Shown here: in pieces, positions 1-43,795 of the stretch
Numbering within the stretch: position 1 is the stretch's first letter
How the letters are laid out: the number at the start of each line of letters is the position of its first letter
Assembly: GCA_030602805.1 (NCBI GenBank)
Contig: JAUVZA010000003.1
Span: 1 to 43,795 of the forward strand
DNA: 43,795 nucleotides
Direction: 5' to 3'
Origin: Dehalococcoidia bacterium
GTDB taxonomy: Bacteria > Chloroflexota > Dehalococcoidia > Dehalococcoidales > JAUVZA01
The notes under the pieces: model-generated
What the model was told of the DNA's origin: nothing
The model's input: the letters and a program-made list of their open reading frames with translations, nothing else
The model's database searches: none
Made by a program: the position numbers and the translations under genes

Positions 1-273
1 AAACATACTCAGGGCATCGCCGATTAGACCAGCGACTAAAGGCACCTTATAACCTACCCTATCAATTAACCGACCAAACAGGATATTGGCCGGGGTATTG
101 GTTATGGAATATAGACCGATAATAAGCCCGATAATGCCAACACTGGCACCAAGCCCAGAGGCATAAAGAGCCATAACCGGTATAAGCAAGGTAGTATCAA
201 GAAAGCCAAGGAAGGTTACAACAGAGGTAATGGGTAAGACCCTTTTAGTTTGCAGTTGCTTTAATTCGTTCAT
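1..273 (-). CDS. MFS transporter, N-terminal part, truncated by the window edge
   Basis: Reverse-complement translation MNELKQLQTKRVLPITSVVTFLGFLDTTLLIPVMALYASGLGASVGIIGLIIGLYSITNTPANILFGRLIDRVGYKVPLVAGLIGDALSMF: MFS TM1-2 and a GRLIDRVGYK loop; not in the ORF track because it is partial. Confidence 0.8.
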   Translation of the reverse strand, partial: MNELKQLQTKRVLPITSVVTFLGFLDTTLLIPVMALYASGLGASVGIIGLIIGLYSITNTPANILFGRLIDRVGYKVPLVAGLIGDALSMF

Positions 274-324
274 TCTGTGTTGCTGGTATAATAACATATA
301 TAAGAGACTCATTGTGAAGTTGTT

Positions 325-420
325 TATTAAGGGATTAAAAGGGGCGAAGCCCCTTTAAGAAATTCCAGTCCCTCTCCCCTTATGAAGGGGAGAGGGACTA
401 AGGGTGAGGGGTTGGTAAAT
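325..420. repeat. Two-hairpin intergenic repeat, copy 1
   Basis: aaaggggcgaagccccttt hairpin then gtccctctccccttatgaaggggagagggac hairpin then aagggtgaggggttgg. Confidence 0.8.
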
Positions 421-487
421 AATCCTCTCCTTGTTCAACCTGCTCCGGCTTGATATAATGGAGCCAATCCATTTAGGTTTACTATAA

Positions 488-1624
488 GTGAGAAAATCTA
501 ATCTAAACACCTCACCCTATCACCGGATAGTGGTTAAGCTTGGCACCAGCCTGCTCACTGGCGGTAGTGACCATCTGAATGAGAATATAATGTCAAGCCT
601 AGTAGCTCAGGTGGCGCAGCTTCATCGGCAGGGTCTGGAACTGCTCGTAGTCTCTTCCGGAGCTATAACCGCCGGCAGGTATAAACTGGGACTGACCAAG
701 AAGCTCAGAGGTATTCCTTTCAGGCAGGTATTCTCTTCAGTGGGGCAAGGTCGCCTGATGCTGACTTATGAGCAACTGTTCAGCCGGCATAATATTACTG
801 TAGCTCAGGCTTTGCTGACCAAGGCTGACCTTTCCGACCGGGCTGGCTATCTGAATGCCCGCAATACCCTTTTGGCTTTGCTGGAGCTTCGGGTATTGTG
901 TATTGTCAATGAGAATGATGTGGTGGCGGTGGATGAGATTCAGGAGGCTAAATTTGGCGATAACGATAACCTGTCAGCTATGGTAGCTAATCTGGTTGAT
1001 GCTGACCTGTTGTTACTTCTTACTGATATTGCCGGACTATATACTGCTGACCCCCGCCGTGACCATGATGCCCGTCTTATTCCACATGTGGAGAGGATAG
1101 ATTCAAAGATTGAGCAGTTGGCGGCCGATACGGCTGGCAGCCTTGGTATCGGTGGTATGATGACCAAAATAGAGGCAGCCAAGCTGGCTACTGCCTCCGG
1201 GATAACCGTAGTTATTGCCGATGGTGGAGAGCCGGATGTTATTGTAAAGCTAGCCGCTGGTGAGGCTATAGGCACCTGTTTTTGGCCACTTACCGATAAG
1301 CTTGAGAGCCGCAAGCGCTGGATGGTTAGTGGTCTTTCTACCCGAGGTGGGCTGGTGGTAGATTCCGGGGCAGCCCGGGCGTTGAGAAAGCAGAACCGAA
1401 GCCTGCTGGCAACTGGGATTAAGAAAGTTGAGGGCGATTTTCAGCGGGGTGATGTGGTAACTGTCTATGACCACAAGGGGGCTATACTTGGCTGTGGCAT
1501 AACCAACTATAGCTCATCTGATATTGGCATTATTAAAGGCGCTCATTCCAAGAAAATTGCCACCCTCCTTGGCTATGACTACGGCTCCGAAGTAGTGCAC
1601 CGCAATAACCTGGTGGTATTATAG
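488..1624 (+). CDS. proB: Glutamate 5-kinase with C-terminal PUA domain
   Basis: HRIVVKLGTSLLTGG, NENDVVAVDEI, FGDNDNLSAMVA, GIGGMMTKIEAAKLA; PUA-like C-terminus. Confidence 0.95.
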   Translation: MRKSNLNTSPYHRIVVKLGTSLLTGGSDHLNENIMSSLVAQVAQLHRQGLELLVVSSGAITAGRYKLGLTKKLRGIPFRQVFSSVGQGRLMLTYEQLFSRHNITVAQALLTKADLSDRAGYLNARNTLLALLELRVLCIVNENDVVAVDEIQEAKFGDNDNLSAMVANLVDADLLLLLTDIAGLYTADPRRDHDARLIPHVERIDSKIEQLAADTAGSLGIGGMMTKIEAAKLATASGITVVIADGGEPDVIVKLAAGEAIGTCFWPLTDKLESRKRWMVSGLSTRGGLVVDSGAARALRKQNRSLLATGIKKVEGDFQRGDVVTVYDHKGAILGCGITNYSSSDIGIIKGAHSKKIATLLGYDYGSEVVHRNNLVVL

Positions 1625-1635
1625 ATTTAAAGAAA

Positions 1636-2295
1636 ATGAATGACATTATCACAAATATGCGAACTAATTTGGAAAAAGCACATGTGCTAGGTATTCCAGA
1701 GTATATAAAGAATCTACAGGCTATTTCCGATAGTTTGGAAGGCTTTCGCCTTGAGGATAAAGCAGCACTCATGTTTGCCAGAGCGGGTTGTAGTGTGACT
1801 ATTAGAAAGCGAGCAGAACCTCCTGACTTAACTCTCAGATTCAACAGTGAACAATCCTATGCAGAAGTGAAGCACTTTAGAATGAAGGGTCAAGATAGAA
1901 TTGACGCTGCTAAAATGAGTGAGCCAGGTGATGAACTAGAACTCTATGGCGATACAGTTCCACTAGAAGGTAAGCCTGCTTGGGAGCAGGTTTATAATGT
2001 GGCTAAAAAGAAGATAACGCAATATACGGAACACGCCCCTAATATCTTGGTCATTGAGAGTAGCAGCACTAGTATTGAATATACAGAGATAGATACGGCA
2101 ATAGGTAAGATTAACGAAGACGTTCGTTCCGGCAAATGTCAGGGATTCGCCAAACTAAATGGCATTTTATTGACGTCGGATTGGAATAATATCTCTCAAC
2201 AATGGCGAAATGTATTCTTTTACTGCACAAGCAATCCTGCTGTTTCGCTTAGTCGGGAAGTTTCCAGTTTGCTTGATAAGATTTGTTTTGGCTAA
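1636..2295 (+). CDS. Hypothetical protein with PD-(D/E)XK-nuclease-like core, between proB and proA
   Basis: 219 aa ORF; EPPDLTLRFNSEQSYAEVKHF resembles a PD-x(n)-ExK motif. Confidence 0.6.
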   Translation: MNDIITNMRTNLEKAHVLGIPEYIKNLQAISDSLEGFRLEDKAALMFARAGCSVTIRKRAEPPDLTLRFNSEQSYAEVKHFRMKGQDRIDAAKMSEPGDELELYGDTVPLEGKPAWEQVYNVAKKKITQYTEHAPNILVIESSSTSIEYTEIDTAIGKINEDVRSGKCQGFAKLNGILLTSDWNNISQQWRNVFFYCTSNPAVSLSREVSSLLDKICFG

Positions 2296-2320
2296 CTGAT
2301 GTCGGCCAGCTAATAAAATC

Positions 2321-2400
2321 AGGGTGTTAGAGGGGCGAAGCCCCTCTCAAAAAATACTTCCCCTTCCCCTGGGGAAGGGGATAAAGGGGATGGGGTTACC
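2321..2400. repeat. Two-hairpin intergenic repeat, copy 2
   Basis: agaggggcgaagcccctct plus ttccccttcccctggggaaggggataaaggggatggggtt. Confidence 0.8.
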
Positions 2401-2428
2401 ATATAAAATGCTAATAGGAGTTTGAGAT

Positions 2429-3703
2429 ATGGAATCAGCAGTTGAAGAACTCAAAGAAAAGGGTAGGGCAGCTAAGGCAGCGTCTCGGCGGATGGCTTAC
2501 CTGCCAACTGAAGTCAAGAATCAAGCTTTACATAATGTTGCCGATGACCTGCTAGCTAAAAAGGATGAAGTCCTGGCAGCCAATCAAATTGACTATAAGG
2601 AAGCTGAGGCATCAGGGATGAATGCGGCTATGCTTGACCGCTTGTTCCTATCATCCAGCCGCCTTGAGTCTATAGCTCAGGATGTGCTGGCGGTGGCAGC
2701 TCTTCCTGACCCGGTGGGAGAGGTATTTGATATGCGAACCCTGCCTAATGGCTTGCTGATAGGTAGGAAGCGGGTTCCATTGGGTGTAATCGGGGCTATC
2801 TATGAGAGCCGACCCAACGTTACTATAGATATCTCTGTCCTTTGCCTGAAGTCAGGTAATGCCATTATCCTCAGGGGTGGCAGGGAGGCAATTCGCTCCA
2901 ATAGCGCCTTAGCTGAGGTGGTTCAGGAAGCCTGTAAACGGGCTGGAGTGCCTGATGGGGCAGTAAACTTTATTGAGAATACTGACCGAGCCCTGGTTAA
3001 TCACCTGCTTAAGATGGGGGACATTATTGACCTGCTTATTCCTCGAGGTGGAGCCGGGCTGATAAAATTTGTCACCGAGAATGCGGCTATGCCCGTGGTT
3101 AGCGGCGGGGTGGGTGTTTGTCATACCTATGTTGATAAGAGTGCTGATGTGGCTAAGGCGGTGGCTATCGCTTTTAATGCCAAGGTGCAGCGACCCACAG
3201 TATGCAATGCTTTGGATACTTTGCTGGTTCATGCTGCTCTTGCTCAGCGCTACCTACCCATAATAGCTGCTGAGTGGGCAGAGGCTGGGGTAGAGATGCA
3301 CTGTGATGAGCGGGCTTTGTCCATCCTTAAATCAAGTCCTTCATTGAAGCTGGTGCCAGCTACGGACGAGGATTGGGGCAAAGAGTTTCTGTCACTGGTG
3401 GCAGCGGTCAAGGTGGTGGATTCTCTGGATGAGGCGCTGGAGCATATTGAGCGCTATGGCTCAGGGCATTCTGAGGCTATTGTCACTGAAGGGTATCAGC
3501 CAGCAATGCGCTTTCTTAATGAGGTGGATGCTGCCTGTGTCTATGTTAATGCCAGCACCCGGTTTACTGATGGCGGTCAGTTCGGACTGGGGGCTGAGGT
3601 AGGCATTAGCACTCAGAAAATGCATGCTCGCGGTCCGTTAGGGGTAAAGGAATTGACTACCTATAAGTGGATTATTTTCGGTAGTGGGCAGGTAAGACCT
3701 TGA
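2429..3703 (+). CDS. proA: Gamma-glutamyl phosphate reductase
   Basis: PLGVIGAIYESRPNVTIDISVLCLKSGNAIILRGG; FTDGGQFGLGAEVGISTQKMHARGPLGVKELTTYKW. Confidence 0.96.
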   Translation: MESAVEELKEKGRAAKAASRRMAYLPTEVKNQALHNVADDLLAKKDEVLAANQIDYKEAEASGMNAAMLDRLFLSSSRLESIAQDVLAVAALPDPVGEVFDMRTLPNGLLIGRKRVPLGVIGAIYESRPNVTIDISVLCLKSGNAIILRGGREAIRSNSALAEVVQEACKRAGVPDGAVNFIENTDRALVNHLLKMGDIIDLLIPRGGAGLIKFVTENAAMPVVSGGVGVCHTYVDKSADVAKAVAIAFNAKVQRPTVCNALDTLLVHAALAQRYLPIIAAEWAEAGVEMHCDERALSILKSSPSLKLVPATDEDWGKEFLSLVAAVKVVDSLDEALEHIERYGSGHSEAIVTEGYQPAMRFLNEVDAACVYVNASTRFTDGGQFGLGAEVGISTQKMHARGPLGVKELTTYKWIIFGSGQVRP

Positions 3704-3729
3704 GTGTCTAGGCTGAAGTCAATAGCTAT

Positions 3730-4881
3730 CTATTTGTAGAGAAAGTAAATTGCAGGAAAGTTGGCCAGGATTCCCACAATAGCTCCAATTTGAAACACTG
3801 AGCCAATACCAAAGTGGTCCATAGTGTAGCCAAACACCAGAGGACCGATTACCATTCCCAGACTCATAACACTCCTGGAAATGCCCATTACTGAGCCCAT
3901 CCCGCTATACTTATTGCCCAATTCTACATTGAGAGCCATCACCGCTGCTCTAGCAACGGCACCTAATATTGCCGTTGGCAGCAACATGGCAAGCAACATT
4001 CCACCAGCAGGCATATGGGGGATAAAAAAGACAAAGATAGGAGCAGTAATACTGCCAATTACTATTAGTCTCTTCTTGTTAAGCCGGTCAGCCAGAGGCC
4101 CAAGTAGCCCCTGGGCGAACGCACCGCTCAACATAAAAATAGAAAGCACTGCCCCTATGCCTGTCACACTCATCCCCATAGTAGAAACCGCCAGTAGGGG
4201 TAGAAAAGCAGAGATGCCCTGCCTGTAGAAAGCTCGGCTAGCTAGGGAAAGGCTTATTGCTTTGACCTTATTATCTCGTATTATTGTCTTTAATGGGGCG
4301 CTAGGAGCTTTTTTACTCCGTTCAGAAGACGATTCAACGGTAGGAACGAGGAGAATAAGCAGGATGAGAGCCAAGGCGGTGAACCCAGCCATAGCGTAGA
4401 AGCCGGCATTCATGTAAAAGGTATCGGCTAGAAACCCGCCCAGAAATGGTCCGGACCCCATCCCGAGGAACATTGACATAGAGAAAAGGTTCATGTAGGT
4501 ACCCTCTCGCCCCTTGGGGATGAGGTCGCCGATGTAGGCGTGAGCTATAGGTATAACCATAGCTGAGGCTACTCCGTGGAGAAGTCGGACGGAGGTCAGC
4601 ATATACATATTAGAGGCCCAGGCGTAAGAGAGGGATATGATGGTGTAAGCAAGCAGACCCAGGCCGATAAATATCTTCCGACCCCTGCGGTCGGAAAGCC
4701 TGCCCATGATAGGCATGAATATCGTCCGCGATAGAGCAAATCCTGAATACATGAGACCTAGCCACAGGCCAGAGGCACCCATGCTCTCTGCATAGAGGGG
4801 CATAAGGGGAGATATGATGCCCATGCCCAGCACGGCGGTAAAGACAACGGCAAATAAAGTTATAAATGCCTTTTTATTCAT
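3730..4881 (-). CDS. MFS transporter
   Basis: 12-TM-like hydrophobic profile; GRLSDRRGRKIFIGLG loop. Confidence 0.9.
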   Translation of the reverse strand: MNKKAFITLFAVVFTAVLGMGIISPLMPLYAESMGASGLWLGLMYSGFALSRTIFMPIMGRLSDRRGRKIFIGLGLLAYTIISLSYAWASNMYMLTSVRLLHGVASAMVIPIAHAYIGDLIPKGREGTYMNLFSMSMFLGMGSGPFLGGFLADTFYMNAGFYAMAGFTALALILLILLVPTVESSSERSKKAPSAPLKTIIRDNKVKAISLSLASRAFYRQGISAFLPLLAVSTMGMSVTGIGAVLSIFMLSGAFAQGLLGPLADRLNKKRLIVIGSITAPIFVFFIPHMPAGGMLLAMLLPTAILGAVARAAVMALNVELGNKYSGMGSVMGISRSVMSLGMVIGPLVFGYTMDHFGIGSVFQIGAIVGILANFPAIYFLYK

Positions 4882-4935
4882 AAAAGCCTTATAAGTTGAT
4901 TATCTTCAGTAGCGGGCAGGCGCATCCCGAGATAC

Positions 4936-5724
4936 TTATCTTGCCCTTGGCGCCTCCAGGGCAGCTTGTTGGATTTGAAACAGTTGCTTGATGCCCTTTT
5001 CGGCTAGAGAGAGTAGGGAATCAATAGTCTCCTTAGTGAAGGGTTTGGCCTCAGCCGTGCCCTGAACCTCAACAAATTCCCCTTTGCTGGTCATCACCAC
5101 ATTGAAGTCAACCTCAGCTTTGCAGTCTTCATCGTAGCATAGGTCTAATAGCCGATAGCTATGCACGATGCCGACGCTGGTGGCAGCTACCGCACTCTTT
5201 AGGGGTATAGATGATATTACACCCATATTGGCTAGGGTTTGCATTGCTTGATGTAGGGCTAGATAAGAGCCAGTAATGGCGGCAGTTCTGGTGCCACCAT
5301 CTGCCTGTAATACATCACAATCTACAATTAGAGTTCTCTCCCCTAGTGCATTAAGGTCGGTTACTGCCCGCAGCGAGCGCCCGATGAGGCGCTGGATTTC
5401 CTGGCTTCTACCAGCAACCCTGCCCAGCGACGAATCACGAGGAGTGCGGGTAACCGTGGAGCGGGGCAGCATGGCATATTCAGCGGTAATCCAGCCACTG
5501 CCTTCTCCTCTGAGGAAGCCTGGTACCCTCTCCTCCACACTAACCGAGCACAGCACCCGGGTTTTTCCTAGTTCTATTAGGGCTGAGCCTTCAGCGAAAC
5601 TCTGGACCCCAGGAGTTATTTGTATCGGTCGCAGCTCATCCCAGGCACGACCGTCGGCTCGTTTCACTAGGTCTCCTCCTAGAGATGTGTCTTTGAGTAT
5701 AGCATTGATAGGTGGTAATGGCAA
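4936..5724 (-). CDS. rph: Ribonuclease PH
   Basis: [88 protein letters not shown]-type motif. Confidence 0.96.
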
Positions 5725-5738
5725 TTAAGCTTTTATTT

Positions 5739-5830
5739 GGTAACCCTCCCCTTTATCCCCTTCCCCTTGATAAGGGGAAGGGGAAGATTTTATAAAGAGG
5801 GGCTTCGCCCCTCTTAAACACCCTTTCTTA
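5739..5830. repeat. Two-hairpin intergenic repeat, copy 3 (inverted)
   Basis: ccctttatccccttccccttgataaggggaaggggaa plus agaggggcttcgcccctct. Confidence 0.8.
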
Positions 5831-5882
5831 GTTAGCGACTAGGTTGCATACTCTTAGTAAGGCACTACAGTGGAGGTTAAAG

Positions 5883-6395
5883 ATGGACAGTGTATGGAAT
5901 ACCATTGGCGTGATACTAGCTACCGGCGTGGTAATGGTCTTAGGTTATTGGGCACAGCATTATTGGACGGGTAAACGTGAAATAAGTAGTGCTAGAAGAA
6001 AGTACAGAGAGCGTGTTATCATCCCAATAAAAGAAACTTTAACAAAACTTGGGACTAATTTAGAGTGGAGCAAGTTTATGGATACTGTGCACAAGGCTAA
6101 GGAGGAAGACAGTTCGATAGACACGGAAGAAGTGCGAGAGTTAGAAGAGTCTATAAAGTCCACGAGACGAAGTAGCATGATTGAAACACTTACAGAAACA
6201 ATACCTTTAATCGCTACCATTACTAATGAGGATACAAGGGGATTTTTACGAGGGGTATTTCTTGAATCTGCTGTCATTTCTCCAGTTCTTTCTGAAGAAC
6301 TTAAAAGGAAACTTCATGTTACTGATGAAGATATCAGGGCGAAATTGAATTTGACTTATAAGAAACTGGAAGACTATGTTGCTCTAGCTGACTAG
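5883..6395 (+). CDS. Hypothetical membrane-anchored protein
   Basis: One N-terminal TM segment (TIGVILATGVVMVLGYWAQHYW) then a charged helical region; start placed at the second Met of the 5844 ORF. Confidence 0.55.
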   Translation: MDSVWNTIGVILATGVVMVLGYWAQHYWTGKREISSARRKYRERVIIPIKETLTKLGTNLEWSKFMDTVHKAKEEDSSIDTEEVRELEESIKSTRRSSMIETLTETIPLIATITNEDTRGFLRGVFLESAVISPVLSEELKRKLHVTDEDIRAKLNLTYKKLEDYVALAD

Positions 6396-6413
6396 GGGTA
6401 AAATAGCTATTAT

Positions 6414-6590
6414 GAGCGGAAGCCCCTCTTAAACGCCCCCTCTTGCGGTTATTTAGTAAAGGGGTTAAAAGGGACGAAAGTCATCATAAGAAGATGTTCA
6501 TATTATAATTCTCTTCCCCCTCCCTTCATAAGGGAGGGGGATAAAGGGGGTGGGTTACTTAATAGAAACCTAAAGGGTGAGGGGTTGATA
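6414..6590. repeat. Two-hairpin intergenic repeat, copy 4 (degenerate or composite)
   Basis: gaagcccctcttaaacgccccctc remnant plus ttccccctcccttcataagggagggggataaagggggtgggtt. Confidence 0.65.
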
Positions 6591-6642
6591 AAACTACCTC
6601 TTTCTTAGTAGATAACATCTAAGTCGTGAGCTTTGACCCTCT

Positions 6643-7599
6643 GTGGTGGGGGCTGGTAGAATGGGGGCTGTGAATATCAGCCCGGAAATCATTAGCCTGA
6701 TAGAAGAACTCAGGAATGACAGAACTCACGGTGCCAGCCAGTTGGCAAGGCGGGCAGCGAAGGTATTAAAGATTGCGGCTGAGCATAGCCAGGTAGATAG
6801 CGCTGAGCAGTTTTTGCTGGAGCAGAGAGAAATAGGAGAGAGGTTAATGTCGGCTCATCCAGCTATGGCACCGGTATTTAATATCGTCAACGGTTTGCTT
6901 AACACTATAGCTGGTAAAGCTACGGAGATGGAATTAGATTCAATTAGGCGCTTTACCATGTCTAGGGCTGATGAAGTAACCAGAGGTTCATTAGAGGCTA
7001 TAGCTCAGATTGCGAAATATGGCTCTGAGCTGATTGCTGGCGGCGACAGAATAATGACTCATAGCTATAGTTCAACAGTGGTGGCAGTGCTAAAGGCAGC
7101 CTTTACTAAACATAGGGATATTGAGGTGATTATTACCAGGTCGGGTCCAGGCGGCACTGGTGAGAGGATTGCCCGAGAGCTTGAGCTTTATGGAATACCA
7201 AGTACCTTTATTGATGATGCGGCTATGGGGTTTTATGTGTCAACGGTAAATAAGGTTATGGTCGGTGCCGACAGAGTATGCGCTGATGGCAAAATTGTTA
7301 ATGGAATAGGCACTTATCAACTAGCCCTAGTTGCTGAGAGAGCCAGCATTCCTTTTTATGTATTATGTGAGACGCTTAAATTTGACCCTAGGCTAAGGAG
7401 TGATGCGGTTGATTTGGAGGAGAAAGAGCCATCGGAGGTTGTTGGAGCGGGGAGGTTGCCGCCGGGGGTTAAGGTTAAAAACCCTTACTTTGACATTACC
7501 CCGCTGGAGCTGATTACCGGAATAGTTACCGAGAATGGTTTGCTTATGTCAGAAGAAGTTACCGGTTATATGCAAAAGTATCTAATTAAAGATAACTAG
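6643..7599 (+). CDS. eIF-2B alpha/beta/delta-like family (ribose-1,5-bisphosphate isomerase-like)
   Basis: DRIMTHSYSSTVVAVLKAA; GADRVCADGKIVNGIGTYQLALVAERASIPFYV; NPYFDITPLELITGIVTENG; start may be ATG at 6661. Confidence 0.85.
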   Translation: MVGAGRMGAVNISPEIISLIEELRNDRTHGASQLARRAAKVLKIAAEHSQVDSAEQFLLEQREIGERLMSAHPAMAPVFNIVNGLLNTIAGKATEMELDSIRRFTMSRADEVTRGSLEAIAQIAKYGSELIAGGDRIMTHSYSSTVVAVLKAAFTKHRDIEVIITRSGPGGTGERIARELELYGIPSTFIDDAAMGFYVSTVNKVMVGADRVCADGKIVNGIGTYQLALVAERASIPFYVLCETLKFDPRLRSDAVDLEEKEPSEVVGAGRLPPGVKVKNPYFDITPLELITGIVTENGLLMSEEVTGYMQKYLIKDN

Positions 7600-8004
7600 C
7601 TACTTATATACCCTGGCTAGGGTCTCCTTGAGCATAGGCACGGTCTGATAGTTATCTATATCTTTGGGTGCTATCCACTTCATCTCTTTGTGTTCCCAGT
7701 CGATTTTGATTTTACCTCGGTCTTTTATGTGAAAAAGATAAGGGTGAACCATCCATTTAACGCCGAGCTTTTCATCTTCAATCAGTAAAGGTTTCCCCCT
7801 TTTTACTAATTTAAGGTCTTCCCCACACAGGCTGGTTTCCTCTTCCATTTCTACTAGAGCTTGCTCGTCGGCAGTCGTCTCTACATAGCCACTAACCCCT
7901 GCCCATCTTCCTTGATAGCTACCAACCTGCTGGCTGCGGCGCAAAATAAGTATCTCCCCATCAGATTCAAGGAAGCAGGTAACAACCCGTTTTTCCTGTA
8001 GCAT
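7600..8004 (-). CDS. NUDIX hydrolase
   Basis: GRWAGVSGYVETTADEQALVEMEEETSL resembles the Nudix box. Confidence 0.8.
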   Translation of the reverse strand: MLQEKRVVTCFLESDGEILILRRSQQVGSYQGRWAGVSGYVETTADEQALVEMEEETSLCGEDLKLVKRGKPLLIEDEKLGVKWMVHPYLFHIKDRGKIKIDWEHKEMKWIAPKDIDNYQTVPMLKETLARVYK

Positions 8005-8019
8005 GATTTATCATTCAGC

Positions 8020-8499
8020 CTATTTTAAACTTATCAGGTATTCTTTTAACCAGCTTAGGGCTGCCTCGGCAGCGTCTAGCTTGTTTTGCTCTCGGTTTCC
8101 CTGGAAGTTGTGTTTCCGGCTGTAGGTTATAGCCTGATGTGATAATCCAATATAGAATAGCCCCACTGGTTTCCCCGGGGTAGCCCCGCTAGGTCCAGCA
8201 ATACCAGTATCAGCTAGACATATATCTGCGGCTAGTATTTTTCTGCCGCCCTGTGCCATCTCCTCAGCCACTTGGTAGCTAACGGCACCATATTTGTTGA
8301 TGCTATCCTCTTTCACCCCGACTACTTTAATCTTGACTTCATTGGTATAAGCAGTAACCGACCCTTTATAGTAGTCAGAGCTACCAGGGACATTGGTTAT
8401 CAGGTGGGATATTAGCCCTCCAGTGGCTGATTCAACTATCCCCAGGGTTAGCCCTTTTTGACGAAGTAGGTTACCTACCTCTTGCTCTAGGTTTGCCAT
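8020..8499 (-). CDS. CinA C-terminal family / nicotinamide-nucleotide amidohydrolase
   Basis: GLTLGIVESATGGLISHLITNVPGSSDYYKGSVTAYTNEVK; DTGIAGPSGATPGKPVGLFYIGL. Confidence 0.92.
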   Translation of the reverse strand: MANLEQEVGNLLRQKGLTLGIVESATGGLISHLITNVPGSSDYYKGSVTAYTNEVKIKVVGVKEDSINKYGAVSYQVAEEMAQGGRKILAADICLADTGIAGPSGATPGKPVGLFYIGLSHQAITYSRKHNFQGNREQNKLDAAEAALSWLKEYLISLK

Positions 8500-8758
8500 G
8501 GCTTATATAAACCTTCCCATTAGCCGGTATATCGTTTTTTCATCTATCTCGTTACTACCTTGACTAAGTCTGTGCATTATCTGCTCAACTGCCTGATGCT
8601 TGCGTAAATTATAGAGGTCATCCAGTTGTGTGTCATTTTCCAGGGTAAAATTATAGGATTATTTGCCAGCTTGTTGAATTATATAGGAACTATGGGATAA
8701 AATGAAACGAGGAAGTGTCCAACACGGCTCGGATGATAAATAAGAAGGGGGTTATATT

Positions 8759-8947
8759 ATGGGAATGTCAGCTTTGATTCTTGGTATTCTCGGTGGGCTG
8801 TGCGCTGTGATGGGTATTATTACTGCGACAGCGGTAATCCCAGAATTTGCTGAACTCTCCTGGGTGTTCTGGATGGTGCTAAGCGGAATTTTACTTTTAG
8901 CATCTATCGCTTTTACCGTTGGTCGCGGCGGTGGCGGCTATGAATAG
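8759..8947 (+). CDS. Small two-TM membrane protein
   Basis: 62 aa, two hydrophobic segments, AGAAGGGG-like upstream purine stretch. Confidence 0.5.
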   Translation: MGMSALILGILGGLCAVMGIITATAVIPEFAELSWVFWMVLSGILLLASIAFTVGRGGGGYE

Positions 8948-9790
8948 CTAAGCTTTTCTCCTTCTACGGCGACGCCAGTAGATAATCCCAAGTATAGTTC
9001 CCCAGATGGGTATGAAAATTAAAACCCAGAGGGCTATAGTGCCTAGCCATTGCCCGAAGATAACAATGCCTCGGACAGCGGATTTGAGTGCTTCAAGAGC
9101 GCTCCAACCGGCACGAACTAATGGCTTGGCAGTAACTTCAGGCTCGAGACGCACTGAAATTAAGGACATTGATGAGGTTCGTTCTAGATACTGCATCCGA
9201 CCTTTGATTTGCTCAATCTCACGCCGTACCTGATGTAGAAGTTCATAAATTCTAATGGCGTCTTCTACCTTAGCTTCCTCCAGGAGTGCCAGGTATTGGC
9301 TCTCTGTGGCTTCGGCATTCTTGAGCCTGGATTGGAGGTCAATATACTCCTCAGTTACATCTCGGCTATCAGTGCTCTCTGAGGTTACCCTTACTGCTAG
9401 GTTTCTAAGTTCGGCTAGTGCCTGTTCAAATTTGTCATCAGGCACCCGAATGGAAATCCATCCCCTCATATCTTGCTCTTCGCCTGAAATTCGGGACGAT
9501 ACTACATAGCCGTCAAACCTTACTGCTAGCTGGGCTATCTCATCCCGGGCATCGACTATATCTTCCACCACCAGTGACATATCTCCGTTGCGGACAATCA
9601 TCCGCTCTTCTTCTATTGATGGCAAAGCCTCAGTCCCAGCCTCCTTATAGACCTCAGGTGGCGCTACTGGTCCTTCTGGCATTACTACTGGCATTGTTTC
9701 CACTATTGTTTCCACTGATGGTGCCTTGGCACAGGCAACCGGCACCAGCAGCAAAGTAACTAGCATTAGTCCTATTATCAGCCTTTTCAT
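8948..9790 (-). CDS. DUF4349 domain-containing lipoprotein
   Basis: Lipobox-like LLVPVACAK; MIVRNGDMSLVVEDIVDARDEIAQLAVRFDGYVVSSRISG; coiled coil; C-terminal TM. Confidence 0.85.
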   Translation of the reverse strand: MKRLIIGLMLVTLLLVPVACAKAPSVETIVETMPVVMPEGPVAPPEVYKEAGTEALPSIEEERMIVRNGDMSLVVEDIVDARDEIAQLAVRFDGYVVSSRISGEEQDMRGWISIRVPDDKFEQALAELRNLAVRVTSESTDSRDVTEEYIDLQSRLKNAEATESQYLALLEEAKVEDAIRIYELLHQVRREIEQIKGRMQYLERTSSMSLISVRLEPEVTAKPLVRAGWSALEALKSAVRGIVIFGQWLGTIALWVLIFIPIWGTILGIIYWRRRRRRKA

Positions 9791-9996
9791 AAAGTAACCT
9801 CCTGCTTATTATCTATACTATACTATAACGCAGATGGAATGAAAAGGTTAGTATGATTTATTGTTGTGGTCGCTAAATTTGGAGACTGATATGCAATAGG
9901 TGCAAAGTGTGGTGGCTAGATGGATGGTCAATACACAGATTTCAATAAGCCGAAGGCAATTAACCTGTCCGTGCGGGATATAATAATATAGCTATT

Positions 9997-11103
9997 CTAG
10001 GTGTCAAACCATTCGGAGAAACTTTCGTCTACAAGGTAATCGTCAATTCCTATCTGCACTATTAAACGGGTATGTTTATTTAATGGTGGTGCTTCAAGAG
10101 TCAACGCAACTGTAATCTGTTGACTAACTCCTAAATTGAATGTTTCACTTTGTACTCCATTCCAAAGTTTATCTTCTCCTGCATCAAATCCCGCCAATAC
10201 AGATACATTGTTAGCTGTAGCAGACCCCAAGTTATAAATTGTAACCTTTAACTCGCCAACGTTTCCTCTAGCTTCTATACTCCATTCATGAGTAAGAATT
10301 GGGGTCGAGACCATTGGATATACATAAGCTGAAGTGCCCTCATACACGTCTGGAAGTTGACCTATTCTCCACCCTGTGCCTGTTGTCTCCAAATAATAAT
10401 ACTTATCACCATTGTACTCCCAAAATGTTCCGTATATATTTTCACCACCCTTCACACCTACTGCTATATGGTCAGGAAACACTATTAGGACTACTCCATA
10501 ACCCATTTTATCAAGTAATGACGCCAATAGGATTGAGGTATCTTCGCAATCACCACCATTATCTACAAGCGTCTCAATCGGATATCTGGGATACTCGTCA
10601 TAGGGGGTAGTAACGGAGTCAATTGTATATGGAAGACTCTGTACGAAAGTAACTGCAAACTCTACAGTTTCATACTCGTTATATCCCTGCTGTGAAGATG
10701 CTTCTCGTATTTTCCCCACAAGGAGATCTATATATGTATCATCCAATGGGTGAGTTATATAAACTGAATAGTTTTTGGTAGGCGGGCGAGGTAGCTCTTT
10801 AAAGTATTCATATAATGACTCTGGTATTGGAAACTCCCAACTCCACTCCATACCATCGAATTCCCAAACATAGTTGCGTGTAATGAGCTCGTTTGATTGA
10901 GGGACTTCTTGAATAAATTCCGATAATCCGACTGTTGATTGTTGTGATGTCTGAGGTTCAACCGTTTCAGTAGAAGTGCTGGAGGGAGGATTTGACAAAT
11001 CTGTGTCTGTAGGTTTTTCTGATGGTGATAGAGTGGAATTGTCATCAGGCAGAGTAAAAAAGAGATAGGCTGCGATTATGACTATGATTATTATCCACTT
11101 CAT
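9997..11103 (-). CDS. Transglutaminase-like domain protein, membrane anchored
   Basis: N-terminal TM; DNGGDCEDTSILLASLLDKMGYGVVLIVFPDHIAVGVKG (Cys and His of a transglutaminase core). Confidence 0.75.
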   Translation of the reverse strand: MKWIIIIVIIAAYLFFTLPDDNSTLSPSEKPTDTDLSNPPSSTSTETVEPQTSQQSTVGLSEFIQEVPQSNELITRNYVWEFDGMEWSWEFPIPESLYEYFKELPRPPTKNYSVYITHPLDDTYIDLLVGKIREASSQQGYNEYETVEFAVTFVQSLPYTIDSVTTPYDEYPRYPIETLVDNGGDCEDTSILLASLLDKMGYGVVLIVFPDHIAVGVKGGENIYGTFWEYNGDKYYYLETTGTGWRIGQLPDVYEGTSAYVYPMVSTPILTHEWSIEARGNVGELKVTIYNLGSATANNVSVLAGFDAGEDKLWNGVQSETFNLGVSQQITVALTLEAPPLNKHTRLIVQIGIDDYLVDESFSEWFDT

Positions 11104-11196
11104 ATGAGTAATAATAGTAGTGCCGAGTTAGAGATGTCAACTACGAGCGATAAACCTGAAAAATCCTAAACAGCACGAGGCGTCATTTTAACCAAT

Positions 11197-13629
11197 TCAA
11201 TTATCCACCCTAACCCATAACCTTTTTCCATCGGTGATGAGTTCTATAGTTCCCTGCTCATCAGTTCGGTATATTTTTTCTGAGCCTAGCTTTTCCTCAA
11301 GCCTCTCCATCACCTCAGGGGTGGGGTGACCGAATCTATTATCAACCTTATCAGCCCCCACTGAGATGACGGCTAGCTGCGGGTTGACCACTGCCAGGAA
11401 CTCAGGAGTAGTGGAGGTATCAGAGCCATGATGGGCAACCTTGAGCACGGTGCTGGTCAGAGTAGCTCGGCAAGCAATAAGCTCAAATTCTGCCTCCCAC
11501 ATTATATCGGCAGTAAGCAGGAAGCTTACTTCACCCATACTTATATGTAATACTATGCCATTATTGTCTATATCGGACTCAGTGTCAGTTAAATGAGGTA
11601 TTTGGGGGTTAAGCACCTTTATTACTACCCCTTTGCCTAAATTAATTTGCTGTCCTTCTTGGGCTATGATGCACTTAATGTTCTTTTCCTTAAGTAACCT
11701 GAGCCATTCATCATATATATCTGACTCAGAATCCAGATTAGGATGGAGCACCTGCTTGACCTTATATCTCTGTAGAACCTCTACCAGGCCGGTGACATGG
11801 TCAGCGCTGGGGTGGATCAGTACGACCAACTCAATAGTTCTATCCCAGAAGGGCATTTTATTGCCCAGACCCAGGCTTATCTCTTGTGGGCTGAGTCCGC
11901 CGTCAATCAGAACCTGCAGAGTTCCTTGCTGAACAAGTATGGCATCGCCCTGACCGACATCGAGAAAGCTCACGTGGAGATTATCATCAGGCATAGTGGC
12001 CGCAGCCACTGATACTAGAATAGCTACCACCGCTAGTGGCGGGATAACCCATTTCTTAGGCAGTTTGGAGACAGAATTAGTGATTTTATTTATACTTGCC
12101 TTTCCCGAGGTTAGGGATTTGGCGGTCAAGGTGCTTGCCTGCCGACGATGACTATTGAGCCAGAGGGCTAGGGCTAGCACCAGGTAATAAGTCCAGATTA
12201 GGCGGGTGTTTATGGTATCTACCTTGAGGAAGGATAAGGGAATAGCGGCAAAACCATTGACCACCAGTAGCATATATGACAGGAAAAGCCAGGCTAGCCA
12301 AGCTAGAGCTTGAGCAGCGGGCAGGGCGATGAGTCCCAAGCTACCAGCTAAAGCTCCGGTGATAATAATGCCGGGTAGAGCCAGCAAGACAAGGAATGTG
12401 GCTGGGAGACCAACAAACGAAATAATGCCGAAGTAATAGGCAACAAGCGGCCAGACAGCTAGGATTGCTCCCAAGGGTACACTGAAGCTGTCAGTAATGA
12501 GGTTAGCCACAGATGCTGCTGGTCGGTCTTCACCCAGGGTAGCCTTGACCGCTCTTCTTCCCAAAGCCTGGAGGGGTGGGAAAAGGAAGATTAGACCAGC
12601 CATAGCCGTAAAGCTCATCTGGAAGGCGGCAGCCCACAGGATGTGAGGGCTGATGCCTATCATTATGGCAGCGGCGAAGGCTAGGGCGATGATGGCGGTG
12701 CGCTGTCTGCCCAGAAGCTCGGCAGTGAGGAATAGGCTAGCCATAATTGCTGCTCGAATTATTGGCGGATGCATGCCGGTGAGCAGGGCATAAAGCCAGA
12801 TTATACCCAGTGCCAGCCAGATGTAGAGGTAATGCTTCTTGCCCAAGAGCCAGATACCAATGCTCAGTATCATGCCGAGCACGATAGTGAGGTGGAGACC
12901 TGAAATAGCTAATAGGTGAGCGGTGCCGCTGTGGGAGAAATCGGCTTTGACTGATGAGGGAATATTGCCCCGAATGCCTAAAATAATACCCTGGGCTAGT
13001 GATGCCTGTGGTTCAGGTAAAACTTCAGCTAGGGTTTGGGATAGGTGGTTTCTCAATGAGTAAACCCACTCTAGCGGCTTAAAGCCTTTGCCTGTCCCCA
13101 CAATTTCTATCTTAGGGTAGAGCATAGTAGAGTAGATTCCCTGATGGGCTAGATAACCTTTATAATCAAAGTCATTAAGTTGGGGTGGCGTCTCCAACTT
13201 CCCGGTTACACGTAGCACATCGCCATAGCTATAGGTAGGGTATCTGGGGACAAATAGCAGAACTGTTCCTGATACCTCACGGCGTTCTTCGTCCAGTCTT
13301 ATTTCTGTAGCTGATAGGCGGATATGAGTAGATTTATCTCTAACCTCTGGGTCGGTGTTGATTATCCCTTCGATTTCTACTGTTCCCTGGTCATTGTAGA
13401 ACTGGAGGCAATGCTCATTGATAGTGGGCAGGCTTGATTGAAAGCGGAAGGCGCCGCTGAAGAGGGCAATGAGACACAGGCTGGTTAAGATTATTAGTTT
13501 CCGGTGTTGGCGGAAGAAAAGTAGGGGCAGAGGAATGAGCCCGATGAGGATGAGGACTAAGGGTAGATTAAATTTTGACCCCAAAAAGATACCAACTACC
13601 CAAGCACAACTAAGATAGATAAGTGGCAC
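11197..13629 (-). CDS. comEC: ComEC/Rec2-family DNA internalization protein
   Basis: Competence domain (GTAHLLAISGLHLTIV) plus metallo-beta-lactamase-like domain (DVGQGDAILVQQGTLQVLIDGG; HPSADHVTGL; VAHHGSDTSTTPEFL). Confidence 0.93.
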   Translation of the reverse strand: MPLIYLSCAWVVGIFLGSKFNLPLVLILIGLIPLPLLFFRQHRKLIILTSLCLIALFSGAFRFQSSLPTINEHCLQFYNDQGTVEIEGIINTDPEVRDKSTHIRLSATEIRLDEERREVSGTVLLFVPRYPTYSYGDVLRVTGKLETPPQLNDFDYKGYLAHQGIYSTMLYPKIEIVGTGKGFKPLEWVYSLRNHLSQTLAEVLPEPQASLAQGIILGIRGNIPSSVKADFSHSGTAHLLAISGLHLTIVLGMILSIGIWLLGKKHYLYIWLALGIIWLYALLTGMHPPIIRAAIMASLFLTAELLGRQRTAIIALAFAAAIMIGISPHILWAAAFQMSFTAMAGLIFLFPPLQALGRRAVKATLGEDRPAASVANLITDSFSVPLGAILAVWPLVAYYFGIISFVGLPATFLVLLALPGIIITGALAGSLGLIALPAAQALAWLAWLFLSYMLLVVNGFAAIPLSFLKVDTINTRLIWTYYLVLALALWLNSHRRQASTLTAKSLTSGKASINKITNSVSKLPKKWVIPPLAVVAILVSVAAATMPDDNLHVSFLDVGQGDAILVQQGTLQVLIDGGLSPQEISLGLGNKMPFWDRTIELVVLIHPSADHVTGLVEVLQRYKVKQVLHPNLDSESDIYDEWLRLLKEKNIKCIIAQEGQQINLGKGVVIKVLNPQIPHLTDTESDIDNNGIVLHISMGEVSFLLTADIMWEAEFELIACRATLTSTVLKVAHHGSDTSTTPEFLAVVNPQLAVISVGADKVDNRFGHPTPEVMERLEEKLGSEKIYRTDEQGTIELITDGKRLWVRVDN

Positions 13630-13653
13630 TAGCCTCCATCCTTAGAGATTGCT

Positions 13654-13742
13654 TACCAACCCCTCACCCTTTATCCCTCTCCCCTTCATAAGGGGAGAGG
13701 GAGGAGAATTTCTTAAAGGGGCTTCGCCCCTTTTAATCCCTT
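13654..13742. repeat. Two-hairpin intergenic repeat, copy 5 (inverted)
   Basis: aacccctcaccctttatccctctccccttcataaggggagaggga plus aaaggggcttcgcccctttt. Confidence 0.8.
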
Positions 13743-13767
13743 TACTAAACAACCTCCATCCTTATTA

Positions 13768-13798
13768 TGCTGAAAAAGCCCCAAGGACTTTTTCAGCA
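13768..13798. terminator. Hairpin between comEA and comEC
   Basis: TGCTGAAAAAG ccccaagga CTTTTTCAGCA perfect inverted repeat. Confidence 0.5.
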
Positions 13799-13828
13799 AG
13801 TTCACACTCCACCCCCCACCTTTAATCT

Positions 13829-13855
13829 CCGTTGAAAAACGCAGTTTTTCAACGG
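13829..13855. terminator. Hairpin immediately downstream of comEA (minus strand)
   Basis: CCGTTGAAAAAC gc aGTTTTTCAACGG inverted repeat with T-rich arm. Confidence 0.5.
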
Positions 13856-13861
13856 TCTTTA

Positions 13862-14371
13862 TTAGTCGGCTACAGTAATCAGGTGTTTAATCTTCTCGTA
13901 GGTAGCAGTTCCTATGCCTTTTACCTTGATTATCTCACTAATATTGCGGAATGGTCCGTTTTGCTGGCGATAATCTATGATGGCTTGAGCCCTGGTTTCT
14001 CCAATTCCAGGTAGAGCCTCAAGCAGCCAGGCTTCAGCCCGATTAAGGTTGATTTTTTGCGGCTGCTCCTCCTCTCCTGTCTGGAGGATGTAAAGTTTAA
14101 GCCAGCTGCGGTCGGCGCTACTCGTAGTTCCACCAGCAGCTTGAATAAGAGCGTCTATGGTGTCCCCGGCTTTTAACGAATAGAAGCCGGGATTACTGAC
14201 CGCACCACCAATGTAAATCCTGCCTTGTGGCTCTTGAGCTGAAGGTATAGAAATCTCTATTGGTTGACTTGGGCTATATCGTGCCCAGGCGACTATACTG
14301 CTAATAGCAATAATAGCTACCAGGAGAATAGTGATTAGTGTCCAATACTTGTTAAACTTGCTTGTTGTCAT
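13862..14371 (-). CDS. comEA: ComEA-family helix-hairpin-helix DNA-binding protein
   Basis: SLBB-like GRIYIGGAVSNPGFYSLKAGDTIDALIQAAGG; HhH INLNRAEAWLLEALPGIGETRAQAIIDYRQQNGPF. Confidence 0.92.
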   Translation of the reverse strand: MTTSKFNKYWTLITILLVAIIAISSIVAWARYSPSQPIEISIPSAQEPQGRIYIGGAVSNPGFYSLKAGDTIDALIQAAGGTTSSADRSWLKLYILQTGEEEQPQKINLNRAEAWLLEALPGIGETRAQAIIDYRQQNGPFRNISEIIKVKGIGTATYEKIKHLITVAD

Positions 14372-15015
14372 GGAAGACCTCCTAGCCTTGGCTCTACCTT
14401 GTATAACACTACTTTAAATGGTAATGGGCAATGAACTACTATATTTGCCATTTGGCTAACTGATGTTGGGTGAACAGAGAGAACAAATCCCCTTCTGTAT
14501 ACCTGTTAGCGTAGGAGCCTAATTGGAAGTAAACAATAGCTTCCCATTCAGCATACCGGTTTTAGTCAGGTAAGGTAAGGCAGAGGGGTAGATACAACGT
14601 GACCAGTATCTAGTGGGTGCCGCCTCTCTGTCTGCCTCCCTACGCTGTGCCTTGCACATATGTGCCTCCCTGTGCTCCGTGGTAGTACTGTTTGTGGTAG
14701 CAATAAAAAAGGGTAGTAAACTATAGTGTCTTTTACTACCTTTCAGGGTAGTCTTTAGAGGTAGTTATGGGAGGTAGTTATGTAGAGGTACTTCTCTTCT
14801 GCCCTTTCGTTCTCCATGAAGCACTTGTGCCCTCAGGGTGTCGCTCCCACCATCAAAGTGGCTGTAGTTCGGAACCGCCTGTATCAAAAGTATCAACTTT
14901 TAAAATTCTCTAAATTCATGAAAATTGGCTGTCTGTATCAACCCTCATTGACATTACAACATTTGTCATTGACAATATTCCAGTTTTTATTGGCATTTTT
15001 TATTCTTTTTTGTGC

Positions 15016-15043
15016 TTGACTCGACTCTAAAAAGGCCTAGAAT
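15016..15043 (+). promoter_or_regulatory. Putative sigma70 promoter for the island HTH gene
   Basis: TTGACT, 16 bp, TAGAAT upstream of ORF 15112. Confidence 0.4.
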
Positions 15044-15111
15044 TACATTTATAAATTAGTTATACATCTAAAGCAAACCCTAACATAGCACAGAGGAGGA
15101 CGCAAGGGTAA

Positions 15112-15357
15112 ATGAGCAGCCGGTACAGTCTAATCCTTATGAGGCTAAAAGCCGGGCTAAAGCAGTATGAGCTAGCCCAATTGCTCGGGGTATCTCCCAC
15201 GGTTATTTGTGATCTTGAGAGAGGCCGACGATCAATAACCCCGGAGATAGAAAAGTGGATCAAAGAAGCCATCACCGAGGTCAATAGAAAGTCAAGCTCT
15301 GGGAAGTTAGTATCCGCCCAAAGTAATCCTAACCCTCCAGGAATGCGAAGATCGTGA
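15112..15357 (+). CDS. Cro/CI (XRE) family HTH regulator
   Basis: LMRLKAGLKQYELAQLLGVSPTVICDLERGRRSITPEIEKWI. Confidence 0.85.
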   Translation: MSSRYSLILMRLKAGLKQYELAQLLGVSPTVICDLERGRRSITPEIEKWIKEAITEVNRKSSSGKLVSAQSNPNPPGMRRS

Positions 15358-15558
15358 AAGATAACTCCGAGCCGAAAGTTGTGGTTAGCTGGCGGCCAGT
15401 TGTTGGCGAACCGTCGGCTGCCTGGCGCCGATTATGCCTCTTGCTTTTCAGGAAAAGAGGGAAACCAACGGGCACTCACGAGACTACTGGCAGAGAATTA
15501 ATAACACGTGAAAAGGGAGGGTTTGGTGAGGAGAGGCAAGCTGAAAAGTAAAATGAGG

Positions 15559-15585
15559 AGCCGCTGAGCTCGTAACTCAGCGGCT
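15559..15585. terminator. Perfect 10-bp hairpin
   Basis: AGCCGCTGAG ctcgtaa CTCAGCGGCT. Confidence 0.4.
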
Positions 15586-15821
15586 AAGAGCAGGTCGATG
15601 GTGATCAGTTACCCCATTACAACCTATGCTAATTATAGCCCTGTAGTCAAGCAAATTTCAACAGGTGTTGGAATTTTTTCTTTATCCACAGGTATTTTAC
15701 CCATAACGAGGTTTCTTTCCAATGAACACTGAGAGAACCCTGATTGAAGTCGCGGCCCAGCTGACCAGGGAGCAAGGGGAAGCATTCGTTAAGAAGATCT
15801 AGGACAGGCTGGAGAAGAATA

Positions 15822-16673
15822 GTGGCTAGACCTCACAAACAGACAGTAGATTACTTCCCCCACGATACTGATGCCAGCGACGGTAAGACGCTAACTATTA
15901 TCCAATCCAAGTATGGCAATGATGGCTACGCCTTCTGGTTTAAGTTGCTCCAGTTACTCGGCAAAACACCGGGACATTTTTATGACTTCAATAAACCCGC
16001 TGACTGGGAGTTTCTGTTAGCAAAAACCCACCATAATGATACAGAAAAGGCCAAGGATATTCTGGAGACGCTTGTTGTGCTTGGTGCTATTGATGCCGAG
16101 CTCTACGCTCATGGCGTTATCTGGTGCCAGAAGTTCGTGGATAGGGTGGCAGATGCCTATGACCGGACTGTAAATGGTGCCCCCAAAAGACCTGGGTTTT
16201 TGGTTAATGTAGGAGATAAGAGTATTTCTGTACCAGATAATAATGTTTCTGCCAACAGAAACTCTAAAAATGCTACAGAAATACCACAAACTAAACTAAA
16301 GGAAACTAAACTAAAGGAAACTAGTGGTCCTTCTCATACAGAAAAAATTAACCAGGTTAGTGACCTTTCCGAGGATATGGCTGAAATAACCACTTTGTAT
16401 GAGGCTGAAATAGGGAAGATAACATCCTTCGTTGCCCAAGAGCTTAATGATGCTATGCAGAATTATCCGCCGAAGATGATAAAGGAAGCTATTAAGGGGG
16501 CAGTTAGGCAGAATAAGCACCAGTGGAGCTATGTCAAGGGTATATTAAAGAATTGGGGTAAAGAAGGATACCCTGAGGGCTCACCAAGTAAGAACGCCGG
16601 GGTGAATAGAATAAACAAGGATGATCCGAATAAATACATCAAGGGCAAGTATGGGCATATGGTCCGGCGCTGA
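15822..16673 (+). CDS. Replisome organizer: Lin1244/Lin1753-like N-terminus plus DnaD-like C-terminus
   Basis: VDYFPHDTDASDGKTLTIIQSKYGNDGYAFWFKLLQLL; C-terminal NYPPKMIKEAIKGAVRQNKHQWSYVKGILKNWGKEG. Confidence 0.8.
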   Translation: MARPHKQTVDYFPHDTDASDGKTLTIIQSKYGNDGYAFWFKLLQLLGKTPGHFYDFNKPADWEFLLAKTHHNDTEKAKDILETLVVLGAIDAELYAHGVIWCQKFVDRVADAYDRTVNGAPKRPGFLVNVGDKSISVPDNNVSANRNSKNATEIPQTKLKETKLKETSGPSHTEKINQVSDLSEDMAEITTLYEAEIGKITSFVAQELNDAMQNYPPKMIKEAIKGAVRQNKHQWSYVKGILKNWGKEGYPEGSPSKNAGVNRINKDDPNKYIKGKYGHMVRR

Positions 16674-16784
16674 TAGGGATGCCAAAATTGAAATAAGGAG
16701 GACGACCTTATGCCAGCGCAAAGAAAGGGGGGGGTTGGTGAGAAAAGGAGTGAGTTTGCTCGTTGAAGAGGGGAAGTAGGTAAG

Positions 16785-17483
16785 ATGAAAGCAGCCCTAT
16801 ACGCTAGAGTCTCAACAACAGACAAAGACCAAAACACAGAGGTCCAGCTATCGAAACTCCGGGACTACTGCCATGAGATGGATTGGATTGTTTACCGGGA
16901 GTATGTTGATGAAGCCTCGGCTGCTGACTTCTTGGGAAGAGTAGGCTGGAAACACCTGATGAAGGACGCCGCTCTACACAGGTTTGATGTGTTGCTCGTC
17001 TGGAAAATAGACCGTGCCTTCCGCTCCGTTATTCATGCCGCCAATACCCTAAGCATGTTAAGGGGTTACCGGGTGGGCTTTCGGAGTTACATGGAGCCAT
17101 CTATTGATACCACCACTCCCCATGGCGAATTTATCTTTAATATTATGGCGGCAGTGGCCGCACTGGGGAGGCAGACGATAAGTCAGCGAGTCCGGGCTGG
17201 GATGGACTATGCAAAGCGGCACGGAACCAAGTCGGGCAATAAGATTGGTCGGAAAAGATACGATGTGCCCTTTACAATCGTTTGTAAAGCCCTCCAGGCT
17301 TGCTGTGGCAATTATTCGGCAGCGGCAAGGCGGATATTTGAAGAGACCAGGATAAAAGTTAGCCCGGGGTTTGTGCAGACAAGGGTGCAGCGGGAGGATG
17401 AAACGCTGGAGGATATTTTGGGCCAGCCTTTGCAAAGCCTCGCCCCAAAATCGGGGCAAAAACAGCTAGCAAAGGAGGGCTGA
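16785..17483 (+). CDS. Serine recombinase (resolvase/invertase family)
   Basis: KAALYARVSTTDKDQNTEVQLSKLRDYC; FDVLLVWKIDRAFRS; FNIMAAVAALGRQTISQRVRAGMDYAKRHG. Confidence 0.92.
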   Translation: MKAALYARVSTTDKDQNTEVQLSKLRDYCHEMDWIVYREYVDEASAADFLGRVGWKHLMKDAALHRFDVLLVWKIDRAFRSVIHAANTLSMLRGYRVGFRSYMEPSIDTTTPHGEFIFNIMAAVAALGRQTISQRVRAGMDYAKRHGTKSGNKIGRKRYDVPFTIVCKALQACCGNYSAAARRIFEETRIKVSPGFVQTRVQREDETLEDILGQPLQSLAPKSGQKQLAKEG

Positions 17484-17597
17484 GGAAAGACGTTTGCAAA
17501 CCAGGTCTTTTGTGAAGAGGGAACTCGGAGCAAGTACGGCTGGACATATAAGGGAGAATTAAGACCAAAGAGGAAAGAGCGAGGATAAGGTTTCAAA

Positions 17598-18230
17598 ATG
17601 ACACAAGTTAGCCCGATACGCGACCTTAAAGGATACCTTGAACCCGAGCAGGTGGAGAGGGTGCTTGCCACTGCCACCAGTCCCAGGGACGCGCTGCTTG
17701 TCCGCATCCCGTGGCGAACCGGCATCAGGGTGTCAGAACTCATCGGGATAAGGGTTCAGGACATAGACTTCGAGGGCAGAGCTGTCTTGATTAAAATCCA
17801 AAAGCAGAGAAAGAGAGATGGCAAAACGGTCGAAAGAAGAAGGCTCGTCCCTATTGACCGGGACACCTTGGGCATGGTGAGGGAGTACCTGAAGTGGCGA
17901 GCGCAGTTTCCCTACAAGGGTGACCTTTTATTCCCCATTTCACGCCAAAGGGTTGCCCAAGTTTATTGGAAATTGGGAAGAAGAGCAGGGATAAAGGAGA
18001 TAGGTGACCCAGCAGTCTCCAAGCATAGGAAATTGCATCCGCATGTGCTTCGCCACAGCTTCGCCATCCACTGTGTGAAACATGGTATGTCAATTGAGCG
18101 ATTACAGAAAATCTTGGGGCACTCAAGCCCCACGACCACTTCAGTCTACTTGCAATACTCCTTGAAGGACCTCCATGAGTCCTATGACGAAGTTTGGGAA
18201 GAAGATGAAAGAGAAGAGACCAAGGATTAA
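17598..18230 (+). CDS. Tyrosine recombinase, catalytic domain only
   Basis: RTGIRVSELIGIRVQDID; HPHVLRHSFAIHCVKHGMSIERLQKILGHSSPTTTSVYLQYS (R, HxxR, H, Y); no N-terminal core-binding domain. Confidence 0.9.
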   Translation: MTQVSPIRDLKGYLEPEQVERVLATATSPRDALLVRIPWRTGIRVSELIGIRVQDIDFEGRAVLIKIQKQRKRDGKTVERRRLVPIDRDTLGMVREYLKWRAQFPYKGDLLFPISRQRVAQVYWKLGRRAGIKEIGDPAVSKHRKLHPHVLRHSFAIHCVKHGMSIERLQKILGHSSPTTTSVYLQYSLKDLHESYDEVWEEDEREETKD

Positions 18231-18651
18231 AAAAGCAAGAAAAGAGTCTGGTAAGAAACGGAAGCCGACGAATCCCCCGCAAATAACCGGCTTCTGGGGG
18301 CGGGGAGCCAGTCTGTACAGGCCTGGCTTGTTTACAAAAAAGTATTTTGTAAAGCACGGTGAGACCTGCGCTGCCGACATCTACTATGCGCTAAGCCAGG
18401 AAATAGAGCGCTTAAACAAAGAACGAATTGAGATAGGCGAAAAGCCCTTTGAAAGACCGAACTACTCCAGTTTCTCAAGGTATTTTCATTGGTTCCTCAT
18501 ATTGAAACTCATAGAGCGCACTGACAAGCGAGAGCGTGCAATTTACAATTTCTTGCAGAAGCGAGTATTCTACAAGTTGACTGCCAAAGGCAAGGCTGAA
18601 GTGACTGCCTGGGAGGACCCGATTTCAGTAAGACATCCAGAGTTTCGCTAA
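18175..18651 (+). CDS. Hypothetical winged-helix-like protein
   Basis: 158 aa; basic N-terminus then RPGLFTKKYFVKHGETCAADIYYAL and NFLQKRVFYKLTAKGKAEV; overlaps the recombinase 3' end. Confidence 0.55.
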   Translation: MSPMTKFGKKMKEKRPRIKKARKESGKKRKPTNPPQITGFWGRGASLYRPGLFTKKYFVKHGETCAADIYYALSQEIERLNKERIEIGEKPFERPNYSSFSRYFHWFLILKLIERTDKRERAIYNFLQKRVFYKLTAKGKAEVTAWEDPISVRHPEFR

Positions 18652-18669
18652 ACAACCTGATAGCAACAA

Positions 18670-18777
18670 TGGGATCTCTTTACAGAACAGTATTTTGAAA
18701 AGTATAGCGAGGCTTACACTGCTAACATCCCAGCCAGCTCACGCAAAGCGGTTATTTGGTACCCAACAATAAGATGA
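18670..18777 (+). pseudogene. Truncated paralogous fragment of the 18175..18651 gene
   Basis: WDLFTEQYFEKYSEAYTANIPASSRKAVIWYPTIR* resembles GLFTKKYFVKHGETCAADI of the upstream gene. Confidence 0.55.
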
Positions 18778-18893
18778 ATTGTACAAGGTATTAACGTGTT
18801 TTTCTATGATGGAAATTTCAGTTGGAGGTGAAGAGCCAAAGAAACCTGTTGTCTCATTTATGTCTGCAAGGCACCTTTTAATCCCCGCCGGAA

Positions 18894-20063
18894 TCACACA
18901 TTGCCAATTTGTTTTTTCAGCCTATCCGCCATTAGACCTATATTTAGATCAGGCACCCCTAACCGACCAAAATACCGAGTAAAACGAGCGATCAGCGCTT
19001 CAGCATAAGGGCTATCTAAAGATGCAATGCGTTCTAATTTTCCCTGCTCTTTTAGCGAATTGAATTCGTCTAAAGTAATAGCCATTAGTTGTTGAAAGTC
19101 AACGACCATATCCGGCAGGTCTATTACGCCTGGGAGAAACTTAAATCTTTCTGGTTGCTTGCCTTCTCTGTTGTCATTTAGTAGGCTCTTGATTTTTCCT
19201 TTCGCTTTTTGATCCCCTGGATTTTGTGCCAATTCAACATATTCTGGTTGTTCACTTAGGAGCGAACAACGAGCAAATAACATCCACTCCGCTTTCCCCT
19301 TGTCGATGTCACATGACGGCGTCAGCAAGACGGTATATTCAATTTGGTCATCAATTGTCTTGGAAAATATATCACCTGTCGTAGGCTCTGCGCTTATCGA
19401 TGGAATTATGTAATACATCATTGGATGCACATTATCTTCGCCGCACCAAACTCCCGTTGTGTCGCCTAATTCTTCTGCTAATTGTTGTATTCCCGGACCA
19501 TCTAAAGATTTTGCTAGTCGCCTCGCCAGCAAATAGGCAAGTGAGGTGCGGTCAGGGGTGTCACCGAATTTCTCCCAATTGCGAGCTACAAAGTCCCACA
19601 TGTAGTCACGCTGTACTTCCTTCACGTGTCTTAAAAGTGCTCGATTCACTAGCGGTATTCTAGTTGAGAGAATTTCCTTTACTATCGATACAACTTTTGG
19701 TAATCCTTCCGTATTTTCAAGAACTTGTATTAACGGTGTTTCCAAATGTCTGACCTTTTGCGGTAGACCAGTGTAGAATATAACAGGTATAAAACATCTG
19801 GCTTTGATCGATTCAAGTACTTTTATGCCTTCCTCTTCTTCTCGTTCTTCTTCATGTGGTCCAAGTCTTACATCTAAAACGACAAAGTCAAAGTGACCGG
19901 ATTCCAATCTATCCAATGCCTTATCAAAGTCAACTTCTGTAGTGACTCTCAATTTCTCACCCGGCTCTGAAACAACTTGTTCATTCAGGTATTTGTCCGC
20001 CAGCTCACAGTTCTCAGCATTATCGTCAACAAATAACAGATACCAGTAATTTTCTTCCGCCAC
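18894..20063 (-). CDS. Receiver-domain protein with unknown C-terminal domain
   Basis: YWYLLFVDDNAENCELADKYL; HFDFVVLDVRLGPHEEEREEEEGIKVLESIKARCFIPVIFYTG; C-terminal EYTVLLTPSCDIDKGKAEWMLFARCSLL. Confidence 0.8.
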   Translation of the reverse strand: MAEENYWYLLFVDDNAENCELADKYLNEQVVSEPGEKLRVTTEVDFDKALDRLESGHFDFVVLDVRLGPHEEEREEEEGIKVLESIKARCFIPVIFYTGLPQKVRHLETPLIQVLENTEGLPKVVSIVKEILSTRIPLVNRALLRHVKEVQRDYMWDFVARNWEKFGDTPDRTSLAYLLARRLAKSLDGPGIQQLAEELGDTTGVWCGEDNVHPMMYYIIPSISAEPTTGDIFSKTIDDQIEYTVLLTPSCDIDKGKAEWMLFARCSLLSEQPEYVELAQNPGDQKAKGKIKSLLNDNREGKQPERFKFLPGVIDLPDMVVDFQQLMAITLDEFNSLKEQGKLERIASLDSPYAEALIARFTRYFGRLGVPDLNIGLMADRLKKQIGNV

Positions 20064-20064
20064 T

Positions 20065-22236
20065 TCATATTCTCCTGCGAAGAATAATCCTAAATGTTGT
20101 TCCAGGTAATGGGCCTTCTTTTATCAATGCCATAGTTCCGTCATAATAATCGCTAACTATTTCTCCGGCAATTGTCAATCCCAACCCGATTCCATTGGGC
20201 TTGGTTGAGAAATATGGATCAAAAATCATATCTTGATATTCTTCTTCAATGCCAGGCCCACTGTCTGAAAAAATTATCTCCAGTTCATATTCTTCTTTCC
20301 TGTTTATCTTAACGGTGATGAATCTTGAATCCTTCGGAACCTGCTTAAGCCAGTAAAGACTGTTGTTCAATAAGTTAACAATAACTTCTTGTATTTCAGC
20401 CTGATCTACAGTCACCTCTGTATATGTCGATGGCAGATCGACTTCTGCTCCCACCTGTTCAATTTCTTTTTCTAATACGGAGAAAGCGTTATAAATTACA
20501 TTCTCTAATGATATCCTCTCAGGTCTCCCGCGCCGGCGACCCCCAAAGGGTTCTATTTTACGGAATAGCGTCGCCAGTACGTCTGACTGAGTTGATATTG
20601 CTTTGAAGTGACCCCTCAATTGCCTTACTATTTTCTTACCGTTCTCATATATTTGATTAATATCTTGCCTTGCTACATGTGTAACATTAATAATCTTAGA
20701 AAGAGGTAATCGACCCTCGTGAAGCACAGTATCAATCAACATACCAAGAGTTGCCAACCTCCGATATCTAGAGATAATCTCTTCTGCTTCCCCAACCCTT
20801 TTTTCTAAATCTTTTTCCTTTTTCTTTACCGCGTCTAAGAGTTCTGTATCTCTGGGATGCTTTGTCGTTACGTATTCCCTAATGCTTGCCAGATTAAAGT
20901 CTACGAAGAGACCCCTCTCTGCCATTTTCTTTTTCTTAGGTCTTTCCTGCCATCTTCTGTTTTCCAATAACGCGATCATTAACGTGACCAGATATTTGAA
21001 ATCCTCGAATGCTTCCCCTTCCATAAGGCCTTCTCTGTTGCTCTGGTCACGTAATAATGGATTATCTTTAGATGTAACAAATATAGAACCAATTATTTGG
21101 TTATTAGAGAGATTTCTTGTAGGACGTAGAAAACGCCTGTAATCAAGTCGTAGCCAGTCTTCACGTGGTTGCCCGTATGGCAATACTCTAAAACCATCCC
21201 GGTATATACTTATTCCTGATGCAAAATCTAGATAGCGACGTATCTCAGCAACGGTGAATTCATTTCCTGACACTGCGTTCAAAGATGCTATATCGCGGTT
21301 CCAGACACGAAGCTCTATTTCAAAAGGACCACATTTTGGCAACCTCCCATCACCCATGGAGAAATGCCCCTCTTTTTTCTCTTCTATCCCCTTTTCCCTG
21401 AATTGCAGTGATAGATTATAATTACCTTTCGCGTCTACCTCTCCCCTTAATATGTAATGGGGTCTCTTGACTATTTCTGGTGGTTTAATTGTTTCAGAAT
21501 ATTCTTGAAAAGCTTCAGGCAGTTTTAGAAATATTTGAAAATCTTCCTTTAACGTATAATCCAATTCACCGAATGATGGTGAGATTAGTCTTGACAATCC
21601 ATTCTGTAAACTTTCAAATTGTGGTTTACCCCAGGCCGTCTTTAGCCCTCGCATTCTTAATATAGTACCGTAATCTAATTCATTCTTATCCAACTTCTTT
21701 GATTTATCCCATAATCCCTCAATAACACCACCGGGATATATTTCCTTTGGTTTACTCTGTTCCCACATAACCTCTATCTGGTCAAGGAATTTTTCTTCAT
21801 CATCAAACTGATTCCAATCGAATGTGACCCTTGTTTCACTATCCGTGCCAGATCGTCTGGTTATTACTTCCAGTTTTTCAGCTAATCTTGATGAAGCAAA
21901 TCTGCCGATTCCTTTTTCACCAAGTACACGGCGACTGAACTTCTCACTAAACCTGCTCCTTTTCCTCATTAATGTTGCTGGTTCCATCCAGGTTGTTCTG
22001 ATAGTTTCTAAATCCATACCATGGCCGTTGTCTATTACCTCTATCATACCCTTACCGATTTCAAGAGGCTCATGAAAGTAGACCCAGACTCGTGTGGCAT
22101 CTGCGTCATACGCGTTTTTAACTAGCTCAATTACGGCGACTGTCTCACTACTGATAAGTTCATCGCCAAAAGTACGTAAGAGCCTCGCCCTCGGCCTTAA
22201 TTTACTTACCCCTGAACCCTTTTCTATATCTGCCAT
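20065..22236 (-). CDS. Dual-ATPase protein: N-terminal MORC/HSP90-type ATPase plus C-terminal histidine-kinase core
   Basis: N-term AVIELVKNAYDADATRVWVYF, IEVIDNGHGMD, LGEKGIGRFASSRLA; C-term LGMLIDTVLHEGRLPLSKI, VIVNLLNNSLYWL, IIFSDSGPGIEEEYQDMIFDPYFSTKPNGIGLGLTIAGEIV. Confidence 0.88.
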   Translation of the reverse strand: MADIEKGSGVSKLRPRARLLRTFGDELISSETVAVIELVKNAYDADATRVWVYFHEPLEIGKGMIEVIDNGHGMDLETIRTTWMEPATLMRKRSRFSEKFSRRVLGEKGIGRFASSRLAEKLEVITRRSGTDSETRVTFDWNQFDDEEKFLDQIEVMWEQSKPKEIYPGGVIEGLWDKSKKLDKNELDYGTILRMRGLKTAWGKPQFESLQNGLSRLISPSFGELDYTLKEDFQIFLKLPEAFQEYSETIKPPEIVKRPHYILRGEVDAKGNYNLSLQFREKGIEEKKEGHFSMGDGRLPKCGPFEIELRVWNRDIASLNAVSGNEFTVAEIRRYLDFASGISIYRDGFRVLPYGQPREDWLRLDYRRFLRPTRNLSNNQIIGSIFVTSKDNPLLRDQSNREGLMEGEAFEDFKYLVTLMIALLENRRWQERPKKKKMAERGLFVDFNLASIREYVTTKHPRDTELLDAVKKKEKDLEKRVGEAEEIISRYRRLATLGMLIDTVLHEGRLPLSKIINVTHVARQDINQIYENGKKIVRQLRGHFKAISTQSDVLATLFRKIEPFGGRRRGRPERISLENVIYNAFSVLEKEIEQVGAEVDLPSTYTEVTVDQAEIQEVIVNLLNNSLYWLKQVPKDSRFITVKINRKEEYELEIIFSDSGPGIEEEYQDMIFDPYFSTKPNGIGLGLTIAGEIVSDYYDGTMALIKEGPLPGTTFRIILRRRI

Positions 22237-22271
22237 TACGCTACCCCGACGATTGTTTTCCCTCGTTTTAT

Positions 22272-22922
22272 TTATCTTTCAGTATTGTATGAACAAATAT
22301 TACTTAAAGGACATTCATTACATTTTGGCTCTTCTTTTTTTGTACATACCTGATCGGCCAAATCTAGAAGTGCAGAATTATAAACCCCTGGTTCCTCAGG
22401 ATCAACGAGTTCAGCTGCCAGTTCTTTGAATTTAGAATTACGCCTTAAAGAATCTTTTATTTCCATGTTATATATGCGACCAATTACCCTTACCGTATTT
22501 GTGTCTCTCAAAGGTTCTGCCATATTCCATGCAAAGCATCTAACACTACACGCGATATAATCGCTAATACCTGGTAGAGACAACAGCTCACTCTTATCCT
22601 TAGGAATTTTAGATCCATACTTATTTACGAGCATCTCTGCCATATCCTTGATAAGGTTAACACGCCATTTAAGACCCAGTGTAAATAATCCCTTATGCAA
22701 TTCAGATTTGCTGGCTCTTGCTAGGGTCTTTATGTCAGGATATTTTCTAATAAAACTTTCGTATATTCTAGCTACCTGTACAGCCTGTGTACGGTGTAGC
22801 ATTATCTCTGCCAATAGAACTTTATAGGGTTCCTGAGTCCTCCTCCATGGGAAGTCGCGGTAATTTCCTCTCCCCCATTTCTTGACCTTCGTCCGATATT
22901 CCCCTATCTTTGTCGCATCCAT
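22272..22922 (-). CDS. HhH-GPD Fe-S DNA glycosylase, Mig-like (T:G mismatch thymine glycosylase candidate)
   Basis: RDFPWRRTQEPYKVLLAEIMLHRTQA, LPGISDYIACSV, DTNTVRVIGRIY, Cys cluster CTKKEEPKCNECPLSNIC. Confidence 0.85.
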   Translation of the reverse strand: MDATKIGEYRTKVKKWGRGNYRDFPWRRTQEPYKVLLAEIMLHRTQAVQVARIYESFIRKYPDIKTLARASKSELHKGLFTLGLKWRVNLIKDMAEMLVNKYGSKIPKDKSELLSLPGISDYIACSVRCFAWNMAEPLRDTNTVRVIGRIYNMEIKDSLRRNSKFKELAAELVDPEEPGVYNSALLDLADQVCTKKEEPKCNECPLSNICSYNTER

Positions 22923-22923
22923 G

Positions 22924-23880
22924 TTATCGATCCACTTTACTAATTGCTCTAACTATAGATTTCATTACTGGCGGACAAACCGCATTTCCCATTAGCTTCA
23001 CTTTTTCCCGTCGTGTACCTACCTCCAATCGGTACGTTGTAGGGAAACCCATAGCTACTTTTAATTCTTCCGGTTGAAGCATCCTCATCATATAACCCAT
23101 ATCAGTGGGTTTTACAAACGCAAATCTATCAATAGTGGTAACAGTTCTAAGAGGCCTATCAATGGGTTGCCATCCTCCACTCCCATCCGTACCATAGTAA
23201 ACAATCAAGAATGATTCTTCTGCTCCTAGAGAACTGATAGCCCTTTCTGCACGTTGAATTGTGGCTACAGCTCTTTTCGGAGAATACAGAGGCGTATAGC
23301 CATAATTACCATTTAGGTCGATAATTGAACAGGCCGGTTGTAACTCTTTTCTTTGTTTCTTCACGCAACCGATCTCCCCTATCCGTGAACAGAGTAAAAA
23401 AAGCCTTCTTCTTGATTGTGGCACACCAAAGTCTTGAGCATTTAATATCTCTTCCCGCACATAGTAGCCTAAATTCTGTAGCTCTTCTACCAGTTCCCAG
23501 TGTCTATCCCATGACCTCATTTGTATTACGTTTTCAATAACAACCCATCTGGGCATAAATTCCTTGGTGAATCTTATTACTTGAAATGCCGTCATTTTAC
23601 TATTTTCACATCTGGCACGTGCACCTCTTGCACAACTATGATTTGTGCATTCCGGCGAAGCAAGTATTAGATCAATATCTCCAATAACTTCATGAAGCCT
23701 CTTTGGAGATATCTTTCTGATATTCTCATTAATCATTTCCGTTCCAGGGAAATTTCTAGAATAGGATAAAGACGCGATATTCCAATTATCAATTGCGGCG
23801 ACTATTTTAGCGCCAGCCATTTTTGCCCCGATACTACTCCCGCCGGCACCATGAAATAAATCCAGAGCCCTAATCCTCAT
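22924..23880 (-). CDS. DNA (cytosine-5) methyltransferase with PEC catalytic motif
   Basis: ALDLFHGAGGSSIGAKMAG (motif I), LASPECTNHS (IV), VVIENV (VI), DFGVPQSRRRLFLL (VIII), LMGNAVCPPV (X). Confidence 0.93.
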   Translation of the reverse strand: MRIRALDLFHGAGGSSIGAKMAGAKIVAAIDNWNIASLSYSRNFPGTEMINENIRKISPKRLHEVIGDIDLILASPECTNHSCARGARARCENSKMTAFQVIRFTKEFMPRWVVIENVIQMRSWDRHWELVEELQNLGYYVREEILNAQDFGVPQSRRRLFLLCSRIGEIGCVKKQRKELQPACSIIDLNGNYGYTPLYSPKRAVATIQRAERAISSLGAEESFLIVYYGTDGSGGWQPIDRPLRTVTTIDRFAFVKPTDMGYMMRMLQPEELKVAMGFPTTYRLEVGTRREKVKLMGNAVCPPVMKSIVRAISKVDR

Positions 23881-24406
23881 AAGACGGTTCCTTATTGAAG
23901 ATCAATTCTGCCATTTCTAAATTCTTTTTGCTTAGCGGCAAATACCAAGCATTCATCCTTCTATCCCATGCCCTTATCCTGACAAAGTCACCCCAAGGAT
24001 ATCTATAAATGGCGAATAACCGGTAATTTGCATCTAGCTTGGCCACGACGAGGTATTCGAATAATTGTTTATCCCTATCCTTTTCGTCCGGATAGACTGT
24101 CCCGGTCTTTTTCGCTTTCATAACGGTTTTTATCGAATATCTCTCCCCATCCCTCGACAGTGCATCAACATTCTTTGCACCAACTGGTGCTTGAAGCAGA
24201 TTCGGCAGTCCAGGTTTTGAATTGAAGAACGATATCACGAGCTTTTCACCAACTTCTCCCACCTTAAACAAGATACCACGCCTATTCAATTCTGTTTCTA
24301 TGTTAGCTCTTAAGATCACCAATTCATCGTTATTTAACTTTCTTAGATCAGCAAATGGGCCTCTGTTCATTTCTCTATCACTGCTACTTCTAAATTTAAT
24401 GGCCAT
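23870..24406 (-). CDS. Putative restriction endonuclease (PD-(D/E)XK-like)
   Basis: GEVGEKLVISFFNSK...GAKNVDALSRDGERYSIKTVMKAKKTGT resembles E...VDA...xIK; start at M24 of the 24475 ORF overlaps the HTH stop. Confidence 0.65.
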   Translation of the reverse strand: MAIKFRSSSDREMNRGPFADLRKLNNDELVILRANIETELNRRGILFKVGEVGEKLVISFFNSKPGLPNLLQAPVGAKNVDALSRDGERYSIKTVMKAKKTGTVYPDEKDRDKQLFEYLVVAKLDANYRLFAIYRYPWGDFVRIRAWDRRMNAWYLPLSKKNLEMAELIFNKEPSYED

Positions 24407-24650
24407 GTGGATTAGCTTCTTGGCTGCTTCTGGCTGTATCCCCCGTAAGCTCGTAGTGCCATCCATGATCGTCATGCACTGAGCGAATCTTATAACCGCG
24501 TCGTTTTAGTTCCGCAACAATACGTTGCGCCGTTGGACGTGACACATCTAAAGCAATCGCAAGCTTTCGTGTATTCATAGGACTGCTAGCAATCAGCTCA
24601 CCTGCTTTGCTAATACGTTGTTCGATGCGATGAGTGCGTTCGTATGGCAT
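24396..24650 (-). CDS. HTH regulator, first gene of the RM-like operon
   Basis: RIEQRISKAGELIASSPMNTRKLAIALDVSRPTAQRIVAELKRRGYKIRSV. Confidence 0.75.
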   Translation of the reverse strand: MPYERTHRIEQRISKAGELIASSPMNTRKLAIALDVSRPTAQRIVAELKRRGYKIRSVHDDHGWHYELTGDTARSSQEANPHGH

Positions 24651-24907
24651 CCTTTTTTGCCCTCATACTTTTGACACAATTATAACCAGAATCATTGATA
24701 TATGTCAATCAACTTGTGATATAATTTACTCAATTAGCGATGGGGTTTTGGTCAGTTATAAGAAAGCGACCTACTTTATAGGGTGCCTTTCTTTTTTAAA
24801 CTTAAATCGCACAAAATGACGGAATGTTACCCTCCTTGTTCTCATTCTAATCCGGCTGATGTATAATATGACTGACTCGATAAAGTAGCGAAGGCTGGGA
24901 AGCACAC

Positions 24908-26821
24908 ATGGCAAAAGGAAAGCAGGGAGGCTTGGGTGACGAGCTGTTAGGCACAAGATTCGGTGAGTTGCGTGATGCCTCCGGTCCAACTAAAGGTGAA
25001 TTTGTCCCACCACCTGATGTATCCAGCACAGAGGAAATAGAAGAAGCTCTTCCTGAGCAAGAAGAGTTCTGGCGCCCCCCAGCTCGTTTTGGAACAGTAC
25101 CCGTAGAAGCAAACCCGTTGGGCTGGGATTCACGCCGTGGATATTATAAGCTATACCCACAAGTAATGCTGCCTACTCAGGTTGTGGAGCGTGTTAGCTT
25201 TGGACATCCTGCGCTAGAGCCTAACCGCCTCTTCTGGGGAGACAACCTTCATGTAATGCGCCAACTTCCCTCCCAAAGTATTGACCTCATCTATATAGAC
25301 CCTCCATTCTTCTCCGGTATGCAATATAATGTTATTTTCGGCGACCAGAATGAGTTACGTTCTTTTAGTGATATTTGGGAAGGGGGGATGCCAGGTTATC
25401 TAATCTGGCTGAATGCCAGACTATATGAAATGAAACGTCTGTTGAAGAAAACCGGTTCCATCTATATCCATCTAGATTGGCACGCCTCCCATTACGTTAA
25501 GCAAGAGATGGATAAAATATTCGGATATGGCAATTTTAGAAATGAGGTTGTGTGGACATACACTAGACCCGGAACAGCAGCACAGAAGCAGTTGCCCAGA
25601 ACACATGATGTTATTCTTTGGTATTCGAAAAGCAACGTATGGAAGTTTAACACCCAGCATATACGCATTCCGTATGCGGATTCGACCGTATCCAGGGGAC
25701 AATACTCTATTGCTACGAGTAAAGTCACTAAGGGCATCGAAAAGAGGGTACTGAATGAGAAGGGCAAAGTTCCGGAAGATTGGTGGCATATTCCGATGAT
25801 ACAAGGCAATGCAAGGGAGCGGCTTGGTTACCCTACTCAGAAACCAGAGGCTCTACTTGAAAGAATCATTCACGCATCATCAGAAGAAGGGCACGTCATT
25901 GCTGACTTTTTCTGTGGTGGAGGCACGACTCCTGCGGTAGCTCAAAGATTGGGCCGCCACTGGATAGCTTGTGACCAGTCCCGTGTTGCAGTCGCCATTA
26001 CTGCTGACAGGATATCCGGTATAGTTGAACAGATGCCTCTAGAGCAGGCCGGTAAGACATTTACCGTCCCAGACTTCACCGTTGAGCACTGGGGCATATA
26101 CGAAGCAAAGCGGCTCTCGGAGACCCCGCCAGACCAGTTTCGTCAATTCGTCCTTCGCGCCTATGGAGCAGTGCCTGATAACTCCGAGCTAGGCATCCAC
26201 GGGCATAAGGGTGCTATCCCAGTATGGGTTGGCGAGCCTTCTCAGAAATCGCAGGTTTCCGCGCAAGATGTAGTGAACTTTGCTAACGCCGTGCGTAAGA
26301 CGGTTCGCTACCAACAGGATAATCTCCGTGACGGCACTATGCTTGCTTGGGCCTTCCGCCCCGATGCAATGCAGGCAGCACAGCAACTCCGTGAACAGGA
26401 AGCCACCGACCTGAACTTTATCCGCCTTGATATGGTTCGTATTGACTCCCCCACGTTCCGTGAACATGTCAACGTTCTCTCCACTGACAAGGCGGACTAT
26501 AGCACCTTTCTGACATTCGTACTGCCACCGAGAGTTGAGGTTGGCTGGAAAAAGCTGACCGGGCTAACGTACCGCTTTGATGTAAGCGAAACTATTGTGC
26601 TGAATGCTGGTAGCAAAATAATCAATGTCCAGTGGGACTTCAACTACCAGGGTGTATTCACCAGTACCCAGGGCTTTTCTTTCATTCGCACTACTTCGAA
26701 AGAGCCTACCCTACAGGTTGATTATACTTTCCCAACGTCAGGACGCTATCACATCGCCTGTAAAGTGCAGGATGATGTTGGGGGTGAGGGGTTATGGACA
26801 GGGTATATAGAGGTCAAGTAG
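24908..26821 (+). CDS. Type III-like N6-adenine DNA methyltransferase with extended C-terminus including a PKD-like domain
   Basis: LIYIDPPFFSGMQYN (DPPF), DFFCGGGTTPAVAQRLGRHWIACD; C-term KIINVQWDFNYQG...YTFPTSGRYHIACKVQDDVGGEGLWTGYIEV. Confidence 0.9.
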   Translation: MAKGKQGGLGDELLGTRFGELRDASGPTKGEFVPPPDVSSTEEIEEALPEQEEFWRPPARFGTVPVEANPLGWDSRRGYYKLYPQVMLPTQVVERVSFGHPALEPNRLFWGDNLHVMRQLPSQSIDLIYIDPPFFSGMQYNVIFGDQNELRSFSDIWEGGMPGYLIWLNARLYEMKRLLKKTGSIYIHLDWHASHYVKQEMDKIFGYGNFRNEVVWTYTRPGTAAQKQLPRTHDVILWYSKSNVWKFNTQHIRIPYADSTVSRGQYSIATSKVTKGIEKRVLNEKGKVPEDWWHIPMIQGNARERLGYPTQKPEALLERIIHASSEEGHVIADFFCGGGTTPAVAQRLGRHWIACDQSRVAVAITADRISGIVEQMPLEQAGKTFTVPDFTVEHWGIYEAKRLSETPPDQFRQFVLRAYGAVPDNSELGIHGHKGAIPVWVGEPSQKSQVSAQDVVNFANAVRKTVRYQQDNLRDGTMLAWAFRPDAMQAAQQLREQEATDLNFIRLDMVRIDSPTFREHVNVLSTDKADYSTFLTFVLPPRVEVGWKKLTGLTYRFDVSETIVLNAGSKIINVQWDFNYQGVFTSTQGFSFIRTTSKEPTLQVDYTFPTSGRYHIACKVQDDVGGEGLWTGYIEVK

Positions 26822-26824
26822 CCA

Positions 26825-28846
26825 ATGTTCAACGAATTTGCCAGATATGAAGAAGATTTCAAGGCGTGGTGCCAGGACGGTTACCCTACCGACTTTGCCA
26901 CCACATATCGCTACATTGATTTCCTCAGTGACCCAACTAATGACCAAGCACCGCGAGAGGGCACCTTATGGCTCCATCAGTGGGAGGCCTTCCTCAGAGT
27001 TGTTTATTCCTATGAGGTGTTGGGGAAGAAGACTATTGGAGAGCATGGTCTGCTGCTGAACATTGTGACCGGTGGTGGTAAAACAGCAGACATTGCTGCC
27101 ATTATAGCCTGGTTACGCATCTCTCATGGGGGGCAAAAATTTCTAATGCTTTGCCCCAATCTCATCGTGCGCGACCGCTTAGAAGAAGATTTTGAAAAAG
27201 GTAAGGTATTCAAAGACCGAGACCTGTTGCCAGATTGGTCAAATGCTCGACCCCAGGATTTTGATCTGACTACTCTTGGTGGCGGCAAAAGCAGTGGTTG
27301 GGCAAGTTTCTTGGGTGCCAGTATAGTTCTTGGCAATATCCATCAGTTCTACCAAAGCAATATAGCAGGTAGGAGTAATTTGTCAGCGCTTATGAATGGG
27401 CCAGATTTTGTCCTGTTCAACGATGAAGCCCACAATTCCCCAGCGGAAGAGTACACAACCACACTGCAGCGTATCGAAAAGAAGGTGTTGCTACGTATAG
27501 ACACTACGGCTACACCCGACCGTGCTGATGGTAGAGCCCCTGACAGCGACATGATCTACGAATATGACGTCAATGATGCCTTGGCAGATGGTCTTATCGC
27601 GACGCCGGTAGTTTATCAGCCAGACATCAAGACTGTAGAGCTCACCTATACCGATGCCCTGACTGGAGTCACTAAAAGAGTCGAAGAGATTGATTGGGAG
27701 GAGGTCGATCGCAAGGGTCTCAGTGCTACACAGTGGGTAACCGATGACAAACCAATGCGTCAGCAGATGGCAATCGCCCTTAAGCGTCTTCAAGAGCAGG
27801 AGATGAGGGCAAAGGGGCGTTACCAACCCATCCTGTTCGTCGTTGCCGTATGCAAGAAGGATGCGATAAAAGCGGAAAATACACTCTCCAAAATCTTTAA
27901 GGTCAAAACATTGCTAGTGACTGAGGACAGCCCCGAAGTGGATAGAAAGAGTGCACGTGAGTTGGGGCGTCAGCAGAAGACAAAAGACCCATTTAAGGCA
28001 GTAGTTAGCGTCCTTATGTTACGGGAAGGCTGGGACGTTCCAGAGGTGGGCGTTATCCTGCTCCTTCGTAAATTTAGCAGTAAGGTATACGGCCAACAAG
28101 TTGTTGGGCGTGGGCTGCGCCGAGTTCGTACCAAAGGCATATTACCTGAAGAGCCACAGATTTGTGCCGTCGTTGATCACCCCAAGCTGGAGCATTACTG
28201 GTTATGGGATATTTTTAATTGTAAGATCCGTCCAAATGTTACTACGGAGCAGATGTTTGACGAGGCTGAAGATTTACCACCACCGCCACCACGACAGGAT
28301 ATTTCTCGTCCCGAGTTTGTGATTGATGTTCCGAAAGAAATTGAAGGGCTTGTCGATGAAGGTGAATTTGAAGTGGGCGAGATTGAGCTAACCGAGCCCA
28401 TTGAGAATTGGGAAGAAGTACTTGCATCTCTTGAGTATAGTGGAGAGACAGTCGAGATAACCGACCAAAAAATTACAGGAGTTACCGGCAAGGAGTTAAT
28501 CCCCAAGGGGTGGAAGACAATTCACAGTGCCCCGGACTTGCCGCCGAAAGACAATGGTACACAAGTAGAAGATACTGATGATAACATGCGGGAAGCCATA
28601 AAGAACCGGGTACTGGAGCTTGCTGAGGAACTGTGTGTTAATTCCGGTTATGCTGCGGGTTTTCGTGGTGAAGTGTACAGTGCTCTGATGCAGCACGTCA
28701 GGGGAAAATTCCTTGACAACATGACTCTAGGTCTAGCTGACCGGCGTGGTCTCGATTATGCCTGGAAGATGTTGTACCAAGTGAAAGTTAAGGTTACTGC
28801 AGTACCGGGACTTGTCGGAGGGATAATAGAATATGCCAATAAGTAA
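26825..28846 (+). CDS. DEAD/DEAH-box helicase, Type III Res-like, no recognisable nuclease domain
   Basis: LLLNIVTGGGKTADIAAI (Walker A), VLFNDEAHNSP, RIDTTATPDR, VVSVLMLREGWDVPEVGVILLLR, GQQVVGRGLRRV. Confidence 0.9.
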   Translation: MFNEFARYEEDFKAWCQDGYPTDFATTYRYIDFLSDPTNDQAPREGTLWLHQWEAFLRVVYSYEVLGKKTIGEHGLLLNIVTGGGKTADIAAIIAWLRISHGGQKFLMLCPNLIVRDRLEEDFEKGKVFKDRDLLPDWSNARPQDFDLTTLGGGKSSGWASFLGASIVLGNIHQFYQSNIAGRSNLSALMNGPDFVLFNDEAHNSPAEEYTTTLQRIEKKVLLRIDTTATPDRADGRAPDSDMIYEYDVNDALADGLIATPVVYQPDIKTVELTYTDALTGVTKRVEEIDWEEVDRKGLSATQWVTDDKPMRQQMAIALKRLQEQEMRAKGRYQPILFVVAVCKKDAIKAENTLSKIFKVKTLLVTEDSPEVDRKSARELGRQQKTKDPFKAVVSVLMLREGWDVPEVGVILLLRKFSSKVYGQQVVGRGLRRVRTKGILPEEPQICAVVDHPKLEHYWLWDIFNCKIRPNVTTEQMFDEAEDLPPPPPRQDISRPEFVIDVPKEIEGLVDEGEFEVGEIELTEPIENWEEVLASLEYSGETVEITDQKITGVTGKELIPKGWKTIHSAPDLPPKDNGTQVEDTDDNMREAIKNRVLELAEELCVNSGYAAGFRGEVYSALMQHVRGKFLDNMTLGLADRRGLDYAWKMLYQVKVKVTAVPGLVGGIIEYANK

Positions 28847-29183
28847 ACACGACATCTACTGGGAACCTAAAAAGAGCCCGTATAATTTTGAAAAATATGA
28901 TAGTAGACTTGAATCTTGGATGATGGAGAAACTCGATGATGACCCTACAGTGGTAAAATGGATGAAGAGACATGGGATTAGCATCCCCTGGATTGATGTG
29001 CAGAAACATCAACGCCGCTATGTGCCTGATTTCATTGTTGAATATATTGACGGTAACAAATCAATTCTCGAAGTAAAAGACCCTAGTAGAGTAGATTCTG
29101 ATGAAGTGAAGCGGAAGAGGAAAGCTGCTGAGATGTGGTGTAAAAAACGGGGAATGTCATATGTTGTTGCCACAGTGGAGTAA
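28833..29183 (+). CDS. Small PD-(D/E)XK nuclease
   Basis: 116 aa; HQRRYVPDFIVEYIDGNKSILEVKDPSR; overlaps the helicase by 14 nt. Confidence 0.8.
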   Translation: MPISKHDIYWEPKKSPYNFEKYDSRLESWMMEKLDDDPTVVKWMKRHGISIPWIDVQKHQRRYVPDFIVEYIDGNKSILEVKDPSRVDSDEVKRKRKAAEMWCKKRGMSYVVATVE

Positions 29184-29300
29184 GAAACTTTAGATATACA
29201 GCTACTGCACATTCTAGCGATTTGTGCAGCAGTGAACCTGAGAACCCTTGCCTGGGGTGGGGCAGCGTTGGACTTCTCCTGTGAATACTGTTGGAAGCTG

Positions 29301-29915
29301 TTAGGGCTCCAATGCTTCGAAGAGAGTATGTCCCCTTAGGCTATTATAAAGTGCGCTGACTTCCTTGTTGATGGTTCTATTCTCCTTATCCAGTGCTTTC
29401 TTTTGTCCGTAGAGCCACAGATATTTGTCGAGGTCCTCCCAGGGTACGGAAGCAAGTCCTACCTGATCGCGGAATGCCTTGATAGCCTCAAAAAACTTCG
29501 TGTAGCTAGGAAAACTGAATCCGCGCTTTTGTAGCTGTGCCATAGCAGCCACAGCAAATGAGTCGAATATGGGGAAAGCAGTCTTATTATGAAAGTGAGC
29601 ATATTTACTGGCGAAGGAAATATAATAATGGTCATCCTTAGCTATGAGTTCAACTGCTTCTACTTCCCCTGCCATTAGTTGTGCATCAAGCCTGTGTAAC
29701 GCCAGTATATGCCTCGCCATTCGTAACGGCTCTCTGATACCGGCAAAATAAAGGCTGTTTACCAGAACCACCTTAGTAACCACACTGTACTCTTTCATGT
29801 TGTCTGGGTGGTCTTGGAGATAGGAGGCTATGACCTCATTTGCCAGCTTCCAGCCACCAAGCCTTTCATAGAGTTGTTTTGCCGCCTTGATGTTTCGTAG
29901 CCCGGGTGGTGTCAT
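29301..29915 (-). CDS. Hypothetical protein paired with the PGN_0703-like nuclease
   Basis: 204 aa; YYISFASKYAHFHNKTAFPIFDSFAV; start overlaps the stop of the upstream gene by 4 nt. Confidence 0.6.
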   Translation of the reverse strand: MTPPGLRNIKAAKQLYERLGGWKLANEVIASYLQDHPDNMKEYSVVTKVVLVNSLYFAGIREPLRMARHILALHRLDAQLMAGEVEAVELIAKDDHYYISFASKYAHFHNKTAFPIFDSFAVAAMAQLQKRGFSFPSYTKFFEAIKAFRDQVGLASVPWEDLDKYLWLYGQKKALDKENRTINKEVSALYNSLRGHTLFEALEP

Positions 29916-30967
29916 TGACTCTCTCTCCTTCCTTGTTGAAAGAGTTCCCTAACAGGTTTACCTCTGCTTACCTCCTTCCAGCCGTACCGTGTCCTGAGGT
30001 AGTCTATCCACTCCCAGTTGTTGGCCTCTACCCGCTGTGCGATGATATCAAGTAGGTCCTCGACTGAGATGCTCATAAACTTGTCTTTGGGCACCAGCTC
30101 TTTCCAGATTTCGAGCACACCTTTGTTGGGGAACATCTGGTCCAACTTAGGTGAAGTTACCCGCTCTCTGAATTCCTTATTAGCCTCGGGACAGATATAA
30201 AGCACACTCACCACATCAGCTCCCATCTCCTGACCATATTCCATTTCTTGGGCAAGCAATTGAAGGCGCATGAGTTGATAGAACGGATCAAAGAATAGGG
30301 CATCATAAAAATCTACGTCCCGTCGCTTGAAGACCCCGCCCTCCCTGTTGAAAGCCTGCTGATAGTTATGTTTCCTGACCTCAATGCCCTTATCTAATCT
30401 GCGATATTCTTCCGTATATTTCCATTCTCCAAGGACTATTTGTATTTTCCCATCCTTTCTTCTAAACCGGAAGATAAAGTCAGCACTGGTAAAATTTGCT
30501 CCCCGAGTTCGTTTTGATCCTTTGCGCCTGGTTTCGCCCAGATAGTCGCGAACACCAATCCACTCGAAAGCCAAATACTGAAATGAACCATTCGGAGGAG
30601 GTTTATCTTCATCGATTAGAAGCGGCTCTGCCAGACTCCGATAGAAATGTTGGAAGACATTAGCAAGTATCTTTGAGCTGGTTGTCATTGGGTATAGGAA
30701 ATTTATACAGCATGACTGAGAACAGCATAGGTGATTACTGGGTACGTGCCGTTCTTTGAGACCATCGTGCCAAGTGATATTTCGAGCCCTAAAGTACTCA
30801 ATTGCAGATGCCCTGATGGCTTCGTAAAGATTTTCGCTAGAACAGTCATCAGCAAGACAAAAGGAGTGGGGCCGCCCACGATAGTTACCTTCGCCTTGGG
30901 CTGCAGGGCTAAACAGCTTCGGCTTAAGCTTCTTGTATCTCTCCTTTTCTCTATCTCTAAAGGTCAT
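29912..30967 (-). CDS. Putative restriction endonuclease, PGN_0703-like
   Basis: CCSQSCCINFLYP; FTSADFIFRFRRKDGKIQIVLGEWKYTEEY (ADFIF ... GEWK nuclease-like motif). Confidence 0.65.
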   Translation of the reverse strand: MTFRDREKERYKKLKPKLFSPAAQGEGNYRGRPHSFCLADDCSSENLYEAIRASAIEYFRARNITWHDGLKERHVPSNHLCCSQSCCINFLYPMTTSSKILANVFQHFYRSLAEPLLIDEDKPPPNGSFQYLAFEWIGVRDYLGETRRKGSKRTRGANFTSADFIFRFRRKDGKIQIVLGEWKYTEEYRRLDKGIEVRKHNYQQAFNREGGVFKRRDVDFYDALFFDPFYQLMRLQLLAQEMEYGQEMGADVVSVLYICPEANKEFRERVTSPKLDQMFPNKGVLEIWKELVPKDKFMSISVEDLLDIIAQRVEANNWEWIDYLRTRYGWKEVSRGKPVRELFQQGRRESQ

Positions 30968-31140
30968 AGGTAATCTCTTTCTCCCTGACCCTCAGGGTGT
31001 CGCAGATCAAATCCTCAATCAATAGCTAAAAGCCACCTTGGGGGGATTCGTACCCCCTACCTTTAGACTGCCAGTAATTAAGGCTAAAACCGAGGCAAAA
31101 CGGGAAGCAACCATGCTCCTTTCTTGTTACTTCCTACTGT

Positions 31141-31338
31141 CTACCTTAGCCTAGCACGGCGAATTATCTCCTCTATTGGCTCACGGACATTAGCCCACCA
31201 TTTGCGGTATACCCACAAGTGGTCGTAGCAAGCATAGCGCCTTTGGCATTGTGGGCATAAAGGGGAATCGCCATATCGCAGCGTCCCTGCTGCTTCAGCT
31301 CCTCTTAGAATTTCCCATCTCTTTCCTCTACGGCTCAA
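31141..31338 (-). CDS. Small CxxC protein
   Basis: 65 aa; LCPQCQRRYACYDHLWVYRKWW. Confidence 0.5.
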   Translation of the reverse strand: MSRRGKRWEILRGAEAAGTLRYGDSPLCPQCQRRYACYDHLWVYRKWWANVREPIEEIIRRARLR

Positions 31339-31501
31339 GATTACCCACCTTTCCTTTGCTTTTACCCTTAGGGCCTCTCGGCTTAACCTTCCACTAGGCT
31401 AAGCGTAAAGCTCCAGTATCTTTGACCAGAATGAATATCTAGGGGCTTTCATGTGGTGCCCTCAGGGTGTCCGCTTCATGTTTAATCCTCATAAGCAACC
31501 G

Positions 31502-31723
31502 TTAACAATTGCAGACAGTCTTGGTAATGTCACCCGACACTTTAGCTACTCTAATCAGGCGGTATCCAGCCTCCTGATCCTTGGGGCTAGAGCTGAACGT
31601 GGCCACACAGCCAAGGAAGCCGAGTAGCATTGTTACACCGATTAGTGCCGAGCATGCAACAGCACGTAGCTGTGAGACGGGCTGCCCGACAGGAATACCG
31701 ATTAGCTTTTCAGTATCCTCCAT
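31502..31723 (-). CDS. Small single-TM protein
   Basis: 73 aa; LRAVACSALIGVTMLLGFLGCVATF. Confidence 0.4.
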   Translation of the reverse strand: MEDTEKLIGIPVGQPVSQLRAVACSALIGVTMLLGFLGCVATFSSSPKDQEAGYRLIRVAKVSGDITKTVCNC

Positions 31724-31759
31724 TTTGCCCTCCTCCCCCCTTTTTTTGGTGCTTAATCT

Positions 31760-31921
31760 CTAAAGATACCCGAGCTCATGTAGAGCTCGAGCCACTCCTT
31801 TAATATCCGGCATCACATAGAATGTTTGTTTGCTCGTCTGTGCTACCTTTCTCAAGATGCCGTATTCCTCATCAAGCATCCTCAAGTTAGGGAACCAACC
31901 AACCTCTTGCCTCTTGTACAC
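31760..31921 (-). CDS. Small hypothetical protein, GTG start
   Basis: VYKRQEVGWFPNLRMLDEEYGILRKVAQTSKQTFYVMPDIKGVARALHELGYL*; abuts the next upstream small ORF. Confidence 0.5.
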   Translation of the reverse strand: MYKRQEVGWFPNLRMLDEEYGILRKVAQTSKQTFYVMPDIKGVARALHELGYL

Positions 31922-32062
31922 CTAGGAACCAGCAAATCTATTGCCCCCATGACTCTTAGCTTCCTCATAGCAGCCTCTTACTACCTTGAGCCAGTCTACC
32001 TTAATGATACCCCTTGATCTGGGGTGTTCTCGCGCTAGTCTCATTACGCCTTCATAGCTCAT
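31922..32062 (-). CDS. Small hypothetical protein
   Basis: MSYEGVMRLAREHPRSRGIIKVDWLKVVRGCYEEAKSHGGNRFAGS*, preceded by leader ORF MRHPGGTRL*. Confidence 0.5.
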   Translation of the reverse strand: MSYEGVMRLAREHPRSRGIIKVDWLKVVRGCYEEAKSHGGNRFAGS

Positions 32063-32495
32063 AGTCGCCACCTACAGTCTTGTGCCCCCAGGGTGTCGCA
32101 TATCTAATTCTCCCTTATGTCCTCTTCCAGTCTGGACAAGCGTCTTGCCCGTGCCTGTGAGGAGGAAACAGACAGCTTGCCCTGTCACTAAAGCCCAATC
32201 GCTTGCCTTGCTTTCTCTGTCCCTCAATGGGCAGACGCCTTGCCCTGCTAGAGAGGAGCGGGAGAACCGCCTAGTTTATACGCTTTAGATTTTTAATTTA
32301 TAGCTAAATTCCATTATAACACTTTTATTAAAAAAGTAACTACTTCTTATTCTTTTCTAAAGGGTCTTTTGTAAAGCATACTTATTGTAGCAGATATGAG
32401 TTTTTGAGTAAATCATAATTCTACTAGCACCTTAACAACTGAATATAACTCAAAGCCAAAGCTGGAACGCTTGCCTAGTCTAGGGGCAAATAAAA

Positions 32496-32525
32496 TGCCC
32501 TAGCCAGTGTTAGCTAACTAGGGCA
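32496..32525. promoter_or_regulatory. Inverted repeat upstream of the clamp module
   Basis: TGCCCTAG ccagtgttagctaa CTAGGGCA, about 28 bp before ORF 32553. Confidence 0.5.
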
Positions 32526-32552
32526 AATCTAACAAAGCGAGGTATCCCGACA

Positions 32553-33023
32553 ATGCTAGACTGGAGCAAGTATATCACCATAGCCGATAAACTACAACAC
32601 AAGGCAATATGGCAAGATAGACAAGACCTCAATCATACCATTATAGCAAGCCTTGCCGACGCTCAAATAAGGCTAGACAATGATGGTGGCGGGCAATTAT
32701 CCGACATAGCTATGCTACGGATAGGCTCTTATGAGTGCCAGAAGTATTGGCGACAGCAAAAGAGGTTACTAACTATCTTGAGCCTCAATACCGACATAGA
32801 CGACGGAGACGGTAACACTACCGAGCTAATAGACACCATAGCCGACGACAAGGCAATTGACCTTGACGCTTGGCTAGACAACAAAACCTTTTTACTCGGT
32901 TGCCCAATGAGGCTAATCCAGATAGCCAATAAGGCAAGGCTAGGCAAGCCACTAACTAACAAAGAGCGTCAATACTTGTGGTATTGGCGTAAAAAAGAGC
33001 AAAAAAGGCTAGAGTTATCCTAA
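32553..33023 (+). CDS. Hypothetical protein, first gene of clamp module
   Basis: 156 aa ORF, composition consistent with the downstream clamp gene. Confidence 0.55.
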   Translation: MLDWSKYITIADKLQHKAIWQDRQDLNHTIIASLADAQIRLDNDGGGQLSDIAMLRIGSYECQKYWRQQKRLLTILSLNTDIDDGDGNTTELIDTIADDKAIDLDAWLDNKTFLLGCPMRLIQIANKARLGKPLTNKERQYLWYWRKKEQKRLELS

Positions 33024-33152
33024 CAAAACACCCCTCTCAATGCCCAGTAAGTAGTGGAAGCACCGATTAAGCTAGCGGGTAGCAGTTAGTCGGTAGCTTA
33101 CTACTAGGCACTTGGTAGTCTTGCCCACTACCGAGCAAGCCTAAAAAGGGGG

Positions 33153-34325
33153 TTGTTTTTGGAACAACTGAATATCGTGGGCAAGCGTTCAGGCGAGGGC
33201 TTTGTCGCCCATAAAGCTATGCTGGTTGTTGCTCTATTAAGGGCAATAGCCGATAGGGTGATTATAATGGACATCACTCTAGGGCGTAGTGAACTACTCG
33301 GATACCTACGGGCTTTAGGGGGTAGCAATATAGTCAAGGTTATCCCCGACGCTAGTGCTAGCGGGTCGCAGACTAACGGACATAAGAGGCTAAAGGTTAT
33401 CTGTGGTAGCAATACCAGTTATCTAGGCGACCTTGATTGGATTGGCGAAAAAACGCCTCTTACCCTTTGCGATGTTAGGGTAAGCCCTAATAACTCCGTC
33501 AAGCCCAATATCGGAGCTAGTGAGTTGGCTGACGCACTAAACAGAGTGTTACCCTTTACCGCTAAAGACGACGCAAGACCTATACTCCAATGCGTCAATT
33601 TTATAGCGAAAGAGGGGAAGCTCACTCTAGTTAGTGCTGATGGTTTTAGGCTAGCAACGATTAGCCTTGACTTTGACGACGGAGAGGGGCAAGCCCTGAT
33701 AAACGCAGGTGAGCTTCGGGGCGTAGCCAATGCCCTACGGAGAGCAAAGAGGGCTAGGGTTAGTTTTGAGCCTAGCGGAGAAAGCCTTGACGGGATGAAG
33801 CTGGTTATAGACACCGAGCTAATCCGCTATAAGTGGGTTAGCGTTCAGGGTGATTATCCCGACTATGGCAAGCTAATCCCTACCGAGTTTAATTGCCTTG
33901 CCTCTTTTGATACTGTAGAGGCAATCAAGGCGGTCAATTCACTCAAGGCTATAGCCGACGCAAAAGCCTATCCGATAGACTTGACCATAGGCGACGGTAA
34001 AATGGTGATGGCTAATCCCGACGATAAGGGGCAAGCCGAGCTAGTAGCCGATACCGATGGCGAGGGCAAGATAAGGCTGGAAGGTCAATACCTTGCTCAA
34101 GCTCTCAAGGCTTGCGGTGGTATGGTCGAGTTTAAGCTCGCCAATTCCTATAGCCCGACACTCTTTAGTGTCAATGGTTATCAACTGGTAGTAATGCCAA
34201 TGCTAATTGACTACTCTAAAGAGCAAGAAAGAGCCGATAGCGAGGCAAAGGCTAAAGCCGAGCCAGTAGCCGAGCCAGTAGCCGAGAAAACGACAAAGCG
34301 TAGCCGTAAAGCGGTTACTACCTAA
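33153..34325 (+). CDS. DNA polymerase III beta-clamp-like protein with two recognisable clamp domains and an unrelated-looking N-terminus
   Basis: ASELADALNRVLPFTAKDDARPILQCVNFIAKEGKLTLVSADGFRLATISL; VQGDYPDYGKLIPTEF; RLEGQYLAQALKACGGMVEFKLANSYSPTLFSVNGYQLVVMPM. Confidence 0.8.
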   Translation: MFLEQLNIVGKRSGEGFVAHKAMLVVALLRAIADRVIIMDITLGRSELLGYLRALGGSNIVKVIPDASASGSQTNGHKRLKVICGSNTSYLGDLDWIGEKTPLTLCDVRVSPNNSVKPNIGASELADALNRVLPFTAKDDARPILQCVNFIAKEGKLTLVSADGFRLATISLDFDDGEGQALINAGELRGVANALRRAKRARVSFEPSGESLDGMKLVIDTELIRYKWVSVQGDYPDYGKLIPTEFNCLASFDTVEAIKAVNSLKAIADAKAYPIDLTIGDGKMVMANPDDKGQAELVADTDGEGKIRLEGQYLAQALKACGGMVEFKLANSYSPTLFSVNGYQLVVMPMLIDYSKEQERADSEAKAKAEPVAEPVAEKTTKRSRKAVTT

Positions 34326-34366
34326 AAAGAACGCTTGACACACAAAAACAAACAGCCACGCAAGAG

Positions 34367-34390
34367 AGCGGGGGTCAGCCCCGCTTTTTT
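34367..34390 (+). terminator. Rho-independent terminator
   Basis: AGCGGGG gtcag CCCCGCT TTTTT. Confidence 0.75.
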
Positions 34391-34398
34391 GCTTTTTT

Positions 34399-34443
34399 GA
34401 GGGGTATTCTCCCCAGTAGCGTGGGAAGGATACCCCTCTTTTT
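34399..34443 (+). terminator. Rho-independent terminator or regulatory stem
   Basis: GAGGGGTAT ... ATACCCCTC TTTTT. Confidence 0.6.
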
Positions 34444-34653
34444 GTGGCTGGAAAGGGGGGTAGTATGTCCGATAAAGTGCTAGACGAGCTAGCCGAGTGG
34501 ATAGACCCTAGAGCGATAGCGGAAGCTATACTTAGAGAGCTAGAGAGCCAAGAGGTAGAGCAGACCGTCCCCAATGGGATGAAGGTATGGCTTGACTTTC
34601 TGGGGACGGAGCTTCCCGAAGGACTTCGCTCTAGCATAAAGGCTATCTTCTAA
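34444..34653 (+). CDS. Small hypothetical protein
   Basis: 69 aa; likely ATG start at 34465 (MSDKVLDELAEWIDPRAIAEAILREL). Confidence 0.5.
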   Translation: MAGKGGSMSDKVLDELAEWIDPRAIAEAILRELESQEVEQTVPNGMKVWLDFLGTELPEGLRSSIKAIF

Positions 34654-34689
34654 CAGCAAAAAACGAATAGCCTACTAGGCCAAGTGGGA

Positions 34690-34728
34690 AGGGGGTCGGG
34701 AAAACCTAGATTACCGACCCCCTCTTTT
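34690..34728 (+). terminator. Rho-independent terminator
   Basis: AGGGGGTCGG gaaaacctagatta CCGACCCCCT CTTTTT. Confidence 0.75.
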
Positions 34729-34754
34729 TGTCAAAATCAGCTAGGAAGGGAGAA

Positions 34755-34895
34755 ATGGAAATAGTCTATAAGGGTAAAAACACCAGAAAGTGCCACTGGC
34801 TCTGTATGGATTGTCTGAAAGGACACAACCACCGGTGCTCTCCGAAGTGTCCTGATTACCTCTCCATAGCCAAAGTTAAAAGACAGAGCAAATAG
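34755..34895 (+). CDS. Small Cys/His-rich (zinc-binding-like) protein
   Basis: MEIVYKGKNTRKCHWLCMDCLKGHNHRCSPKCPDYLSIAKVKRQSK*; AGGAAGGGAGAA upstream; absent from the ORF track (46 aa). Confidence 0.55.
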   Translation: MEIVYKGKNTRKCHWLCMDCLKGHNHRCSPKCPDYLSIAKVKRQSK

Positions 34896-34948
34896 CCAGC
34901 TTGGGGAAAATTGAAAGGGCTAACTATGCCCAGAAAGGAGGTGAAACT

Positions 34949-35242
34949 ATGCCTATCAAGTGGAGCGCGGTCAAGGTGAGTGAGGCTATGGATGAAGTGG
35001 AGAACCAGGTTATCTTGGCAGACCAGTTTATCGCCGAAGCCAAAGTTAAAGCAGAGGCGGCCAAGAAGATACCAAACCTCCCGCAGTACATAGAGCAACG
35101 CTTCAACCGTCTCATTGACCAGCTCAACCGTATGGACTACATCAAGGGAGCTATCGAGTCGGTCCACAAGGATATTCCTGATGGGGCAATAGAGGACGAG
35201 CGCGAGAGCACCAAGCACGGTAGCACACAGTCGCTAATGTAA
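34949..35242 (+). CDS. Hypothetical protein
   Basis: MPIKWSAVKVSEAMDEVENQVILADQFIAEAK...; preceded by AGAAAGGAGGTGA. Confidence 0.65.
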   Translation: MPIKWSAVKVSEAMDEVENQVILADQFIAEAKVKAEAAKKIPNLPQYIEQRFNRLIDQLNRMDYIKGAIESVHKDIPDGAIEDERESTKHGSTQSLM

Positions 35243-35311
35243 AGTGTCGCAAAGTGGCTCACTTTGAAAGGGTAGCTATGCCCAAAAATCAGGAGAAAGG
35301 AGGTGATAGAG

Positions 35312-35791
35312 ATGAAAACAATGAGCTTATTTGAAGAGGCAGACATTGAGGTGCGAGAGCCAGACCCGATGACCACCGTCCAGGTAGGTAGCAGGGTAGC
35401 CCAAATCCCGCTCCGCAAGAGACGGCGGGAGGCCTGTAACAAGCTAATGGAGATACTCCAAGAGCTTGAGGGAAAGGATATCCACATCGGCTCGTATAAC
35501 GCTGGCGGCCGCCACTACTGGGTTGGTAACCTGAAACTCCCTAGGCTCAAGCTAGACTGGTATCCCCCGGCTAAATACAGCAAGGCCTATATCCCCTCTG
35601 CTATTGTCCTCTGGGGGAGCAGGTCAGCTCAGGTCAGGATATTCACAAACTACCTGGTAGCTGTCCGAGAGCAAGAGTATATGGGCTACACCCACTGGCT
35701 TCTGGACTTCCGTAACGGCTTCTGGGAGCACCCGATAGATAGCTACTACTCCCATTATGCCTGTCTAACGATAACCAAGTTTAAGGACTAA
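35312..35791 (+). CDS. Hypothetical protein
   Basis: MKTMSLFEEADIEVREPDPMTTVQVGSRVAQIPLRKRRREACNKLM...; preceded by AGAAAGGAGGTGA. Confidence 0.65.
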   Translation: MKTMSLFEEADIEVREPDPMTTVQVGSRVAQIPLRKRRREACNKLMEILQELEGKDIHIGSYNAGGRHYWVGNLKLPRLKLDWYPPAKYSKAYIPSAIVLWGSRSAQVRIFTNYLVAVREQEYMGYTHWLLDFRNGFWEHPIDSYYSHYACLTITKFKD

Positions 35792-35845
35792 GCAAAATAA
35801 TGCCCGGTCCGAAAGGGGTAACTATGCCCAGAAAGGAGGTAATAA

Positions 35846-36289
35846 TTGAATACGCCAAAGACAGTTGAGAAAGGCATCTCCGAGATAGTAGGTGCCCTTA
35901 CGGATCCTATCCTTGTCTTTCCTGGGGGCTGGGGAGACACCCTCCCCGAGTGGCTAAAGTCTGTTATTACTCTGGAGAGGCTTGTGATGAATATGAGGAC
36001 ACTCAAAGGAGAATTGCCTACAGGAACGGATGCCGAGGCCTGTGCTTATCTCAACACAGCCTCATTTACTCAGCCGATGGGCCATGACTGGACTCAAATC
36101 TACCTCTATATCGCCACCAAGGTTTATGAGAAGTGGCGCACCAAGGAGTCAGGGGTCACAATGCCAGGGGATATCCGGGTGGAATCGCTTAATGATGAGC
36201 AGATGAGAGACCTCAATAGGCTCAAGGCATGGCTCTACAAAAAGCGAACTACAGTGAGGTTAGAGAGAGAGCAAACTGAGAGGCGGTAG
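35846..36289 (+). CDS. Hypothetical protein; in-frame extension after amber stop to 36349
   Basis: 147 aa ORF with TTG start after GAAAGGAGGT. Confidence 0.6.
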   Translation: MNTPKTVEKGISEIVGALTDPILVFPGGWGDTLPEWLKSVITLERLVMNMRTLKGELPTGTDAEACAYLNTASFTQPMGHDWTQIYLYIATKVYEKWRTKESGVTMPGDIRVESLNDEQMRDLNRLKAWLYKKRTTVRLEREQTERR

Positions 36290-36373
36290 AAAAAGGAAGA
36301 GGAGGCAACCAGGAGAAAAGAGGAGCAGCCAGTACTATTTGACTTCTAGTATATTACTAGGAGTATATGACTA

Positions 36374-36409
36374 AGGGGTCGGGGGTTCGAATCCTCCGAC
36401 CCCTTTTTT
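36374..36409 (+). other. tRNA minihelix-like hairpin / possible terminator / possible attachment relic at island right end
   Basis: AGGGGTC GGGGG TTCGAAT CCTCC GACCCCT then T-run: 7+5 bp stem with a 7-nt T-loop-like loop. Confidence 0.6.
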
Positions 36410-36499
36410 GTCTCCAGCTTCAGCTCCTAAGACTACCCTTCTGGAGTACTGGGCTCACTTTTTGCGGTGGTTTCTTCGTTGAATACTTCTATTCAGCAG

Positions 36500-37552
36500 T
36501 TATATCGGTATTTCCGCCATCACTGTAGTGCCTTTGCCTGGCTTAGATTCAATTCTAACACTGCCGTCTAATAGCCGCATACGCTCCTGCATCCCAATAA
36601 GTCCCAGTTTGCCGGCACGAGACAGGTCTTCTAAATTTCCTGGTAGGCGAAATCCCACGCCATTATCCGTAATGCTCACTCTAGTTCTACCATCACCAAA
36701 TTCTATGGTGGCCTCAGCCTTTGTGGCTCTGGAATGTCTCCCGATGTTTCTCATCGCCTCCTGAACGATGCGGAAAAGTATTAGCTCTGTCTCAGGAGTA
36801 AAGCGTCGCTCGGTGCCGAGCACTTCCAAATCTGCCTTTATTCCATGTTGTTCCTTTAGCTCGCTGACCAGCCAGCGCAGTGCTGCCAACAATCCCAAAT
36901 CATCCAACATAGGTGGCCTTAGGTCTTGACCGAAGCGCTGCACGTCCTGCAAAACCTCTTTAATCTGTTTGCCCAAGTCTTCTAAGAAGGCAGCATTGGC
37001 TGTCGGCAGGTTCGTATTACTTCGAACAAAATTGTCCACTTGGCGGTTAAGGGCATAAAGAGTCTGAGCAGTAACATCATGAAGCTCTCGGGCAATACGC
37101 TTGCGTTCTTCTTCCTGAGCCCTAGTAATCTCCTGGAGATAATAGCGCAGGTTGTCCTGTGCTGAATTCAGTTGTGCTAATGCTGCTTCGGTCCTCCCCT
37201 TTTCCTTCACCAGTGTCCAACTCCACAATGAGACTAGCACGCCTACCAGGACGACCCCCACCGTTTCCAGAATGGCATCTGCAGGAGCAGGTGAGATTAA
37301 GGTAGCCCGGGGAAGCATAACAAGCAGTGCAGCAAAGGAGGTGGCTAGGCCCCCAGTTAGCTTGAAGATATAGGCAGAATAGATTATGGGTACTAGAAAA
37401 AGAATGCGTTCCAAGGTATGTCGAGTTAGACCAAAGTGGAAACCAGGGTCGACTGTGCCTGCGTTACCTATCAAACAGGCATAGTGAAGCACGCTACAGA
37501 ATGTGAACAAGGCTAGGATCAGCCAGAAATGACGGTTGCGTATAATTCTCAT
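36500..37552 (-). CDS. NarL-type sensor histidine kinase (HisKA_3 + HATPase)
   Basis: EEERKRIARELHDVTAQTLYALN; LILFRIVQEAMRNIGRHSRAT; DNGVGF; GLIGMQERMRLLDGSVRIESKPGKGT. Confidence 0.93.
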   Translation of the reverse strand: MRIIRNRHFWLILALFTFCSVLHYACLIGNAGTVDPGFHFGLTRHTLERILFLVPIIYSAYIFKLTGGLATSFAALLVMLPRATLISPAPADAILETVGVVLVGVLVSLWSWTLVKEKGRTEAALAQLNSAQDNLRYYLQEITRAQEEERKRIARELHDVTAQTLYALNRQVDNFVRSNTNLPTANAAFLEDLGKQIKEVLQDVQRFGQDLRPPMLDDLGLLAALRWLVSELKEQHGIKADLEVLGTERRFTPETELILFRIVQEAMRNIGRHSRATKAEATIEFGDGRTRVSITDNGVGFRLPGNLEDLSRAGKLGLIGMQERMRLLDGSVRIESKPGKGTTVMAEIPI

Positions 37553-37579
37553 AGGTGAAGCCTCAAAATGCTGAGTTTC

Positions 37580-38290
37580 TCAGAGGTCTTCCAGGGTAAA
37601 CCACCCCCTTTTCAGGCTATATACTACCGCCTCAGAGCGGGAGCCCACTCCCAGTTTGTTAAAGATGCTCCTCATATTGGCTTGAACAGTGCGCTCGCTG
37701 ATGAAGAGAGTCTTACCGACATTCTTATTGCTCATGCCTTTGGCTGCGCTCTTGAGCACTTCCATCTCACGTTCACTCAAGACTTCTACGGATGTGGCCG
37801 ATGCTGGCCCAGTAGCTGGAGAGCTAAAGTGGCTAATTAACTTGCGAAGGACTATAGGGTGAAGTATCTGCTCTCCGGCGTAGACCGCTCGGACAGCACT
37901 AATCAGCTCATCGCCGCTGACATCTTTCAATAGATAGCCAGCGGCGCCTGCTTCCAGCAGGCTGAAAATGTATTCGTCATAATCATAGCCAGTGAGGATG
38001 AGCACTATAGTTGAGGGCAATAGTTCCTTGATCTGCCTGGTAGCTTCGATGCCACTGAGTTTAGGCATAGCGACATCCATGATAATCACATCGGGTTTAA
38101 GTTGACTAGCCAATTGGACTGCTTCCTCGCCATCACCAGCCTCGCCGACAACCTCAAGGTCTTGTTCACGTTCTAGAAGCTGGCGGGTGCCTTGTCTTAC
38201 CACCACATGGTCTTCAGCGAGCAAAATCCTGATGGTATTCATAGCATACCTACTCCCTATCATTATAATCCGTCTTATCGATACCTTCAA
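37580..38290 (-). CDS. NarL/FixJ-family response regulator
   Basis: IRILLAEDHVVVRQGTRQLLE, DVIIMDVAMPKLSG, LuxR-type HTH SEREMEVLKSAAKGMSNKNVGKTLFISERTVQANMRSIFNKLGV. Confidence 0.95.
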   Translation of the reverse strand: MKVSIRRIIMIGSRYAMNTIRILLAEDHVVVRQGTRQLLEREQDLEVVGEAGDGEEAVQLASQLKPDVIIMDVAMPKLSGIEATRQIKELLPSTIVLILTGYDYDEYIFSLLEAGAAGYLLKDVSGDELISAVRAVYAGEQILHPIVLRKLISHFSSPATGPASATSVEVLSEREMEVLKSAAKGMSNKNVGKTLFISERTVQANMRSIFNKLGVGSRSEAVVYSLKRGWFTLEDL

Positions 38291-38473
38291 CTACAGTGAT
38301 TGCCCCATACTAGGAAAGCAAACATATAGGCGGAAATGCCTAGTTATAAAGGCTTAGCCAATGCGGGACTACCTGCGTTTTGGCAAAGACAAAAATAGGT
38401 GCTAAGGCGGATGGCATCAGATTCCTAATATTGTTAAATAGAGGTGGAGAACCAAGGAAGGAGGGGGGAGAAA

Positions 38474-38902
38474 ATGAAAACCAAAGTAATTGAACAGGTA
38501 GAAGAGCTTGTCAAAGACGTTACCACTGTCGAGCAAATTGCTGAGATTGAGAGGGTCATCGCTGAAGCAAAAGGAAAGATTCTACCGGGGCGAACCTTGG
38601 GCTTCTGGGAGGAGAAGACACCCTGCTGGGAGATGTTCCGTTGTCCGGAGGAGTTGAAAACTGAGTGCCCTGCGTTTAAATACCGGTCTCTACCCTGCTG
38701 GGAGATAGAGGGGACATACAGCAAGCTTTACAATTACGGGGCAAAAGGCGACAGCATTGATATCTGCCGAGGGTGCCGAGTTTACAAGAGGTATGGCCAC
38801 GGCGAGTCGATACAGATAAAGCTTCTCGGCAAGGGATTCAATGCTACTCCAGTGTTGGAGAAGAAGGTGAGATTGAGATTGAGAGGGTCAGCGCTGACGT
38901 AA
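38474..38902 (+). CDS. Cys-rich protein with duplicated CWE motifs
   Basis: TPCWEMFRCPEELKTECPAFKYRSLPCWEIEGTY...CRGCRVYKRYG. Confidence 0.65.
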   Translation: MKTKVIEQVEELVKDVTTVEQIAEIERVIAEAKGKILPGRTLGFWEEKTPCWEMFRCPEELKTECPAFKYRSLPCWEIEGTYSKLYNYGAKGDSIDICRGCRVYKRYGHGESIQIKLLGKGFNATPVLEKKVRLRLRGSALT

Positions 38903-38917
38903 AAGGTAATACTAGAA

Positions 38918-39127
38918 ATGAAATATCTAAGAGACGACGATTGTAAAGAGTATTGCGACTACTACCCTGTTTGTGTGAAGTTTGGCAAATTATATCGAGA
39001 GGGCTGTGTATTGGATGGCGAAGAGCTCCCAGAGAAGTATCCTGAGAATACCCAAGAAAGAGAACAAAGATTATCCCTACTTCAGGGGAAGCTTGCCAAG
39101 GAAAATGAAATTCTATCTTCTAAATAA
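38918..39127 (+). CDS. Small Cys-containing hypothetical protein
   Basis: MKYLRDDDCKEYCDYYPVCVKFGKLYREGCVLDGEELPEKYPE. Confidence 0.5.
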   Translation: MKYLRDDDCKEYCDYYPVCVKFGKLYREGCVLDGEELPEKYPENTQEREQRLSLLQGKLAKENEILSSK

Positions 39128-39144
39128 GGAGGAGAAGCACTGAG

Positions 39145-40083
39145 TTGAAAGTTTCTGAATTTTACAAGAAAAGTAAGGCGCCGGTTTTCTCGATCGAGGT
39201 ATCCCCACCACTAAATGGAGAGTCGCTTGACCCAATATTCAACACAATAAACTCCTTTAAGGAGTTTAACCCGGCTTGGTGTAGTGTGACCTGCGGTGCT
39301 CTTGGTAGGCCACGTGGCGGAACGATACCAATCAGTGGAAGGATAAAAAGGGAGTACGGAATAGAAAGCGTGGTTCATTTTATCTGTATGGGTAGATCAA
39401 GGCAAGACATAGAAAATCTATTAACAGATATGAAATATGAAGGAGTTGAAAACGTGCTTGCATTAAGGGGCGATTCACCTAAAGGCAAGACAAGCTTTCG
39501 CTCTCACCCAAAGGGACATCGGTTTGCCTATCAGCTTGTGAGGCAAATTAAGCTCTTGAACCAAGGTAGATACTTGGCAGAAAAAGAAGGTGAATACCGT
39601 GAAGGATTGCCTACAGACTTTTGCATAAGTGTAGCCGGTTATCCAGAGGGGCATCCGGAATGCTCGGATAAGAAAGAGGACTTACAGCACTTAAAAATGA
39701 AAGTGGATGAGGGCGCAGATTACATTACCACCCAGCTTTTCTTCAACGCAGACCACTACTTAAGATTTGTGGAGAATATCAGGAAAATGGGGATACAAAT
39801 TCCCATAATCCCCGGAATAATGCCAGTAGGGAGTTGGCCCCAAATTAGATTTATTTTAAACCAACAGTTAGGAATAAATATCCCCCAACCTTTTATAGAA
39901 AAGCTTGAGAAGTACCACAGCGTGAGAGATAAGACCTCTGCACAAAAGTTTGGAATAGAATACATAGCCTCAATGTGCAAAAGCTTGATAAGTGGCGGAG
40001 CTCCAGGAATACATCTCTATACTATGAACTCACCAACCCGTGGCAGAGGAGTTATCCAAGAAACATTTAACTTAAAGAGGTAA
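39145..40083 (+). CDS. metF: Methylenetetrahydrofolate reductase
   Basis: FSIEVSPPLNG; NVLALRGDSP; SVAGYPEGHPE; ADYITTQLFFNADHYLRFVENIRKMGIQIPIIPGIMPV. Confidence 0.93.
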   Translation: MKVSEFYKKSKAPVFSIEVSPPLNGESLDPIFNTINSFKEFNPAWCSVTCGALGRPRGGTIPISGRIKREYGIESVVHFICMGRSRQDIENLLTDMKYEGVENVLALRGDSPKGKTSFRSHPKGHRFAYQLVRQIKLLNQGRYLAEKEGEYREGLPTDFCISVAGYPEGHPECSDKKEDLQHLKMKVDEGADYITTQLFFNADHYLRFVENIRKMGIQIPIIPGIMPVGSWPQIRFILNQQLGINIPQPFIEKLEKYHSVRDKTSAQKFGIEYIASMCKSLISGGAPGIHLYTMNSPTRGRGVIQETFNLKR

Positions 40084-40086
40084 GGG

Positions 40087-40599
40087 ATGGAAGTAACGAA
40101 GAGTGAAGCACGCCCACGAGAAGAGGTTGGAGTCGGGTATGCCGAGAGGGTCTTCAGACGAATTCAGGAGATAATTGACGATACCGGTGGACAAGCTGGT
40201 GCTCTCATTCGGGTTTTGCAACAAGCACAGGGGCTAATTGGCTATCTCCCTGTGCCGGTGCTAAAGACTATCTCTAGGGACCTAAAGGTCCCCATTAGCG
40301 AAGTATACGGGATAGTCAGCTTCTATCACTTCTTTACTATGGTGCCCAAGGGTAAGCATGTTATCCAGGTCTGCATGGGCACCAGTTGCTATGTTAAGAG
40401 AGGGCAGAGGATTCTTGATGCCTTAAAGAAAGACTTGGGACTTGAGCCTGAGGAGATTACCCCTGATGGCAAATTCTCCCTGGAAACCGTTCGCTGCCTC
40501 GGTTGCTATGGGCTATCACCAGTAATGGCTATCGGGAGTGATGTCCATAGTAAGGTGAAGGCAAGTAAGCTAAAGGATATTCTGGATTCGTATCAGTAG
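40087..40599 (+). CDS. NuoE/HoxE-like 2Fe-2S subunit
   Basis: LIRVLQQAQGLIGYLPVPVLKTISRDLKVPISEVYGIVSFYHFF; CMGTSCYVKRG; CLGCYGLSPVMAI. Confidence 0.93.
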   Translation: MEVTKSEARPREEVGVGYAERVFRRIQEIIDDTGGQAGALIRVLQQAQGLIGYLPVPVLKTISRDLKVPISEVYGIVSFYHFFTMVPKGKHVIQVCMGTSCYVKRGQRILDALKKDLGLEPEEITPDGKFSLETVRCLGCYGLSPVMAIGSDVHSKVKASKLKDILDSYQ

Positions 40600-40611
40600 A
40601 AGGCAATAGAA

Positions 40612-43600
40612 GTGACACGAATTTCCTCTCTAGAGGATTTGAAAAGATTAAAAGCGATTGTAGAGCCCCGTTTCAAGGTGCGTGAAGATAGGGATTTTAC
40701 TAAGATTAAGACTGCACCAGAAATTAATATCCGGGTTTGCCAAGGGAGCGGCTGCACTGCATCTGGGTCAGAGAAAATAACCAAGACCCTTGAGGAGTCT
40801 ATCAAAGCAAGCAGGCTTGAGAAAAGGGTCAAGATAATAATAACAGGGTGTCATGGTCTTTGCGAGATGGGGCCTATAGTTATAATCAATCCCGGGGATA
40901 CCCTTTATACCAGAGTGAAACCGGAGGATGTAGAAGAAATTGTAGAACGACATTTACTAAACGGGGAAATAGTGGAAAGGCTTGTTTATCATGACCCCGT
41001 AAGTGGAAAGCCAATATCAGCCTATAGTGAGATCAGCTTCTATCTAGAACAGGAAAGGAGAGTGCTACATAATAATGGCTTCATTGACCCTTGGAGTATT
41101 GATGAATACATTGCTCGAGATGGTTATCAAGCCCTGGCTAAAGTCTTGACCCAGATGAAGCCGGACAAAGTTATTGATGAGGTTAGGAAATCAGGGTTGC
41201 GGGGGCGGGGAGGAGCCGGCTTCCCCACAGCTACAAAGTGGGGGTTCGTTCGCAGTGCGCCCAGTGAGGAGAAATATGTAGTTTGTAATGGGGATGAAGG
41301 CGACCCTGGTGCTTATATGAACCGGGCAGTCCTGGAAGGCAATCCCCATTCGGTTATTGAGGGGATGGCTATCGGAGCCTATGCTATAGGGAATGTTCGC
41401 CAGGGCTATTCCTATGTCCGAGCTGAATACCCTCTTGCTATTGAAACCCTAAGCCACGCTATTGCCCAAGCCCGAGAATATGGGCTTCTGGGCAAGAATA
41501 TCTTGGGAACCGACTTTGAATTTTCTATTGACATCTTCCCCGGTGCCGGTGCTTTCGTCTGTGGCGAGGAGACAGGTCTTTTAATTTCAATTGAAGGAAA
41601 GAGGGGGAGTCCTCGCCAGAGACCTCCCTTCCCGGCAAATGTAGGGAGAGGGCTTTTTGGCAAGCCTACCACCATTAATAATGTGGAGACATGGTCAGAT
41701 ATCCCCCAGATTATTTTAAGGGGGGCTGATTGGTTCGCCGGCGTTGGCACCGAGAAAAGTAAGGGTACAAAGACCTTCAGCCTAGTAGGGAAAATAAACA
41801 ATACCGGGCTGGTGGAAGTTCCCCTGGGGACACCACTGGGCAAAATTGTCTTTGACATTGGTGAAGGGATACCAGAGGGGAAGAAATTTAAGGCAGTTCA
41901 GATAGGTGGACCTTCCGGGGGGGTTATTCCCATTGAGCATCTCAATACCCCCCTCGATTATGAAGCTGTTACCGCTCTAGGGGCAATTATGGGCTCTGGT
42001 GGGCTCGTGGTGATGGATGAGGATAGCTGTATGGTGGATGTGGCAAAATTCTTCCTTCAGTTTACCAGAGATGAGTCCTGTGGTAAATGCACCCCCTGTC
42101 GGGCCGGGATACCCAAGATGCTGGAGATTCTAAACAAGATTAGCCAGGGCGAAGGAACAATAGAAGACCTAGATGTCTTGTCGGAATTGGCTGAGATGGT
42201 TGCCTCGGCATCCCTATGCGGGTTAGGGCAAACAAGCCCAAATCCGGTCTTAACCACACTGCGACACTTCCGTGAGGAGTACGAGGCTCATATCATAGAT
42301 AAGAAGTGCCCGGCTGCCGTTTGCCAGGCTCTATTTAAAGCTCCCTGTCACCATACCTGTTCCGTGGAACTGGACATCCCCGGCTATATCAGTTTGATTA
42401 AGGAGGGCAGGTTTGTTGAGGCTTACTGCTTAATCAAACAGCGTAATCCTTTTCCCTCCATCTGTGGTCGAGTGTGCCACCACCCTTGCGAGTTTAAGTG
42501 TCGTCGAGCTCAAATCGATGAGCCAATAGCAATCAGAGACCTAAAGAGGTTCGTTGCTGACTACGCCTCTGAGCATGGGGTTGAATATGTTCCCGAGGTG
42601 AAGGGAAGAAAAGAGGAAAGGGTAGCTATCATTGGTGCTGGCCCAGCCGGGTTGTCAGCAGCCTGGGACCTCACACTGGAGGGATACCAAGTTACTGTGT
42701 TTGATGCCCTCCCTGTGGCTGGTGGGATGCTTGCCGTAGGCATTCCTGAGTATCGTCTCCCCAAGGACATTCTCAGAAAAGAAATCCACGATATCGAAAG
42801 GCTTGGGGTAGATATAAGGTTAAACACACCTATTAACGATGTTGATTCCTTGTTGAAAGATGGCTATCAAGCAGTGTTCATCGCTGTAGGTGCTCATAAA
42901 GGAGCTAAGACGGGGATTCCAGGTGAAGACCTGGCAGGAGTCTATGACTCCGTTGAGTTCCTGAAGGAAGCTAATTTAGGGAAAGAAATACAGGTAGGTA
43001 AGAGGGTAGCAGTTATCGGCGGCGGCAACTCAGCCATCGACTCAGCTAGGGTAGCTTTAAGAAAAGGGGCTGAGGAAGTACATATATTCTATAGGCGTGA
43101 AAGGAGGGATATGCCAGCTATAGCTGAAGAGGTGGAGGCTGCCGAAGAAGAGGGAATCCATCTTAACCTGCTGACAGCCCCTACCAAGATTCTGGGTGAC
43201 GATGGAAGGGTTACCGGGCTTGAGTGTATCCGCATGGAGCTGAAGGAGTTTGACCGAAGCGGTAGAAAAACCCCCTATCCGATTGAGGGTTCCGAATACA
43301 AGACAGATATTGACATGGTTATCGAAGCTATAGGTCAAAGACCTGATACCTCTTTTATAAAGGGTAACGGAATCAAAATGGAAAGAGGTGGGATAGTGAC
43401 TGTAGACCGCCGAACATTGGCCACTGGGAGGAAGGGGGTTTTTGCCGGAGGAGATGCGGTAACCGGCCCCCGGACGGCAATCGAAGCTATTGCTGCCGGG
43501 CAGAGGGCAGCCTCTTCTATAAAGAGATATCTTCAGGGGAAGGAGCTTTCGCCTTTAGTGGAGCGTGATGGCTATAGACCAATTGCTATCCCCTCGCTGC

Positions 43601-43767
43601 CGCCAAGTGAGGAGGAGACACGGGAGAAGGCTAGGATTAAGGCTGATGAAATCCCTATGAACGATAGAAAAACCTCCTTTACGGAAATAGTTTTGCCTTA
43701 CAGCCCGGAGCAAGCCAGAGAAGAGGCCTCTAGATGCCTGAGATGCGACCTTGAGGTTGAAGGGTAG
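40612..43767 (+). CDS. NuoF/HoxF-like flavoprotein fused to a GltD/NfnB-type FAD/NAD(P) oxidoreductase
   Basis: GRGGAGFPTATKWGF, GDEGDPGAYMNR, ESCGKCTPCRAGIPKML; then CGRVCHHPCEFKCRR, AIIGAGPAGLSAAWDL, AVIGGGNSAIDSAR. Confidence 0.93.
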   Translation: MTRISSLEDLKRLKAIVEPRFKVREDRDFTKIKTAPEINIRVCQGSGCTASGSEKITKTLEESIKASRLEKRVKIIITGCHGLCEMGPIVIINPGDTLYTRVKPEDVEEIVERHLLNGEIVERLVYHDPVSGKPISAYSEISFYLEQERRVLHNNGFIDPWSIDEYIARDGYQALAKVLTQMKPDKVIDEVRKSGLRGRGGAGFPTATKWGFVRSAPSEEKYVVCNGDEGDPGAYMNRAVLEGNPHSVIEGMAIGAYAIGNVRQGYSYVRAEYPLAIETLSHAIAQAREYGLLGKNILGTDFEFSIDIFPGAGAFVCGEETGLLISIEGKRGSPRQRPPFPANVGRGLFGKPTTINNVETWSDIPQIILRGADWFAGVGTEKSKGTKTFSLVGKINNTGLVEVPLGTPLGKIVFDIGEGIPEGKKFKAVQIGGPSGGVIPIEHLNTPLDYEAVTALGAIMGSGGLVVMDEDSCMVDVAKFFLQFTRDESCGKCTPCRAGIPKMLEILNKISQGEGTIEDLDVLSELAEMVASASLCGLGQTSPNPVLTTLRHFREEYEAHIIDKKCPAAVCQALFKAPCHHTCSVELDIPGYISLIKEGRFVEAYCLIKQRNPFPSICGRVCHHPCEFKCRRAQIDEPIAIRDLKRFVADYASEHGVEYVPEVKGRKEERVAIIGAGPAGLSAAWDLTLEGYQVTVFDALPVAGGMLAVGIPEYRLPKDILRKEIHDIERLGVDIRLNTPINDVDSLLKDGYQAVFIAVGAHKGAKTGIPGEDLAGVYDSVEFLKEANLGKEIQVGKRVAVIGGGNSAIDSARVALRKGAEEVHIFYRRERRDMPAIAEEVEAAEEEGIHLNLLTAPTKILGDDGRVTGLECIRMELKEFDRSGRKTPYPIEGSEYKTDIDMVIEAIGQRPDTSFIKGNGIKMERGGIVTVDRRTLATGRKGVFAGGDAVTGPRTAIEAIAAGQRAASSIKRYLQGKELSPLVERDGYRPIAIPSLPPSEEETREKARIKADEIPMNDRKTSFTEIVLPYSPEQAREEASRCLRCDLEVEG

Positions 43768-43770
43768 ATA

Positions 43771-43795
43771 ATGAGTGAGATAACCTTGACAATCA
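43771..43795 (+). CDS. Start of next ORF, truncated
   Basis: ATGAGTGAGATAACCTTGACAATC (MSEITLTI), consistent with a NuoG/HoxU/FdhA-type ferredoxin-domain start. Confidence 0.4.

Follow-up and report, generated by a model that had tools for sequence, protein, structure and literature searches.

Two-component-like pairs of a kinase and a receiver have been described near C5-methyltransferases and Vsr genes (Bellieny-Rabelo et al. 2021, PMC8011034), and ordinary Type II endonucleases of the EcoRII-C, MvaI/BcnI and HNH types were reported near related pairs (PMC8011034). In the HEF_HK (PF19191)/Response_reg_2 (PF19192) pair, a kinase with a HATPase_c_3 domain, a DHp histidine and a HATPase_c domain adjoins a receiver; the pair is soluble and widespread, with a C5-methyltransferase and a V gene nearby. 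Characterised enzymes of the BisI type cut DNA containing 5-methylcytosine (5mC), and such nucleases have been described as orphans without a methyltransferase, because a 5mC writer would invite self-cutting. The V gene of C5 restriction-modification (R-M) systems is normally Vsr; Mig.MthTI is a glycosylase counterpart. Two further systems, DISARM (through DrmMII) and MZA (MORC-Z1-AIPR), share a methyltransferase subfamily with the locus studied here. MZA also has a MORC ATPase, and an AspBHI-type nuclease adjoins one MZA locus. MORC-type ATPases are also said to occur in R-M neighbourhoods, in the paraMORC R-M systems reportedly described by Iyer, Abhiman and Aravind in 2008 (as cited in PMC8011034 and PMC12137116).

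An operon of six minus-strand genes

The window analysed here is a 43,795-nucleotide stretch of a Dehalococcoidia contig. An ORF check of the window verified six ORFs, all on the minus strand, at 18894-24650, and the proposal of a first-pass annotation that they form one operon was confirmed. The spacings are −11 nt between nuclease and methyltransferase, +1 between methyltransferase and glycosylase, +35 between glycosylase and kinase, and +1 between kinase and receiver, as originally given. The −11 nt also given between the HTH and nuclease genes holds only if the nuclease starts at Met24; the longest ORF gives −80, and Met36 gives +25. The true start is probably Met36 (24370) or Met24 (24406), and nuclease homologues start near Met36. 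Upstream lies a sigma-70-like promoter, TTGACA-18-TATAAT (24708-24679, minus strand), 29 nt 5′ of the first start codon and identified by its 12/12 consensus match. It is the sole perfect site in 6.4 kb, where promoter-like matches overall are no commoner than chance. Neighbours of the operon include resolvase and integrase genes as well as a second RM system.

The first gene (24396..24650, minus strand) encodes an 84-residue winged-helix protein, with matches to HVO_A0261_N (5e-7) and HTH_11 (9e-5) that are both below the cut-offs. It probably regulates the operon. It had been called controller-like, but the winged helix is not the XRE-type fold of a C protein, and the assignment as a Type II R-M controller was rejected. 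No homologue was found at the other loci examined, where XRE or CopG genes take its position.

The R-M core stood up to analysis. The methyltransferase (22924..23880, minus strand, 318 residues) is a DNA C5-cytosine methyltransferase, as first proposed (PF00145, 2e-44), of a DrmMII-like subfamily (PDLC02654, 9e-101). The DISARM genes DrmA, DrmB and DrmC are absent from the operon and the scanned neighbours, and the operon contains no Z1 or AIPR gene.

The fourth gene (22272..22922, minus strand) encodes a 216-residue Mig-type HhH/FeS thymine-DNA glycosylase (HhH-GPD, 5e-10; PDLC03398, 7e-40), whose best PDB match is Mig (1kea, 1.2e-38). The protein retains E42, Y126, D144, the four Cys residues and A50, and lacks the MutY C-terminal domain. 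Of the Ala50/Leu187 specificity pair of Mig, Ala50 is retained, whereas Leu187 is replaced by Ser. Its proposed suitability for repair after 5mC deamination is consistent with its likeness to Mig and with its place in the operon, which is that of the V gene. Among 81 kinase loci the mismatch-repair slot holds Vsr in 41, a Mig-like glycosylase in 8, and both in none (Fisher p = 0.0024, an optimistic value since the loci are not independent); a glycosylase match at L059, 6.3 kb away on the opposite strand and of a different type, was excluded from the counts. At two loci (L054, identical to L034, and L047) a single ORF encodes methyltransferase and glycosylase as a fusion, and in one DISARM operon (L239) the glycosylase gene overlaps that of a DrmMII-type methyltransferase. 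Unlike Mig.MthTI and Vsr as described, the window glycosylase is linked to a kinase/receiver pair.

A conserved MORC-kinase and receiver

The kinase (20065..22236, minus strand, 723 residues) joins a MORC-type GHKL ATPase (HATPase_c_3, 4e-23) to a histidine-kinase half with a DHp (His506) and a HATPase_c domain (4e-25), bearing out the prediction of a MORC-type ATPase combined with a kinase. The window protein differs from the paraMORC R-M systems in that its MORC domain belongs to a histidine kinase that has a dedicated receiver. Across 56 homologues His506 never varies, nor do the core motif residues in either GHKL domain. One kinase (L120) carries an N-terminal EcoRII-N/B3 DNA-binding domain.

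The last gene (18894..20063, minus strand, GTG start) encodes a 389-residue protein with a receiver domain (Asp64) and a C-terminal MazF-like β-barrel (Cys251). The sequence alone gave no match by phmmer against the PDB, and the match to Response_reg (PF00072) was weak for the single protein (2e-4) and clear with a family profile (2e-11), which resolved its identity as a receiver. Asp13/Asp14, Asp64 and Thr98 are present; in the window protein, alone of 67 sequences, Asn117 replaces the conserved Lys/Arg. The structural model (pLDDT 93) gave Foldseek matches to receivers and to MazF chains, the C-terminal domain matching 1ub4_A, 5ck9_B and 5ckf_B (E 2e-4 to 6e-4, probability 1.00), and among the 67 sequences no column other than those of Cys251 and Asp64 is invariant. 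These observations would fit a system in which the MazF-fold domain is the main effector, an RNase-type toxin released by phosphorylation in abortive infection, while the R-M genes would serve to sense or to safeguard. However, the RP.LV.S-type motif of PemK/MazF homologues is not conserved in the C-terminal domain, the PemK profile (PF02452) found no match in the receiver, and profile-profile comparison with PemK was not significant (probability 3%). On its sequence, the receiver was rejected as an active MazF toxin, and we regard the toxin as main effector as quite improbable.

In 77 of the 81 loci, which span many phyla and two archaea, kinase and receiver genes lie side by side, and a C5-methyltransferase lies within 8 kb of the kinase in 69. 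This co-conservation across phyla had been set beforehand as a check, and it does not fit a plain two-gene RM system. What is conserved is not the whole set of six but a core of methyltransferase, kinase and receiver, to which a V-type repair gene is usually added; the nuclease and the HTH protein are variable components. Resolvase, integrase and second-RM-system genes next to the operon are what one would expect if the six genes had come together by accident in a defence island and did not work jointly, but the gene overlaps, the fusions and an adjacency conserved in many phyla make such an origin highly improbable. Plain chance neighbourhood was rejected on the receiver adjacency together with the methyltransferase/nuclease linkage given below.

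The full six-gene set had not been recognised as a named defence system. The window proteins do fall outside the described families: PF19191 found no match in the window kinase at E 0.1 and matched 4 of 56 family kinases at E 0.01, and PF19192 found none in the window receiver and matched 1 of 67 family receivers. The association of kinase, receiver and C5-methyltransferase was, however, published in 2021 (PMC8011034), and the window pair shares the layout of the published one: HATPase_c_3, a DHp histidine and HATPase_c in the kinase, a receiver next to it and a C5-methyltransferase close by. Differences from the HEF_HK/Response_reg_2 pair are the MazF-fold domain of the receiver, the Mig-type glycosylase as V gene and the BisI-type nuclease. 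The type of relay is thus already known; its pairing with a BisI-type nuclease and Mig-type repair is new.

A 5mC-reading nuclease family beside a 5mC writer

The second gene (23870..24475, minus strand, 201 residues as the longest ORF) encodes a PD-(D/E)XK nuclease, as proposed, although not a generic one: by profile and fold it belongs to the BisI/Eco15I family. It matches PADLOC mREase_II (1.5e-49) and Eco15I (8q5m, 0.002; family profile, 1.8e-4), the latter missed by a three-sequence profile and detected by an eight-sequence one. The best eight fold matches are all Eco15I or NhoI; they count as agreement only, the AlphaFold model having been built from three sequences at low confidence (pLDDT 47). 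In the active site, NVDA...YSIK, the catalytic Asp and Lys are retained, and R173-M174 correspond to the (H/R)(V/I/T/M) methyl-reading dyad, aligning with the H-V pair of Eco15I. Likeness to the BisI family (Eco15I, NhoI; PMC11347163) thus extends over the fold, the catalytic residues and the dyad; the window subfamily differs in having Ser for the Gln of QXK throughout (SIK, 8 of 8 aligned members). The model first proposed, in which the MORC-kinase pair senses unmethylated or damaged DNA and gates the nuclease through the receiver, may hold; characterised members of this nuclease family cut 5mC-containing DNA, not unmethylated DNA.

Unlike the orphan BisI-type enzymes, this nuclease is encoded together with a C5-methyltransferase. 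The arrangement recurs. A BisI- or AspBHI-type nuclease is linked to the window-type methyltransferase in 8 of 20 loci; other C5-methyltransferases gave 0 of 59 (p = 4.8e-6, likewise optimistic given the shared phylogeny of the loci). In Verrucomicrobiota (L050) and Bacteroidota (L055) the BisI-type nuclease is contiguous with the same methyltransferase subtype, the kinase, the receiver and Vsr. Methyltransferase-anchored sampling covered Chloroflexota, plasmids, phages and viral contigs. A separate search of phages and viral contigs for nuclease relatives found none. The pairing is paradoxical, since 5mC-reading nucleases are described as having no methyltransferase partner, yet are repeatedly linked to one subfamily; self-conflict between the nuclease and host DNA marked by its own methyltransferase is not proven.

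One resolution is that polarity is conventional. In such a Type II R-M system the BisI-derived nuclease would cut sites lacking the cell's own 5mC, and the kinase and receiver would merely tune expression or activity. The nuclease sits in the place of an R gene beside M, the QXK motif has changed to SIK, the nearest canonical enzyme is PvuII (PMC11347163), some BisI homologues show relaxed activity on unmodified DNA (PMC8281217), and ordinary Type II endonucleases are reported near related pairs (PMC8011034). The dyad, however, is invariant as R-M in the nuclease family, and the AspBHI-type nuclease paired with the same methyltransferase subfamily keeps an SRA-like 5mC pocket motif. Both nuclease types retain their methyl-reading residues (compare PMC11347163 and PMC4499157), so conventional polarity would need two independent reversals, and we consider it rather unlikely.

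A second resolution is that the nuclease is ungated and needs no gate, its target being something other than the host mark. The methyltransferase would set the host pattern, a MORC-kinase/receiver, MZA or DISARM arm would attack unmarked DNA, and the nuclease would attack foreign DNA with dense 5mC. BisI enzymes require two to four 5mC in GCNGC, and at most two are expected from known host methyltransferases (PMC11347163). On a Thalassospira plasmid the same methyltransferase subfamily and an AspBHI-type nuclease adjoin MZA, and on rhizobial plasmids a BisI-type nuclease adjoins C5-methyltransferase, Vsr and MORC/Z1 genes. Against this division of labour, the nuclease in kinase loci is tied to one methyltransferase subtype and not to C5-methyltransferases generally, which suggests matched specificity over general policing and leaves such a scheme unlikely.

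A relay that may restrain the nuclease

The explanation that we favour, with a probability of about 0.4, is a 5mC-marking operon with a predicted role in defence, in which the 5mC-reading nuclease is under relay control. The C5-methyltransferase would mark host DNA, and the Mig-type glycosylase would repair T:G mismatches arising from 5mC deamination. The soluble MORC-kinase may act as a DNA-sensing ATPase clamp and use His506 to phosphorylate the receiver at Asp64; the phosphorylated receiver would then license the defence response via its MazF-fold output domain. Until then, the relay would hold the nuclease off the marked DNA of the host. The Asn117 of the window receiver speaks against this reading. 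The kinase/receiver pair is also not the sole possible gate, since L236 and the rhizobial plasmid loci combine a nuclease of a 5mC-reading family with a C5-methyltransferase without the pair; there, MORC/Z1 genes may replace it. In a more extreme version, which we think improbable, a phage signal would free the relay-held nuclease and marked DNA, including that of the host, would be destroyed. If true, the operon would represent R-M with its polarity inverted and under phosphorelay control.

These comparisons indicate that the methyltransferase, repair gene and nuclease move among DISARM, MZA and MORC-kinase systems, and that Vsr and the Mig-type glycosylase are interchangeable parts, the latter fusible to the methyltransferase. 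Two unrelated families of 5mC-reading nucleases are repeatedly paired with one C5-methyltransferase subfamily, mostly beside the conserved relay, which raises the question of why a cell with both a 5mC writer and a nuclease of a 5mC-reading family is spared self-cutting. The open role of MORC-kinases in R-M loci thereby becomes a testable one: whether the relay decides when a methyl-reading nuclease may cut.

Operon layout and surroundings

All six genes described in the first-pass annotation (HTH protein, nuclease, C5-methyltransferase, glycosylase, MORC-kinase and receiver) are present on the minus strand, from 24650 down to 18894. The spacings it listed downstream from the nuclease (-11, +1, +35 and +1 nt) were reproduced, but the HTH/nuclease value varies with the choice of start, as three in-frame starts are possible for the nuclease; homologues support the latest, Met36. 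A sigma-70-like promoter (12/12 consensus match) lies 29 nt upstream of the operon. The same operon type is borne on a contig of G319, a genome of the same class (Dehalococcoidia, phylum Chloroflexota).

Genes for a serine resolvase and a tyrosine integrase (16785-18230, plus strand) lie just past the receiver gene, and a divergent three-gene split R-M system (24908-29183, plus strand) lies beyond the HTH gene. The latter encodes an N6/N4 methyltransferase, a ResIII-type helicase and a TnsA-like nuclease, resembling BPTD_3080 with its halves here encoded by separate genes. Because these elements flank the operon, we regard the region as a defence island, which is probably mobile, as the adjacent resolvase and integrase suggest. 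At 29301-30967 (minus strand), the gene for a REase-ARP family nuclease (PF22558, 2e-37) is overlapped by that for a 204-aa partner of no known type.

The MORC-kinase and receiver pair

The MORC-kinase is a soluble protein with two ATPase domains: an N-terminal MORC-type GHKL domain and a kinase-type HATPase_c domain, with a DHp-like segment in which His506 is followed by an acidic residue. All 56 kinase homologues share His506 and core motif residues in each ATP-binding half. In one related locus (L120, 647-3250) the MORC-kinase carries an EcoRII-N/B3 DNA-binding domain at its N terminus, which hints directly that MORC-kinases sense specific DNA. The kinases of loci L080, L109 and L119 also have long extensions at the N terminus, which match no Pfam family.

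The family profile identifies the last operon protein as a receiver (2e-11 against ArlR-type receivers). Its C-terminal domain was predicted to adopt a MazF-like fold (mean pLDDT 93), and MazF-type sequence motifs were absent from this domain, so the assignment is made at the fold level only. Only Asp64, the phospho-acceptor, and Cys251, part of a C-terminal LTPxCD motif, are unchanged in every one of the 67 homologues. Residue 117, a conserved Lys/Arg position in the others, is Asn in the window copy alone (1/67), which may alter its signalling.

A kinase-based genome-wide scan returned 80 loci, spread over many phyla and including two archaea (81 with the window). The receiver adjoins the kinase in 77 of the 81, and a C5-methyltransferase lies within 8 kb in 69. 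Vsr occurs in 41/81 loci and a Mig-type glycosylase in 8/81, never both (0/81; p = 0.0024, for loci that are not independent); the remaining 32 have neither, partly owing to contig ends. The glycosylase label requires six changes on the kinase tree, at least five of them forced by well-supported branches; the gene has therefore been exchanged repeatedly.

Association of the pair with a C5-methyltransferase and Vsr was published previously (PMC8011034), in a paper containing no mention of a glycosylase, MazF or PemK. Neither the window kinase nor the window receiver matches the Pfam models by which the published pair is defined (HEF_HK, PF19191; Response_reg_2, PF19192), and we therefore treat the window set as a variant rather than a member.

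Predicted writing, repair and reading of 5mC

The window methyltransferase is a C5-methyltransferase of the DrmMII-like subfamily. The nearest relative of the glycosylase is the T:G mismatch glycosylase Mig (1kea, E 1e-38); compared with Mig, it retains the catalytic residues, all four FeS cysteines and Ala50, but Leu187 is replaced by Ser, and the MutY C-terminal domain is missing. MutY counterparts of these positions are discussed in PMC2714593. In loci L054 and L047 a single ORF encodes methyltransferase and glycosylase, and the DISARM operon of L239 has a Mig-type glycosylase gene overlapping the end of its DrmMII gene. The glycosylase thus partners the methyltransferase, as expected of a repair role. 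The L239 operon (954-9354) is from Chloroflexota, with the glycosylase gene between DrmMII and DrmA.

The nuclease matches the PADLOC 'methyl-directed Type II' models (1.5e-49) and the BisI-family enzyme Eco15I (0.002 with the single sequence, 1.8e-4 with the family profile); the top eight fold matches of its structural model, itself poor, are all Eco15I or NhoI. BisI enzymes cleave GCNGC bearing two to four 5mC, and read the inner methyl through an (H/R)(V/I/T/M) dyad (PMC11347163). In profile alignment, the invariant R173-M174 of the nuclease family falls on an Eco15I H-V pair, which equals the published His139-Val140 only under an assumed offset between chain and protein numbering. Because this dyad is invariant, the methyl-reading part is conserved at the sequence level. 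The catalytic Asp and Lys are retained, and the Gln of QXK is Ser in 8/8 aligned members. Ser also replaces Gln in a BisI-type nuclease (32-34% identity) on an Exiguobacterium plasmid (L201, 7980-8498), where the gene context differs and no methyltransferase is annotated in the vicinity.

Scored for similarity to the window enzyme, kinase-linked methyltransferases separate into two classes (at least 264 versus at most 141 bits). A BisI-type (3) or AspBHI-type (5) nuclease is present in 8/20 loci of the window class and in 0/59 other C5-methyltransferase loci (p = 4.8e-6). The eight are spread over Chloroflexota, Verrucomicrobiota, Bacteroidota and Pseudomonadota; L050 and L055 show a contiguous MTase-kinase-receiver-nuclease-Vsr order, and in L108 (13723-15013) the AspBHI-type gene is two adjacent ORFs, perhaps through a frameshift. 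The AspBHI-type nucleases retain the motif W-x-D...Y-(Y/N)-G-D-x-(R/K) of the flipped-5mC pocket; in AspBHI, which recognizes YS(5mC)NS, pocket residues D71, Y82 and D85 are required (PMC4499157). The contexts of this site and of the BisI site G5mCNGC overlap. In loci that lack the kinase, an AspBHI-type nuclease and a DrmMII-like, window-class methyltransferase adjoin MZA genes on a Thalassospira plasmid (L236, 1-8978), and on rhizobial plasmids BisI-type nucleases adjoin another C5-methyltransferase, Vsr and MORC/Z1 genes.

Proposed mechanism

Within the reach of our searches, what is new is the partnership with BisI- and AspBHI-type nucleases, the alternation of Vsr with Mig, the methyltransferase-glycosylase fusions and the MazF fold of the output domain. 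In the proposed scheme, the C5-methyltransferase would mark host DNA, the glycosylase would repair deaminated 5mC marks, and the MORC-kinase probably acts as a DNA sensor signalling to the receiver. The nuclease could possibly target denser, foreign 5mC or, given reversed polarity, unmarked DNA. Some loci with such nucleases have no relay, which holds relay control of the nuclease to below even odds. We nevertheless rank it first, since an operon that both writes and reads 5mC requires some restraint, and the relay is its other constant component: the nuclease would be able to cut the operon's own 5mC mark, and would be held under control of the kinase and receiver.

Follow-up and report, generated by a model that had tools for sequence, protein, structure and literature searches.

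Soluble sensor kinases with two ATPase domains in a single chain were described by Bellieny-Rabelo et al. (2021; PMC8011034), whose HEF_HK and Response_reg_2 families (PF19191 and PF19192) combine the two-HATPase architecture and a DHp domain with an adjacent regulator and with linkage to C5 methyltransferases and Vsr. Extending earlier work on paraMORC proteins by Iyer et al. (2008; PMC2292703), that study speculates that the signaling controls restriction-modification (R-M) systems and that the N-terminal ATPase senses nucleotide pools; its main text contains no MazF, PemK, glycosylase, or EcoRII-N fusion, with EcoRII appearing only as a neighboring nuclease. In the literature we found no experiment on this kinase-regulator system and no REC-MazF protein.

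The locus analyzed here lies in a stretch of 43,795 nucleotides (the window) from a Dehalococcoidia bacterium, whose genome is a draft assembly of 1.5 Mb in 104 contigs. It is a compact six-gene minus-strand operon with the following features, in the order of transcription:

24679..24708, minus strand: perfect consensus promoter before the operon, TTGACA-18-TATAAT (12/12 match)
24396..24650, minus strand: winged-helix (wHTH) regulator, the first operon gene (HTH families, Pfam)
23870..24475, minus strand: putative restriction endonuclease (REase), 201 aa (PADLOC mREase_II, 1.5e-49; no Pfam match)
22924..23880, minus strand: C5-cytosine DNA methyltransferase (Pfam DNA_methylase, 2.2e-44; DrmMII model, 9.3e-101)
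22272..22922, minus strand: HhH-GPD (MutY/Nth-like) DNA glycosylase (family matches)
20065..22236, minus strand: soluble sensor kinase, 723 aa, with the architecture GHKL(1)-S5-like-coiled coil-DHp-GHKL(2) (Pfam, AlphaFold2, Foldseek, homologue conservation)
18894..20063, minus strand: partner response regulator, 389 aa, starting 1 nt after the kinase stop

The last two genes share with the HEF_HK/Response_reg_2 systems the presence of HATPase_c_3, DHp, and HATPase_c in one soluble protein, together with an adjacent divergent response regulator, a C5 methyltransferase, and a mismatch-repair gene, the window having a glycosylase where those systems have Vsr. From what is known of its family, the glycosylase probably repairs T:G mismatches arising from deaminated 5-methylcytosine, which would fit the role that Vsr has elsewhere. 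The window kinase shows no match to PF19191 at E<=0.1, and the regulator matches not PF19192 but, weakly, the ordinary Response_reg model; neither family was detected anywhere else in the window genome. Hence the window proteins form a divergent branch. As hmmscan recovers PF19191 in only 1 of 51 kinase homologues and PF19192 in only 2 of 111 regulator homologues, the system as a whole is much wider than these models. The kinase architecture and the R-M link are thus already known from 2021, a precedent that the initial annotation of this stretch, made from the letters alone, had missed; what is new is the predicted MazF/PemK-fold output, the EcoRII-N kinase fusions, and how broad the family is. 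We propose, with a probability of about 0.5, that the pair constitutes a phosphorelay that senses DNA and acts through an effector of MazF fold, within a type II-like R-M operon; in this scheme the transfer of phosphate, the sensing of DNA, and the activity of the effector are inferred.

Several further systems surround the operon. Adjoining it at 15822-18230 on the plus strand are a phage-type replication protein (Lin1244_N/DnaB_2), a serine resolvase, and a tyrosine integrase, on account of which the island looks mobile. Divergent from it, at 24908-29183 on the plus strand, is a type III-like R-M set comprising an N6/N4 methyltransferase and a ResIII helicase that lacks a nuclease end; a separate small TnsA-like nuclease (28833-29183, plus strand; 9.1e-13) in the same set looks as if the restriction subunit had been split. 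This is followed at 29301-30967 on the minus strand by a restriction endonuclease of the REase-ARP/PDDEXK type (PF22558, 1.9e-37), whose 204-aa partner belongs to no known family.

The domains of the kinase are delineated as follows:

21790..22146, minus strand: N-terminal MORC/MutL-type GHKL ATPase, residues 31-149 (Pfam, ATP-site conservation, Foldseek)
21076..21537, minus strand: middle S5-like beta-rich domain, residues 234-387 (AlphaFold2 model, MORC2 alignment; extent from predicted secondary structure)
20545..20847, minus strand: DHp helices, residues 464-564, with the candidate phospho-His506 at codon 20719-20721 (H506 conservation, AlphaFold2 helices)
20074..20406, minus strand: C-terminal histidine-kinase ATPase, residues 611-721, with N, G1, and G2 boxes (Pfam, conservation, HK853 fold match)

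The 723-aa reading frame and every motif quoted for it in the initial annotation are present, and the central proposition made there, that one chain carries two complete GHKL ATP sites, of which the N-terminal one is of the MORC type, is borne out by independent lines of evidence. Pfam recovers HATPase_c_3 in residues 32-149 (E=3.9e-23) and HATPase_c in residues 611-721 (E=4.1e-25). The C-terminal part matches the AtoS, ZraS, and FixL kinases among the NCBIfam models (residues 476-721) and, in sequence comparisons, the solved structures of HK853, FixL, and ZraS (residues 477-719), while the N-terminal half yields weak sequence matches to MutL and MORC2. The AlphaFold2 model of the monomer (pLDDT 81) contains two GHKL folds, not one: a first GHKL domain, an S5-like middle domain, a long helical pair bearing His506 (helices 464-527 and 533-564), and the second ATPase. 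In Foldseek searches HK853 matched one half of the protein (TM 0.61-0.75 normalized to the target, over ~250 columns), and the other half was matched by SMCHD1 or DNA-bound MORC2 (TM 0.38-0.50, ~470 columns). The second ATPase is accordingly no chance motif, an explanation ruled out by Pfam, fold, and conservation. The highest 19-residue hydropathy is 0.88, so that a transmembrane segment is lacking and the kinase is cytoplasmic, as had been supposed.

Residues of both ATP sites and of the H-box are conserved across phyla. In a set of 155 full-length homologues, E37, N41, D69, G71, G73, G106, G109, and G111 are each present in 155/155, the conservation of the first five being partly built in because the N-terminal GHKL motifs belonged to the search pattern. 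The G2 box, the H-box, and the C-terminal ATP site lay outside that pattern, and here N625 is retained in 148/155, D658 in 142/155, and G684 in 147 homologues. His506 is kept in 147 of 149, with a Glu or Asp adjoining in 146, so that the H-box suspected earlier is not degenerate across the family; with H, N, G1, and G2 boxes and a conserved His and Asn, the homologues have the hallmarks of histidine kinases. Kinases of the HisKA type (HK853, ZraS, FixL) likewise possess a DHp with the conserved His-Glu/Asp, the N/G1/G2 boxes, and the same fold, but the window protein uses a second GHKL ATPase as its sensor and is devoid of PAS, HAMP, or membrane parts. The succession of GHKL motifs and an S5-like domain (from Pfam and the predicted model) is that of the paraMORC/MORC ATPases. 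The paraMORC proteins also reside in R-M neighborhoods and often bear an extra C-terminal domain (PMC2292703), this being a nuclease or TIR in their case and a histidine kinase, partnered by a response regulator, in the window.

The family is widespread and patchy. Among the best 80 of 497 kinase relatives in the genome scan, identity reaches 54% in Caldilineaceae, 53% in Anaerolineales, and 48-49% in Armatimonadetes and Verrucomicrobia, and one or more archaeal genomes (Methanoperedens) also have the pair. Of 100 relatives from the same order, just two yielded a clear match to the N-terminal half, a distribution that suggests horizontal spread. Conjugative Campylobacter plasmids encode full-length kinase relatives at 30% identity, with a response regulator and a convergently oriented C5 methyltransferase immediately after them, and in a scan of viral contigs (best 80 of 93 kept) the pair was also recovered on viral or prophage contigs.

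The gene that abuts the kinase is usually a response regulator. Of 167 loci with a full-length kinase, 153 have the following gene on the kinase strand and no more than 60 nt away (median gap -4), and the phospho-acceptor Asp64 is invariant in all 111 kinase-adjacent regulators, which upholds the earlier choice of the downstream protein as the partner. The AlphaFold2 model of the window regulator (pLDDT 91.6, pTM 0.85) divides into two domains:

19668..20048, minus strand: receiver (REC) domain, phospho-acceptor Asp64 (codon 19872-19874), Asn117 in place of the canonical Lys (Pfam, REC folds, conservation)
18951..19424, minus strand: output domain of predicted MazF/PemK-like fold, residues 214-371, with P249-x-C251-D252 and R367-x-G369 (AlphaFold2, Foldseek, conservation)

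The Pfam match of the first domain to Response_reg (1.8e-4) falls below the curated cut-off, and against the PDB Foldseek assigns the N-terminus to receiver-domain folds. The acid pocket D13/D14, Asp64, and T98 are all present in the window copy; in homologues, Asp14 is retained in at least 90% and position 98 holds T or S in 88/88. At the site of the conserved lysine in strand 5, 70/88 homologues have K and 11/88 have R; the Asn117 of the window copy (19713-19715, minus strand) counts against a phosphorelay; because of it the window regulator may be slower or altered.

The output domain was overlooked in the initial annotation. Within the first 50 PDB matches of the regulator, those to this C-terminal domain are MazF structures (5cr2, E 1.1e-4, TM 0.64; 1ub4, TM 0.68; 5ck9, TM 0.65), and in the BFVD library of viral predicted structures a PemK/MazF toxin ranks second (E 2.8e-4, TM 0.67), with more PemK-like proteins below it. 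Apart from REC folds, no family but MazF/PemK stands out for the output domain in the two structure libraries. At the sequence level, Pfam reports no PF02452 in the regulator, alignment to 30 MazF relatives with hhalign is not significant (probability 2%), and the output-domain profile retrieves from PDB sequences no MazF chain and no match at all. Thus, the predicted domain resembles MazF/PemK toxins in fold but differs in lacking a Pfam match and the catalytic Arg and Thr, whose equivalent positions 242 and 266, mapped by strand order and not by coordinates, vary, and in being fused to a receiver. In their place it has a conserved Cys-Asp and an Arg-x-Gly constellation: C251 is retained in 85/88 regulator homologues, R367 in 84, G369 in 83, D252 in 77, and P249 in 76. 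While the predicted fold assignment is good, RNase function is doubtful, and the activity may be absent as the catalytic positions are not conserved. No MazE-like antitoxin was recognized among the operon genes in the ORF list and Pfam matches. The output-domain profile also had matches in 15 of 400 genomes from the phylum; three are full regulators of this type, and the remainder are mostly standalone proteins of ~190 aa that share the Cys-Asp and Arg-x-Gly-x-Pro signature, which indicates that the domain is an independent module. Some of these standalone proteins (L214, L221, L223) apparently belong to a recurrent three-gene cluster with proteins of ~265 aa and ~130-156 aa, possibly another unrecognized defense cassette.

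The association with R-M systems is strong: DNA methyltransferases account for 58 of the 241 genes within three positions of the kinase versus 3 of the 275 that lie five or more positions away (P=9e-18). The neighbors include 48 C5 methyltransferases (31+17, the window's own included), Vsr (8+10), HhH-GPD proteins (2+4), and single cases each of HaeIII, HpaII, and MvaI/BcnI endonucleases, this variety implying that the pair accompanies several unrelated R-M systems. The REase of the window was not found beside homologous kinases and hence lies outside the conserved core. Given the carriage by plasmids and prophages and the presence of methyltransferases with different restriction enzymes, the pair looks like a general add-on.

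The computation shows the domain make-up, the conserved residues, the pairing of the two genes, their linkage to methyltransferases, and the predicted fold of the output; beyond this we envisage the following course of events. The N-terminal GHKL and S5 module, MORC/MutL-like, would be the input, an ATP-gated dimer that would close and most likely engages DNA; the kinase would then transfer phosphate to the regulator. The latter has no HTH or other DNA-binding output (Pfam, AlphaFold2 model). Its MazF/PemK-like end with the new conserved Cys-Asp/Arg-x-Gly site is proposed as the effector, which would stop growth or attack nucleic acid once foreign or unmodified DNA is sensed or methylation fails. 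A bolder version, which we consider less likely than not, is that a MORC-gated, DNA-reading kinase phosphorylates the regulator and thereby switches a MazF-fold toxin whose active site would be a new one of Cys-Asp/Arg type, serving as an abortive-infection or anti-loss arm on many unrelated R-M systems, in bacteria and in one or more archaeal genomes (Methanoperedens, L075). A kinase and response regulator with an effector output are also the components of the Detocs anti-phage two-component system; the present pair has a GHKL sensor and is located in R-M operons. If true, the scheme would unite MORC/MutL-type DNA clamps, two-component signaling, and restriction-modification in what would amount to a signaling circuit guarding against foreign DNA, and a MazF-like output with a DNA-binding input would render the question of the 2021 paper, what is sensed and what is done, directly testable.

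As to the input, the initial annotation proposed a clamp-like DNA-sensing ATPase that drives a kinase. This interpretation is partly supported: methyltransferase linkage and fusions to DNA-binding domains lend weight to DNA as the probable input, with a putative clamp, a putative kinase reaction, and a possible dependence on methylation state. The best evidence for DNA as the input is the EcoRII-N (B3-like) domains at the N-termini of two homologous kinases, L067 (1692-4277; 2.8e-16) and L063 (647-3253; 2.8e-13, with B3 at 2.6e-6), a third case, L041 (6843-10226), being weak; that such a domain is clear in only two homologues and absent from the window kinase counts against DNA sensing, while the presence of MORC2 with DNA among the best fold matches counts for it. 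The alternative that the N-terminal ATPase senses nucleotide pools, the published speculation of PMC8011034, is favored by an ATP site in the sensor position, but the two fusions and the methyltransferase linkage argue against it and we consider it improbable. DNA is also the substrate on which relatives of this ATPase (MORC, MutL, and topoisomerase) work, which likewise speaks against it.

As regards the output, the main rival is that the pair only tunes the expression or activity of the R-M enzymes, for instance while a new host is being colonized; the output domain would then be a protein- or RNA-binding adaptor and not a toxin. The constant methyltransferase linkage, the missing MazF catalytic residues, the wHTH gene at the head of the operon, and the speculation in PMC8011034 on control of R-M systems all fit this idea; we nevertheless deem it unlikely, since the regulator has no DNA-binding output, the invariant Cys and conserved Arg resemble a working site, and the pair rides mobile elements in the company of unrelated R-M systems. 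Still less probable, and the least so of all, is that the pair is itself the restriction arm, its GHKL module functioning as in paraMORC restriction enzymes and the regulator domain as a DNA nuclease subunit. The N-terminal similarity to BbrUII/HgiDII (NF050001, 3.2e-18; PADLOC REase_II, 5.2e-14) prompts this thought, but it is limited to the GHKL domain and at 65.6 bits is far from the NF050001 cut-off of 550, so that the kinase was rejected as an enzyme of that kind. Moreover, neither protein has a nuclease motif, a candidate REase is already present in the operon, HaeIII or HpaII enzymes occur at some loci, and the H-box would stay unexplained.

Among the homologous loci, two (L021:7137-9059 and L026:5781-7715) encode near the kinase pair a C5 methyltransferase fused to an HhH-GPD glycosylase in one chain, thereby uniting modification and mismatch repair in a single protein. 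Three others (L040, L049, L082) display a recurrent cassette in which a methyltransferase is followed by proteins of 358 aa and ~544 aa, the kinase, and the regulator, the ~544-aa proteins probably being the HerA-type helicases of the neighbor tally.
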